NCBI GenBank assembly: GCA_027061725.1 | Contig: JAMOVG010000272.1 | Location: 1 to 32,110, forward strand | Length of the DNA: 32,110 nt | Origin: Desulfobacteraceae bacterium | Lineage (GTDB): Bacteria; Desulfobacterota; Desulfobacteria; Desulfobacterales; JALSRD01 | Direction: 5' to 3' | Part shown: positions 1 to 32,110 of the stretch, piece by piece | How the letters are laid out: the number at the start of each line of letters is the position of its first letter | How positions within the stretch are numbered: the first letter of the stretch is position 1 | The notes under the pieces: model-generated | Databases searched by the model: none | Seen by the model: the letters and a program-made list of their open reading frames with translations, nothing else | What the model was told of the DNA's origin: nothing | Position numbers and translations under genes: made by a program

Positions 1-112
1 CGATGGAGGAAGTCATCGCACGCCCCCCCAGACCGGCGTATTCGCCGACAGGCTCTTCGGTCAGCTTGGGCCCTCCCGCGGCCCCCATGTCGATTCTCAA
101 AATCTTGTCCAT
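1..112 (-). CDS. Aldehyde:ferredoxin oxidoreductase family protein, N-terminal fragment
   Basis: Partial gene; the rest lies beyond the left edge of the window. About 37 codons are visible, beginning MDKILRIDMG and ending in the YAGLGGRAMTS region. That matches the family's N-terminus, where a KILRVDL-like first strand is followed by a Y-x-GGRG-like loop. Family members are tungsten- or molybdenum-pterin, 4Fe-4S enzymes that oxidise aldehydes or related compounds with ferredoxin in anaerobes. The start is well supported, because an AAAAGGAGG ribosome site (119-127) sits six bases upstream of the ATG. The cofactor ligands and the true substrate cannot be seen here. The family call rests only on this short stretch, so the subtype is unknown. 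Confidence 0.7.
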   Translation of the reverse strand, partial: MDKILRIDMGAAGGPKLTEEPVGEYAGLGGRAMTSSI

Positions 113-118
113 TTCCGG

Positions 119-127
119 CCTCCTTTT
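119..127 (-). promoter_or_regulatory. Ribosome binding site of the AOR-type gene
   Basis: Read on the minus strand this is AAAAGGAGG, six bases before the ATG at 112. It fixes the start of the partial gene at the window edge. Confidence 0.7.
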
Positions 128-162
128 ACATGTGGGTGAACGTGGTTTATGTTGCTCAGTGT

Positions 163-191
163 TTGACTTTGCTTCATTGTCTAACTATTGT
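163..191 (+). promoter_or_regulatory. Sigma-70-type promoter for xth
   Basis: TTGACT (163-168) and TATTGT (186-191) are separated by exactly 17 bases, in an AT-rich patch ahead of the exonuclease III gene. The predicted transcript start is near 198, giving a leader of about 75 bases. It overlaps a possible opposite-facing promoter for the AOR gene. Confidence 0.5.
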
Positions 192-210
192 TTGTACACG
201 TTTCTGTCAA
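182..210 (-). promoter_or_regulatory. Possible promoter for the AOR-type gene
   Basis: On the minus strand a perfect TTGACA lies at 210-205. The -10 is weak: TAGTTA at 17-base spacing, or AATAGT at 15. The position, about 75 bases before the ribosome site, is sensible and the -35 is exact, but the poor -10 keeps this tentative. Confidence 0.3.
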
Positions 211-273
211 GTAAAACCCATGCCGATAGGGTGCACGTCGCCATGGGCACCGATGGAGAAAGGAAGCCGTATC

Positions 274-1053
274 GTGCAGATCGCCACCTTCAACGCCAAC
301 GGCATCCGGGCGCGCATGCCACTGCTGCTGGAGTGGATCGAAGAAAACCGGCCGGACGTGCTGTGCATCCAGGAAACCAAGGTACAGGACCCGGATTTTC
401 CCCGCCAGCCCCTCGAGGCGGCCGGCTACCACTGCGCCTTCAAAGGCGAGAAGAGCTACAACGGGGTGGCCCTGCTGAGCCGGCAGGCGCCGGAGAAAGT
501 GGCCCTGGGCTTTACCCCCGGTCCGGGCGACGAGCAGACCCGCCTGATATCGGCGGTCGTCGCGGGGGTGCGCATCGTCAACACCTACGTTCCCCAGGGC
601 CAGGACCCGGCCTCGGAAAAATTCCGCTACAAACTGGACTGGCTGCAGCGCCTGCGCACCTGGTTCGAAGACCACTTCGACCCCCGCGACCGGCTGGTGT
701 GGGTCGGGGATATCAACGTGGCGCCCACGGCCGACGACGTCTACGACCCCGATGCCCTGGCCGGCAGCACCGGCTTTCACCCCGACGAGCACCGGGCCCT
801 GCAGCATATTCTGGACTGGGGCTTCACGGATGTCTATCGCCTGCACCACCCCGACGAGAAAAAGGCCTTCACCTTCTGGGACTATCGCATCCCCAACGCC
901 GCCAAGCGCGGCCTGGGGTGGCGCCTGGACCACGTCTTCGCCACCGCGCCCATGGCCGACCGCTCCACGGGCATCCGCATCGACAGACAGGCCCGGCTGC
1001 GGCCGCGCCCCTCGGACCACACTTTCGTGGTGGCCGCGTTCGATCTGTCCTGA
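274..1053 (+). CDS. xth: Exodeoxyribonuclease III (AP endonuclease, EEP family)
   Basis: A 259-residue Mg-dependent DNA repair nuclease that cuts at abasic sites and removes 3' nucleotides or blocks. The family residues are all visible: E34 in IQETK, Y105 in NTYVPQG, D146/N148 in VGDINVAP, D219 in GWRLDH, and the terminal S-D-H with D248/H249. Length and motif spacing fit bacterial Xth. I chose the GTG at 274 because AAAGGAAG lies about eight bases upstream and translation then begins (M)QIATFNANGIR like other family members. An in-frame ATG at 253 lacks a ribosome site. The gene has its own promoter at 163-191 and converges on serC, with the two stop codons directly abutting. Substrate preference between AP endonuclease and 3' exonuclease activity cannot be read from sequence. 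Confidence 0.93.
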   Translation: MQIATFNANGIRARMPLLLEWIEENRPDVLCIQETKVQDPDFPRQPLEAAGYHCAFKGEKSYNGVALLSRQAPEKVALGFTPGPGDEQTRLISAVVAGVRIVNTYVPQGQDPASEKFRYKLDWLQRLRTWFEDHFDPRDRLVWVGDINVAPTADDVYDPDALAGSTGFHPDEHRALQHILDWGFTDVYRLHHPDEKKAFTFWDYRIPNAAKRGLGWRLDHVFATAPMADRSTGIRIDRQARLRPRPSDHTFVVAAFDLS

Positions 1054-2142
1054 CTACCCCCGCGTGCGCTCGAATTCGCGCATGAACTCGGCCAGTGCCT
1101 GGACGGCATCCAGCCCGGTGGCGTTGTAGATCGACGCCCGGCACCCGCCCACCGAACGGTGGCCCTTGAGCCCGCCGAGGCCGGCCGCCAGGGCTTCCTC
1201 CACGAAACGCGCCTCCAGTGCTTCCTCCGCGATGCGGAAGGTGACGTTCATCAGGGACCGGCTGCCGGCCTCGGCCGTGCCGCTGTAAAAATCGCTGCCG
1301 TCGATGAGATCGTAGAGCACGGCGGCCTTTTCGCGGTTGACGGCTTCCATCTTTTCCAGCCCCCCCACGGTCTCCTCCAGCCACTTGAGCACCAGTTGAA
1401 CGGTGTAGATGGCGAAACAGGGGGGCGTGTTGTACAGCGAGTTTTTGGCCGCATAGGTGGTGTATTTGAGCATGGAAGGCAGGCCGTCCGGCACCCGCTC
1501 CAGCATGTCGCGCCGGATGATCACCAGGCACACGCCAGCGGGCCCGATGTTTTTCTGGGCGCCGGCGTATATCAGGCCGAAGCGGCCGGCGTCGAAGGTC
1601 CGGCTCATGATGTCCGAGGACATATCGGCCACCAGGGGAACCCCGCCGGTGTCGGGGAACTGGGCGTACTGCGTGCCCTTGATGGTGTTGTTGGAGGTGA
1701 TGTGGGCATAGACCGCACCGCTGTCGAAGGAGATGTCCGCGGGGATGTAGCTGAAGCCGCGGTCTTCCGAGGAGGCCGGTACGCGGATATTCTTTTTCAG
1801 CAGGCGGGCTTCGGCGATGGCTTTGGTGGACCAGGTGCCGGTGTTGACGTAGTCGGCGCGGTCATCGCCGCCCAGCAGGTTCATGGGGACCATGGCGAAC
1901 TGGAGACTGGCCCCGCCCTGGATGAAAAGCACATGGAAGTCGTCGCCCAGCTTCAGCAGCCGCCGGGTACGCGCCACCGCATCGTTGATGATTTCGTCGA
2001 ACCAGGGAGAGCGGTGACTGATCTCGATCACCGACATCCCGGAACCGTCGTAGTTCAGAAAAGACTCCTGGATTTCTTCGAGCACCTGCAGGGGAAGTGC
2101 CGCCGGACCAGGATTGAAATTGTAGATGCGATTGGCTTTCAT
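1054..2142 (-). CDS. serC: Phosphoserine aminotransferase
   Basis: A 362-residue, PLP-dependent class V aminotransferase converting 3-phosphohydroxypyruvate and glutamate to phosphoserine and 2-oxoglutarate; the family may also act in pyridoxal phosphate synthesis. The N-terminus YNFNPGPAALP, the QGGAS phosphate loop near residue 76 and the PLP lysine K197 in AGAQKNIGPAG are all typical. HRSVGG and RASIYNA near the C-terminus are the expected substrate-binding segments. The ATG at 2142 is preferred over the one six bases upstream, because AGGAGG (2149-2154) is correctly spaced only for the inner start. The TAG stop touches the xth stop with no gap, so convergent transcripts must overlap. No serA or serB is visible nearby. 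Confidence 0.96.
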   Translation of the reverse strand: MKANRIYNFNPGPAALPLQVLEEIQESFLNYDGSGMSVIEISHRSPWFDEIINDAVARTRRLLKLGDDFHVLFIQGGASLQFAMVPMNLLGGDDRADYVNTGTWSTKAIAEARLLKKNIRVPASSEDRGFSYIPADISFDSGAVYAHITSNNTIKGTQYAQFPDTGGVPLVADMSSDIMSRTFDAGRFGLIYAGAQKNIGPAGVCLVIIRRDMLERVPDGLPSMLKYTTYAAKNSLYNTPPCFAIYTVQLVLKWLEETVGGLEKMEAVNREKAAVLYDLIDGSDFYSGTAEAGSRSLMNVTFRIAEEALEARFVEEALAAGLGGLKGHRSVGGCRASIYNATGLDAVQALAEFMREFERTRG

Positions 2143-2390
2143 GGTCATCCTCCTGCCTTGTGGGGGTGAATGCGGGTGCGGCCGCAGCAATCGGGCCGCA
2201 GGCGTCTGGAACCACCCGGTTATCTGCTCAGATTGCACCCCAGAAGTCAAGGCCATTGACAGTCCGCACGCGCCGGATTAAGCTTCCACAGGAAACGTCG
2301 CCGCAAACGGAGCACCGGTCTCCCGGCAGAGGTGGGTGAGGGGCGGCAGGAGGGGATAAAGCGTGCGCAGACAAAGGCCGGTGGCGGGCG

Positions 2391-2678
2391 TCAGACGAAA
2401 TCCGGATCGTCGTCGGCTTCCTCGGCGCCTTCTTCGTCCATCTCGACGTCGTCGGGGCAGATGCGTTCGAGGGGATGCTGCGGGACGCGGGTTCTGTCCT
2501 TGAAGCGCAATTTCTCGATTTCAATGTGCTGACGGACCAGGTTCTCACCGCCGATTTTAAGATACACCAGCATCATTTTGCGAAGCGACGGATCCTCTCG
2601 AAGCTCCGCGGGGACGTCGTTTAGCAGGCGCACATAGATATCCTGGAGTTCTTCGGGAATACTCAGTTCGTGGTCCAT
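2391..2678 (-). CDS. Small conserved-looking protein with acidic C-terminus, function unknown
   Basis: 95 residues. The first ~70 appear helical (PEELQDIYVRLLNDV, then a KMMLVYLKIGGENLVRQHIEIE segment split by a glycine pair). The last ~20 are very acidic (DDVEMDEEGAEEADDDPDF). It has a good ribosome site, AAGGAGC, five bases before the ATG, and neighbour-like codon use, so I consider it a real gene. It has no signal peptide, membrane segment or metal motif. It is divergently arranged to tag, with only about 50 bases between the two starts. I do not recognise a family, and the acidic tail alone does not support a function. Confidence 0.7.
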   Translation of the reverse strand: MDHELSIPEELQDIYVRLLNDVPAELREDPSLRKMMLVYLKIGGENLVRQHIEIEKLRFKDRTRVPQHPLERICPDDVEMDEEGAEEADDDPDFV

Positions 2679-2727
2679 AACAGCTCCTTAAAAAACAGCG
2701 GCAGAGATTGTCAACAGATAATAAGTC

Positions 2728-3339
2728 ATGTGCCGGAATTGTAAAGACTCTCCACCGACAAAAGCAGGGGGCCGGCGCGTGCGCTGTCCCTGGCCGGGGA
2801 ACGACCCGCTCTACATCCGCTACCACGACCGGGAGTGGGCGGTGCCCCGGCACGACGACCGCGGGCTTTTCGAGTTCCTGGTGCTGGAGTCCTTCCAGGC
2901 CGGCCTGAGCTGGATCACGGTGCTGCGCAAACGGCCCGCCTTCCGGGCCGCCATGGACGCCTTCGACCCCGAAAAAATCGCCCGCTACGACGAATCCGCC
3001 ATCGTGCGGCTTATGAAAAACCCGGGCCTCATCCGCAACCGGCGCAAACTGGAGGCGGCCGTGCAAAACGCCCGCGCCCTGCTGGCGGTCCGCGAGCGCT
3101 TCGACACTTTCAACGCCTACATCTGGCGTTTTGTCGACGGCCGGCCCGTGGTCAACCACTGGCGCCGCCCGGAGCAGGTCCCCGCCCAGACCGACGCATC
3201 GCGGGACATGAGCCGGGACCTGAAGCGCCGCGGCTTCACCTTTGTGGGCCCTACCATCTGCTACGCTTACATGCAGGCCGTCGGAATGGTCAACGACCAC
3301 CTGGTGGACTGTTTTCGGCACAGGGAGGTCATATCTTGA
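2728..3339 (+). CDS. tag: DNA-3-methyladenine glycosylase I
   Basis: A helix-hairpin-helix superfamily glycosylase that excises 3-methyladenine from alkylated DNA. Counting from the ATG at 2728, the zinc ligands C20, H33, H191 and C195 keep the spacings seen in E. coli Tag (13 and 4 residues), and the base-recognising glutamate is E54 in LVLESFQAGLSW. The motifs YHDREW, FVGPTICYAYMQA and VNDHLVDC are diagnostic. The ATG has no clear ribosome site. A GTG at 2779, behind a G-rich stretch, would give 186 residues, closer to the usual 187, and may be the true start. The stop overlaps the TTG start of the downstream phosphoesterase (TTGA), implying translational coupling. Confidence 0.94.
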   Translation: MCRNCKDSPPTKAGGRRVRCPWPGNDPLYIRYHDREWAVPRHDDRGLFEFLVLESFQAGLSWITVLRKRPAFRAAMDAFDPEKIARYDESAIVRLMKNPGLIRNRRKLEAAVQNARALLAVRERFDTFNAYIWRFVDGRPVVNHWRRPEQVPAQTDASRDMSRDLKRRGFTFVGPTICYAYMQAVGMVNDHLVDCFRHREVIS

Positions 3340-4241
3340 GAATCGTCACACGCCCCGACTTCGACGGCATCGTCTGCGCCGTGCTGCTCAGCGAAGTCGA
3401 AGATATCCGCGAACCGATCTACTGGACCCAGCCGGGCCTGGTGCAGACCGGGCGGGCGGAAATCCGCAGCGGAGACATCCTGGCCAACCTGCCCTTTCAC
3501 CCGGCCTGCTCCCTGTGGTTCGACCACCACTATACCAACTGCACCGACCGCCCCTTCAAGGGTGTCTGTGAAATCGCGCCCTCGGCGGCCGGCGTCATTT
3601 ACCGCTACTACGCGGGCAAATTCGACCGCGACTACGACGAACTGGTGCACTGGGCCGACCTCATCGACGCCGCCCGGCTGACCCGCCAACAGGTGCTGAC
3701 GCCGGAGAGATATCCCTACGTGCTGCTCTCCATGACCATCGACGGCAACGATCCCGAAGGGGAGCCCTACTGGAACCGTCTGGTGGACCTGCTGCGCCGC
3801 CTTCCCATCGAAGCCGTCATGGACGACGACGTCGTCGCCGAACGCTGCCGCCGCAGTGTAGCCGCAAACGAGGTCTACCGCCGGCTGCTGCTGGAGTACA
3901 CCGAGGTCCGCCGGCACGTGTCCATTACCGACCTGCGCCCCGTGGCCGCCCCCCCCAGCGGCAACCGCTTCCTGGTCTACTGCCTGTTTCCCGATACGGT
4001 GGTAAACGTCAAGATCCGCTACGACAGCCGGGACCCCGAGCTGGTGGCCGTCAGCGTGGGCCACAGCATCTTCAACCCCGGCTGCCGCGTCAACGTGGGG
4101 CTGATGCTCACCGAGTTCGGCGGCGGCGGCCACCGCGGCGCCGGCGCCTGCCGCTTTGAAAAGCGCCTGGCGGACCGCTATATTCCCCGGATCATCGACA
4201 TCCTGCTGGCCAACGAGCCCAACGAACCCGATACGCAATAG
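3336..4241 (+). CDS. DHH-family phosphoesterase
   Basis: A 301-residue protein of the DHH/DHHA1 superfamily, whose members use two Mn or Mg ions to hydrolyse phosphoesters such as oligonucleotides, cyclic dinucleotides or polyphosphate. Visible motifs are RPDFDG (D8, D10), FDHH (D63-H65), a third metal motif HWADLIDA (D108, D111), and a C-terminal DHHA1 substrate loop FGGGGHRGAGA (261-271). I start at TTG 3336 because GGGAGG (3323-3328) is seven bases upstream and the conserved RIVTRPDFDG follows immediately. It overlaps the tag stop by four bases. It is shorter than RecJ and lacks extra domains, so NrnA-like or exopolyphosphatase-like activity is possible; the substrate is undetermined. Confidence 0.88.
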   Translation: MRIVTRPDFDGIVCAVLLSEVEDIREPIYWTQPGLVQTGRAEIRSGDILANLPFHPACSLWFDHHYTNCTDRPFKGVCEIAPSAAGVIYRYYAGKFDRDYDELVHWADLIDAARLTRQQVLTPERYPYVLLSMTIDGNDPEGEPYWNRLVDLLRRLPIEAVMDDDVVAERCRRSVAANEVYRRLLLEYTEVRRHVSITDLRPVAAPPSGNRFLVYCLFPDTVVNVKIRYDSRDPELVAVSVGHSIFNPGCRVNVGLMLTEFGGGGHRGAGACRFEKRLADRYIPRIIDILLANEPNEPDTQ

Positions 4242-4270
4242 CCGCTGCACGGTGGCTTTTGAGCATCGTC

Positions 4271-5638
4271 TCACGCGTGCGCCAGCCGCTTCAGGCGGGA
4301 CAGCTCCCGCCAGGAAAATCCCCCCGGGCGGCAGGGGGAAATGGCGTTGTTGGTAAAGACCGGGTCGGCAGCCAGATCGTAGCGCGAGCAGCGGCAAGCC
4401 TCCGGCCACAGGGCCGTGTGGGGAATGGGGGTGTAGTGGGCAATCACCGGGGTAATCCCGCTGGCGCGCACCGCCTCGATGGAGCGGGCCACCTCCTGCC
4501 AGCGCTGGCCCGGCAGGCCCGCCAGCAGGTAGGCGCCCACCTGCCCGGAAGCAAAGCCGGCGTCCTGCAGATGCGCCACGGCCCGCCGAAAATCCTCCCG
4601 TCCCAGTTTCCCGTCCAGGCGCCGGTCGGGCCCGAAATCCGCGGTCTCCACGCCCAGCCGCAGGGTCCGGAAGCCGATGCGGTGCATCAGGCGCGCCACG
4701 TCCCGGGAAATTTCGCGCACGTGAACCGCGTTGGGGGTGTGGAAACGCAGGCGCAGGCCGCTGCCGGCGATGGCTTCGAACAGCGGGATGGCGTGGTGCG
4801 GCGCGTCCACCAGCAGGGCGTCGTCGTAGAAAACGAAATCGCGCACACCGCAGCGATCGTGCCAGTAGCGGATCTCGGCCATCACGGATGCCGTGCCGCG
4901 GCGGCGCATCACGGGTTCCAGCACACCCGAGGCGCAGTAAGCGCAGGAGAAGGGGCAGCCGCGGGTGGTCAGCAGGGGCGCGAAGGCAATGCGGCGCTGC
5001 AGATCCAGGGCCGGAAAGGGATAGGCGTCCAGGTCGGCGGGGTCCGTGGCGCGCATCTTCCCGCAACCGATGTACTCGGACAGGATTTGCGGCAACAGCC
5101 CCTCCCCCTGCCCGGCAAACACCGCATCAGCGCCGCTGTGGCGGCGGGCGTGATCCCGGCAGAGCGTGGCATAGATGCCGCCCAGGACGACCGGTACGTC
5201 CGCAAAATGCGCCTTCAGGTGTGCGATGGTCTCGCGCACCCCCGGGTACCAGTAGGTCATCATGGAGGTCACCAGCACGAGGTCCGGCGCCGGCTGCCGT
5301 GCCAGGTCCTCCGCCAGCCAGGCGGGATCGATGCCGTAGCGCGAATAGGTGCGCGGGATATGCCGCAGGCCGGGAGGTTTGGCGATAGGCGTCTTGCGGT
5401 AGGGCCCCCTGCCGTAGCGCGCTCCGGGATCTGCGGCCGGCGCCCGGGGGTGAAAACGGTCCAGGCAGTCCACGTAGCCGACGGCCAGCCCCTCCCGGCG
5501 CAGGAAAGCCGCCAGGTAGAGCAGCCCCAGGGGTCGGGCCCAGAAATCGTAGGCCGCAAAATCGTGGATCCAGGGGTTAACCAGCAGGATGTGAGGAACG
5601 TCTTTTTTCAAAACGCGTCGCCGCCCGGCGCCTGTCAA
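4271..5638 (-). CDS. B12-binding-domain radical SAM protein
   Basis: About 455 residues. The first ~190 form a cobalamin-binding-like Rossmann domain, beginning HILLVNPWIHDFAAYDFWARP and including a GGIYATL segment. A radical SAM core follows with the 4Fe-4S motif C228-x3-C232-x2-C235 in RGCPFSCAYC, then YDDALL, GVETAD and LLAGLPGQ. The chemistry is unknown: this superclass includes methylases, cyclases and oxidoreductases. No ribosome site marks the start. TTG 5638 gives the longest product; TTG 5611 would begin just before the conserved KKDVPHILLVNPW. It lies 16 bases after ahbB on the same strand, which hints at tetrapyrrole or membrane metabolism, but it lacks the second iron-sulfur (SPASM-like) cysteines expected of AhbC or AhbD. 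Confidence 0.85.
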   Translation of the reverse strand: MTGAGRRRVLKKDVPHILLVNPWIHDFAAYDFWARPLGLLYLAAFLRREGLAVGYVDCLDRFHPRAPAADPGARYGRGPYRKTPIAKPPGLRHIPRTYSRYGIDPAWLAEDLARQPAPDLVLVTSMMTYWYPGVRETIAHLKAHFADVPVVLGGIYATLCRDHARRHSGADAVFAGQGEGLLPQILSEYIGCGKMRATDPADLDAYPFPALDLQRRIAFAPLLTTRGCPFSCAYCASGVLEPVMRRRGTASVMAEIRYWHDRCGVRDFVFYDDALLVDAPHHAIPLFEAIAGSGLRLRFHTPNAVHVREISRDVARLMHRIGFRTLRLGVETADFGPDRRLDGKLGREDFRRAVAHLQDAGFASGQVGAYLLAGLPGQRWQEVARSIEAVRASGITPVIAHYTPIPHTALWPEACRCSRYDLAADPVFTNNAISPCRPGGFSWRELSRLKRLAHA

Positions 5639-5654
5639 AACGGCTGCGGGGAAA

Positions 5655-6152
5655 TCAGGCCGCGCCGACGCCGTTCTCGTCGTCGGGGGAAAAATAGGTC
5701 ATGGAAGTTTTCTTGAGCTCGCGGCGGCTGAACAGCAGGGTGTAGTCCCTCACCCCGGTGGCTTCGGAAATCCGGCGGGCCGTCTCCAGGCAGGCCCCCT
5801 CGTCGGCCCCGTGGATCATGGTGTAGAGGTTGTAGGGCCAGTCACGGTTGGGGTTGCGGTGGTAACAGTGGGTCACCTGGCCGAAGCCGGCCATGGCCTG
5901 CCCCACCTCGTCCACCCGCTCCTCATCGACCCGCCAGGCCACCATGGCGTTGGCCTCGAAGCCCGATTTCTGGTGCCGCAGGGTGGCGCCGAAACGCCGG
6001 ATGATGCCGCGCCGGTTCAGGTCCTGCAGGACCTCGAGCAGCCGCTGCTCCTCGATGCCCAGGCGCCGGGCGATCTCCCGGTAAGGGTGGGGCACAATGG
6101 GCAGATCTCCCTGGATCTGGGCGATAATCTTTTTTTCAAGGTCACTGAGCAT
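5655..6152 (-). CDS. ahbB: Siroheme decarboxylase subunit, AhbB-like (Lrp/AsnC-type fold)
   Basis: 165 residues: an N-terminal winged helix (about 5-55, with YREIARRLGI and GIIRRFGATLRHQKSGF) and a C-terminal ferredoxin-like AsnC domain. The tract ANAMVAW, the histidine pair in THCYHR (94-99) and WPYNLYTMIHG (105-115) are typical of Ahb/Nir siroheme decarboxylases rather than true Lrp regulators. These enzymes convert siroheme to didecarboxysiroheme in the alternative heme pathway of sulfate reducers and archaea. Assignment as the B rather than the A subunit rests on the RHQKxGFxANAM pattern and is less certain. The partner subunit and AhbC/D are not in this window. The gene sits downstream of mtnA, separated by 150 bases. 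Confidence 0.8.
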   Translation of the reverse strand: MLSDLEKKIIAQIQGDLPIVPHPYREIARRLGIEEQRLLEVLQDLNRRGIIRRFGATLRHQKSGFEANAMVAWRVDEERVDEVGQAMAGFGQVTHCYHRNPNRDWPYNLYTMIHGADEGACLETARRISEATGVRDYTLLFSRRELKKTSMTYFSPDDENGVGAA

Positions 6153-6303
6153 AGGTGCAACCCGCTGCTGAAAAAGTGGTCAGCCGCCAGCAATCCGCTG
6201 TCAGCAAAAAATATTCTGGCAGTCCTGTGCATCGGAATCATACACCATCCTGCCCGATATAGCCGCCGTCCAGCCGCCATCGGACACCCGAAGCGGGTAC
6301 CTG

Positions 6304-7389
6304 TCAGCGATCGCCAAACAGCGCCCGTATGGCCGCCTCGTTGGCCGCGCAGACGCCTTTCTCGGTGATGAAACCGGTCACCAGGCGGGCCGGCGTGACG
6401 TCGAAGGCATAATTGGCGGCCGGGCTGTCCCCGGGGCCCACCAGCACACGCGTCAGGCGGCCTTCTTCGCTGCCCTGCACGAAGCGCACCTCGTCGGGAT
6501 CGCGTTCCTCGATGGGAATCTGCGCGACGCCGTCGCGCAGGTCCCAGTCGAAGGTGCTCGACGGCAGCGCCACGTAAAAGGGCACCCCGTTGTCGCGCGC
6601 TGCCAGGGCCTTTAGGTAGGTGCCGATCTTGTTGGCCACGTCACCGCAGCGGGTGGTGCGGTCGGTACCCACGATGACCAGGTCCACCATGCCGTGCTGC
6701 ATGAGGTGTCCGCCGGCGTTGTCGGTGATGATGGTATGCGCCACCCCCTGCTGCCCCAGTTCCCAGGCCGTCAGGCGCGCCCCCTGGTTCAGGGGCCGGG
6801 TCTCGTCCACCCACACGTGGATGTCGATGCCGCTCTCGGCGGCGGCGTAGATGGGCGCCGTGGCCGTTCCGTAACGACCGCAGGCCAGCCAGCCGGCGTT
6901 GCAGTGGGTCAGTAGGTTCACCCGGCGGCCGCCCCGGGCGGCGCTGATCTTTTCTATCAGCGGCAGACCGTGCATGCCGATGCGGCGACAGCGGTCTGCT
7001 TCCAGCCGAAAGATCTCGCCGGCCTCGCGGCGGGCGGCGTCGCGCCTCTCGCCGGGGTCCCTCACCCCCTCGAGCCGGCCAAGCACACGGTCCACTGCCC
7101 AGGCCAGGTTGACGGCCGTGGGGCGCGCGGCCTTGATGCGCCGGGCTTCGTCCGCCAGCGGCGCAGTGCCGTCGCGCAGCGCCAGGTAGACGCCGTAGGC
7201 CGCGGTGATGCCGATCAGCGGTGCGCCACGCACCACCATGTCCCGAATGGCCGCGATGGCGTCATCGGTGTTCTTGAGGTCCAGGACGCGCTCCCGGTGG
7301 GGCAGCACCCGCTGGTCGATCACCTGCACGTGCCCGCTGCGCTCATCGAGCCAGATGGGGCGTGTCAGCGGTGTTTTCCGTAAATCCAT
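6304..7389 (-). CDS. mtnA: S-methyl-5-thioribose-1-phosphate isomerase
   Basis: A 361-residue enzyme of the methionine salvage pathway converting methylthioribose-1-phosphate to methylthioribulose-1-phosphate; it has an eIF2B-like fold. Catalytic C163 (in LTHCNAGWLA) and D243 (in VGTDRTT) match the Cys/Asp pair known in this family, and VRGAPLIG and GDVANKIGTY are conserved. The call could be confused with ribose-1,5-bisphosphate isomerase, but the pattern around RGAP and NAG favours MtnA. I start at ATG 7389 (GGAA six bases upstream); a TTG at 7413 is in frame but has no ribosome site. It follows the TPR lipoprotein by 30 bases in the serS-thrC run. No other mtn genes are present. Confidence 0.92.
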   Translation of the reverse strand: MDLRKTPLTRPIWLDERSGHVQVIDQRVLPHRERVLDLKNTDDAIAAIRDMVVRGAPLIGITAAYGVYLALRDGTAPLADEARRIKAARPTAVNLAWAVDRVLGRLEGVRDPGERRDAARREAGEIFRLEADRCRRIGMHGLPLIEKISAARGGRRVNLLTHCNAGWLACGRYGTATAPIYAAAESGIDIHVWVDETRPLNQGARLTAWELGQQGVAHTIITDNAGGHLMQHGMVDLVIVGTDRTTRCGDVANKIGTYLKALAARDNGVPFYVALPSSTFDWDLRDGVAQIPIEERDPDEVRFVQGSEEGRLTRVLVGPGDSPAANYAFDVTPARLVTGFITEKGVCAANEAAIRALFGDR

Positions 7390-7419
7390 GCATCGTTCCG
7401 TGGCATCGCCCAACGGCGA

Positions 7420-8220
7420 TCATCCCGCCTTGAGCGCCCGCACCTTGCTGCGCTCGATTTTCGCCTGGCGGGCCATCTCGCTGTCAGGCTGCAGTTCAAT
7501 CACCTTGCTGAAAACATATTCCGCCTCGTCGTACTTCTTCATGGCCGTGTACACCTTGCCCAGGTCGAAGTAGAACATAGCCAGCCTGGGAGCGTAGCGC
7601 ACGCCCTCCTCGAGGATCTGCTGGGCCCGGTCCAATTCGTTCAGCTTCAGGTAGGTGAGACCCAGCCAGTGCAAGGTGTAAATGTAGGTTGGATCCTTCC
7701 GGTACCCGTCGTAGTAGTACTGAAGCGCTTCTCGGAAGTACTTTTCAGCTTTGTGATAGTCTCCCTTGTTGTACCAGGCCAGGCCCAGCCCGAAGCGCGG
7801 GTACTGGGGCGTAGCGTAAAGCAGGTTGCCGGTCAGTTCCTCGAAGGTCTCAATGGCCTTGTCCCACTGCTTGTTCGCGATGTAGGCCATCCCGAGATTG
7901 TTCATGGCCGGTGCGAAATCGGGCTTCAGGGCGATGGCCCTCTTGTAATGTTTAATGGCCAGGTCCAGCCGCTTCTTCTTGCTGTACACCAGCCCCAGGT
8001 CGTTTTGCAGGATGTGGTCGTCGGGGTACATCTTTTCGGCCTTGAGCAGTTCCTTCAAGGCCGTGGTGTAGTTGTGCTCCAGCATGTAGGCCTCGCCCAC
8101 CCGCCGCGTGGCCTCGGCCTGTTTCCTGATATCGGCCTTCTCAGGGGTGGTCGCACAGCCGGCGGCCAGGATCAGGGCCATGATCGTCGGTACGATGAAA
8201 GCAAGTCGCCTGTTTTTCAT
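7420..8220 (-). CDS. TPR-repeat lipoprotein (PilF-like)
   Basis: 266 residues. It starts with a lipoprotein signal: charged MKNRRL, a hydrophobic stretch, and lipobox LAAGC with lipidated C22. The rest is about six tetratricopeptide repeats with the usual W-LG-Y-A-P pattern, for example LQNDLGLVYSKKKRLDLAIKHY and the MFYFDLGKVYTAMKKYDEAE region. The architecture resembles PilF/PilW-type pilotins that help assemble type IV pilus secretins, but no pilus gene is nearby, so an outer-membrane scaffold role is all that can be inferred. The ATG at 8220 has a good ribosome site (GAGGAG, eight bases upstream); an upstream in-frame start would break the signal peptide. It lies within the serS-thrC-mtnA strand run. 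Confidence 0.85.
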   Translation of the reverse strand: MKNRRLAFIVPTIMALILAAGCATTPEKADIRKQAEATRRVGEAYMLEHNYTTALKELLKAEKMYPDDHILQNDLGLVYSKKKRLDLAIKHYKRAIALKPDFAPAMNNLGMAYIANKQWDKAIETFEELTGNLLYATPQYPRFGLGLAWYNKGDYHKAEKYFREALQYYYDGYRKDPTYIYTLHWLGLTYLKLNELDRAQQILEEGVRYAPRLAMFYFDLGKVYTAMKKYDEAEYVFSKVIELQPDSEMARQAKIERSKVRALKAG

Positions 8221-8274
8221 GGTAGGGCTCCTCTCGCGGCACACGGACAAAGCGTTCACGGCGGGTGCGCCGCT

Positions 8275-9801
8275 TCAATCCCGCCTGTCATCGGCGGCGT
8301 CCCCCACGGACAGTCCCAGTACGCCGGCAATATGCTCGGCCACCTCGGAGGCAAAGCATGCCAGGTCCCGGTCGGATAGCGGTTTTCCCGGCCGCGGCAC
8401 GGGGACCCCTTCGGCCGGGTGCACGGCCAGCGGTGCATTGGCCAGCTCGGCCCGCGGGACCACCTCGAACTCGGGGGGGAAGCGGTTGTCGAAGTACATC
8501 TGCTGAAAGCCGGCGAACTTCAGAGCGTGGGCCGTGGAATCCAGCACCGCCGTGTGGGAGGCATCCACCAGTCCCTGCTCCAGGGCCGCCACCAGGCCGG
8601 CCAAGCACTCGCCGCCGTGGGTGCAGGCGATGTGCCCGTTGCGGTTGGCCGTCAGCTGCCAGTCCATGATCTGCTGTTCACTGACACGCACGAAGGAAAC
8701 GGCCTGCCGGCCGGCCAGGCGGTCATAGTCCTGGGCCAGGCGGATGACTCGCGGCATGGAGACGGGGTTTCCGATCATGGCGGCCTGGGCCACGCTGGGC
8801 CGCACGGTCACGGGGGTGAACCTGCGCCCGTCGCCCGGCGGCTGGGCGTAGTAGCGGTACACCGGGTCGGCGTGCTCGGACTGCACGCCCAGGATGTGCG
8901 GCAGGGTGTCCGTGACGCCGGCCCGCAGGAACTTCATGAACCCGCTCATGACGGCCGTGATATTGCCGGCGTTTCCGATGGGAACCACCACCACCTTGTC
9001 CGACAGGTCGTACTCGAAGTCCTGGGCGATCTCGTATGAATAGGACTCCTGTCCGAGAATACGCCAGGCGTTCTTGGAATTGAGCAGCGCCACGGGGTAG
9101 CGTTCCGACAGGGCTTCGACCACCTTCATGCAGTCGTCGAAAACCCCCGGGATCTCGAACACGCGTGCGCCGCTGCCCAGGGGTTGGGCCAACTGCTGCG
9201 GCGTCACCTTGCCGCGGGGCAGCAGCACGGCCGAGCGAATGGCCGGCTGCAGGTAGGCGGCATACAGGGCCGCCGCCGCCGAGGTGTCCCCGGTGGAGGC
9301 GCAAACCGCCAGCACGTTCTCGAGCCGCCCGCTGCGCAGAAGGTAGTGGATGTAGCTCAGGGCGCTGGCCATGCCGCGGTCCTTGAAAGAGGCGCTGGGG
9401 TTCTGGCCGTCGTTTTTGAAGAAAAAGCGCATGCCGGCCATTTCCTGCAGGCGGGCGTTGGCCTCCACCATGGGCGTTCCGCCCTCTCCAAGATAAACCA
9501 CGGCCTCCAGCGGCAGCACCGGCCCGATGAACTCGTGAAAACGATAGATGCCCTTGAGGGCCGGCAGGGTCAGCATCTTGCGGTGATCGAAGAGCCGGCG
9601 CCACCGGTGCCCCGGCACGGCCGCGAGCCGCCCGAAGGCCAGGTCCTCGATCAGCAGCACCTGCCGGCAGTCGGGGCAGGTGTAAAGCAGGTTCTCGATG
9701 CTGTGCTGCGCACCGCACCCGATGCATCGGTACACCAGCTGCCCCCCGGGTTCGGGAATCAGGAGGTCGCGGAGGTCTTCGGGAAAGTCCTCGGGTTTCA
9801 T
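8275..9801 (-). CDS. thrC: Threonine synthase
   Basis: A 508-residue PLP enzyme making threonine from O-phosphohomoserine. The N-terminus carries a zinc-ribbon-like pair (C26-x2-C29 and C42-x2-C45), seen in many bacterial and archaeal ThrC proteins. The PLP lysine is K140 in [10 protein letters not shown], and the phosphate-binding loop is [28 protein letters not shown] and [10 protein letters not shown] fit the family. The start codon overlaps the serS stop as ATGA (9798-9801), implying coupled translation. At about 508 residues it is long for this class because of the ribbon and a C-terminal extension rich in charged residues. Cysteate synthase or a threonine dehydratase are less likely given the overall pattern. 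Confidence 0.92.
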
Positions 9802-11072
9802 GCCGTGATTTTCTCCATGCCCCCCATGTATGGCCGCAGCGCGGCGGGGATCACGACGCTGCCGTCGGCCTGCTGAAAATTTTCAAAGATGGCCGCCACG
9901 GTGCGGCCTACGGCCAGGCCCGACCCGTTCAGGGTGTGCACTAGGCGCGTCCCCTTGCGTCCGCGGGTGCGGAAACGAATCTGCCCGCGTCGGGCCTGGA
10001 AATCCTCGAAGTTGCTGCATGACGAGATTTCCCGATACACGTCCTGGTAGGGCATCCAGACCTCGATGTCGTAAGTCTTGGCAGCCGAAAAGCCCAGGTC
10101 TCCGCTGCACAGGTTGACCACCCGGTAGGGCAGTTCCAGGCGCTGCAGGACGCTCTCGGCGTCGGCCAGCAGGGACTCGAGTTCGTCATAGGAGTTGTCG
10201 GGGTGCACAAACTTGACCAGTTCGACCTTGTTGAACTGGTGCTGGCGGATCAGCCCACGGGTGTCACGGCCGTATGAGCCGGCCTCGGACCGGAAACAGG
10301 GCGTGTAGGCCGTGTAATAGACGGGCAGCTGCTCCTCATCCAGGATCTCGCCCTGGTGAATATTGGTCACCGGCACCTCAGCGGTGGGCACCAGGAAGTA
10401 ATCCCACCCCTCGAGGGCGAAAAGATCCTCCTCAAACTTGGGCAGCTGGCCGGTATGGGTCATGCTCTCGCGGTTGACGATGAAGGGCGGCAGCACTTCG
10501 CGGTACCCGTGTTCGCCGGTGTGCAGGTCGAGCATGAAGTTGATCAGGGCGCGCTCCAGGCGGGCGCCGGCACCGAAGTAAAGCGGAAAGCGCGCGCCCG
10601 TGATGCGCGCCGCACGCTCGAAGTCGAACACGCCCAGCCGGGTTCCCAGGGTCCAGTGCGGTAACGGTTCGAAGTCAAAGCGCGGCACCTCGCCCACCTC
10701 CCTGACCACCTGGTTGTCGCTCTCGTCGCGACCCTCGGGAACCGATTCGTGGGGAATGTTGGGCAGGCTCATGAGCACCGCTCCGGTCTTCTCCTCGATT
10801 TCGGCCAGACCCTTTTCCAGAGCCTTGATGCGGGTAGAGACTTCACGCATCTCGCGCACCAGTTGATCGGCGTCCCGGCCCTGCTTCTTGAACTGCGCGA
10901 TCTGGTCCGAAACCGTGTTGCGGCGGTGCCGCAGGTCCTCGAGTTCCAGCAGGATCTTGCGACGCGCGGCGTCGTCGGCCTCGAAAGCCGCCAGGTCGAT
11001 GTCGGTGCCCCTTTTGGCCAGGGCCTGGGCCACCAGCGGCAGGTTCTTCCTCACGAATCGAATGTCAAGCAT
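9798..11072 (-). CDS. serS: Serine--tRNA ligase
   Basis: A 424-residue class II aminoacyl-tRNA synthetase charging tRNA-Ser. The first ~110 residues form the antiparallel coiled-coil arm that recognises the long variable loop of tRNA-Ser. The catalytic core shows TAEVP (230-234), motif 2 in [15 protein letters not shown] (from 259) and motif 3 in [15 protein letters not shown] (from 381). Length and order are standard. The leader upstream contains a divergent AT-rich promoter region shared with fau. It heads a run with thrC (overlapping), the TPR lipoprotein and mtnA. Confidence 0.97.
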
Positions 11073-11208
11073 GGTGTCCTTCCTGTCTGGAAACCGGCAA
11101 AGACGGCGCCGGTCGGTCTTCAGAACTGCTGCGGGCGGGGCGCGTCTTCACACCGCGACAGCGCCGTCACCGGCACACCCGCATGCCCGCCCCATCCGGT
11201 ACCGCTGC

Positions 11209-11237
11209 GTTTTAACAAGCGATCTGTCAATAGTCAA
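11209..11237 (-). promoter_or_regulatory. Probable serS promoter
   Basis: On the minus strand TTGACT (11237-11232) and TAAAAC (11214-11209) are 17 bases apart. The -35 lies inside the palindrome at 11225-11256. The leader to the serS ATG would be about 130 bases and GC-rich. I see no clear T-box specifier/antiterminator structure in it. Confidence 0.4.
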
Positions 11238-11256
11238 TGTTTATTGTCTATTGACA
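11225..11256. repeat. 32-bp near-perfect inverted repeat between serS and fau promoters
   Basis: Outer arms TGTCAATAG (11225-11233) and CTATTGACA (11248-11256) are perfect complements. Inner CAAT/ATTG also pair around a GTTT centre, with one T/T mismatch per arm. The right arm contains the fau -35 box and the left half carries the serS -35, so a protein bound here could control both genes. Confidence 0.6.
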
Positions 11257-11279
11257 TTTTGATTATTTTCCTATATATT
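11251..11279 (+). promoter_or_regulatory. Near-consensus sigma-70 promoter for fau
   Basis: TTGACA (11251-11256), a 17-base spacer, then TATATT (11274-11279). The predicted start near 11286 gives a leader of about 37 bases containing the ribosome site CAGGAG (11311-11316). It is one of the strongest promoters in the window. Confidence 0.7.
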
Positions 11280-11322
11280 TCGAAGGTTGTGTAATAAAAG
11301 ACTGCCCGCTCAGGAGATTTTC

Positions 11323-11910
11323 ATGGACGAGATACAGGAAACCAAAAAGCAGATTCGCAGCGACGTCCTCAACACCCTCGGGAGCTACAGCGAAGAAGAC
11401 TTCCAGCAAAAAAGCGCCGCCATCGAAGCGCGCCTTTTCGAATTCGCCAATTTCCTGGAATCGACGGTGGTCCTGCTCTACGTTCCCATCGGCCGCCAGG
11501 TGCCCACCGCGGACATCATCCGGCGCAGCATGGATCTCCACAAGATCGTCGTGCTGCCGGCCTTCGCGCCGGACAGTTTCGAGATGCGGCTGATGAAAGT
11601 CGACCACCCGGACAAGGACCTGATCAAGGGGCCGCGCCGGATCCTGCAGCCCGACCCCGCGCGCTGCAAGGCCATTCCCGTGGAGCGCATCGACATTGCC
11701 ATCGTGCCCGGGGTGGCCTTCGACGAAAAGGGCGGGCGCCTGGGCACCGGGAGCGGCTACTACGACCGGCTGCTGCCGACGCTTTCCATCACCACGCGCA
11801 AAGTCTCCCTGGCCTTCGAAGACCAAGTGATCCCGCAGGTCCCCATGGAGTCCCACGACCGCTATATCGACATCATCATCACCGAAAAACGCAACATCTA
11901 CAAGATCTGA
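11323..11910 (+). CDS. fau: 5-formyltetrahydrofolate cyclo-ligase
   Basis: A 195-residue enzyme (also called MTHFS or YgfA) that uses ATP to turn 5-formyl-THF into 5,10-methenyl-THF, returning a storage or inhibitory folate to one-carbon metabolism. The signature GGRLGTGSGYYDR (137-149) is intact, as are VPGVAFDEKG and the basic RxxI..R N-terminal helix. The ATG at 11323 has CAGGAG seven bases upstream; an in-frame upstream start at 11287 would precede it without support. In many proteobacteria 6S RNA sits just upstream of this gene, but here the transcript leader is only about 37 bases, so no such RNA fits. It converges on the potassium channel gene with 14 bases between stops. Confidence 0.92.
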   Translation: MDEIQETKKQIRSDVLNTLGSYSEEDFQQKSAAIEARLFEFANFLESTVVLLYVPIGRQVPTADIIRRSMDLHKIVVLPAFAPDSFEMRLMKVDHPDKDLIKGPRRILQPDPARCKAIPVERIDIAIVPGVAFDEKGGRLGTGSGYYDRLLPTLSITTRKVSLAFEDQVIPQVPMESHDRYIDIIITEKRNIYKI

Positions 11911-11924
11911 GCCCGCCGCCCGCT

Positions 11925-12923
11925 TCAAACGCCCAGGTGACTGGCGAAGCGGGCCAGATTTTCCACCTCCCCGACGGCGATAAGCATGTCCCCCTCCCGC
12001 AGGGGCGTCTCGAAAGAGGGATTGAAGATCATCTCCCCGTCGGGTTTCTTGATGGCGATGATGATGAGGTTGAACTGCTGGCGGATCCCCGAGTCTTTCA
12101 GGGTCACGTCCACCAGCGGCGACGCGGCCGGTATCACGATCTCCTCCATCTGGATCTCCTTGCGCGAGTCGGCGAAGGCCAGTTCCAGAAAACTGGTCAC
12201 CGTGGGGCGCAGGATCTTCTGGGCCATGTTCATGGCCCCCATCTCGTAGGGCAACTCCACGTTGTTGGCGCCGGCGGCCAGCAGTTTCTTCTTGGCGTCC
12301 GTGCCACCGGCCCGTGCGGTGATGACCAGGGACGGGTTGAGCTGCCGCGCCGTCAGCACCAGGAAGACGTTGTCCACGTCCGAGCCCAGCACCGCCACCA
12401 GACCGGCGGCTTTTTCGATGCCCACCGTCTGCAGGTGGGTTTCCTCCACGGCGTCGCCGATGTGGTAGTACACGCCGTCGGCCTCCATCTCGGGCACACG
12501 CGACTCCTGGCTGTCGACCACCACCACCTTCAGGCCGTTGCCGATCAGGCTGCGGGCCAGCACCCGGCCGATGCGTCCGTAGCCGCAAACAATGTAATGA
12601 TTGCGCAGGTGTTTGATCTTGCGGTCCAATCTTCTTCTCCCCAGTATGGTCCGAATGTGGCCCTCTAGCATAAACTGCACGATGGCGCCGGCCACATAAA
12701 GCGTGAAGCCCATTCCGAACACCACCAGCGCCATGGTGAAAATGCGCCCGCTCTGATCGACGGGCCGGACTTCCTTGAACCCGACGGTGGATACGGTGAT
12801 CACCGTCATGTAAAGCGCATCCAGGAAGGGCCAGCCCTCCAAGTACATGTACCCCAGGGTGCCCCCTGCCAGGATCAACAGCACGATGACGGCGGCAATG
12901 ATAAAGTGACGGATAGTTTTCAT
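11925..12923 (-). CDS. Potassium channel with cytoplasmic RCK (TrkA-N/TrkA-C) domains
   Basis: 332 residues. TM1 is about 6-27, the pore helix and filter follow (TVSTVGF, 43-49), TM2 is about 62-86, then a Rossmann RCK domain starting YIVCGYGRIGR (GxGxxG at 114-119) and a TrkA-C domain in the last ~80 residues. This is the MthK/Kch plan, in which ligand or nucleotide binding to RCK gates K+ flow. The filter reads TVGF followed by K, instead of the classic TVGYGD, a variation also known in related bacterial channels, so selectivity is not certain. The ribosome site is weak: GGAG lies about 14 bases before the ATG. It is divergent from pcm, about 210 bases away. Confidence 0.88.
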   Translation of the reverse strand: MKTIRHFIIAAVIVLLILAGGTLGYMYLEGWPFLDALYMTVITVSTVGFKEVRPVDQSGRIFTMALVVFGMGFTLYVAGAIVQFMLEGHIRTILGRRRLDRKIKHLRNHYIVCGYGRIGRVLARSLIGNGLKVVVVDSQESRVPEMEADGVYYHIGDAVEETHLQTVGIEKAAGLVAVLGSDVDNVFLVLTARQLNPSLVITARAGGTDAKKKLLAAGANNVELPYEMGAMNMAQKILRPTVTSFLELAFADSRKEIQMEEIVIPAASPLVDVTLKDSGIRQQFNLIIIAIKKPDGEMIFNPSFETPLREGDMLIAVGEVENLARFASHLGV

Positions 12924-13133
12924 GTTTCAGTGAAGGCTCCGCAGGCAAATCTCAATTTCGACGACCTCCTTCTTGACCTGCTTCGGTTGAATTGCTACCT
13001 AGGGTTCGCCCGTGGCGGCTGGCAGTGCGACGCACGGCCGCCATGTTCTCCTGCCGGCGGACCGGGGCAGCCGTCCGCCGCGACCACAGGATCCCATTGA
13101 CGATCACGATAAACCGACAGAAAGACAGGCCCG

Positions 13134-13775
13134 ATGAGATTTGAACGCCAGCGCGAAGACATGGTGCGCCAGCAGATCGAAGCCCGCGGGATCACCGACC
13201 CCGCCGTCCTGGCCGCCATGCGCAAGGTGCCGCGCCACCTGTTCGTCAGCGAAGCCCTGAGGGACCAGGCTTACGGCGACTACCCCCTGCCCATCGGCGA
13301 ACAGCAGACCATCTCCCAGCCCTACATCGTCGCCGAGATGACCCAGGCCCTGGCGCTGTCCCCGGAAGACCGCGTGCTGGAGATCGGAACCGGCTCCGGC
13401 TACCAGGCGGCCGTGCTGGCCGAGATCGCTTTTCGGGTCTACACCATCGAGCGTATCTATCCCCTCTACACACGGGCCCGCAAGCTCTTCGATCAGCTGC
13501 GCTACCACAACATCGTCATGCGCTATGGCGATGGCACCGCCGGGTGGGCGGAAGAGGCGCCCTTCGATGCCATCATCGTCACTGCCGGCGCTCCTCGCAT
13601 CCCCAGGGTGCTCGTCGACCAACTGGCCATGGGCGGCCGCCTGGTGCTGCCCGTGGGAGACCAGTACACCCAGGACCTGATCAAGGTCTACCGCGACGAG
13701 AACGGCCTTCACCAGGTCAACCTGGGTGGCTGCCGGTTCGTCAAACTGGTGGGGGAACACGGATGGAAGCCTTAG
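13134..13775 (+). CDS. pcm: Protein-L-isoaspartate O-methyltransferase
   Basis: A 213-residue SAM-dependent enzyme that methylates isoaspartyl residues in aged proteins, starting their repair. The SAM motif I is [16 protein letters not shown] (from 81). The substrate-side motif [13 protein letters not shown] (55-67) and the later [10 protein letters not shown] and LVLPVGD segments are diagnostic. Length is typical for bacterial Pcm. The start ATG follows AGACAGG. No surE is adjacent, unlike in enterobacteria. A 7-bp GC stem overlapping the end of coaD lies just past the stop and may slow both converging transcripts. Confidence 0.94.
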
Positions 13776-13800
13776 GGGCCGGCGGTTCGCTCAGGCCCCT
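13774..13800. terminator. Possible bidirectional terminator stem between pcm and coaD
   Basis: AGGGGCC (13774-13780) and GGCCCCT (13794-13800) form a perfect 7-bp stem with a 13-base loop, followed on the plus strand by only three T residues in total. It lies across the 15-base gap between the converging stops. The short T run makes termination uncertain. Confidence 0.3.
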
Positions 13801-14288
13801 TTGACACGCCCGGCGAACTTCTCGGCCAGCTTGCGGTTCACCACCGGGGGCACCATGCCGTTAATGTTTCCGCCAAACTGTGCGGCTTCCTTGATGATGG
13901 AGGAACTGGTGAAGATCCAGCGCAACCCGGTCATCAGGAAAACCGTCTGGACGTGCCGGTTCAGCCGCCGGTTCATAAGCGCCATCTGGAATTCGTACTC
14001 GAAGTCCGAAACGGCCCGCATGCCCCGTAAAATAGCGTTGGCCTTGCGCTGGGCGGCGTAGTCCACCAGCAGGCCGTTGAAAGTGTCGATCTCGATGTTG
14101 CCCACGTCCTTGAGGCTGATCTCCAGCATTTCAATGCGCTCGGAGATGCTGAACAGCGCCTTTTTGGCGGGGTTGTGCAGGATCGCCACGATGATGTGAT
14201 CGAAGAGGGTCAGGCCCCGCTTGATGATATCGATGTGGCCGTTGGTCACCGGGTCGAAGGAACCCGGGTAAATCGCGGTTCTGGGCAT
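13791..14288 (-). CDS. coaD: Phosphopantetheine adenylyltransferase
   Basis: A 165-residue nucleotidyltransferase carrying out the penultimate step of coenzyme A synthesis (4'-phosphopantetheine + ATP to dephospho-CoA). The N-terminal GSFDPVTNGH (9-18) is the T/HxGH nucleotide-binding motif. RGMRAVSDFEYE (89-100) and SSSIIKE (128-134) are the expected active-site elements. Length is standard. It lies 56 bases downstream of rsmD, the common bacterial arrangement, and probably belongs to the same transcript. Confidence 0.97.
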   Translation of the reverse strand: MPRTAIYPGSFDPVTNGHIDIIKRGLTLFDHIIVAILHNPAKKALFSISERIEMLEISLKDVGNIEIDTFNGLLVDYAAQRKANAILRGMRAVSDFEYEFQMALMNRRLNRHVQTVFLMTGLRWIFTSSSIIKEAAQFGGNINGMVPPVVNRKLAEKFAGRVKGA

Positions 14289-14344
14289 GAGTGTTCAAAT
14301 CCTGTGCTTTTCGGTTTCAGGCAGTCGGTATCCGTTTCCGTTGG

Positions 14345-14917
14345 TCATCCCTCCAAAGGCATGCGCCGCTCCCCCGTCGCCAGGAAAACAACCTCGCTCC
14401 CGCCATAGCGCCGCCGGTCGTGCTCGCGCAACCCTTCCGGTGGCAAGAGGCGGCCGCCGGCCTCCAGTTCCACCACCAGCAAGGCCTCAGGGGCCAGGGC
14501 GCTGCAGCCCGTCAGCGCCGCCAGGGCCGGCGTCAGGATATCCGCCCCGTAAGGCGGGTCCATGAACACCAGGTCGAAGGTGCGCGGCCAGGACGACAGG
14601 CAGTTGAGATTGCGGCCGATGTCCCAGCGAATCACCCGGGACCGGTCCGCCAGGCCGCAGGCCCCCAGGTTGCGCTGCGCCAGGCGGACCGCCGCCCGGC
14701 TGCGGTCTACCAGCACCGCATCCCGGGCACCCCGGCTGAGCGCCTCGATGGCCAGCGCCCCGGTGCCGGCGAACAGGTCCAGTACGCGGGCATCAAGTAC
14801 CCTCTCCCCCAGGATATTGAAAACGGCCTCCCGCAGGCGGTCGGCCGTTGGCCGGATGTCGCGGCCGGTGGGGCGGTGCAGCTTTCTGCCGCGCAGTTGT
14901 CCGCCGATGATCCTCAT
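14345..14917 (-). CDS. rsmD: 16S rRNA (guanine(966)-N(2))-methyltransferase
   Basis: A 190-residue SAM-dependent RNA methyltransferase. MRIIGGQLRGRKL and RPT (22-24) form the typical RNA-binding start, LDLFAGTGAL (46-55) is the SAM loop, and DPPY (120-123) is the catalytic N-methylation motif. It is followed closely by coaD, as in many bacteria, and preceded by the ntrX stop 18 bases upstream. The last ~25 residues are basic. Confidence 0.95.
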   Translation of the reverse strand: MRIIGGQLRGRKLHRPTGRDIRPTADRLREAVFNILGERVLDARVLDLFAGTGALAIEALSRGARDAVLVDRSRAAVRLAQRNLGACGLADRSRVIRWDIGRNLNCLSSWPRTFDLVFMDPPYGADILTPALAALTGCSALAPEALLVVELEAGGRLLPPEGLREHDRRRYGGSEVVFLATGERRMPLEG

Positions 14918-14935
14918 CTGCCGCGGCGCAGTCCC

Positions 14936-16294
14936 CTACGCACCCAGAGCCTGTATGCGCTCGTCCAGGTATTCGGGCGCTACGCCGATGGCCCGGGCCG
15001 TGCGCAGGGGATCATTGTCGTTTTCCAGCAGCTTGAGACGGATGAACTCGCGTTCGAACGCCTCGCGGGCCTCTTCCCAGGAGGACATGAAAAAGGGCGC
15101 CGAGGTGGCCGGCGGAATCACCGGCCGCGCAGCCGGGTTGTAGGGCAGCGGGATGTCGGCCTTTTCGATAACCTCCTTCTTTACCATGATGGCCAGCCGC
15201 TCGACCAGGTTCTTGAGTTCCCGCACGTTCCCCGGCCAGTGGTAGCCGCACAGCAGCTCCATGGCCTCGGGGGTCATCTCCTTCTTGGGGCTGCGGTTCT
15301 TGCGTGCACTCTCGGCCAGGAACGTCTCCACCAGCAGGGGCACATCCTCCAGCCGCTCGCGCAGGGGGGGCACGTGGATCGGGATCACGTTGAGCCGGTA
15401 AAAGAGTTCCTTGCGGAAGCGGCCCTTGTCGATCTCCTCTTCCAGGCGCTTGTTGCTGGCGGCGATCACGCGCACATCCAGGTCCAGGGTGCGATTGCCG
15501 CCGACCCGCTGGAACTGCTTCTCCTGCAGCACCCGCAGGATCTTGCCCTGGGTCCGGAGGCTCATGTCGCCGATTTCGTCGAAGAAGATGGTCCCCCGGC
15601 TGGCCAGCTCGAACTTGCCGCGCTTCTTGGCGGTGGCCCCGGTGAAGGCGCCCTTCTCGTGTCCGAAAAGCTCGCTTTCGATCAGCTCGTCGGGAATGGC
15701 GGCGCAGTTGACGTCCACCATGGGTTCGGCCGCCCGGCTGCTCAACTGGTGGATGGTGCGCGCCACCAGCTCCTTTCCGGCGCCGTTTTCACCGCTGATC
15801 AGAATCCAGGCGTCCGAAGGCGCAGCCGTCATGATCTGTTTCTTGAGCTCCTGCACGGCCGGCGAATTGCCGTTGATGGAGTGCCTCTCGAGGGTCTTCT
15901 TGCGCAGGTACTTGTTCTCCTCTTCCAGACGCCGGAAGTTCAGGGCGTTGTTGATGGCCACGATGACCTTGTCGATGGACAGGGGCTTTTCGATGAAGTC
16001 GAAGGCCCCCAGTTTGGTGGCCTGCACGGCGGTCTCGATGGTGCCGTGTCCCGTGATGATGATCACCTGGATGTAGGGGCTCTCCTTCTTGATCTCCTTG
16101 AGGGTCTCAATGCCGTCCATACCGGGCATCCAGATGTCCAGCAGCACCAGGTCCGGGGATTCGGCGTCGATGACCTTCAGGGCCTCGTAACCGTTTGAAG
16201 CCGTCAGGATCTCGAACCCCTCGTCGGAGAGCAGCCCGCTCAGCGACTGCCGAATGGATGCCTCGTCATCTACCACCAGAATCGTCGAATACAT
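14936..16294 (-). CDS. ntrX: Sigma-54-dependent response regulator, NtrX-like
   Basis: 452 residues. A receiver domain (1-120) has acidic DD at 9-10, phospho-acceptor D53 and K103. A central AAA+ domain (about 140-370) has Walker A GENGAGKE (168-175), the sigma-54 contact loop GAFTGA (215-220), Walker B IFFDE and arginine-finger region RxRxxDVP. A C-terminal helix-turn-helix is present but unusual: the Fis-type recognition helix, normally like SRSTLYRKL, reads APEYLDERIQALGA. It lies 87 bases after the NtrY-like kinase, its likely partner. NtrYX pairs usually govern nitrogen, redox or envelope responses; linkage to lpxC suggests envelope control here, by inference. Confidence 0.9.
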   Translation of the reverse strand: MYSTILVVDDEASIRQSLSGLLSDEGFEILTASNGYEALKVIDAESPDLVLLDIWMPGMDGIETLKEIKKESPYIQVIIITGHGTIETAVQATKLGAFDFIEKPLSIDKVIVAINNALNFRRLEEENKYLRKKTLERHSINGNSPAVQELKKQIMTAAPSDAWILISGENGAGKELVARTIHQLSSRAAEPMVDVNCAAIPDELIESELFGHEKGAFTGATAKKRGKFELASRGTIFFDEIGDMSLRTQGKILRVLQEKQFQRVGGNRTLDLDVRVIAASNKRLEEEIDKGRFRKELFYRLNVIPIHVPPLRERLEDVPLLVETFLAESARKNRSPKKEMTPEAMELLCGYHWPGNVRELKNLVERLAIMVKKEVIEKADIPLPYNPAARPVIPPATSAPFFMSSWEEAREAFEREFIRLKLLENDNDPLRTARAIGVAPEYLDERIQALGA

Positions 16295-16381
16295 GCATTA
16301 TCCTGTTTTTTTGAAATCCATTTCAGGGACATCCGCCTGCCGAAAAAGCCGGCTTCCCCGTGTCCCCCCTGCGCCGGTTGG

Positions 16382-18652
16382 TCATGCCAGGGCCGCGCGC
16401 TGGGCCGCACGGGTCAGGTCCACCGGCAGCTCAATGATGAACTTGGCGCCGCAGGGCTCGTTATCCTGTACCCGAATCATGCCGTTGTGATCAAGGACAA
16501 TCGAATTGACGATGGTCAATCCCAGTCCCATACCGCTTTTCTTGGTGGAAAAATTGGGCTCGAACAGCCGCGTCTTGTCTTCGTCGGAAATGCCCGGCCC
16601 GTTGTCGGCCACTTCGATACGCACCAGCTTCAGGATAGGATCCAGAGACACGCTGATGGACACCCGCCCCTCTTCTCGGTTGGCCGCCACGGCATTGTCC
16701 ACCAGGTTGATGAGCGCCTGCTTGATCTGCTGGCGGTCCAGGTTCAGCAGCGGGATCTCGTCCTTGATGTCGATCTCGAACGTCACCCCCTGGTGCCCCT
16801 CACGGTAAAGCGACACGGTCTCCTCGATGATGGGCGGCAGGGCCTGCGGCCGGGGATTGGCCGTCGGAAAACGCGCGAAAGCCGAGAACTCGTTCACCAG
16901 GTTGCGGATCAGCTCCACGTGGTCGATGATCATGCGCGTGCACTCGTCGAAAACCGGTTCGTTGAGCTGCTGCGAGTATTTGCGCTTGAGGCGCTGGGCC
17001 GACAGGCTGATGGGTGTCAGGGGGTTTTTGACCTCGTGGGCGATGCGCCGCGCCACTTCCCGCCAGGCCGCCATGCGCTGGGCCTTTTCCAGCTCGGTCA
17101 GGTCATCGAAAACCATCACGATGCCCATGTGCTGCCCGGTGTCGTCCTTGAGGGCGTTGATGGTCAGCAGAAAGGTCCGCGGGCTGCCCTCCACGGTGAG
17201 CCGCAACGTCAGCTCCACGGTGCTGTCCGAGGTGGTGTTGAGGCTGTCGAGGACTTCCTCGGCCAGGTTGCGGTGCTGGCCCCGCAGCAGGTTGCGGTAG
17301 CTCTGCCCGAGCACCTCCTCGGCCTTGAGGTAGAGCATCTTCTCGGCCGAGGTGTTGATGGTGGTGACATTGCCCTCTGCGTCCAGGGTGATGACCCCGG
17401 CGGAGACGTTTTTGAGGACGATCTCCATGTACCGCCGCCGCTCCTCGATCTCGATGTTCTGCTGCTGCAGGATACGTGAAGAACGCTCCAGCTGCTCCCG
17501 CCCGGTCCGCAGGTCGGCGGTCATCTTGTTGAAAGACTGCACCAGGGAGCCGATCTCGTCGTCGGAGGTCATGCCGATTTCGAAGCCCAGGTCTCCCTCG
17601 GCCACGCGCCGGGTGCCCTCGGCCAGCAGCTGAATGGGCACGCTGATGGACTTGGCCAGGTAGAACCCGAACCAGATGGCGCAAAAGACCACCAGCAGGG
17701 CAACGATGGACAGGGTGATGTAATAGGTGCTTTGAATCGGCTTCTTAAGCAGCTTGATCTGCTGGTATTCCTCGAACCCGCGCGAGATGGAGGCCATGTT
17801 GTTGACCATGTCGGCCGACAGCAGGACGCCCACTACCACGAAACCGCTCGCCCGGGCCGGATCCGTGCCGAAGGGAACCGTGGCCACGGAACGCACCAGT
17901 TCCCCGTTGGGCAGCGACTTGGTCATGGACTTGTAGGGGGTGTCGGCCGCCTTCTGCTTGAGATCGCTGACGCCCACCACGCCCACCGGCGTGTTGGACA
18001 GACGCGACGAAAAGGCTACCGCCAGGCGCCGTCCGTCCCTGCGGTAGACCTCCACCAGATCGAGATTGAAGGCGCTCTGCACCACACGCACATAATTCTT
18101 GAGCGCCTTGCGTTTTTTGCGGTTGAGCAACCCCTTGCTCTTGATCTGGTAAGAGATGCGCTCCAGGAAAAAACCGTTGTTCTGCTCAATGTGGGTGTAG
18201 AGCTGGCGGCCCACGGTGAGGGAGTTTTCCAGGGCCTGCTCGATGGGCACGTTGAACCAGAATTCAATGCTGGTGGTGATAAAGTTGATGGAGAAAAAAA
18301 AGAGCACGATGGTGGGCAGCAGCGACAGCGCAATAAAGGCCACCACCAGCTTGGTGCGCAGCTTGGCCCCCAACACGTTGCGCCGCCGCTCGAAAAAGAG
18401 CTTCACCAGGTTGCGGAAAACCAGGAAGATGAGCAGCAGGAGCAGCAGCAGGTTGATGTTTATGAGAATAAACATCAAGATGGTGTTGGAGACTGGGAAA
18501 TCTGCCCCGAAGTGGATGACCCGGTTTTCGGCGTAGGTCAGCAGCACCACCACGGCCAGGATGACGAATATCAGAATGATTTCCCGGCGGCGGCGGCGGA
18601 GCCCCTTTTCCGAAACCAGGGGGGACGATGTTCTGTAGACGTTCTTTCTCAT
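16382..18652 (-). CDS. ntrY: Membrane sensor histidine kinase, NtrY-like
   Basis: 756 residues. Three N-terminal transmembrane segments (about 24-41, 57-80, 102-125), a sensory region to about 305, a fourth segment (309-333), a HAMP domain (334-390), a PAS domain (about 405-515), then the kinase core. The phosphorylated histidine is H539 in RRIAHEVKNPLTPI. ATPase boxes follow: NLVDNAVAA, DNGPGI, FEPNFSTK and GMGLGLTIV. This is the NtrY plan, and ntrX follows immediately. No Shine-Dalgarno is evident before the ATG at 18652. It is separated from the DUF4390 gene upstream by about 400 bases in which I find no convincing gene. Confidence 0.92.
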   Translation of the reverse strand: MRKNVYRTSSPLVSEKGLRRRRREIILIFVILAVVVLLTYAENRVIHFGADFPVSNTILMFILININLLLLLLLIFLVFRNLVKLFFERRRNVLGAKLRTKLVVAFIALSLLPTIVLFFFSINFITTSIEFWFNVPIEQALENSLTVGRQLYTHIEQNNGFFLERISYQIKSKGLLNRKKRKALKNYVRVVQSAFNLDLVEVYRRDGRRLAVAFSSRLSNTPVGVVGVSDLKQKAADTPYKSMTKSLPNGELVRSVATVPFGTDPARASGFVVVGVLLSADMVNNMASISRGFEEYQQIKLLKKPIQSTYYITLSIVALLVVFCAIWFGFYLAKSISVPIQLLAEGTRRVAEGDLGFEIGMTSDDEIGSLVQSFNKMTADLRTGREQLERSSRILQQQNIEIEERRRYMEIVLKNVSAGVITLDAEGNVTTINTSAEKMLYLKAEEVLGQSYRNLLRGQHRNLAEEVLDSLNTTSDSTVELTLRLTVEGSPRTFLLTINALKDDTGQHMGIVMVFDDLTELEKAQRMAAWREVARRIAHEVKNPLTPISLSAQRLKRKYSQQLNEPVFDECTRMIIDHVELIRNLVNEFSAFARFPTANPRPQALPPIIEETVSLYREGHQGVTFEIDIKDEIPLLNLDRQQIKQALINLVDNAVAANREEGRVSISVSLDPILKLVRIEVADNGPGISDEDKTRLFEPNFSTKKSGMGLGLTIVNSIVLDHNGMIRVQDNEPCGAKFIIELPVDLTRAAQRAALA

Positions 18653-19048
18653 CGTACTGGGCGGAACCGGGCAGGTTTGTCATCCGGACGCGTGCCCGCG
18701 CTGGCAGCGTTCAAACCGGCGCAGTCCCGGCACGCATTTCCGTCTAAACGGCCCGATTCAACATTACGTGTTCGATCCAGCGGCATTCATCTGCCGACAC
18801 ATCCGCTCCGGCTGCATTGCAAAAACCACGATATCTTTCCGAATTGACAAAGTTTTCACAGTCTTCCGGATGGGTGTCTTGACGCCTTCGGCGCGTCACC
18901 CTGTTTCCGAGACGAACCATTGCGCCGGGATTTTCCGGTTTCATCACACCGCAGGCGGAAGGTCGAATGCCGCCGGGCATCGTGAACGACGGCCCGGGCG
19001 CCATTTCCCCTGTGCCTGCGGCAAACGTAAAATCGCTCAACCCAGGTC
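18653..19048. other. 396-base stretch between DUF4390 gene and ntrY without a convincing gene
   Basis: A 102-codon frame on the minus strand begins with TTG overlapping the DUF4390 stop, but it has no ribosome site, low third-position GC compared with neighbours, and no recognisable motif. I therefore read the stretch as noncoding. A short GACGC/GCGTC hairpin lies near 18880-18896 without a T run. It may hold the ntrY promoter, but I find no good -35/-10 pair. Confidence 0.4.
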
Positions 19049-19624
19049 TCAATAAATAAAATCGATGGTGTACCAGTCCGTCTCAAAATCCCACAACGAG
19101 AGGAAAAACAGCACATAATGCAGGTAAAAGGGAAGCGTGTGCTTGCTCAGCTCGGCTTTGGCCCGCAGTTGGTACTGGAACCCCTTCTTCAACTGGCTGA
19201 GCGGTACAATGCGCAGGCTGTCGATGTCGGTCATCAGCTTCTTGGCTTCCTGGAAGGATTTGACGATGCGCGGGTTGTCGGTCTTCCAGGAGCGCGTGAC
19301 CCGGAACTCCTTCTTCAGGTTGTCGTACTTGATCGTGTGGGTCAGCTTCAGGTCGGCGATCTCCTCATCCGGCCACAGGTCGCGCACACGGTAGAGGGTG
19401 ATGAGAAATGAAAAGGAGGTGGGTACACCCGACATGATGGCCTTTTCGATTTTCTCGGTAAAGGCGCCTTGCACCTTGAGGTACACCAGGAGGTCGTCCC
19501 GGGTGTTGGTGATAATGATGTCCTTCAGGACCGCCTCCTGGGCGAAAGCCCCCGGCGGCCAAACGAACAGGGCCGCCAGCAGTACGAGGAAAAGCTTTTT
19601 TCCCGGGAAACGGTTTGTTTTCAT
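19049..19624 (-). CDS. DUF4390 domain protein, exported
   Basis: 191 residues with an N-terminal signal peptide (MKTNRFPGKK, hydrophobic LFLVLLAALFVW, likely cleavage after GAFA at residue 28). The mature part looks like a beta-rich domain, with segments such as DLLVYLKVQGAF, SFSFLITLYRVR, and a C-terminal FYLHYVLFFLSLWDFETDWYT region. That is the DUF4390 pattern commonly encoded beside ntrY in proteobacteria. Function is unknown; the link to an envelope-sensing kinase suggests a periplasmic accessory. I start at ATG 19624 because it directly precedes the signal peptide; upstream in-frame codons are low-complexity arginine/proline sequence. The ribosome site is weak. Confidence 0.82.
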   Translation of the reverse strand: MKTNRFPGKKLFLVLLAALFVWPPGAFAQEAVLKDIIITNTRDDLLVYLKVQGAFTEKIEKAIMSGVPTSFSFLITLYRVRDLWPDEEIADLKLTHTIKYDNLKKEFRVTRSWKTDNPRIVKSFQEAKKLMTDIDSLRIVPLSQLKKGFQYQLRAKAELSKHTLPFYLHYVLFFLSLWDFETDWYTIDFIY

Positions 19625-19841
19625 ATGTTTTTGATCAAACGGACGGTCTTTTGAAAACCGCCGTATTTTCCGGTCGATTTCTCCTGCGGGCGATCCTGCC
19701 GGGCCGGGTACGGGCGGCGGGCGAAATCTCCGCACGGATCGGCGGACGCCTGCCGCGCCCATGGGACGGGGCACCGGCGATCTTCTCCGATCGGAACGTG
19801 AAGAACGGCCGTCCCCTCAGGAAAACATAGCCAATGGCCGA

Positions 19842-20759
19842 TTAAATGGCAAGCGCTTTTGGCTGCAACGAAGTGGAACAGGCGGGGAGGGAAGCGGCTT
19901 CATCCATGAAGCGCGTTTCCCAGCAGTGGCGGTTACTGAAAAAAGTCTTGAGAAACTCGTGGTTGAAGGCATGACCGGATTTGCGCACGACGATATGCCC
20001 CAGGATGGGCATACCCAGCAGGGAGAAATCCCCCAGGCAGTCGAGGATCTTGTGGCGAACGAATTCATCGGGGTAGCGCAATCCGTCGGGGTTGAGGATA
20101 CCCTCTTCGTCCAGCACCACGGCGTTGTCCAGGGAGCCGCCCTTTGCGAAACCGTATCGCTTCAGGTATTCGATTTCATGCAAGAAACCGAAAGTGCGCG
20201 CGTGACTGATGTCTCTTTCGAAACTCTGGTCGGACAGCCGCAGGCAGAAGTGCTGCTTGCGGATGAGCGGGTGCGGAAAATCGATGGTGTAGGTCACCTT
20301 GAATTCCGGGGAGGGATAGACGCAGACGCTTTTGTCGCCCTTTTCGTATCGAATGGGCTCGTTGACGATGAAGACGCAGCGCGATTCGGCCTGCTTGCGA
20401 ATGCCGGCAGACATGATCAGGCGGGTGAACGGGCCGGCGCTGCCGTCCATGATGGGCATCTCGTAGGCGTCCAGTTCCACCAGCGCATTGTCGATGGAAA
20501 GCCCCGCGAAAGCGGCCATGAGATGCTCAATGGTCGAAACAATGAAACCGTTGTATCCGATCACCGTAGCCAGGCTGGTGTCGACCACCATGTTAAGGTG
20601 CGCCGCGATGCCGGGGCTGTCCGGGAGATCGGTCCTGACAAATTTGATGCCGTGATTGACGGGGGCCGGTTTGATGTTCAGGTTGACTTTTTTACCGGAA
20701 TGAACCCCGATGCCGGAACAGGAAACCGCTTTTGCAAGCGTACGCTGTTGAAAATACAT
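19842..20759 (-). CDS. lpxC: UDP-3-O-acyl-N-acetylglucosamine deacetylase
   Basis: A 305-residue zinc amidase carrying out the committed step of lipid A synthesis. The zinc ligands H79 (in STIEHLMAA), H236 and D240 (in RHKILDCLGD) and the catalytic H263 (in KSGHAFNHEF) match the known E. coli positions within two residues. Also present are GIGVHSG and the MPIMDGSAGPF loop. AAAAGGGA just upstream of the ATG serves as ribosome site. Its presence shows an outer membrane with lipid A. A possible promoter lies 160 bases upstream and a short upstream reading frame intervenes. The gene precedes DUF4390-ntrYX on the same strand. Confidence 0.97.
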   Translation of the reverse strand: MYFQQRTLAKAVSCSGIGVHSGKKVNLNIKPAPVNHGIKFVRTDLPDSPGIAAHLNMVVDTSLATVIGYNGFIVSTIEHLMAAFAGLSIDNALVELDAYEMPIMDGSAGPFTRLIMSAGIRKQAESRCVFIVNEPIRYEKGDKSVCVYPSPEFKVTYTIDFPHPLIRKQHFCLRLSDQSFERDISHARTFGFLHEIEYLKRYGFAKGGSLDNAVVLDEEGILNPDGLRYPDEFVRHKILDCLGDFSLLGMPILGHIVVRKSGHAFNHEFLKTFFSNRHCWETRFMDEAASLPACSTSLQPKALAI

Positions 20760-20781
20760 GAAATCCCTTTTGTCGGGTGTT

Positions 20782-20898
20782 TTACAAGTCGCCGCTATCC
20801 AGTACAGGACCTTCCGACCAGAACACGACCGCCTGGTTTCCGCCGTCGACTTTCAACGAAACACCCGGCCTTTCGAAGCTTCTCAGGCCTGGGCACAC
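20782..20898 (-). CDS. Possible 38-codon upstream reading frame in the lpxC leader
   Basis: From a GTG at 20898 to TAA at 20782 the frame reads a protein-like sequence, with LKVDGGNQAVVFWSEGPV in the middle and third-position GC of about two thirds. It ends 22 bases before the lpxC ATG, inside the predicted transcript. No ribosome site precedes the GTG and I recognise no family. It could be a leader peptide, a decayed gene end, or chance. Confidence 0.2.
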   Translation of the reverse strand: MCPGLRSFERPGVSLKVDGGNQAVVFWSEGPVLDSGDL

Positions 20899-20918
20899 TG
20901 GAGATACATTTAGCTGTC

Positions 20919-20946
20919 ATAATAATGATTTTTATCCGTTTTGCAA
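20919..20946 (-). promoter_or_regulatory. Possible lpxC promoter
   Basis: On the minus strand TTGCAA (20946-20941), a 16-base AT-rich spacer, then TATTAT (20924-20919). The -10 matches five of six positions and the -35 four. The leader would be about 150 bases, containing the short reading frame noted at 20782-20898. The rest of the lpxC/comM intergenic stretch (20947-21158) shows nothing else clear. Confidence 0.4.
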
Positions 20947-21158
20947 GCGTTTTTCAAGGGTTGGCCCGAAAAACATGCCTCGAAGGCGCTCATTTATCAG
21001 GTCGTTAGACAACCGCTCGTCAAGGCCCGCATCAAGTTTCCCGCGTGGCCGCCGAAAATGAAGTAGAGGCTAACAGGATCGCATCAGCCCTTTTCGCATC
21101 GCAGGCACGGCCTGCACCTGACAGCCGGCCCCACAGGCCGGGCGGGGGAATCCAAGAT

Positions 21159-22691
21159 TTGCTGGCCAACGTCCTGAGCAGTGCGCTCATCGGCATCGAC
21201 GCCCACGCGGTGGAGGTTGAAATCGACATCGCCAACGGCCTGCCGGCGTTCACCACCGTGGGTCTGCCGGAAACGGCGGTCCGCGAAAGCCGGGAACGGG
21301 TCAAATCGGCCATCGTCAACTCGGGATACCTGTTTCCCGACGACCGCATCACCGTCAATCTGGCGCCGGCGGGCATTAAGAAGGAGGGCACCGGCTTCGA
21401 CCTGCCCATCGCCCTGGGGATCCTGCTGGCCACGCGCGTGCTGCCTCCCGGGGTACTGGACGACGTGCTGGTGGCCGGCGAGTTGTCCCTGGACGGCCGC
21501 GTCAAGCCCGTGCGCGGCACCCTGCCCATGGTGTTGATGGCCGGGCGGCGGGGTATCGGGACCGTTGTGGTCCCCCTCGCCAACGGCCGGGAGGCTACCG
21601 TGGTCGACGGCGTGCAGGTACTGGCGGCCGAGACGTTGTCCCAGGTGGTGGCCCATTTCCAGGGCCACGCCCCCATGGCCCCGCAGCAGGGCTCCCCGCC
21701 TTCGGAGGATTCCGTTCACCCCGGAACCGGCCTGGACTACGCCGAAGTCTCGGGCCAGCAGCAGGCCAAACGGGCGCTGGAAATCGCCGCCGCCGGCAGC
21801 CACAACCTGCTGATGGTCGGCCCGCCCGGTTCCGGCAAAACCATGCTGGCGCGGCGCATGCCGACTATCCTGCCCCCCATCTCTTTCGAAGAGAGCCTGG
21901 AGACCACCAAGATCTACAGCGTCGTGGGCTTGCTGGCCCCCGACCAGTCCCTGGTGACCTGTCGGCCTTTCCGGGCGCCGCACCACACCATCTCCGACGC
22001 CGGCCTGATCGGCGGCGGCCGCGTGCCACGTCCGGGCGAAGTCAGCCTGGCGCACAACGGGGTCCTGTTCCTGGACGAACTGCCCGAGTTCAAGAAGCAT
22101 GTGCTGGAAGTGCTGCGTCAGCCCCTGGAGGACCTGAAAGTCACCATTTCCCGGGCGGCCATGGCGGTCACCTATCCCGCCAGCTTCATGCTGCTGGCGG
22201 CCATGAACCCCTGTCCATGCGGCTACCGCTCCGACGAGCGCCACGAGTGCCGCTGCACACCCCAGCAGGTCCAGCGCTATCTCGCCAGGATTTCGGGCCC
22301 CCTGCTCGACCGCATCGATCTGCACGTGGACGTGCCGGCGGTGGCCTGGCGGGACCTGTCGGCCGGTCAACGCGCCGAACCCTCGTCGGCCATCGCAGCC
22401 CGCATCATGGCGGCCCGCAGCATCCAGGCCCGGCGCTTCGCCGGCACCGGCGTCAGCTGCAACGCCCGCATGACCACCCTCCAGATCCGCCGCTTCTGCG
22501 CCACCGACCGTGACGGCGGCCGCCTGCTGGAAAACGCGGTGGACAAGCTGGGGTTCTCGGCCCGCGCTTACGGCCGCATCCTCAAGATCTCGCGCACCAT
22601 CGCCGACCTGGCGGGCAACGCCTCCATCGAGTCCGTCCACATCGCCGAGGCCATTCAGTACCGCAGCCTGGACCGCAGCCGCCTGCCGTAA
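21159..22691 (+). CDS. comM: ComM/YifB family Mg-chelatase-like AAA+ ATPase
   Basis: About 510 residues in family order: an N-terminal Lon-protease-like S5 domain (1-170; GLPETAVRESRERVKSAI), a Mg-chelatase AAA+ domain with Walker A GPPGSGKT (221-228), Walker B VLFLDE (302-307), APHHTISDAGLIGGG, a cysteine cluster in NPCPCGY plus CRC, and a C-terminal helical domain. ComM acts as a branch-migration helicase aiding integration of homologous DNA. I prefer TTG 21159, because the product then begins (M)LANVLSSALIGIDAH as in other family members and a G-rich ribosome-like stretch precedes it. A GTG at 21045 would add 38 atypical residues. No competence genes adjoin it. Confidence 0.9.
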   Translation: MLANVLSSALIGIDAHAVEVEIDIANGLPAFTTVGLPETAVRESRERVKSAIVNSGYLFPDDRITVNLAPAGIKKEGTGFDLPIALGILLATRVLPPGVLDDVLVAGELSLDGRVKPVRGTLPMVLMAGRRGIGTVVVPLANGREATVVDGVQVLAAETLSQVVAHFQGHAPMAPQQGSPPSEDSVHPGTGLDYAEVSGQQQAKRALEIAAAGSHNLLMVGPPGSGKTMLARRMPTILPPISFEESLETTKIYSVVGLLAPDQSLVTCRPFRAPHHTISDAGLIGGGRVPRPGEVSLAHNGVLFLDELPEFKKHVLEVLRQPLEDLKVTISRAAMAVTYPASFMLLAAMNPCPCGYRSDERHECRCTPQQVQRYLARISGPLLDRIDLHVDVPAVAWRDLSAGQRAEPSSAIAARIMAARSIQARRFAGTGVSCNARMTTLQIRRFCATDRDGGRLLENAVDKLGFSARAYGRILKISRTIADLAGNASIESVHIAEAIQYRSLDRSRLP

Positions 22692-23183
22692 CCAACGGCA
22701 TCGTTTGACAGGCCGACCGGAACCGGATCTCCAGGTGCGCGGCAGGGGGTCCCGCATCGTTTCCGCCCCGAAATCGTCGATGGTGATGCCCCGCTGTGTC
22801 TCCGCGTCTTTACGGCAACGGCTGCGCGCAAGCGCTTGCTGGAGTCGATGGGCATCCTCGGGGCGGGGACGCTGGCGTCGATGCCGATGTCCAGGGCGGC
22901 ATCGGCCGGCTGAAATCGGAGAGGGTCTGCGGGTGGGGCTCGGAAATGGCTGTCGCGGCCGGCGTGCCGGGACAGCCGAAGGTGTGCGCCGCACCTGTGA
23001 CGCCCTTGTGCGAACCGGGCGGCCTGCCCTGCAGGATAAAAAGAGAAACACGCCCGCCGCAGCGTTTATCAGCGCTGGGCGATGGGCGCGATACCGTGAT
23101 CCGGGAGAAGGGTTCCGCCGGGCCGGGCGGCCGCCGGCTCCCCGTGAAAGGGGCCGGCGGTCGCAAAGCAGCGTGCTGGGTGG
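22692..23183. other. About 490 bases between convergent comM and sensor genes, no clear gene
   Basis: All frames here are short or arginine/proline-rich. On the minus strand, a fragment around 22700-22960 reads protein-like in two different frames (ALDIGIDASVPAPRM, then GITIDDFGAETMRD), which could be a frameshifted gene remnant, but I cannot name a family. A strong hairpin lies at 23131-23160. Confidence 0.35.
23131..23160. other. GC-rich hairpin 3' of the sensor gene
   Basis: CCGCCGG (23131-23137) pairs with CCGGCGG (23154-23160) and CCCC with GGGG around a GTGAAA loop, with a two-base bulge. It lies 24 bases past the end of the minus-strand sensor gene. Neither side has a T run, so it is more likely an RNA 3'-end stabiliser or a rho-associated stem than an intrinsic terminator. 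Confidence 0.45.
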
Positions 23184-24320
23184 CTATCGACGACGCCGGA
23201 GGCGCTGGATGGACAGCCGGATGCTGTCCTGCATGCGCCGGATGGCTTCGCCGAGGTCGCCGATCTCGTCATTGGACTTGATGTCCAGTTCGACATCCAG
23301 GTCGCCGACGCTGATGCGCTCTGCGTGATCGGTCAGTTTCTGGATGCGCGACGTCAGGATGCTGCTGTAGGTCAACACGATGACCCCCACCAGCAGCAGC
23401 GTTCCAACCAGGATGCCCAGGGTGGTATTGCGAACCGCGGCGGTGCGCTTGCGTGCGTCGCGCTCCACTTTTTTCAGCGGCCGGATGAATTCGTCTTCGT
23501 AGATGGTGGCGGCGATGCCGTATTTGGTGCCCTCCACCGGCGTGACGAACATGTACTTTTCGCGCAACTCGCCGTCGGCATCCGTCCAGGTGTAATACCC
23601 GTCCTTTTCGATGTTTTCGCCCTTATCGATGTCGCCGATAATCCGCACCCAGCGATCAAAGGATTTGCCCAGAGGCTTCTTCACCAGGGGCGTCAGGGGG
23701 CGCCCGATAATCTTGGCGTTGGGGTGCGCCCAGGTCACCATGGGCCCCACGGCATACAGGGCCGTGTAACCGGTCAGCCCCACCCTCTGGATGGCGATTT
23801 TCTTGAAGTTCTCGTCCTTCATGAAATCCCGGGGGCTCAGGTTCGGGTGACTGAGCAGGTACTGACGGCACTGGGAGGCCACGGTGCGGGCCGTGTCGCG
23901 GATGACCTGCTGACCCATTTTGGTGACCACTTTTCCGGTCTGGCGCGTCATGGCGGCGGCAAAGCTGTTCATCTGCCAGATGTAAAACCCGCCGGCACCT
24001 GCGATGATCAGGATGGGGATCACCAGAAATAGCACCATCATCTTGGCCCGCAGGCCCATTCCCCGTTTCTTCGGGGGGGGCTCTGCAACCGGTGCCCGGC
24101 CTTCATCCCCGGGCGCCGTTTTCGGTGCGGCGCCGGCCTCGAACGGCTGTCCGGAGGCGGCATCCTGCGGCGGCGGTGCAGGGATCTCTTCAGGCGGCGG
24201 TTTTTTCTCCACCAGCACAATGTGTCCGCATGTCTTGCACTTGAAGCGTGCCCGTTCCCCCTTGATGGCATCCGGGTCGATCTGGTACTTCTTTCCGCAT
24301 TCTTCGCAAATGACGATCAT
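23184..24320 (-). CDS. Membrane sensor: zinc ribbon, Cache-like domain and HAMP, no output domain
   Basis: 378 residues. An N-terminal MJ0042-type zinc ribbon (C5-x2-C8, C28-x2-C31, with QIDPDAIKG between) is followed by a proline/alanine-rich linker (41-84), TM1 (93-113), an extracytoplasmic Cache-like ligand domain (about 118-290; GLTGYTALYAVGP, GYYTWTDADGELREKYMFV), TM2 (299-320) and a HAMP domain (321-375) where the protein stops. There is no kinase, cyclase or methyl-accepting signalling domain, so it must pass its signal to a partner. The ATG at 24320 has AGGAG eight bases upstream. It lies 96 bases downstream of a periplasmic binding protein on the same strand, likely its ligand partner. 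Confidence 0.8.
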   Translation of the reverse strand: MIVICEECGKKYQIDPDAIKGERARFKCKTCGHIVLVEKKPPPEEIPAPPPQDAASGQPFEAGAAPKTAPGDEGRAPVAEPPPKKRGMGLRAKMMVLFLVIPILIIAGAGGFYIWQMNSFAAAMTRQTGKVVTKMGQQVIRDTARTVASQCRQYLLSHPNLSPRDFMKDENFKKIAIQRVGLTGYTALYAVGPMVTWAHPNAKIIGRPLTPLVKKPLGKSFDRWVRIIGDIDKGENIEKDGYYTWTDADGELREKYMFVTPVEGTKYGIAATIYEDEFIRPLKKVERDARKRTAAVRNTTLGILVGTLLLVGVIVLTYSSILTSRIQKLTDHAERISVGDLDVELDIKSNDEIGDLGEAIRRMQDSIRLSIQRLRRRR

Positions 24321-24416
24321 CTCGCTGACTCCTTTTGTGACGTATGGGTCGACGCAAGGGCCTGTGCGGGCAGGCCACGGCACTGCCGAAAGCGGCCTGC
24401 GGTTCACGAAGCCCGC

Positions 24417-25256
24417 CTATCGGCGCAGCACGATCTTTTTCAGTTCGCTGAGCGCATGCTGATCGGGTTCCACGAATCCCTGCAGATGGGCGGCCTTGAG
24501 AACCGGGCTGTCCGGGGGTAGGGACAGGAGGGCCTCGCGAACCCTGGCGGCCACCGACGACGGCACGCTCTTGTGCACCGCGAAGACCCAGTTGGGCAGC
24601 CAGGTGGTCCTGGCCAGCACCTTGATCTTGGACGGATCGATAACCTTGTCCACGCGGTGCAGCGCCGATTCACGGATGAAGCCCACGTCCACCTTCCTGG
24701 AAAAGACGCCCAGGATCACGTTCTCCTGCTTGTTTCCCGGGCTGCCGCTGGGAATCATGTCCATCTCCACGTCGATCCCCTTTTTCATCAGGAAATCCCG
24801 CTGGGAGATATAGCCGCCGGCCGATTGCAGGGAAACGATGGAGACGCTGCGCCCCTTAAGGTCCTCGATGGTATTGATACCGCTGTCGGTGCGCACGATG
24901 ATGATGCCTCGGAAACGGGTCTTGTCCCTGCCCTTGCTGGCTACCGCCAGGGGTTTGACCTGCCTGGAGACCTTGGCGTAGACGACCGGGTTCTGGTAGC
25001 TCAGAAGCACCTTGCCGCGCATCACCATGCTGATATGGTCGGCGAAGTTCTTCGGCATAACGAACTCGACATCGATGTCGGTCTGCTCGGCAAGGTAGTC
25101 GGCCAGGGGGCCGAAGCGCTCCAGAATGACCACGGGGAAAAAGCGCGGCAGTACCGCGAAGCTGTACGAATCCAAGGCTTTCGATGCCCCCGCGCATGCC
25201 AGCAGCACCAGCACCGCCATCGTCACTACCACCAGTTTTTTCTGCCAGTTGCCCAT
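24417..25256 (-). CDS. PhnD-type periplasmic substrate-binding protein
   Basis: 279 residues with a Sec signal (MGNWQKK, hydrophobic core, cleavage likely after SKA near residue 27; a weak lipobox LLAC is also possible). The mature part follows the PhnD/TauA/NitT-like fold: SFAVLPRFFPVVILERFGPL, ISMVMRGKVLLSYQNPVVYAKV, TIEDLKGRSVSIVS and VDVGFIRESALHRV. Family members bind phosphonates, phosphite or other small anions, usually for ABC transporters, but no permease or ATPase gene is nearby; the next gene is a Cache/HAMP sensor instead. AAAGGAGG precedes the ATG, and a sigma-54-like element lies about 110 bases upstream. The ligand is unknown. Confidence 0.85.
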   Translation of the reverse strand: MGNWQKKLVVVTMAVLVLLACAGASKALDSYSFAVLPRFFPVVILERFGPLADYLAEQTDIDVEFVMPKNFADHISMVMRGKVLLSYQNPVVYAKVSRQVKPLAVASKGRDKTRFRGIIIVRTDSGINTIEDLKGRSVSIVSLQSAGGYISQRDFLMKKGIDVEMDMIPSGSPGNKQENVILGVFSRKVDVGFIRESALHRVDKVIDPSKIKVLARTTWLPNWVFAVHKSVPSSVAARVREALLSLPPDSPVLKAAHLQGFVEPDQHALSELKKIVLRR

Positions 25257-25364
25257 GAAAGCCCTCCTTTGGTCATAAAGACGTGGGTCTGCCTGCGCAC
25301 TGTTCAGGCCGGAAAGAGTCGATGGGCGATAAACTTCTTAACAGCCCTATGGCGACTACGATGC

Positions 25365-25380
25365 TGCAATATGAATGCCA
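25365..25380 (-). promoter_or_regulatory. Sigma-54-type promoter (-24/-12) for the substrate-binding protein gene
   Basis: On the minus strand TGGCATTCATATTGCA has GG and GC separated by exactly ten bases and matches the TGGCA and TTGCA halves of the sigma-54 consensus. Predicted start near 25354, leader about 98 bases. A sigma-54 activator (the NtrX-like protein or another) would be required. Confidence 0.5.
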
Positions 25381-25452
25381 GCCAGATAAGGTTCAAGAAA
25401 ATACCAAGGCGTGGATTTTAAAGGAAAATCAGAGGAGAGGAGTGTGACCGGG

Positions 25453-25483
25453 AAAAAGACCGGCGCCTGATGCAGGTCGCCGG
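25453..25483 (-). terminator. Intrinsic terminator of the 72-residue gene
   Basis: Read on the minus strand, a hairpin with CCGGCG (25483-25478) and CGCCGG (25465-25460) arms, plus an inner CCT/AGG pairing, is followed directly by TCTTTTT (25459-25453). It lies 51 bases past the stop of the 72-residue gene and separates it from the substrate-binding protein unit. Confidence 0.7.
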
Positions 25484-25534
25484 ACAACCCCCGATCATAT
25501 TGAGCGGCTCAAATTGAACCATCTCTTGCGGAAC

Positions 25535-25753
25535 TCATTCCGCGTGGGGCCAGACCGTATGCCGCTTTTCTACGAAGTAACAGAAACGGTCCCATGCGAA
25601 TTCACGGCCGGAAATGGGACAGCGCAGGGTAACCTTGCGCTCCCCGACGGCCGCCACTTCCCAGTCGCCCCGGCGGGGACCGTCCTCGATGGTGATCTTC
25701 TGGCCGACGGTGAAGGGAAACATTCTGAAAAAGGCCACATCTTCTTCGGACAT
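25535..25753 (-). CDS. 72-residue conserved-looking protein, function unknown
   Basis: A compact, probably beta-rich cytoplasmic protein. FTVGQKITIEDGPRRGDWEV and ERKVTLRCPISGREFAWDRF look like a small SH3-like or PilZ-like barrel with alternating strands, rich in Phe and Trp. It has a clear ribosome site (CGGAGG, eight bases from the ATG) and its own intrinsic terminator, so it is most likely a monocistronic gene. A TTGACG box at 25853-25848 (minus strand) may be its -35, but the -10 is poor. It diverges from the small-RNA promoter about 140 bases away. I do not recognise the family. Confidence 0.72.
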   Translation of the reverse strand: MSEEDVAFFRMFPFTVGQKITIEDGPRRGDWEVAAVGERKVTLRCPISGREFAWDRFCYFVEKRHTVWPHAE

Positions 25754-25871
25754 GCTGAAAACCTCCGGGATGACGGACCGACGACGTCCGTAGTTTCGGG
25801 TTTCGCCAAAGGCGGTACACCCTCTAGGTAGTGCACCCGTCCGTGAACGTCAACCCCGTCGGAACCCTTTT

Positions 25872-25922
25872 GAATATTTTTTAAAAAAACCACTTGACAT
25901 GTCACTTTGTGACACTTATAGT
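25872..25922 (+). promoter_or_regulatory. Strong sigma-70 promoter with UP element and operator
   Basis: An AT tract (GAATATTTTTTAAAAAAACC, from 25872) resembling an alpha-CTD UP element precedes TTGACA (25894-25899), a 17-base spacer and TATAGT (25917-25922). The spacer contains the palindrome TGTCACTTTGTGACA (25900-25914), so a repressor bound there would block RNA polymerase. Predicted transcript start is near 25929. Confidence 0.75.
25900..25914. repeat. Palindromic operator inside the promoter spacer
   Basis: TGTCAC and GTGACA are perfect inverted arms around TTT. A second palindrome TGACATGTCA (25895-25904) overlaps the -35, giving three TGACA half-sites in 20 bases. It does not match the CRP/FNR, Rex or HcpR consensus sites I know. 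Confidence 0.6.
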
Positions 25923-25968
25923 GTAGGTCAGCAGTCAGAACTTTTTCATTCATTCTCTCCTTTCAACC

Positions 25969-26001
25969 CCGGGGTGGCGCTTCCCCCAGGCGCCACCCCG
26001 G
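25969..26001 (+). other. 12-bp perfect hairpin near the 5' part of the small RNA
   Basis: CCGGGGTGGCGC (25969-25980), loop TTCCCCCAG, GCGCCACCCCGG (25990-26001). No T run follows, so it is a structural element rather than a terminator. Its cytosine-rich loop could be a pairing site for target RNAs. Confidence 0.6.
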
Positions 26002-26175
26002 AACCCAACTGGTGAAACGGAGCCCTGTAAATGTGAACGTGCAACGAAACCGACAAACCGGCGGTAGCTCACCGCACAGATTTATATCATCGATCTTCTG
26101 ACGCAATGCGGTAACAACGAAAGAACCGACTTGTCTGCTATCAGACCAAAAACCAGCATTTCCTCCTGAACCAGC

Positions 26176-26214
26176 CCCCCCGGGCCGACGCTGTCGACCC
26201 GGGGGGTTCTGTTT
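26176..26214 (+). terminator. Intrinsic terminator of the small RNA
   Basis: CCCCCCGGG (26176-26184) pairs perfectly with CCCGGGGGG (26198-26206); an inner CGAC/GTCG stem closes a GCT loop with one mismatch. TTCTGTTT (26207-26214) follows. It also lies about 20 bases beyond the end of the minus-strand Roadblock gene, but lacks a T run in that direction. Confidence 0.75.
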
Positions 26215-26234
26215 GAGAGGACCGGCAGCGGGCC

Positions 26235-26588
26235 TCAGCGGCCGCGCCTGAAAAAAAATCGCGCCTTGCGGCGCTGTTTGCCGCCGTTTCCCAGCGCCAC
26301 CGTCAAGGCATCGCAGTTAAGCCGCACCATGGCCGCCGGGGCACCGTGGTCCATGATCACCATCAAGTATCCCCATGGCCCCGGTCGCACATAGAGTCTG
26401 GCGTTTTCATAGAAGAGATCGGCCTCCGCGAATTCCGCCAATCCCGCCAGGTCAAGGTCGTTTTGCAGCGGGTCGATATCCGCAGCCGGTGCCCTGCCGG
26501 ACCGGAAAACCGTTTCGCCCGTCGGTGAAATCAGCAGCGCCCCGCGGACGCCCTTGATTTCCAGAATGTCGTTGAACGCTTTTTCCAT
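26235..26588 (-). CDS. Roadblock/LC7-like protein with basic, Phe-rich tail
   Basis: 117 residues. The body follows the Roadblock/LC7 pattern of small-GTPase regulators: helix MEKAFNDILEIKGVRG, strand GALLISPTGETVF, central helix DLAGLAEFAEADLF, strands RLYVRPGPWGYLMVIMD, and C-terminal helix AAMVRLNCDALTVAL. It ends with a strongly basic, aromatic tail (QRRKARFFFRRGR) that could bind membrane or nucleic acid. It is the last gene of the MglBA cluster, 38 bases after the REC-PATAN regulator. I start at ATG 26588 because the domain begins there; upstream in-frame codons are unlikely. It is much more divergent than the MglB-type protein at 30728, so the family call is moderate. Confidence 0.65.
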   Translation of the reverse strand: MEKAFNDILEIKGVRGALLISPTGETVFRSGRAPAADIDPLQNDLDLAGLAEFAEADLFYENARLYVRPGPWGYLMVIMDHGAPAAMVRLNCDALTVALGNGGKQRRKARFFFRRGR

Positions 26589-26626
26589 GTCTGTCGCCGC
26601 CGTGTGCGAATGTCCACCCACGGGCC

Positions 26627-27628
26627 TCAAGCGGTGATTCGCAACAGTTGCTGGAACAGCTGTTCGCGGGGGCACTTGTTCTCCAGAGAAACCACCGTGT
26701 GCGCCTCGTCGGGCAGCAGCACCACCGCCGATGCGGGCCCGCGGCGCGCCCAGGCAAACGCCAACCGTCCGGCACCGAGCGCCCGTCCCAGACCCGCCAA
26801 ATCGGCCATCAGGGGCTGCCAGCTTTCATCGCTGTAAACGTCTTCCACGCCTTTGAGGTGTCTCAACCGATCGAGAAAAACCTGCCGGGACGGTGCGGCC
26901 CGTTGCCCCCCGTCGCCCCCCGGCGCCGGCTGCGCAAGGGCCGGCGTGCCGGCCTCGTCCTTGCGCTGCATGGCTTCCAGCAGGATGGACTGCAGGTCTT
27001 TGCGGATGGGGCCTGTCTTCAAAGGGCAGCCCTCCTGGATGGAAACCGCCACCTGTTCCCAGGGAAAAAGCTCGTAGGCCGCCTCTTCGGCCCTCAGCTC
27101 TCCGCAGCGGGCGTCAAGCAGTCTCCCCTGGTCGAAAAAGAGCACGCCGCGGCGGCGCTCTTTCGCATCCACCAGGCGCAGCGTGCAGGTCTTCTGCTCC
27201 ATCTCTACGAGTTGCAGAAACATGCTGGTGGTGACCCCCCGCAGGGTTCCGCCGTCAGACTGCTTTTTCAGCAGCGTCAGGATGACTTTCGAGAGGTACT
27301 TGATCTTGAAAGGCTTGTCCAGGTATCCGGCGGCCCCGCGTTTCCTGGCAAGCACCTGGGTCTCCGGGGTGCTGAAGCCGGACATGATGATGACCGGTAT
27401 TTCCGGAAAGTTTTCCCGAACGTGGGCCAGCAGACCAAACCCGTCCATGCGCGGCATCTTCAGGTCCGTGACCACCAGGTCCACGGGGTGGCGGGACAGT
27501 TTGGCGGCGGCCGCCTCCCCGTCCCCGGCGATCAGCACTTTGAAAACGTCGCCGTATTTGGCCATGCCCTCCTTGAGCGAGAGCAGCGCCTCCTGGTTGT
27601 CATCAACGATCAATACGGATTTTACCAT
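26627..27628 (-). CDS. Response regulator with REC and PATAN (DUF4388) domains
   Basis: 333 residues. An N-terminal receiver domain has DD at 9-10, phospho-acceptor D55, SGFS near 83 and K105. It is followed by a DUF4388/PATAN-type domain (about 127-200; TLRGVTTSMFLQLVEMEQKT, RRGVLFFDQGRLLDARCGEL). A proline/glycine-rich linker (about 225-245) leads to a C-terminal alpha/beta region (250-333; LRHLKGVEDVYSDESW, ASAVVLLPDEAHTVVSLEN) that may be a degenerate Roadblock fold. There is no DNA-binding domain, so output is by protein contact. The kinase at 31158 is its likely donor. The start is ATG 27628, with AAGG five bases upstream; longer in-frame starts add arginine-rich sequence. Confidence 0.82.
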   Translation of the reverse strand: MVKSVLIVDDNQEALLSLKEGMAKYGDVFKVLIAGDGEAAAAKLSRHPVDLVVTDLKMPRMDGFGLLAHVRENFPEIPVIIMSGFSTPETQVLARKRGAAGYLDKPFKIKYLSKVILTLLKKQSDGGTLRGVTTSMFLQLVEMEQKTCTLRLVDAKERRRGVLFFDQGRLLDARCGELRAEEAAYELFPWEQVAVSIQEGCPLKTGPIRKDLQSILLEAMQRKDEAGTPALAQPAPGGDGGQRAAPSRQVFLDRLRHLKGVEDVYSDESWQPLMADLAGLGRALGAGRLAFAWARRGPASAVVLLPDEAHTVVSLENKCPREQLFQQLLRITA

Positions 27629-27729
27629 GGCCTTGGCCTTCCTTGGGTCGTTCCGGGCACCGGTCGCACGCCGGCGCGAAAGCCTGCCTGACACACCGGA
27701 AGGTTTTCGCATGCCGGCCGGCGCTCCCC

Positions 27730-28722
27730 TCAAAGCTGAATCCGAAACCGCCGGATCACATCGCCGTACTTCTCCCGCCAGGGGTAAAGCGTCTTTTGAA
27801 ACACGGGCCCGATGCCCAGTTCGGCGACCAGTTCGCGGACGGACTCGGTGACGCCGGCCAGCAGTTCACCGTTCCGCACATCCCGATGGCATTCGATACG
27901 CTGGTCGCGGTATTCGAATTCGGCCGCGAAAGGATCCAGAAAGGGAAAATGCTCAGCCTTCTCGACGAACTTTTTTTTCAGCAGCACACGGAAATCGCCC
28001 CTGATACGATTGTCCGCCACCACCACGTCCTCCAGACGGCGCAGCAACTCCTCGAGCATCTCCATGGTGCGCCGGCGGCCGTTGCCGTCGGCCGGACCGG
28101 CGGCCGGCAGCGCGGCGGCGGGGACGGCCTTTTCCAGGGGAAGACGCAGCACGTTGAAGACGGCCCCCGTATCCGAGGCCTTGGACATCAGCGTGTACCA
28201 GAGGTTCCCTGCGGTGTTTAGCCGCCAGCCCTCCCATGAGTGGGATGCGCCCAGGCACTTGCCGCTGCAGAAAAAGATCCGGCCGCGACCGCTGTCCGCA
28301 TTGAGCATGACATCAATGTACCCGGTCAGACGTTCGGCCTGCATCTTGGCAATCAACTTTTCCAGGTTGGTGAAATCGGTGCTCAGATTCTTGTAAACAA
28401 CCGCCGCGTCAGGAAGGTTGGCCCAGTAATCTATAAAGGCTTCTTCCAGGCCGTAGAGGTTCACGGAGAAATTCTCAATCCTTGCGATCTCGGCGATCTC
28501 TTCCATTCCGATCAGCCGACTGCCGCCATTGTCCCTGCGCTCCAGGATGACGCTGACGAGATCGTCCTTGTTGAAAAACACGGCGGCTTCCGCCGCAGCA
28601 GACGACATGCCAACACAGCCGGTCCCGACTTCTCCCTGGTAGTGCTCGATGAACCGGGGGATATTCAGGAAATAGCTGTTGAGATTCTCGACGACAGGAT
28701 TTTCCTTGGGAAAGATAATCAT
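27730..28722 (-). CDS. Protein with PATAN-like segments, function unknown
   Basis: 330 residues, no signal or membrane segment. Two stretches resemble the PATAN/DUF4388 core, where a glycine turn leads into a strand ending FFxxGxLxxA: near 30-58 (GEVGTGCVGMSS, AEAAVFFNKDDLVSVIL) and near 128-162 (ERLTGYIDVMLNADSGRG, RIFFCSGKCLGAS). A helical linker (about 215-245, EMLEELLRRLEDVVV) and a mixed C-terminal domain follow (EFEYRDQRIECHRD, ELVAELGIGPVFQKTLYPW). It is placed between the 157-residue protein (12 bases away) and the REC-PATAN regulator, so it probably belongs to the same signalling complex. The PATAN assignment is by eye and moderate; I do not recognise the C-terminal part. Confidence 0.6.
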   Translation of the reverse strand: MIIFPKENPVVENLNSYFLNIPRFIEHYQGEVGTGCVGMSSAAAEAAVFFNKDDLVSVILERRDNGGSRLIGMEEIAEIARIENFSVNLYGLEEAFIDYWANLPDAAVVYKNLSTDFTNLEKLIAKMQAERLTGYIDVMLNADSGRGRIFFCSGKCLGASHSWEGWRLNTAGNLWYTLMSKASDTGAVFNVLRLPLEKAVPAAALPAAGPADGNGRRRTMEMLEELLRRLEDVVVADNRIRGDFRVLLKKKFVEKAEHFPFLDPFAAEFEYRDQRIECHRDVRNGELLAGVTESVRELVAELGIGPVFQKTLYPWREKYGDVIRRFRIQL

Positions 28723-28734
28723 GTCCAGCCTCCA

Positions 28735-29208
28735 CTAGTATCGGAACTGCCGGATCTTGTTGAGCATCCCCTGGCGGAAAGCGACGCGCTGTTCTTCCCG
28801 CGGAATGTCCTCGGACAGGATGTCCACCAGCTCGGCAGCGTGGTTGACGGGAAACCGATTGCGCGTGTGCCCCATGTCCTCCAAGGCGTCGTCTATGAGA
28901 ATGCCGGCCAGCGGCCCCACAGCCAGGGCCAACTGGTTTTGAAGGAACCTGAAAAAATCGGCATCCGCCAGAGAAACCGGCTTGGCGACCGGCTCAATGA
29001 GGTTCAGCCGCAGAAGCCGCTGGGTAACGTCATGCAGCTCTGACAGGTCCAGCCCCGTGTTGCCCGAAACCGAGGAAATGCTCTTTTTGCCGTCGAACTC
29101 GATAAATACCCTCAGCATCTGCCCATTGAGGGAAAATTCACCCAGGTCCTCCCTGGCCACCTGCTTGAAAACCATCGAGGGAAGTTCGTCCACGGGCACG
29201 TCCATCAT
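28735..29208 (-). CDS. Adaptor-like protein of the MglBA cluster, function unknown
   Basis: 157 residues in two parts. The first ~80 resemble a winged-helix or PqqD-like small domain (LNGQMLRVFIEFDGKKSISS, LSELHDVTQRLLRLNLIEPV), where a fast/slow helix pair follows a strand. The last ~70 form a helical domain (FRFLQNQLALAVGPLAGILI, AAELVDILSEDIPREEQRVA), similar in feel to C-terminal modules found next to PATAN or Roadblock proteins, where an AVGPLA-type helix is followed by an IP-x3-R helix. It has no catalytic motif. It is tightly spaced: 31 bases after the 208-residue gene and 12 before the 330-residue gene. I infer a scaffold role only. Confidence 0.6.
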   Translation of the reverse strand: MMDVPVDELPSMVFKQVAREDLGEFSLNGQMLRVFIEFDGKKSISSVSGNTGLDLSELHDVTQRLLRLNLIEPVAKPVSLADADFFRFLQNQLALAVGPLAGILIDDALEDMGHTRNRFPVNHAAELVDILSEDIPREEQRVAFRQGMLNKIRQFRY

Positions 29209-29239
29209 GATCCCTCCCTATGCTGTCTGTTTGTCCATT

Positions 29240-29866
29240 TCATCGCCGCCGCAGTTCTTCTCCGAGCAGGCGCAATTCCTCGCGGATGACCCGGCGCAGA
29301 TCGTCGGCCAGGTAACGGGCGATCTGCCGCAGCTCTTCGGCAGACAGGGCGGAAACGGCGGCCTCCCTGTCCGGTGCACTGCGGGCCTTGCCGGATTCCG
29401 CGGCCACGCGGGCCTGCAGTGCGTGAAACTCCCTCATCTTTTCACGCAGAATCTCCATCTTCCGGTCGGGGTCCTCAACGCCGCCCCCGGCGACTTTCTC
29501 CAGTCCCGCGAAAACGGACTTGAGCACTTTCATGGAGTGCACATTGGCCTGCCCCTTGCGCACCTTGATGTACTTTCCCAGAGAGATCATCATCTGGATC
29601 AGTATCTGGACGACCTTGTCATCGCGGTAGGTTTTGCGCAGAAGATCCAGCTGCTTCAACAGGCCGGCGATGGTCTCGTCGGTGATCTCCCAGTCGATGG
29701 AAAGAATATTGGCTTTCACCACCCGCAGCGGGTAGTAGTTGGTGCCGGCGTCCTGGGGGGAATCGGCATCCGGCGCTTTTTCCCCTGAGGCATCAGCGTC
29801 CCCGAAAAGGTTGTCCAGCCGTCTGCCCACCTCGACGGATAAATCCCGATCGTTTTTCTCAGTCAT
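29240..29866 (-). CDS. Helical protein of the MglBA cluster, function unknown
   Basis: 208 residues. An acidic, probably disordered N-terminus (1-42) leads into a well-ordered-looking helical core (43-130; YYPLRVVKANILSIDWEITD, ETIAGLLKQLDLLRKTYRD, QILIQMMISLGKYIKV). A charged, probable coiled-coil tail follows (135-208; MEILREKMREFHALQARVAA, with repeated ELRRRI-type heptads). There is no membrane segment, metal site or nucleotide motif. The gene follows mglA by 84 bases, suggesting it may be an effector or partner of the GTPase. I do not recognise the family. Confidence 0.6.
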   Translation of the reverse strand: MTEKNDRDLSVEVGRRLDNLFGDADASGEKAPDADSPQDAGTNYYPLRVVKANILSIDWEITDETIAGLLKQLDLLRKTYRDDKVVQILIQMMISLGKYIKVRKGQANVHSMKVLKSVFAGLEKVAGGGVEDPDRKMEILREKMREFHALQARVAAESGKARSAPDREAAVSALSAEELRQIARYLADDLRRVIREELRLLGEELRRR

Positions 29867-29950
29867 GGGCTCACCTCCTGTCTGTTGGCCCTCCCGCCCC
29901 GTCGCTCCCGGCCGGCGGGTTCGGCTGCAACCGCATTTTTGCCGCCGACG

Positions 29951-30556
29951 TCACCTCAGCTGCCCCTGGATTGTGGGCATGGTCAGCATGATGATCTTTT
30001 TCATGGTTTTGATCACGTTGTATCCCTTGATCGCGCTGGCCACGAAGGACGGCGCCTTCAGCTGGGCGTTCAGGTCGCGATCCAGCGTCTGGGGCGAAAG
30101 CAGCGGAATGCCCTCGTCAGCCAGATCGATCTTGTTGTACTGCATTACCAGGGGTATTTTGAAAATGCTGCGATTGTATCCCGACAGGTTTTCGTACAGA
30201 TTTTTCAGAGACAGCATGTTTTTCTTGCGGACAATGGCCATGCAGTCCGCCACAAAGACGATACCGTCGACCCCGCGCAGCACCAGCTTGCGGGTCGAGT
30301 CGTATTTCACCTGCCCCGGTACGGTGTAGAGCTGCACCCGGATGTCGTATCCCATGATCCTGCCGACGTCGAAAGGCAGGAAATCAAAGAACAGCGTACG
30401 GTCGCCGTGGGTTTTGAGGGAAACCATCTCGGTTTTGATGCGCTCATTGAACTTCTTGTAAATGTATTCCAGATTGGTCGTCTTTCCGCCCCTTCCTGGG
30501 CCGTAGTAGACGATCTTGATCTGTACTTCCCTGGTCTTTGGATTGATAAAAGCCAT
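29951..30556 (-). CDS. mglA: MglA-type small Ras-like GTPase
   Basis: 201 residues, very close in pattern to Myxococcus MglA, which switches between GTP and GDP states to set cell polarity and drive gliding and type IV pilus reversal. P-loop GPGRGGKTTN (19-28), the RTLFFDFLP segment (53-61), switch II TVPGQVKYDSTRKLVL (78-93) with the MglA-specific TVPG in place of DxxG, FVADC near 101-105, and NKID (141-144) are all present. The start MAFINPKTREVQIKIVYYGP is the family's own beginning. An MglB-type gene precedes it, in mglB-mglA order, after 171 bases. It is probably cytoplasmic and polar when GTP-bound. The exact behaviour controlled is unknown. Confidence 0.9.
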   Translation of the reverse strand: MAFINPKTREVQIKIVYYGPGRGGKTTNLEYIYKKFNERIKTEMVSLKTHGDRTLFFDFLPFDVGRIMGYDIRVQLYTVPGQVKYDSTRKLVLRGVDGIVFVADCMAIVRKKNMLSLKNLYENLSGYNRSIFKIPLVMQYNKIDLADEGIPLLSPQTLDRDLNAQLKAPSFVASAIKGYNVIKTMKKIIMLTMPTIQGQLR

Positions 30557-30727
30557 TACTGTCCAGACGAGGCAATACCCGCAACCCGAAGGAGTCCGTC
30601 GTCTCCAGTCTGCAGGAAAATGATTTCAACAGCCGGCTTTCCCCGGCCGGCCGACGTACCTGTGCCCGCCGGCCCGCTCCGTGCAAACGGCAGGGGAAAG
30701 CCCGGCCCGCAGCCTTTCCGGCCCCGT

Positions 30728-31132
30728 TCAGCCGTCGACGGGACTGGAGAGAATTTCACTGATCCGGGCGACGGCCTCCGATACTTTTAGCCGCAGGAAT
30801 CCGAGCGAGACCTCGTTGCTGAAAATGGTCACCAGCAAGAACTCGTCCATCACCTTGCTGAAGTGGATATTTTCGGACTTTCCCTTGTGGAAGAGCAGCG
30901 AGAACTCGTCCTCCCCGATGATCTTGGCCATAGCGCTGACGGCTCCAAAATTTCCCGCCGCCAGTGCCGCCAGAGAGTATATGTCGTGCTTTCTGGCGCC
31001 GTCGTCACGAGTGGCTAGAATATTGCCGGCCATGTCGATGAGCACGACACACTTGACCCCCAGATCGATGATGTCCTTCTGGAGCGTGTTCTCGATTTCG
31101 TTCAGTTGATTCTCTCCTACCACGAAAGCCAA
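30728..31132 (-). CDS. mglB: MglB-type Roadblock/LC7 GTPase-activating protein
   Basis: 134 residues. It follows the MglB pattern closely: helix QLNEIENTLQKDI, strand CVVLIDMAGNILAT, then DIYSLAALAAGNFGAVSAMA, KIIGEDEFSLLFHKGK, FLLVTIFSNEVSLGFLRLKV and a terminal helix. MglB forms dimers and acts as GAP for MglA. The start is TTG 31132, because GAGGAG (31140-31145) is seven bases upstream and translation then opens (M)AFVVGENQ; longer frames add unrelated proline-rich residues. It lies 25 bases after the histidine kinase gene and ahead of mglA. Confidence 0.85.
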   Translation of the reverse strand: MAFVVGENQLNEIENTLQKDIIDLGVKCVVLIDMAGNILATRDDGARKHDIYSLAALAAGNFGAVSAMAKIIGEDEFSLLFHKGKSENIHFSKVMDEFLLVTIFSNEVSLGFLRLKVSEAVARISEILSSPVDG

Positions 31133-31157
31133 AACGGTTCTCCTCTCTGGATGAAAT

Positions 31158-31880
31158 TCAATCGCACCGGGACGAGGCATCATCCGCTGAAAGGGTGGCA
31201 AACCGGATAATCACCTCGCTGCCCACTCCCGGCGAACTCGTCATGGTGATGTCGCCCCCCATCTCAGCCGCCAGCTTGCGGGCGACGGCAAGTCCCATTC
31301 CGGTCCTTCCCGGACGGGTCGTAAACAGAGGTACGAAGAGCTTCTCGATTTCCTCCGGCCGGCATCCGGCGCCGTTGTCTACGACTCCGATGCGCACCTC
31401 CGAGCTGCCCCCGGCGGTGTAGATTTCGATAGTCGGGTTTTCGGCTCCCTCGAGCGCGTCCAGGGCGTTTTCCACCGCCGAGAGCACGATCTTGTTCAGG
31501 GCCGCCGGGTTGCCGCACACCCGGCAGGCGATACTTTCATAGCGCGTGATCAGGCGAACCTGGTGTTTTTCGACCCGCCGCGTCACCAGCGGCAGCAACT
31601 GGGCCCAGAAATCGGAGAAGGAAACCGGCCTGCAGTCCTCCACCGAAAACATGGAGTACATTTTCAGGGCCTGCACGATCTCCTGCTGGCGTCCGACAAG
31701 CTGGGAAACCCGCTCGAGATACTCCCTTTTCTTGGGCCTCTCGAAGGTGTCGTAGTTCTCGCGCAGTACATCCAGCGTGATTTTCAGCGCATTGACCGAA
31801 TTGCCCAGCTGGTGCCGCAGCACCGACAGGATCAGCTCCAGCTGATGCGGGTCCTTGACCTGATGTGTGTGGCGGTTCAA
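31158..31880 (-). CDS. Soluble histidine kinase without a sensor domain
   Basis: 240 residues with no membrane segment or PAS/GAF domain: essentially a dimerisation helix bundle plus ATPase. The likely phospho-acceptor is H23 in LSVLRHQLGNSVNALKI. The ATPase boxes are NKIVLSAVENALDAL (N), VVDNGAGCRPEE (G1), LFVPLFTT (F) and GRTGMGLAVARKLA (G2). Being cytoplasmic and first in the MglBA run, it probably takes its input from a partner protein. Its product would phosphorylate the REC-PATAN regulator at 26627, by inference. The start is TTG 31880 with a weak GGAAAG about ten bases upstream, so the exact N-terminus is uncertain. Confidence 0.82.
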   Translation of the reverse strand: MNRHTHQVKDPHQLELILSVLRHQLGNSVNALKITLDVLRENYDTFERPKKREYLERVSQLVGRQQEIVQALKMYSMFSVEDCRPVSFSDFWAQLLPLVTRRVEKHQVRLITRYESIACRVCGNPAALNKIVLSAVENALDALEGAENPTIEIYTAGGSSEVRIGVVDNGAGCRPEEIEKLFVPLFTTRPGRTGMGLAVARKLAAEMGGDITMTSSPGVGSEVIIRFATLSADDASSRCD

Positions 31881-32110
31881 AATATGCTCTTTCCCCGGCT
31901 ATTATGGCGCGGATTGACCCCGCAACCCGCACCGGCCTCCCGCCGAAACCGGCCGGAAAAACTTGACTGCCGCACGCCCAGCACGGCGCTCGTTGCGCAG
32001 GTATCTCCTGGCCGTAAACAAGCAAGAAAAATGCCATCGACGGGCGGCGGCACACGACCCCGTTGCTCCTACCGGCAAACGCAAACCGCCCCAGCGGCTG
32101 CAATGGAATG
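31881..32110. other. Upstream region of the MglBA cluster, to window edge
   Basis: 230 bases with no convincing gene. On the minus strand CATAAT occurs just ahead of the kinase gene and could be a -10 box, but no matching -35 lies 16-18 bases away, so the cluster's promoter is not identified. Confidence 0.3.

Follow-up and report, generated by a model that had tools for sequence, protein, structure and literature searches.

We find that a PhnD-type periplasmic binding protein (24417..25256, minus strand) is encoded directly beside a zinc-ribbon/HAMP membrane receptor (23184..24320, minus strand) in a 32,110-nucleotide stretch of DNA (the window) from a Desulfobacteraceae bacterium, next door to a GTPase/PATAN gene cluster (26235-31880). 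From the sequence comparisons below, we consider it reasonably probable that interchangeable binding proteins gate this type of receptor, which would in turn signal to the GTPase/PATAN module. What we observe directly in support of this explanation is the gene content and its synteny, the conserved promoter, the linkage between families and the homology of the receptor.

The binding-protein open reading frame encodes 279 residues with a signal peptide-like start, and the PhnD-type assignment made in a preliminary description of this DNA is borne out by a Pfam Phosphonate-bd match (PF12974, E = 2e-55). The protein misses the NCBIfam cut-off of the PhnD equivalog (TIGR03431; 77.6 versus 261.1 bits) and, narrowly, that of the broader TIGR01098 (105.3 versus 112.05 bits). 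In the binding-protein tree, its clade comprises 12 receptor-linked rows and one orphan (support 98/95). The pair co-occurs in other genomes, a check proposed in the preliminary description: a receptor of zinc-ribbon/HAMP architecture adjoins the PhnD-clade gene in nine of the ten genomes with close relatives, the tenth (G015) having no receptor beside the gene. Neighbors of the sister clades are histidine kinases or MCP-like proteins, with kinase-linked relatives forming a separate clade, and of two PhnD paralogs in the window's genome, one adjoins a histidine kinase and the other an MCP-like protein. For this tree, L083 was moved from receptor-linked to "other," since its neighbor looks MCP-like, and L079, with a kinase on the opposite strand, was relabeled kinase-linked. 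PhnD and the same receptor family (c1) stand side by side in one further genome, G063 (gene row: PATAN-c2 fusion, receptor, PhnD, Peripla_BP_6), and PhnD adjoins a second receptor family (c31) in seven more. This recurrence, which emerged in a larger set after the first 58 genomes searched had yielded no other PhnD beside a c1 receptor, shows that the pairing is not confined to the window.

No ABC permease or ATPase gene follows the pair, as described previously; the gene beyond the receptor is Mg-chelatase/YifB-like and encoded on the other strand. A PhnE-type permease was sought genome-wide as counter-evidence, and none passes the curated cut-off (best match 50.9 versus 216.7 bits, in a MAG that is 97.6% complete). 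The proposal of a sensing rather than a transport role is well supported by these comparative data, namely, the adjacent receptors, the kinase and MCP-like neighbors of the sister clades and the lack of a PhnE above cut-off.

The closest known systems are AioX/AioS and ArrX, in which a Phosphonate-bd-type periplasmic protein likewise senses with a membrane receptor, the ligands being arsenic oxyanions; ArrX and AioX are sequence relatives of the window protein (E = 3e-9 and 8e-7), and their type of locus likewise places the binding-protein gene beside a receptor, without a transporter. The receptor there is a histidine kinase, whereas the window receptor terminates in HAMP and carries a zinc ribbon. 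According to the portions of PMC5908839 consulted, AioR acts upstream of an RpoN promoter, and AioX and PhnD share Ser-x-Ser pocket serines, where the window protein has S-A-G in an alignment with PtxB. An equivalent of Cys106 is also missing, because the protein has a single cysteine, at position 21 within the signal peptide. An S-A-G-G-like loop is common to the receptor- and kinase-linked binding-protein clades, and phosphonate thus seems unlikely as the ligand.

The receptor (378 residues; ATG at 24320, end at 23184) consists of an MJ0042-type zinc ribbon, a transmembrane segment, an AF1503-like single Cache/PAS-like ectodomain at approximately residues 115-290, a second transmembrane segment, HAMP and a conserved RLRRR tail. 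That a Cache/HAMP membrane protein follows the binding protein is confirmed by a HAMP match at residues 321-368 (E = 3e-14), with no Pfam domain beyond it; dCache_2 is sub-threshold (22.3 bits, cut-off 26.5), and the Cache/PAS-like assignment comes from an AlphaFold model (mean pLDDT 87.8; long helix, alpha/beta domain, long helix, HAMP), for which the closest Foldseek matches include single Cache/PAS-like domains of chemoreceptors. The zinc ribbon, overlooked by the preliminary description, is cytoplasmic and occupies residues 1-34 (Zn_ribbon_4, E = 2e-10). MJ0042 zinc ribbons are found in many unrelated proteins; the nearest in the PDB, and thus the nearest solved relative of the receptor N terminus, is that of GltJ/AgmX from Myxococcus (7zok, E = 2e-6 and 4e-6). 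GltJ is a gliding-machinery protein not known to carry Cache or HAMP, and its zinc ribbon is reported to bind a GTPase. The part of PMC12288465 consulted names GltJ among the MglA effectors.

The C2-C2 pattern of the zinc ribbon is present in 97 of 110 receptor gene calls, several of the others being truncated, and in 100 of the 110 no more than 12 residues separate the conserved end (RMQDSIRLSIERLRRRR) from the terminus, which rules out a broken kinase. Receptors of the second family (c31) differ in their ectodomain, but all seven members have a zinc ribbon and HAMP (the gene calls of G027 and G074 are truncated, with the zinc ribbon upstream in the same frame), and the tail is similar. Ectodomain and HAMP of the window receptor are homologous to AF1503, an orphan receptor from Archaeoglobus (E = 2e-18 and, over profile positions 126-381, 2e-20). 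As far as the excerpted PMC4834066 text goes, HAMP is the only C-terminal cytosolic domain of AF1503, and such HAMP-only receptors serve as a model for transmembrane signaling without a recognized effector. As in AF1503, HAMP is the sole C-terminal cytosolic domain of the window receptor, here followed by a short tail, but the window protein is bacterial and carries an extra N-terminal cytosolic zinc ribbon. The neighborhoods differ as well, with transporters and Af1502/STAC proteins around AF1503 (same excerpts of PMC4834066) and the GTPase/PATAN cluster and binding proteins around window-type receptors. The label "output-less" given to the receptor in the preliminary description is probably wrong: the protein carries a cytoplasmic zinc ribbon and, after HAMP, a conserved helix, and members of its family are encoded in a GTPase/PATAN/PilB cluster, the window counterpart of which (without PilB) lies next door.

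This cluster, also overlooked before, is encoded on the minus strand and is led by a histidine kinase without a sensor domain (31158..31880; HATPase_c 6.5e-20; HisKA 4e-5, below cut-off). It further encodes an MglB-like Roadblock/LC7 protein (30728..31123; Pfam Robl_LC7 2e-9), a Ras-superfamily small GTPase that we take to be MglA-like from sequence motifs (29951..30556; Pfam Ras 1.9e-6; 87% identical to its ortholog in the same-genus genome G001), c5 (29240..29866), c2 (28735..29205; a winged helix-like N-half and a C-half with invariant A-x-G-P-x-A), c8 (27730..28722; labeled PATAN, itself without a Pfam match, a relative falling just below the DUF4388 cut-off), a response regulator with a PATAN (DUF4388) domain (26627..27712; Response_reg 4.5e-23 and DUF4388 4e-14 in frame 26627-27733) and c4 (26235..26588; 117 residues, no Pfam match). 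c4 appeared Roadblock-like by eye only, and this was not borne out by profile comparison with c7 (probability 3.6%). The G-P-x-A of c2, invariant in 14 of 14 sequences, recalls the LGPx(x)A motif of small STAC proteins such as Af1502; 5A1Q was not among the 19 matches to the c2 profile up to E = 10. No PilB gene adjoins the window cluster. MglA/MglB modules likewise pair a small GTPase with a Roadblock protein, and PATAN proteins occasionally occur near Group 1 and 5 MglA genes (Wuichet and Sogaard-Andersen 2014, PMC4316618); that text makes no mention of zinc, Cache or substrate-binding protein, whereas here the receptor is a usual cluster member.

In relatives, the receptor usually lies within the GTPase/PATAN cluster, often with a PilB-type ATPase. 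Among 81 receptor homolog loci, c2 is directly upstream of the receptor in 65 and a c8/PATAN gene directly downstream in 63; anywhere in the piece, c2 is found in 70, c8/PATAN in 65 and a histidine kinase-labeled gene in 14 (the label is a single profile, c10, which other kinases may escape), with the GTPase in 59 and PilB in 48, many pieces being short. Across 192 genomes, c2 is present in 46 of 49 with a full-length receptor match versus 18 of 143 without one (Fisher, 8e-26), and at 40 of 54 receptor places it is no more than 1 kb away, 11 of 65 places having been left out beforehand as open frames of more than 600 residues (kinase-like). The cluster is also present in a cultivated relative, Desulfobotulus alkaliphilus (L134), with a Peripla_BP_6-type gene as a neighbor. 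Alignment A2 comprises 51 rows covering 50 of 80 loci; L125 was left out, its matched stretch not being translatable in one frame. The window receptor sits outside the usual slot, and that of G001 is on a different contig from the cluster; physical linkage is therefore broken in this genus. The junction at 25753-26235 may alternatively be an assembly chimera, the two halves lying on different contigs in G001.

A sigma-54-like (-24/-12) element, CTGGCATTCATATTGCA, is located at 25381..25365 on the minus strand, with 108 bp between its end and the binding-protein start codon. It has the highest sigma-54 score in the window on both strands, 50 Markov-simulated windows contain a mean of 0.08 such sites, and 0.3% of 1643 upstream stretches (window's included) score as high, the weights being approximate. 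Over 17 bases, G001 differs from the element at a single position, and there the gene 113 bp downstream encodes a different binding protein. A second such element, ATGGCATTTTTCTTGCT (32021..32037, minus strand), lies upstream of the cluster's kinase, and its G001 counterpart, ATGGCATTTTTTTTGCT, precedes the orthologous kinase. The sigma-54-type control proposed earlier for the binding-protein gene is supported, since the promoter is conserved and rpoN is present in both genomes.

The binding-protein slot, marked by a small conserved open reading frame of 72 residues (25535..25753, minus strand; syntenic in G001, 57% identity), is occupied in G001 by a non-homologous binding protein, Peripla_BP_6, behind the conserved element. 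Five binding-protein families are found beside the receptor: PhnD-type, Peripla_BP_6, DctP, TAXI and PF04392, the last in L221, found after the receptor tree was built and outside its 14 binding-protein-linked rows. Parsimony requires nine binding-protein label changes on this tree, of which well-supported branches force only three. No binding protein lies within two genes of the receptor in 80 of 94 rows; the receptor family therefore does not need one. The overall pattern suggests that the binding protein is an interchangeable adaptor.

We propose that the two proteins form a front end for ligand sensing. The PhnD-type protein, with its gene transcribed by sigma-54 RNA polymerase, would bind a small periplasmic ligand and dock on the receptor ectodomain; the resulting change would travel via HAMP to the cytoplasmic ends of the receptor, where the zinc ribbon at the N terminus and the helix after HAMP may act on the MglA-like GTPase/Roadblock/PATAN module. 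This module is likely to control type IV pili or a comparable polar machine, because that of relatives often carries a PilB-type ATPase. Docking, signal direction, zinc ribbon-GTPase contact and pilus output are what we infer here.

Three other explanations bear on this proposal. The binding protein might belong, as substrate subunit, to an ABC transporter with genes elsewhere in the genome, its receptor neighbor being incidental; orphan binding proteins of transporters exist, the MAG is in 410 contigs and incomplete to the extent given above, and 29 PhnE-profile matches at E ≤0.01 occur genome-wide, as other systems' permeases would give. None of these reaches the PhnE cut-off, however, and the receptor adjacency of the clade and the sensory neighbors of both paralogs make this quite improbable. 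We also regard it as unlikely that the receptor senses alone while the binding protein, from the same operon, serves as antagonist, chaperone or scavenger. In favor of this, the ectodomain does resemble Cache/PAS-like domains whose structures contain small bound ligands, and the majority of receptor rows lack a neighboring binding protein; five unrelated families beside the receptor argue against it, as do the label changes on the receptor tree, few as the forced ones are.

Alternatively, binding protein and receptor may form a sensor whose output runs not through the GTPase but through a co-opted histidine kinase (e.g., 31158-31880, NtrY) or an MCP array. HAMP receptors are able to assemble with other receptors, the sensor-less kinase heads the cluster in both the window and G001, and several relatives have a histidine kinase-labeled gene ahead of the Roadblock gene; the low frequency of that label relative to c2 and c8/PATAN, read with its single-profile basis in mind, nevertheless leaves us with only a low expectation that this is so.

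Signaling to the GTPase/PATAN module, our preferred reading, opens onto a broader idea, which we advance tentatively and at somewhat less than even confidence: zinc-ribbon/HAMP receptors may constitute a bacterial receptor class in which ligands in the periplasm are linked directly to GTPase switches of the Ras-like (MglA-type) kind, through a socket that accepts unrelated classes of binding protein. MglA-type GTPases set cell polarity and motility, and few receptors are known to feed them. The locus offers a natural swap: in two species of one genus, the same sigma-54 element and the same receptor family enclose binding proteins that differ, so that both the receptor question for these GTPases and the effector question for HAMP-only receptors become testable with a few purified proteins. 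Finally, it joins MglA-type GTPases with AF1503-type HAMP-only receptors and, if our reading is true, would provide a first plausible output for these "receptors without output."

The unit on the minus strand comprises, in order, a sigma-54-like element (25381..25365), a binding-protein gene (25256..24417) matching Phosphonate-bd (PF12974; E = 2e-55) and a receptor gene (24320..23184) whose product carries Zn_ribbon_4 at residues 1-34 and HAMP at residues 321-368 and ends at residue 378. The binding protein scores 77.6 bits against the PhnD equivalog, compared with 261.1 bits required. An AlphaFold model of the receptor, built on a 51-sequence alignment, has a mean pLDDT of 87.8 and falls below 50 at residues 52-75, the linker behind the zinc ribbon; its Foldseek matches include single Cache/PAS-like chemoreceptor domains, e.g., TlpB, ranks 1-3 being held by large integrative models. 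The preliminary description of this pair as a PhnD-type binding protein and a Cache/HAMP membrane protein is thus correct, save for the zinc ribbon, which it overlooked.

To place the receptor in its family, we scanned genome contigs, which confirmed 170 relatives; the best 80 loci were retained, some of which share one genome. Nearly all are from MAGs titled Desulfobacterales, Desulfobacteraceae or Deltaproteobacteria, with a few titled merely Proteobacteria or Pseudomonadota, and the isolate Desulfobotulus alkaliphilus is among them. Genes called with a simple gene caller and labelled by profiles follow a standard order: Roadblock/LC7, MglA-like GTPase, c5, c2, receptor, the PATAN protein c8, (a PAS protein), a response regulator-PATAN protein, c4, a PilB-type ATPase and (PilZ). 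Over these 80 loci plus the window, many on short pieces so that counts are lower bounds, c2 lies immediately upstream of the receptor in at least 65 of 81 and c8 immediately downstream in at least 63, with the GTPase present in at least 59 and Roadblock in at least 56. Among 192 genomes of the class, 64 contain c2 and 49 a full-length receptor match, a count that misses divergent copies (G084, scored as lacking one, carries a receptor inside the cluster at locus L217). c2 is found in 46 of the 49 genomes with a receptor versus 18 of the 143 without (Fisher 8e-26, uncorrected for genome kinship), and 40 of 54 receptor places have c2 within 1 kb. An acetyl-CoA hydrolase/transferase-GNAT fusion gene (c13; Pfam assignment on L053 only) precedes the Roadblock gene in loci L051-L053, L062 and L217, and tandem receptors of this family occur at 4070-6423 of L223 (contig shared with L126), on a piece from which the GTPase cluster is absent.

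In the window's genus this arrangement is split. In the window cluster (26235-31880) the slot between c2 and c8 holds no receptor and PilB is also absent; the receptor, with its binding protein, begins ≈1.9 kb downstream of c4. G001, a genome of the same genus, also has a receptor-less cluster, on contig C73, and its receptor is on contig C58. The receptor flank is common to both (NtrY, 78% identity; LpxC, 75%; YifB, 72%; DUF4390, 69%; a small ORF, 57%), whereas the receptors themselves share just 46%, and the gene preceding the G001 receptor encodes a binding protein of the Peripla_BP_6 instead of the PhnD type. Near the flanking LpxC, DUF4390 and YifB genes, window 14936-18652 encodes an NtrY-like kinase and an NtrC-like sigma-54 activator. 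Elsewhere, at 4271-6152, a Radical SAM/B12 protein adjoins a siroheme-decarboxylase-like (NirDL HTH, AsnC) protein, which suggests heme d1 or alternative heme biosynthesis.

Scored for -24/-12 sites with an approximate weight table, the element TGGCATTCATATTGCAG, ending 108 bp upstream of the binding-protein gene, is the window's top site at 17.0; such sites average 0.08 across 50 Markov-simulated windows. In G001, TGGCATCCATATTGCAG ends 113 bp before the equivalent gene, and 16 of 17 element bases are identical in otherwise diverged surroundings. The second-best site (28613, minus strand) falls within a gene, and the third (32037, minus strand) precedes the kinase heading the GTPase cluster, with a closely similar site in G001. 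Each of the two genomes has one rpoN match. With the same approximate weights, 1.2% of 1643 upstream stretches from related loci score ≥14 and 0.3% score ≥17.03. Candidate elements occur at L150 (15.9), L214 (14.1) and L213 (13.0), the remaining receptor/binding-protein loci listed scoring <11 at the first genes covered, which exclude several such as L140 DctP and the L210 kinase. Predicted sigma-54 control thus looks confined to this genus and a small number of others rather than family-wide.

A binding-protein neighbor (within two genes, same strand) accompanies 14 of the 94 sequence-distinct receptor rows: Peripla_BP_6 in 11, PhnD in two (window and G063), DctP in two and TAXI/NMT1_3 in one, with two of the rows having two kinds. 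Seven of the 11 Peripla_BP_6 neighbors are Pfam-confirmed, those at L139, L143, L149 and L163 being recognized by our own profile alone; Pfam also identified the DctP and TAXI neighbors, whose numbers are lower bounds because they cover the scanned genes only. Additional to these rows, a PF04392 protein precedes a second receptor in G141. Six genomes contain 87 Peripla_BP_6 matches (10 to 23 each), and by our estimate chance would place one at such a short distance from ≈1% of genes. The binding-protein label is clustered on the receptor tree, as it requires nine parsimony changes and none of 500 shuffles was as low (mean 13.3); well-supported branches force only three changes, and several origins are thus likely but not proven. 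Pieces lacking the cluster have such a neighbor more often (11 of 31) than pieces containing it (3 of 63; p = 2e-4), although short contigs weaken this contrast. At 4835-5917 of L057 (G041, contig C151), a 360-residue protein with three consecutive c2-profile matches lies upstream of a receptor and adjoins Peripla_BP_6 and TAXI-type binding proteins.

PhnD relatives were sought in overlapping sets of 192 and 58 genomes (E below 1e-50) and found in nine further genomes. The proposed pairing recurs in eight of these, where a zinc-ribbon/HAMP receptor adjoins the PhnD relative; G015 has no such receptor beside it. In G063 the adjoining receptor belongs to the window receptor's own family, and the genes for a PATAN-c2 fusion, this receptor, PhnD and Peripla_BP_6 are consecutive; the c2 homolog fused to a PATAN (DUF4388) domain is at L210 8762-9559. 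In G084, G085, G072, G183, G074, G010 and G027, the partner belongs to a second receptor family, c31, with a different ectodomain (sCache_3_2 subthreshold in three), HAMP and a zinc ribbon of the same kind in all seven (for G027 and G074, where the gene calls are truncated, it lies in the same frame ahead of them); its tail matches the receptor tail pattern in three of seven, the others being similar by eye. A 26-row binding-protein tree, with long branches flagged, groups 12 receptor-linked rows and G015 into one clade (support 98/95); a second group has histidine kinases beside 10 of 11 rows, and two rows adjoin MCP-like proteins. Two paralogs from the window's own genome fall one in the kinase group and one in the MCP group, and a fourth match there is weak (E = 1.7e-4). 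At L081 3964-6862 (own genome, contig C183), a PhnD-type protein adjoins what by eye is an MCP-like protein, so that the family has sensory partners of three kinds. No ABC permease directly adjoins these binding proteins among the subset of neighbor genes scanned with Pfam; an ABC ATPase-like frame, seen by eye, lies ≈4.5 kb upstream of c2 in L213.

The closest solved relative of the receptor zinc ribbon is that of AgmX/GltJ, in which the ribbon is the MglA-binding part. The 51-receptor profile matches the engineered AF1503 structure 4cq4 (1.8e-20) over positions 126-381, ectodomain included. The MglA effectors listed in PMC12288465 include GltJ. According to PMC4834066, receptors of the AF1503 type are shortened at the C-terminus, so that HAMP is their only cytosolic part, and are often coupled to STAC proteins resembling Af1502. 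The invariant G-P-x-A of c2 is similar to the motif of STAC proteins, but searching with profiles gave no link between the two. Sensory Phosphonate-bd proteins (AioX and ArrX; PMC5908839) and MglA genes near PATAN genes (PMC4316618) are already known; a literature search, with most subscription journals outside its scope, turned up no paper that links them with a zinc-ribbon/HAMP receptor or a binding protein.

We propose that the binding protein with its ligand would dock onto the receptor ectodomain, that HAMP would then switch state and that the zinc ribbon and tail would act upon the GTPase/Roadblock/PATAN module. In cyanobacteria, PATAN proteins contact the pilus motor. PilB, present in at least 48 of the 81 loci, and PilZ, present in a subset, point to type IV pili as the probable output of the cluster.

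Follow-up and report, generated by a model that had tools for sequence, protein, structure and literature searches.

The Qrr small RNAs of Vibrio (LuxO/sigma-54) are present in several copies per genome, one of them beside the gene of an NtrC-type activator, and act by base pairing near ribosome-binding sites; they are dependent on Hfq and contain several stem-loops. GlmY/GlmZ and CrcZ are sigma-54-driven small RNAs under an NtrC-type two-component regulator. In the RsaE class and in the CCUCC RNAs of rhizobia and Rhodobacter, a single-stranded C/U-rich stretch is complementary to the Shine-Dalgarno region. The RNA family described here, one copy of which lies in the window (the whole stretch of DNA that was analysed, 32,110 nucleotides), resembles Qrr in its multiple copies, in its adjacency to NtrC-type activators and in its predicted pairing near ribosome-binding sites, but differs in its dispensing with several stem-loops and in its unrelated sequence, and it is set apart from GlmY/GlmZ and CrcZ, which function by protein sequestration or as decoys and are long structured RNAs; the Rfam models of Qrr, GlmY and CrcZ have no match in the window or in six loci of the family. 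With RsaE and the CCUCC RNAs the family shares an anti-Shine-Dalgarno C/U-rich single-stranded segment, but its complementarity extends through the spacer to AUG-AAA-AA, a 3' hairpin is its sole structure, and most of its copies are sigma-54-driven.

In D. vulgaris Hildenborough, noncoding RNAs are located downstream of the NtrC-family regulators DVU0653 and DVU0679 (Dv_sRNA2) (PMC3333781, PMC4641369). By description, these are cases, again from a sulfate reducer, of a small RNA gene immediately behind a response regulator of the sigma-54 type and ascribed to sigma-54 control; about 12 copies of the present family are placed in this way, whereas the window copy is neither sigma-54-driven nor directly behind a regulator. 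In Myxococcus xanthus, the small RNA Pxr is encoded behind Nla19 in a regulator-sRNA cassette under sigma-54 (PMC5568312), and Pxr and its paralogues are about 108 nt long, with three stem-loops and a functional element in the loop of SL1 (PMC5568312, PMC5684412); the window RNA, with an unpaired leader and one hairpin in its core, is set apart from these by description. Regulator-sRNA cassettes under sigma-54 are an established kind, and a literature search found no description of the present family; therefore the family appears to be a new one within a known kind, the new elements being the sequence family, the predicted anti-start leader and the putatively promoter-swapped window copy. The 'Desulfotalea-1' candidate of 2010 has no Rfam number in the table of the paper that describes it (PMC2864571).

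The window copy and its congeneric orthologue

The window is contig C272 of the draft genome G000 (4.07 Mb, 410 contigs). A preliminary description of it had proposed an unannotated noncoding small RNA gene of about 286 bases with a very strong, regulated promoter. The A+T-rich tract, the promoter, the 12-bp hairpin and the downstream terminator on which that proposal was built are all found in the sequence, and the features of the locus are as follows.

25535–25753, minus strand: gene of a 72-aa protein of unknown family, the divergent upstream neighbour and the sole synteny shared with the congeneric relative
25868–25889, plus strand: A+T-rich tract, UP-element-like, 5' of the -35 box; identified from sequence and partly kept in the relative
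25894–25922, plus strand: sigma-70-type promoter TTGACA-17-TATAGT, 11 of 12 consensus positions
25900–25914, no strand: perfect 15-bp dyad TGTCACTTTGTGACA, operator-like, filling the promoter spacer; TATCACAAAGTGATA at the same place in the relative
25930–26001, plus strand: conserved core of the predicted small RNA, matched by covariance models R1 to R3
25940–25969, plus strand: unpaired leader, the reverse complement of a Shine-Dalgarno-to-AUG start (GAAAGGAGAGAATGAATGAAAAA), with a bias in its predicted targets; 25945–25969 identical in the relative
25969–26001, plus strand: 12-bp hairpin with a C-rich loop and without a U tract directly after it, identified by folding and by covariation in genus and family
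26176–26214, plus strand: second hairpin with a weak U tract, identified by sequence and folding, without counterpart in the relative

The -35 box (TTGACA, 25894–25899) and the -10 box (TATAGT, 25917–25922) are separated by 17 nt and form the top promoter-like site between 24000 and 28000 in a sigma-70-like scan; of "very strong," the part that stands is "strong-looking," strength having been inferred from the sequence only. That the promoter is regulated is backed by the spacer dyad, which the preliminary description leaves unspecified and which changes from TGTCACTTTGTGACA to TATCACAAAGTGATA in the congeneric relative with its symmetry kept through the substitutions. The exact pattern of the dyad has no second site in its own genome or in that of the relative, and with about one chance site per genome expected by the authors' estimate, this would indicate only that there is no exact-pattern regulon. 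A regulon of sites with one mismatch was rejected, such sites being no commoner in the own genome than those of a reversed-pattern control.

From the position of the -10 box, the 5' end of the RNA is inferred to be at about 25929–25931. The arms of the hairpin (25969–25980 and 25990–26001) pair perfectly over 12 bp, and folding of the entire stretch gives z = -4.2. The 3' terminus of the window copy is uncertain because its hairpin has no U tract of its own; the next candidate terminator, the likely end of the transcript in the window species, is the stem CCCCCCGGG/CCCGGGGGG plus TTCTGTTT at 26176–26214, which is absent from the list produced by the promoter/terminator scan and has a weak U tract. 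A minus-strand open reading frame (26235–26675) has within its 3' end a good intrinsic terminator (GCGCCGCAAGGCGC-GATTTTTTTT, 26252–26274, minus strand), and therefore either the real end of that frame or its termination is odd.

For the 72-aa neighbour, 97 of 291 genomes in the order have a match, and Pfam has none. Among 58 genomes, one other has the small RNA gene beside the same neighbour: G001 (GenBank JALSRD010000058.1), a Desulfobacterales MAG, the sole other member of the genus among them and, like G000, a draft. Among 30 loci of orthologues of the 72-aa gene that were examined, the small RNA was seen in this genus only, and a DNA similarity search with the full 366 nt yielded nothing beyond the congener apart from 22 A/T-rich bp in G051, which were attributed to chance. 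The two sequences have 80% identity over 105 nt, with a conserved span of about 25894–26001 in which both promoter hexamers are identical, as are 25 of 25 leader bases (TTCATTCATTCTCTCCTTTCAACCC), and the 12-bp stem is present in both with three two-sided pair changes. In G001, the hairpin is followed by AATCTTTTTTT. Of the RNA of about 286 bases, the part that is conserved is accordingly limited to 25894–26001, whereas 26003–26214 has no counterpart in the congener; because everything after 26003 is unalignable with the relative, 286 nt would be an upper limit for the window species and not the conserved unit, which is predicted to be about 70–75 nt plus the promoter. Just 3' of the relative's small RNA (L004:4525-4695) is an element of approximately 170 nt with a perfect 13-bp stem (CCTGAATCTTGCA/TGCAAGATTCAGG), a fold of -80 kcal/mol (z = -5.5) and no counterpart in Rfam; it may be mobile or a repeat.

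A covarying RNA family in the Desulfobacterales

Neither the window nor the six family loci have a match in Rfam 15 at the gathering threshold; matches below threshold, obtained with relaxed settings, were regarded as chance. A covariance model of the two congeneric sequences (R1, in which the window sequence was used minus one C and plus one A to match columns) gave 18 matches at E<=0.05 when 389 genomes of the order were searched, not counting the two genomes that supplied its sequences, a number about equal to the chance expectation. On reading, antisense gene starts were told apart from six loci with the same anatomy, four of which are closely preceded by a perfect or near-perfect sigma-54 promoter. 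With R2, a model built from six sequences, about 27 matches reached E<=3e-5 in the 389 genomes, several of which have two copies; the count of 58 of 389 genomes with R2 matches is no measure of the frequency of the family, as false positives are included and members are missed. In a search of the phylum (395 genomes) with R3, a model of 39 sequences, all convincing copies fell within the order of the window; with laxer filters, 36 of 37 selected genomes had copies, six of them being genomes without an R2 match, and a third copy turned up in the window's own genome. The E-values of the models are rough, and the genomes searched are partly incomplete. The scores of the window copy, 68 bits for R2 and 50.5 bits (E 4e-9) for R3, are not independent, since this copy is among the training sequences of both models. 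Excluded from the family as antisense gene starts or doubtful matches of R1 to R3 were L062, L071, L073, L074, L096, L101, L115-L118, L120-L124 and L126-L142.

Sixty-five copies were inspected, often two to four per genome, in ten family-level groups (f1, f10, f11, f24, f29, f30, f35, f36, f46, f53). Their common anatomy is a U/C-rich leader, the complement of a Shine-Dalgarno-to-AUG start, followed by a covarying hairpin, and the window copy has the same U-run, CAU and C/U-rich stretch in an unpaired leader, with a GC hairpin within about 20 nt. Two-sided changes occur at 11 of 11 pairs of the hairpin among 39 members, three of them within the genus, and two-sided-change cells in the helix number 117, compared to 38 after shuffling and no more than 25 in slid controls, in an alignment that was fitted to the structure of the model and so favours the covariation count. 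A U tract lies within 14 nt after the hairpin in 45 of the 65 copies and in the congeneric orthologue, but not in the window copy; it is missing also from several copies of f30, some of which have a second hairpin and U tract about 20–25 nt further on. The predicted link from genus to family stands on R2 and R3, the covariation and the promoters, and not on the weak R1 matches.

The covariance search in related genomes, a check that the preliminary description had suggested, thus strongly supports a noncoding small RNA gene with its own strong-looking promoter, and the 22-codon frame that the preliminary description had set against the stems has no counterpart in the congeneric genome, while the pairs of the hairpin covary. 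The locus is not the isolated oddity that it had seemed, but one copy of what is predicted to be a multi-copy regulatory RNA family of approximately 75 nt, not in Rfam and widespread in the order. In three genomes (L159, L171, L133/L144), tandem copies about 450–570 bp apart encode nearly identical RNAs with separate sigma-54 promoters. In seven genomes of f30 (L064, L068, L076, L082, L083, L085, L087), a convergent gene, the product of which is presumably ferritin/rubrerythrin-like, is located 3' of the small RNA.

Probable sigma-54 control and its proposed exchange in one copy

A sigma-54 -24/-12 site matching 13–15 of the 15 positions scored (TGGCA(C/T)-N5-TTGC(A/T)) is located upstream of 60 of the 65 inspected copies, near-fixed in position, which in most families would put the start of the RNA some 10 nt ahead of AACUUUUU. 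The five copies without it are the window copy (10/15, p 0.19), its orthologue (7/15), L088, L103 and L106. As L103 and L106 also lack the site, a sigma-54 promoter is typical of the family and does not define it. These two are second copies in genus g97 with TTGACT-type boxes, suggesting that sigma-54 control may have been lost more than once. Most sigma-54 copies have an enhancer-like palindrome or a clade variant of it, mostly 110–170 nt upstream of the -24 element: GTTCAAAATTTTGAAC in f36, f46, f11, f29 and f53, and TTTGCATATTGCAA-like repeats in f30.

Directly upstream of about 12 copies (in f36, f11, f24, f53 and others) is a pair of genes for a histidine kinase and an NtrC-type regulator. 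In f36, f11, f24 and f53, the regulator gene is 200–340 nt upstream on the same strand and is preceded by the kinase gene; the regulators have receiver, sigma-54 interaction (Sigma54_activat, E 3e-72) and Fis-type helix-turn-helix domains, as assigned by Pfam for two regulators and one kinase and by sequence similarity for the remaining ones. Regulator, sigma-54 promoter and small RNA are thus laid out as one cassette, and the neighbouring regulator presumably binds the upstream palindrome.

The window's own genome contains three copies of the family. Those at C40:9495-9554 (TTGGCAAGGTAATTGCA) and C322:1069-1124 (TGGCACGCAGGTTGCA) have sigma-54 promoters; the latter has an orthologue in G001 (L154), and both of this pair have TGTCAAATTTTTGACA at -80 to -90. 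The third, the window copy, is with its orthologue predicted to be rewired, the sigma-54 promoter having been exchanged for a sigma-70 promoter with an operator-like dyad. One substitution separates the TTGGCA of a sigma-54 site from TTGACA, and an exchange by that route is easy to imagine, but it is only speculation because the boxes are not in the same place.

Predicted pairing of the leader with translation starts

Reverse complements of the leaders are textbook translation starts (GAAAGGAGAGAATGAATGAAAAA for the window, AAGGAGGAAAAAAAAGATGAAAAAA for C40, AAAGGAGGAAAAAGATGAAGAA for f46), and so closely does the leader mirror a translation start that, among the false positives of the models, many are genuine RBS-AUG starts in reverse orientation. 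Targets were sought among 399 translation starts, obtained by simple gene calls from 0.71 of the 4.07 Mb of the own genome. The top 50 duplexes of the window leader included 16 signal-peptide-like genes, as defined by a crude hydrophobicity rule, compared to 48 of 399 overall (p 4e-5) and to 4.9 (sd 2.0) in the top 50 of shuffled leaders, none of 80 being as high; the leaders of C40 and C322 had the same bias (14 and 12, with none of 80 shuffles as high), which partly restates the complementarity of the leader to AUG-AAA-AA. In their best 5% of duplex energies, the window and C322 leaders lay below every shuffled leader, but the C40 leader did not. Among the best predicted targets are genes that presumably encode the periplasmic binding proteins of transporters. 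Near-exact leader complements included one plausible match to a ribosome-binding site, before an exported protein (L058); the best one that is shared lies antisense inside what is presumably the era gene and was rejected as a target for that reason. Hfq (PF17209) was not found in G000 (97.6% complete) by a search that detects it in E. coli and other controls.

The foremost alternative is that the RNA acts through its hairpin or a bound protein, as a sponge or by protein titration, and that the complementarity of the leader is incidental. Sigma-54-driven CrcZ, which works by titration, is a precedent, and the C5 loop is common to both congeners; however, across the family neither the sequence nor the length of the loop is conserved, whereas the leader keeps its U-run, CAU and C/U-rich anti-Shine-Dalgarno stretch, and the signal-peptide bias of its predicted targets exceeds that of shuffled leaders, so that this alternative appears improbable. 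Decay of the window copy to a nonfunctional paralogue with an accidental TTGACA/TATAGT match would account for the missing -24/-12 element and U tract in a genome with two intact sigma-54 copies elsewhere, but is considerably harder to accept: both congeners keep the hexamers, the symmetric dyad, the 25 leader bases and the covarying hairpin amid flanks that are unalignable, and purifying selection is therefore indicated. It is slightly less credible still that GGGTTGAAAGGAGAGAATGAATGAAAAA, the textbook ribosome-binding site and ATG of a 127-codon minus-strand frame (25570–25953), marks the start of a gene and that the plus-strand RNA is only apparent, as the same ATG in the relative opens a frame of 29 codons, unrelated in its residues, the antisense frame that begins at the conserved ATG varies across the family (mostly 3–40 codons), and the orientation of sigma-54 promoters and U tracts is that of the plus strand. 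A strong hairpin after a promoter could also belong to the attenuator or riboswitch of a downstream gene, a reading that hardly survives, given that the next gene is on the opposite strand in both genomes, leaving nothing downstream to control, and that no Rfam cis-regulatory family matches at the gathering score.

As a whole, the locus is probably best explained by a trans-acting small RNA at 25930–26001, most likely an antisense RNA that keeps ribosomes from binding its target mRNAs, with a preference for those that encode exported proteins. Family-wide, sigma-54 transcription of the small RNA would be switched on by a two-component signal; in this genus, the window copy would have lost its sigma-54 promoter and be driven from a sigma-70 promoter gated by a regulator, most simply a repressor, with putative binding at the spacer dyad. 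The unpaired leader is predicted to pair with an mRNA stretch that reaches from the Shine-Dalgarno sequence past the AUG and so prevent ribosome binding, with a preference for mRNAs whose start reads SD-AUG-AAA-AA(A/G), as is typical when an exported product has a Lys-rich signal peptide. The hairpin would lend the RNA stability and, in most members, the relative among them, would double as its terminator; for the window copy, read-through to the terminator at 26176–26214 is likely.

More tentatively, the Desulfobacterales may possess an order-wide, multi-copy small RNA regulon that functions without Hfq as a near-generic antisense to the starts of exported proteins (SD-AUG-Lys-Lys), the takeover of one copy by sigma-70 and an operator giving the same output a second, independent input. 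If this is true, small RNAs driven by two-component systems and sigma-54 would throttle the export load throughout the order. Small-RNA regulation is little known in the sulfate-reducing Desulfobacterota, where Hfq can be missing, and a family present in many genomes, with a defined promoter class, an enhancer palindrome and, for some groups, a candidate cognate two-component system, leads to directly testable predictions. The own genome, in which the same RNA is encoded by two sigma-54 copies and by a third of the sigma-70/operator type, would be a natural rewiring experiment.
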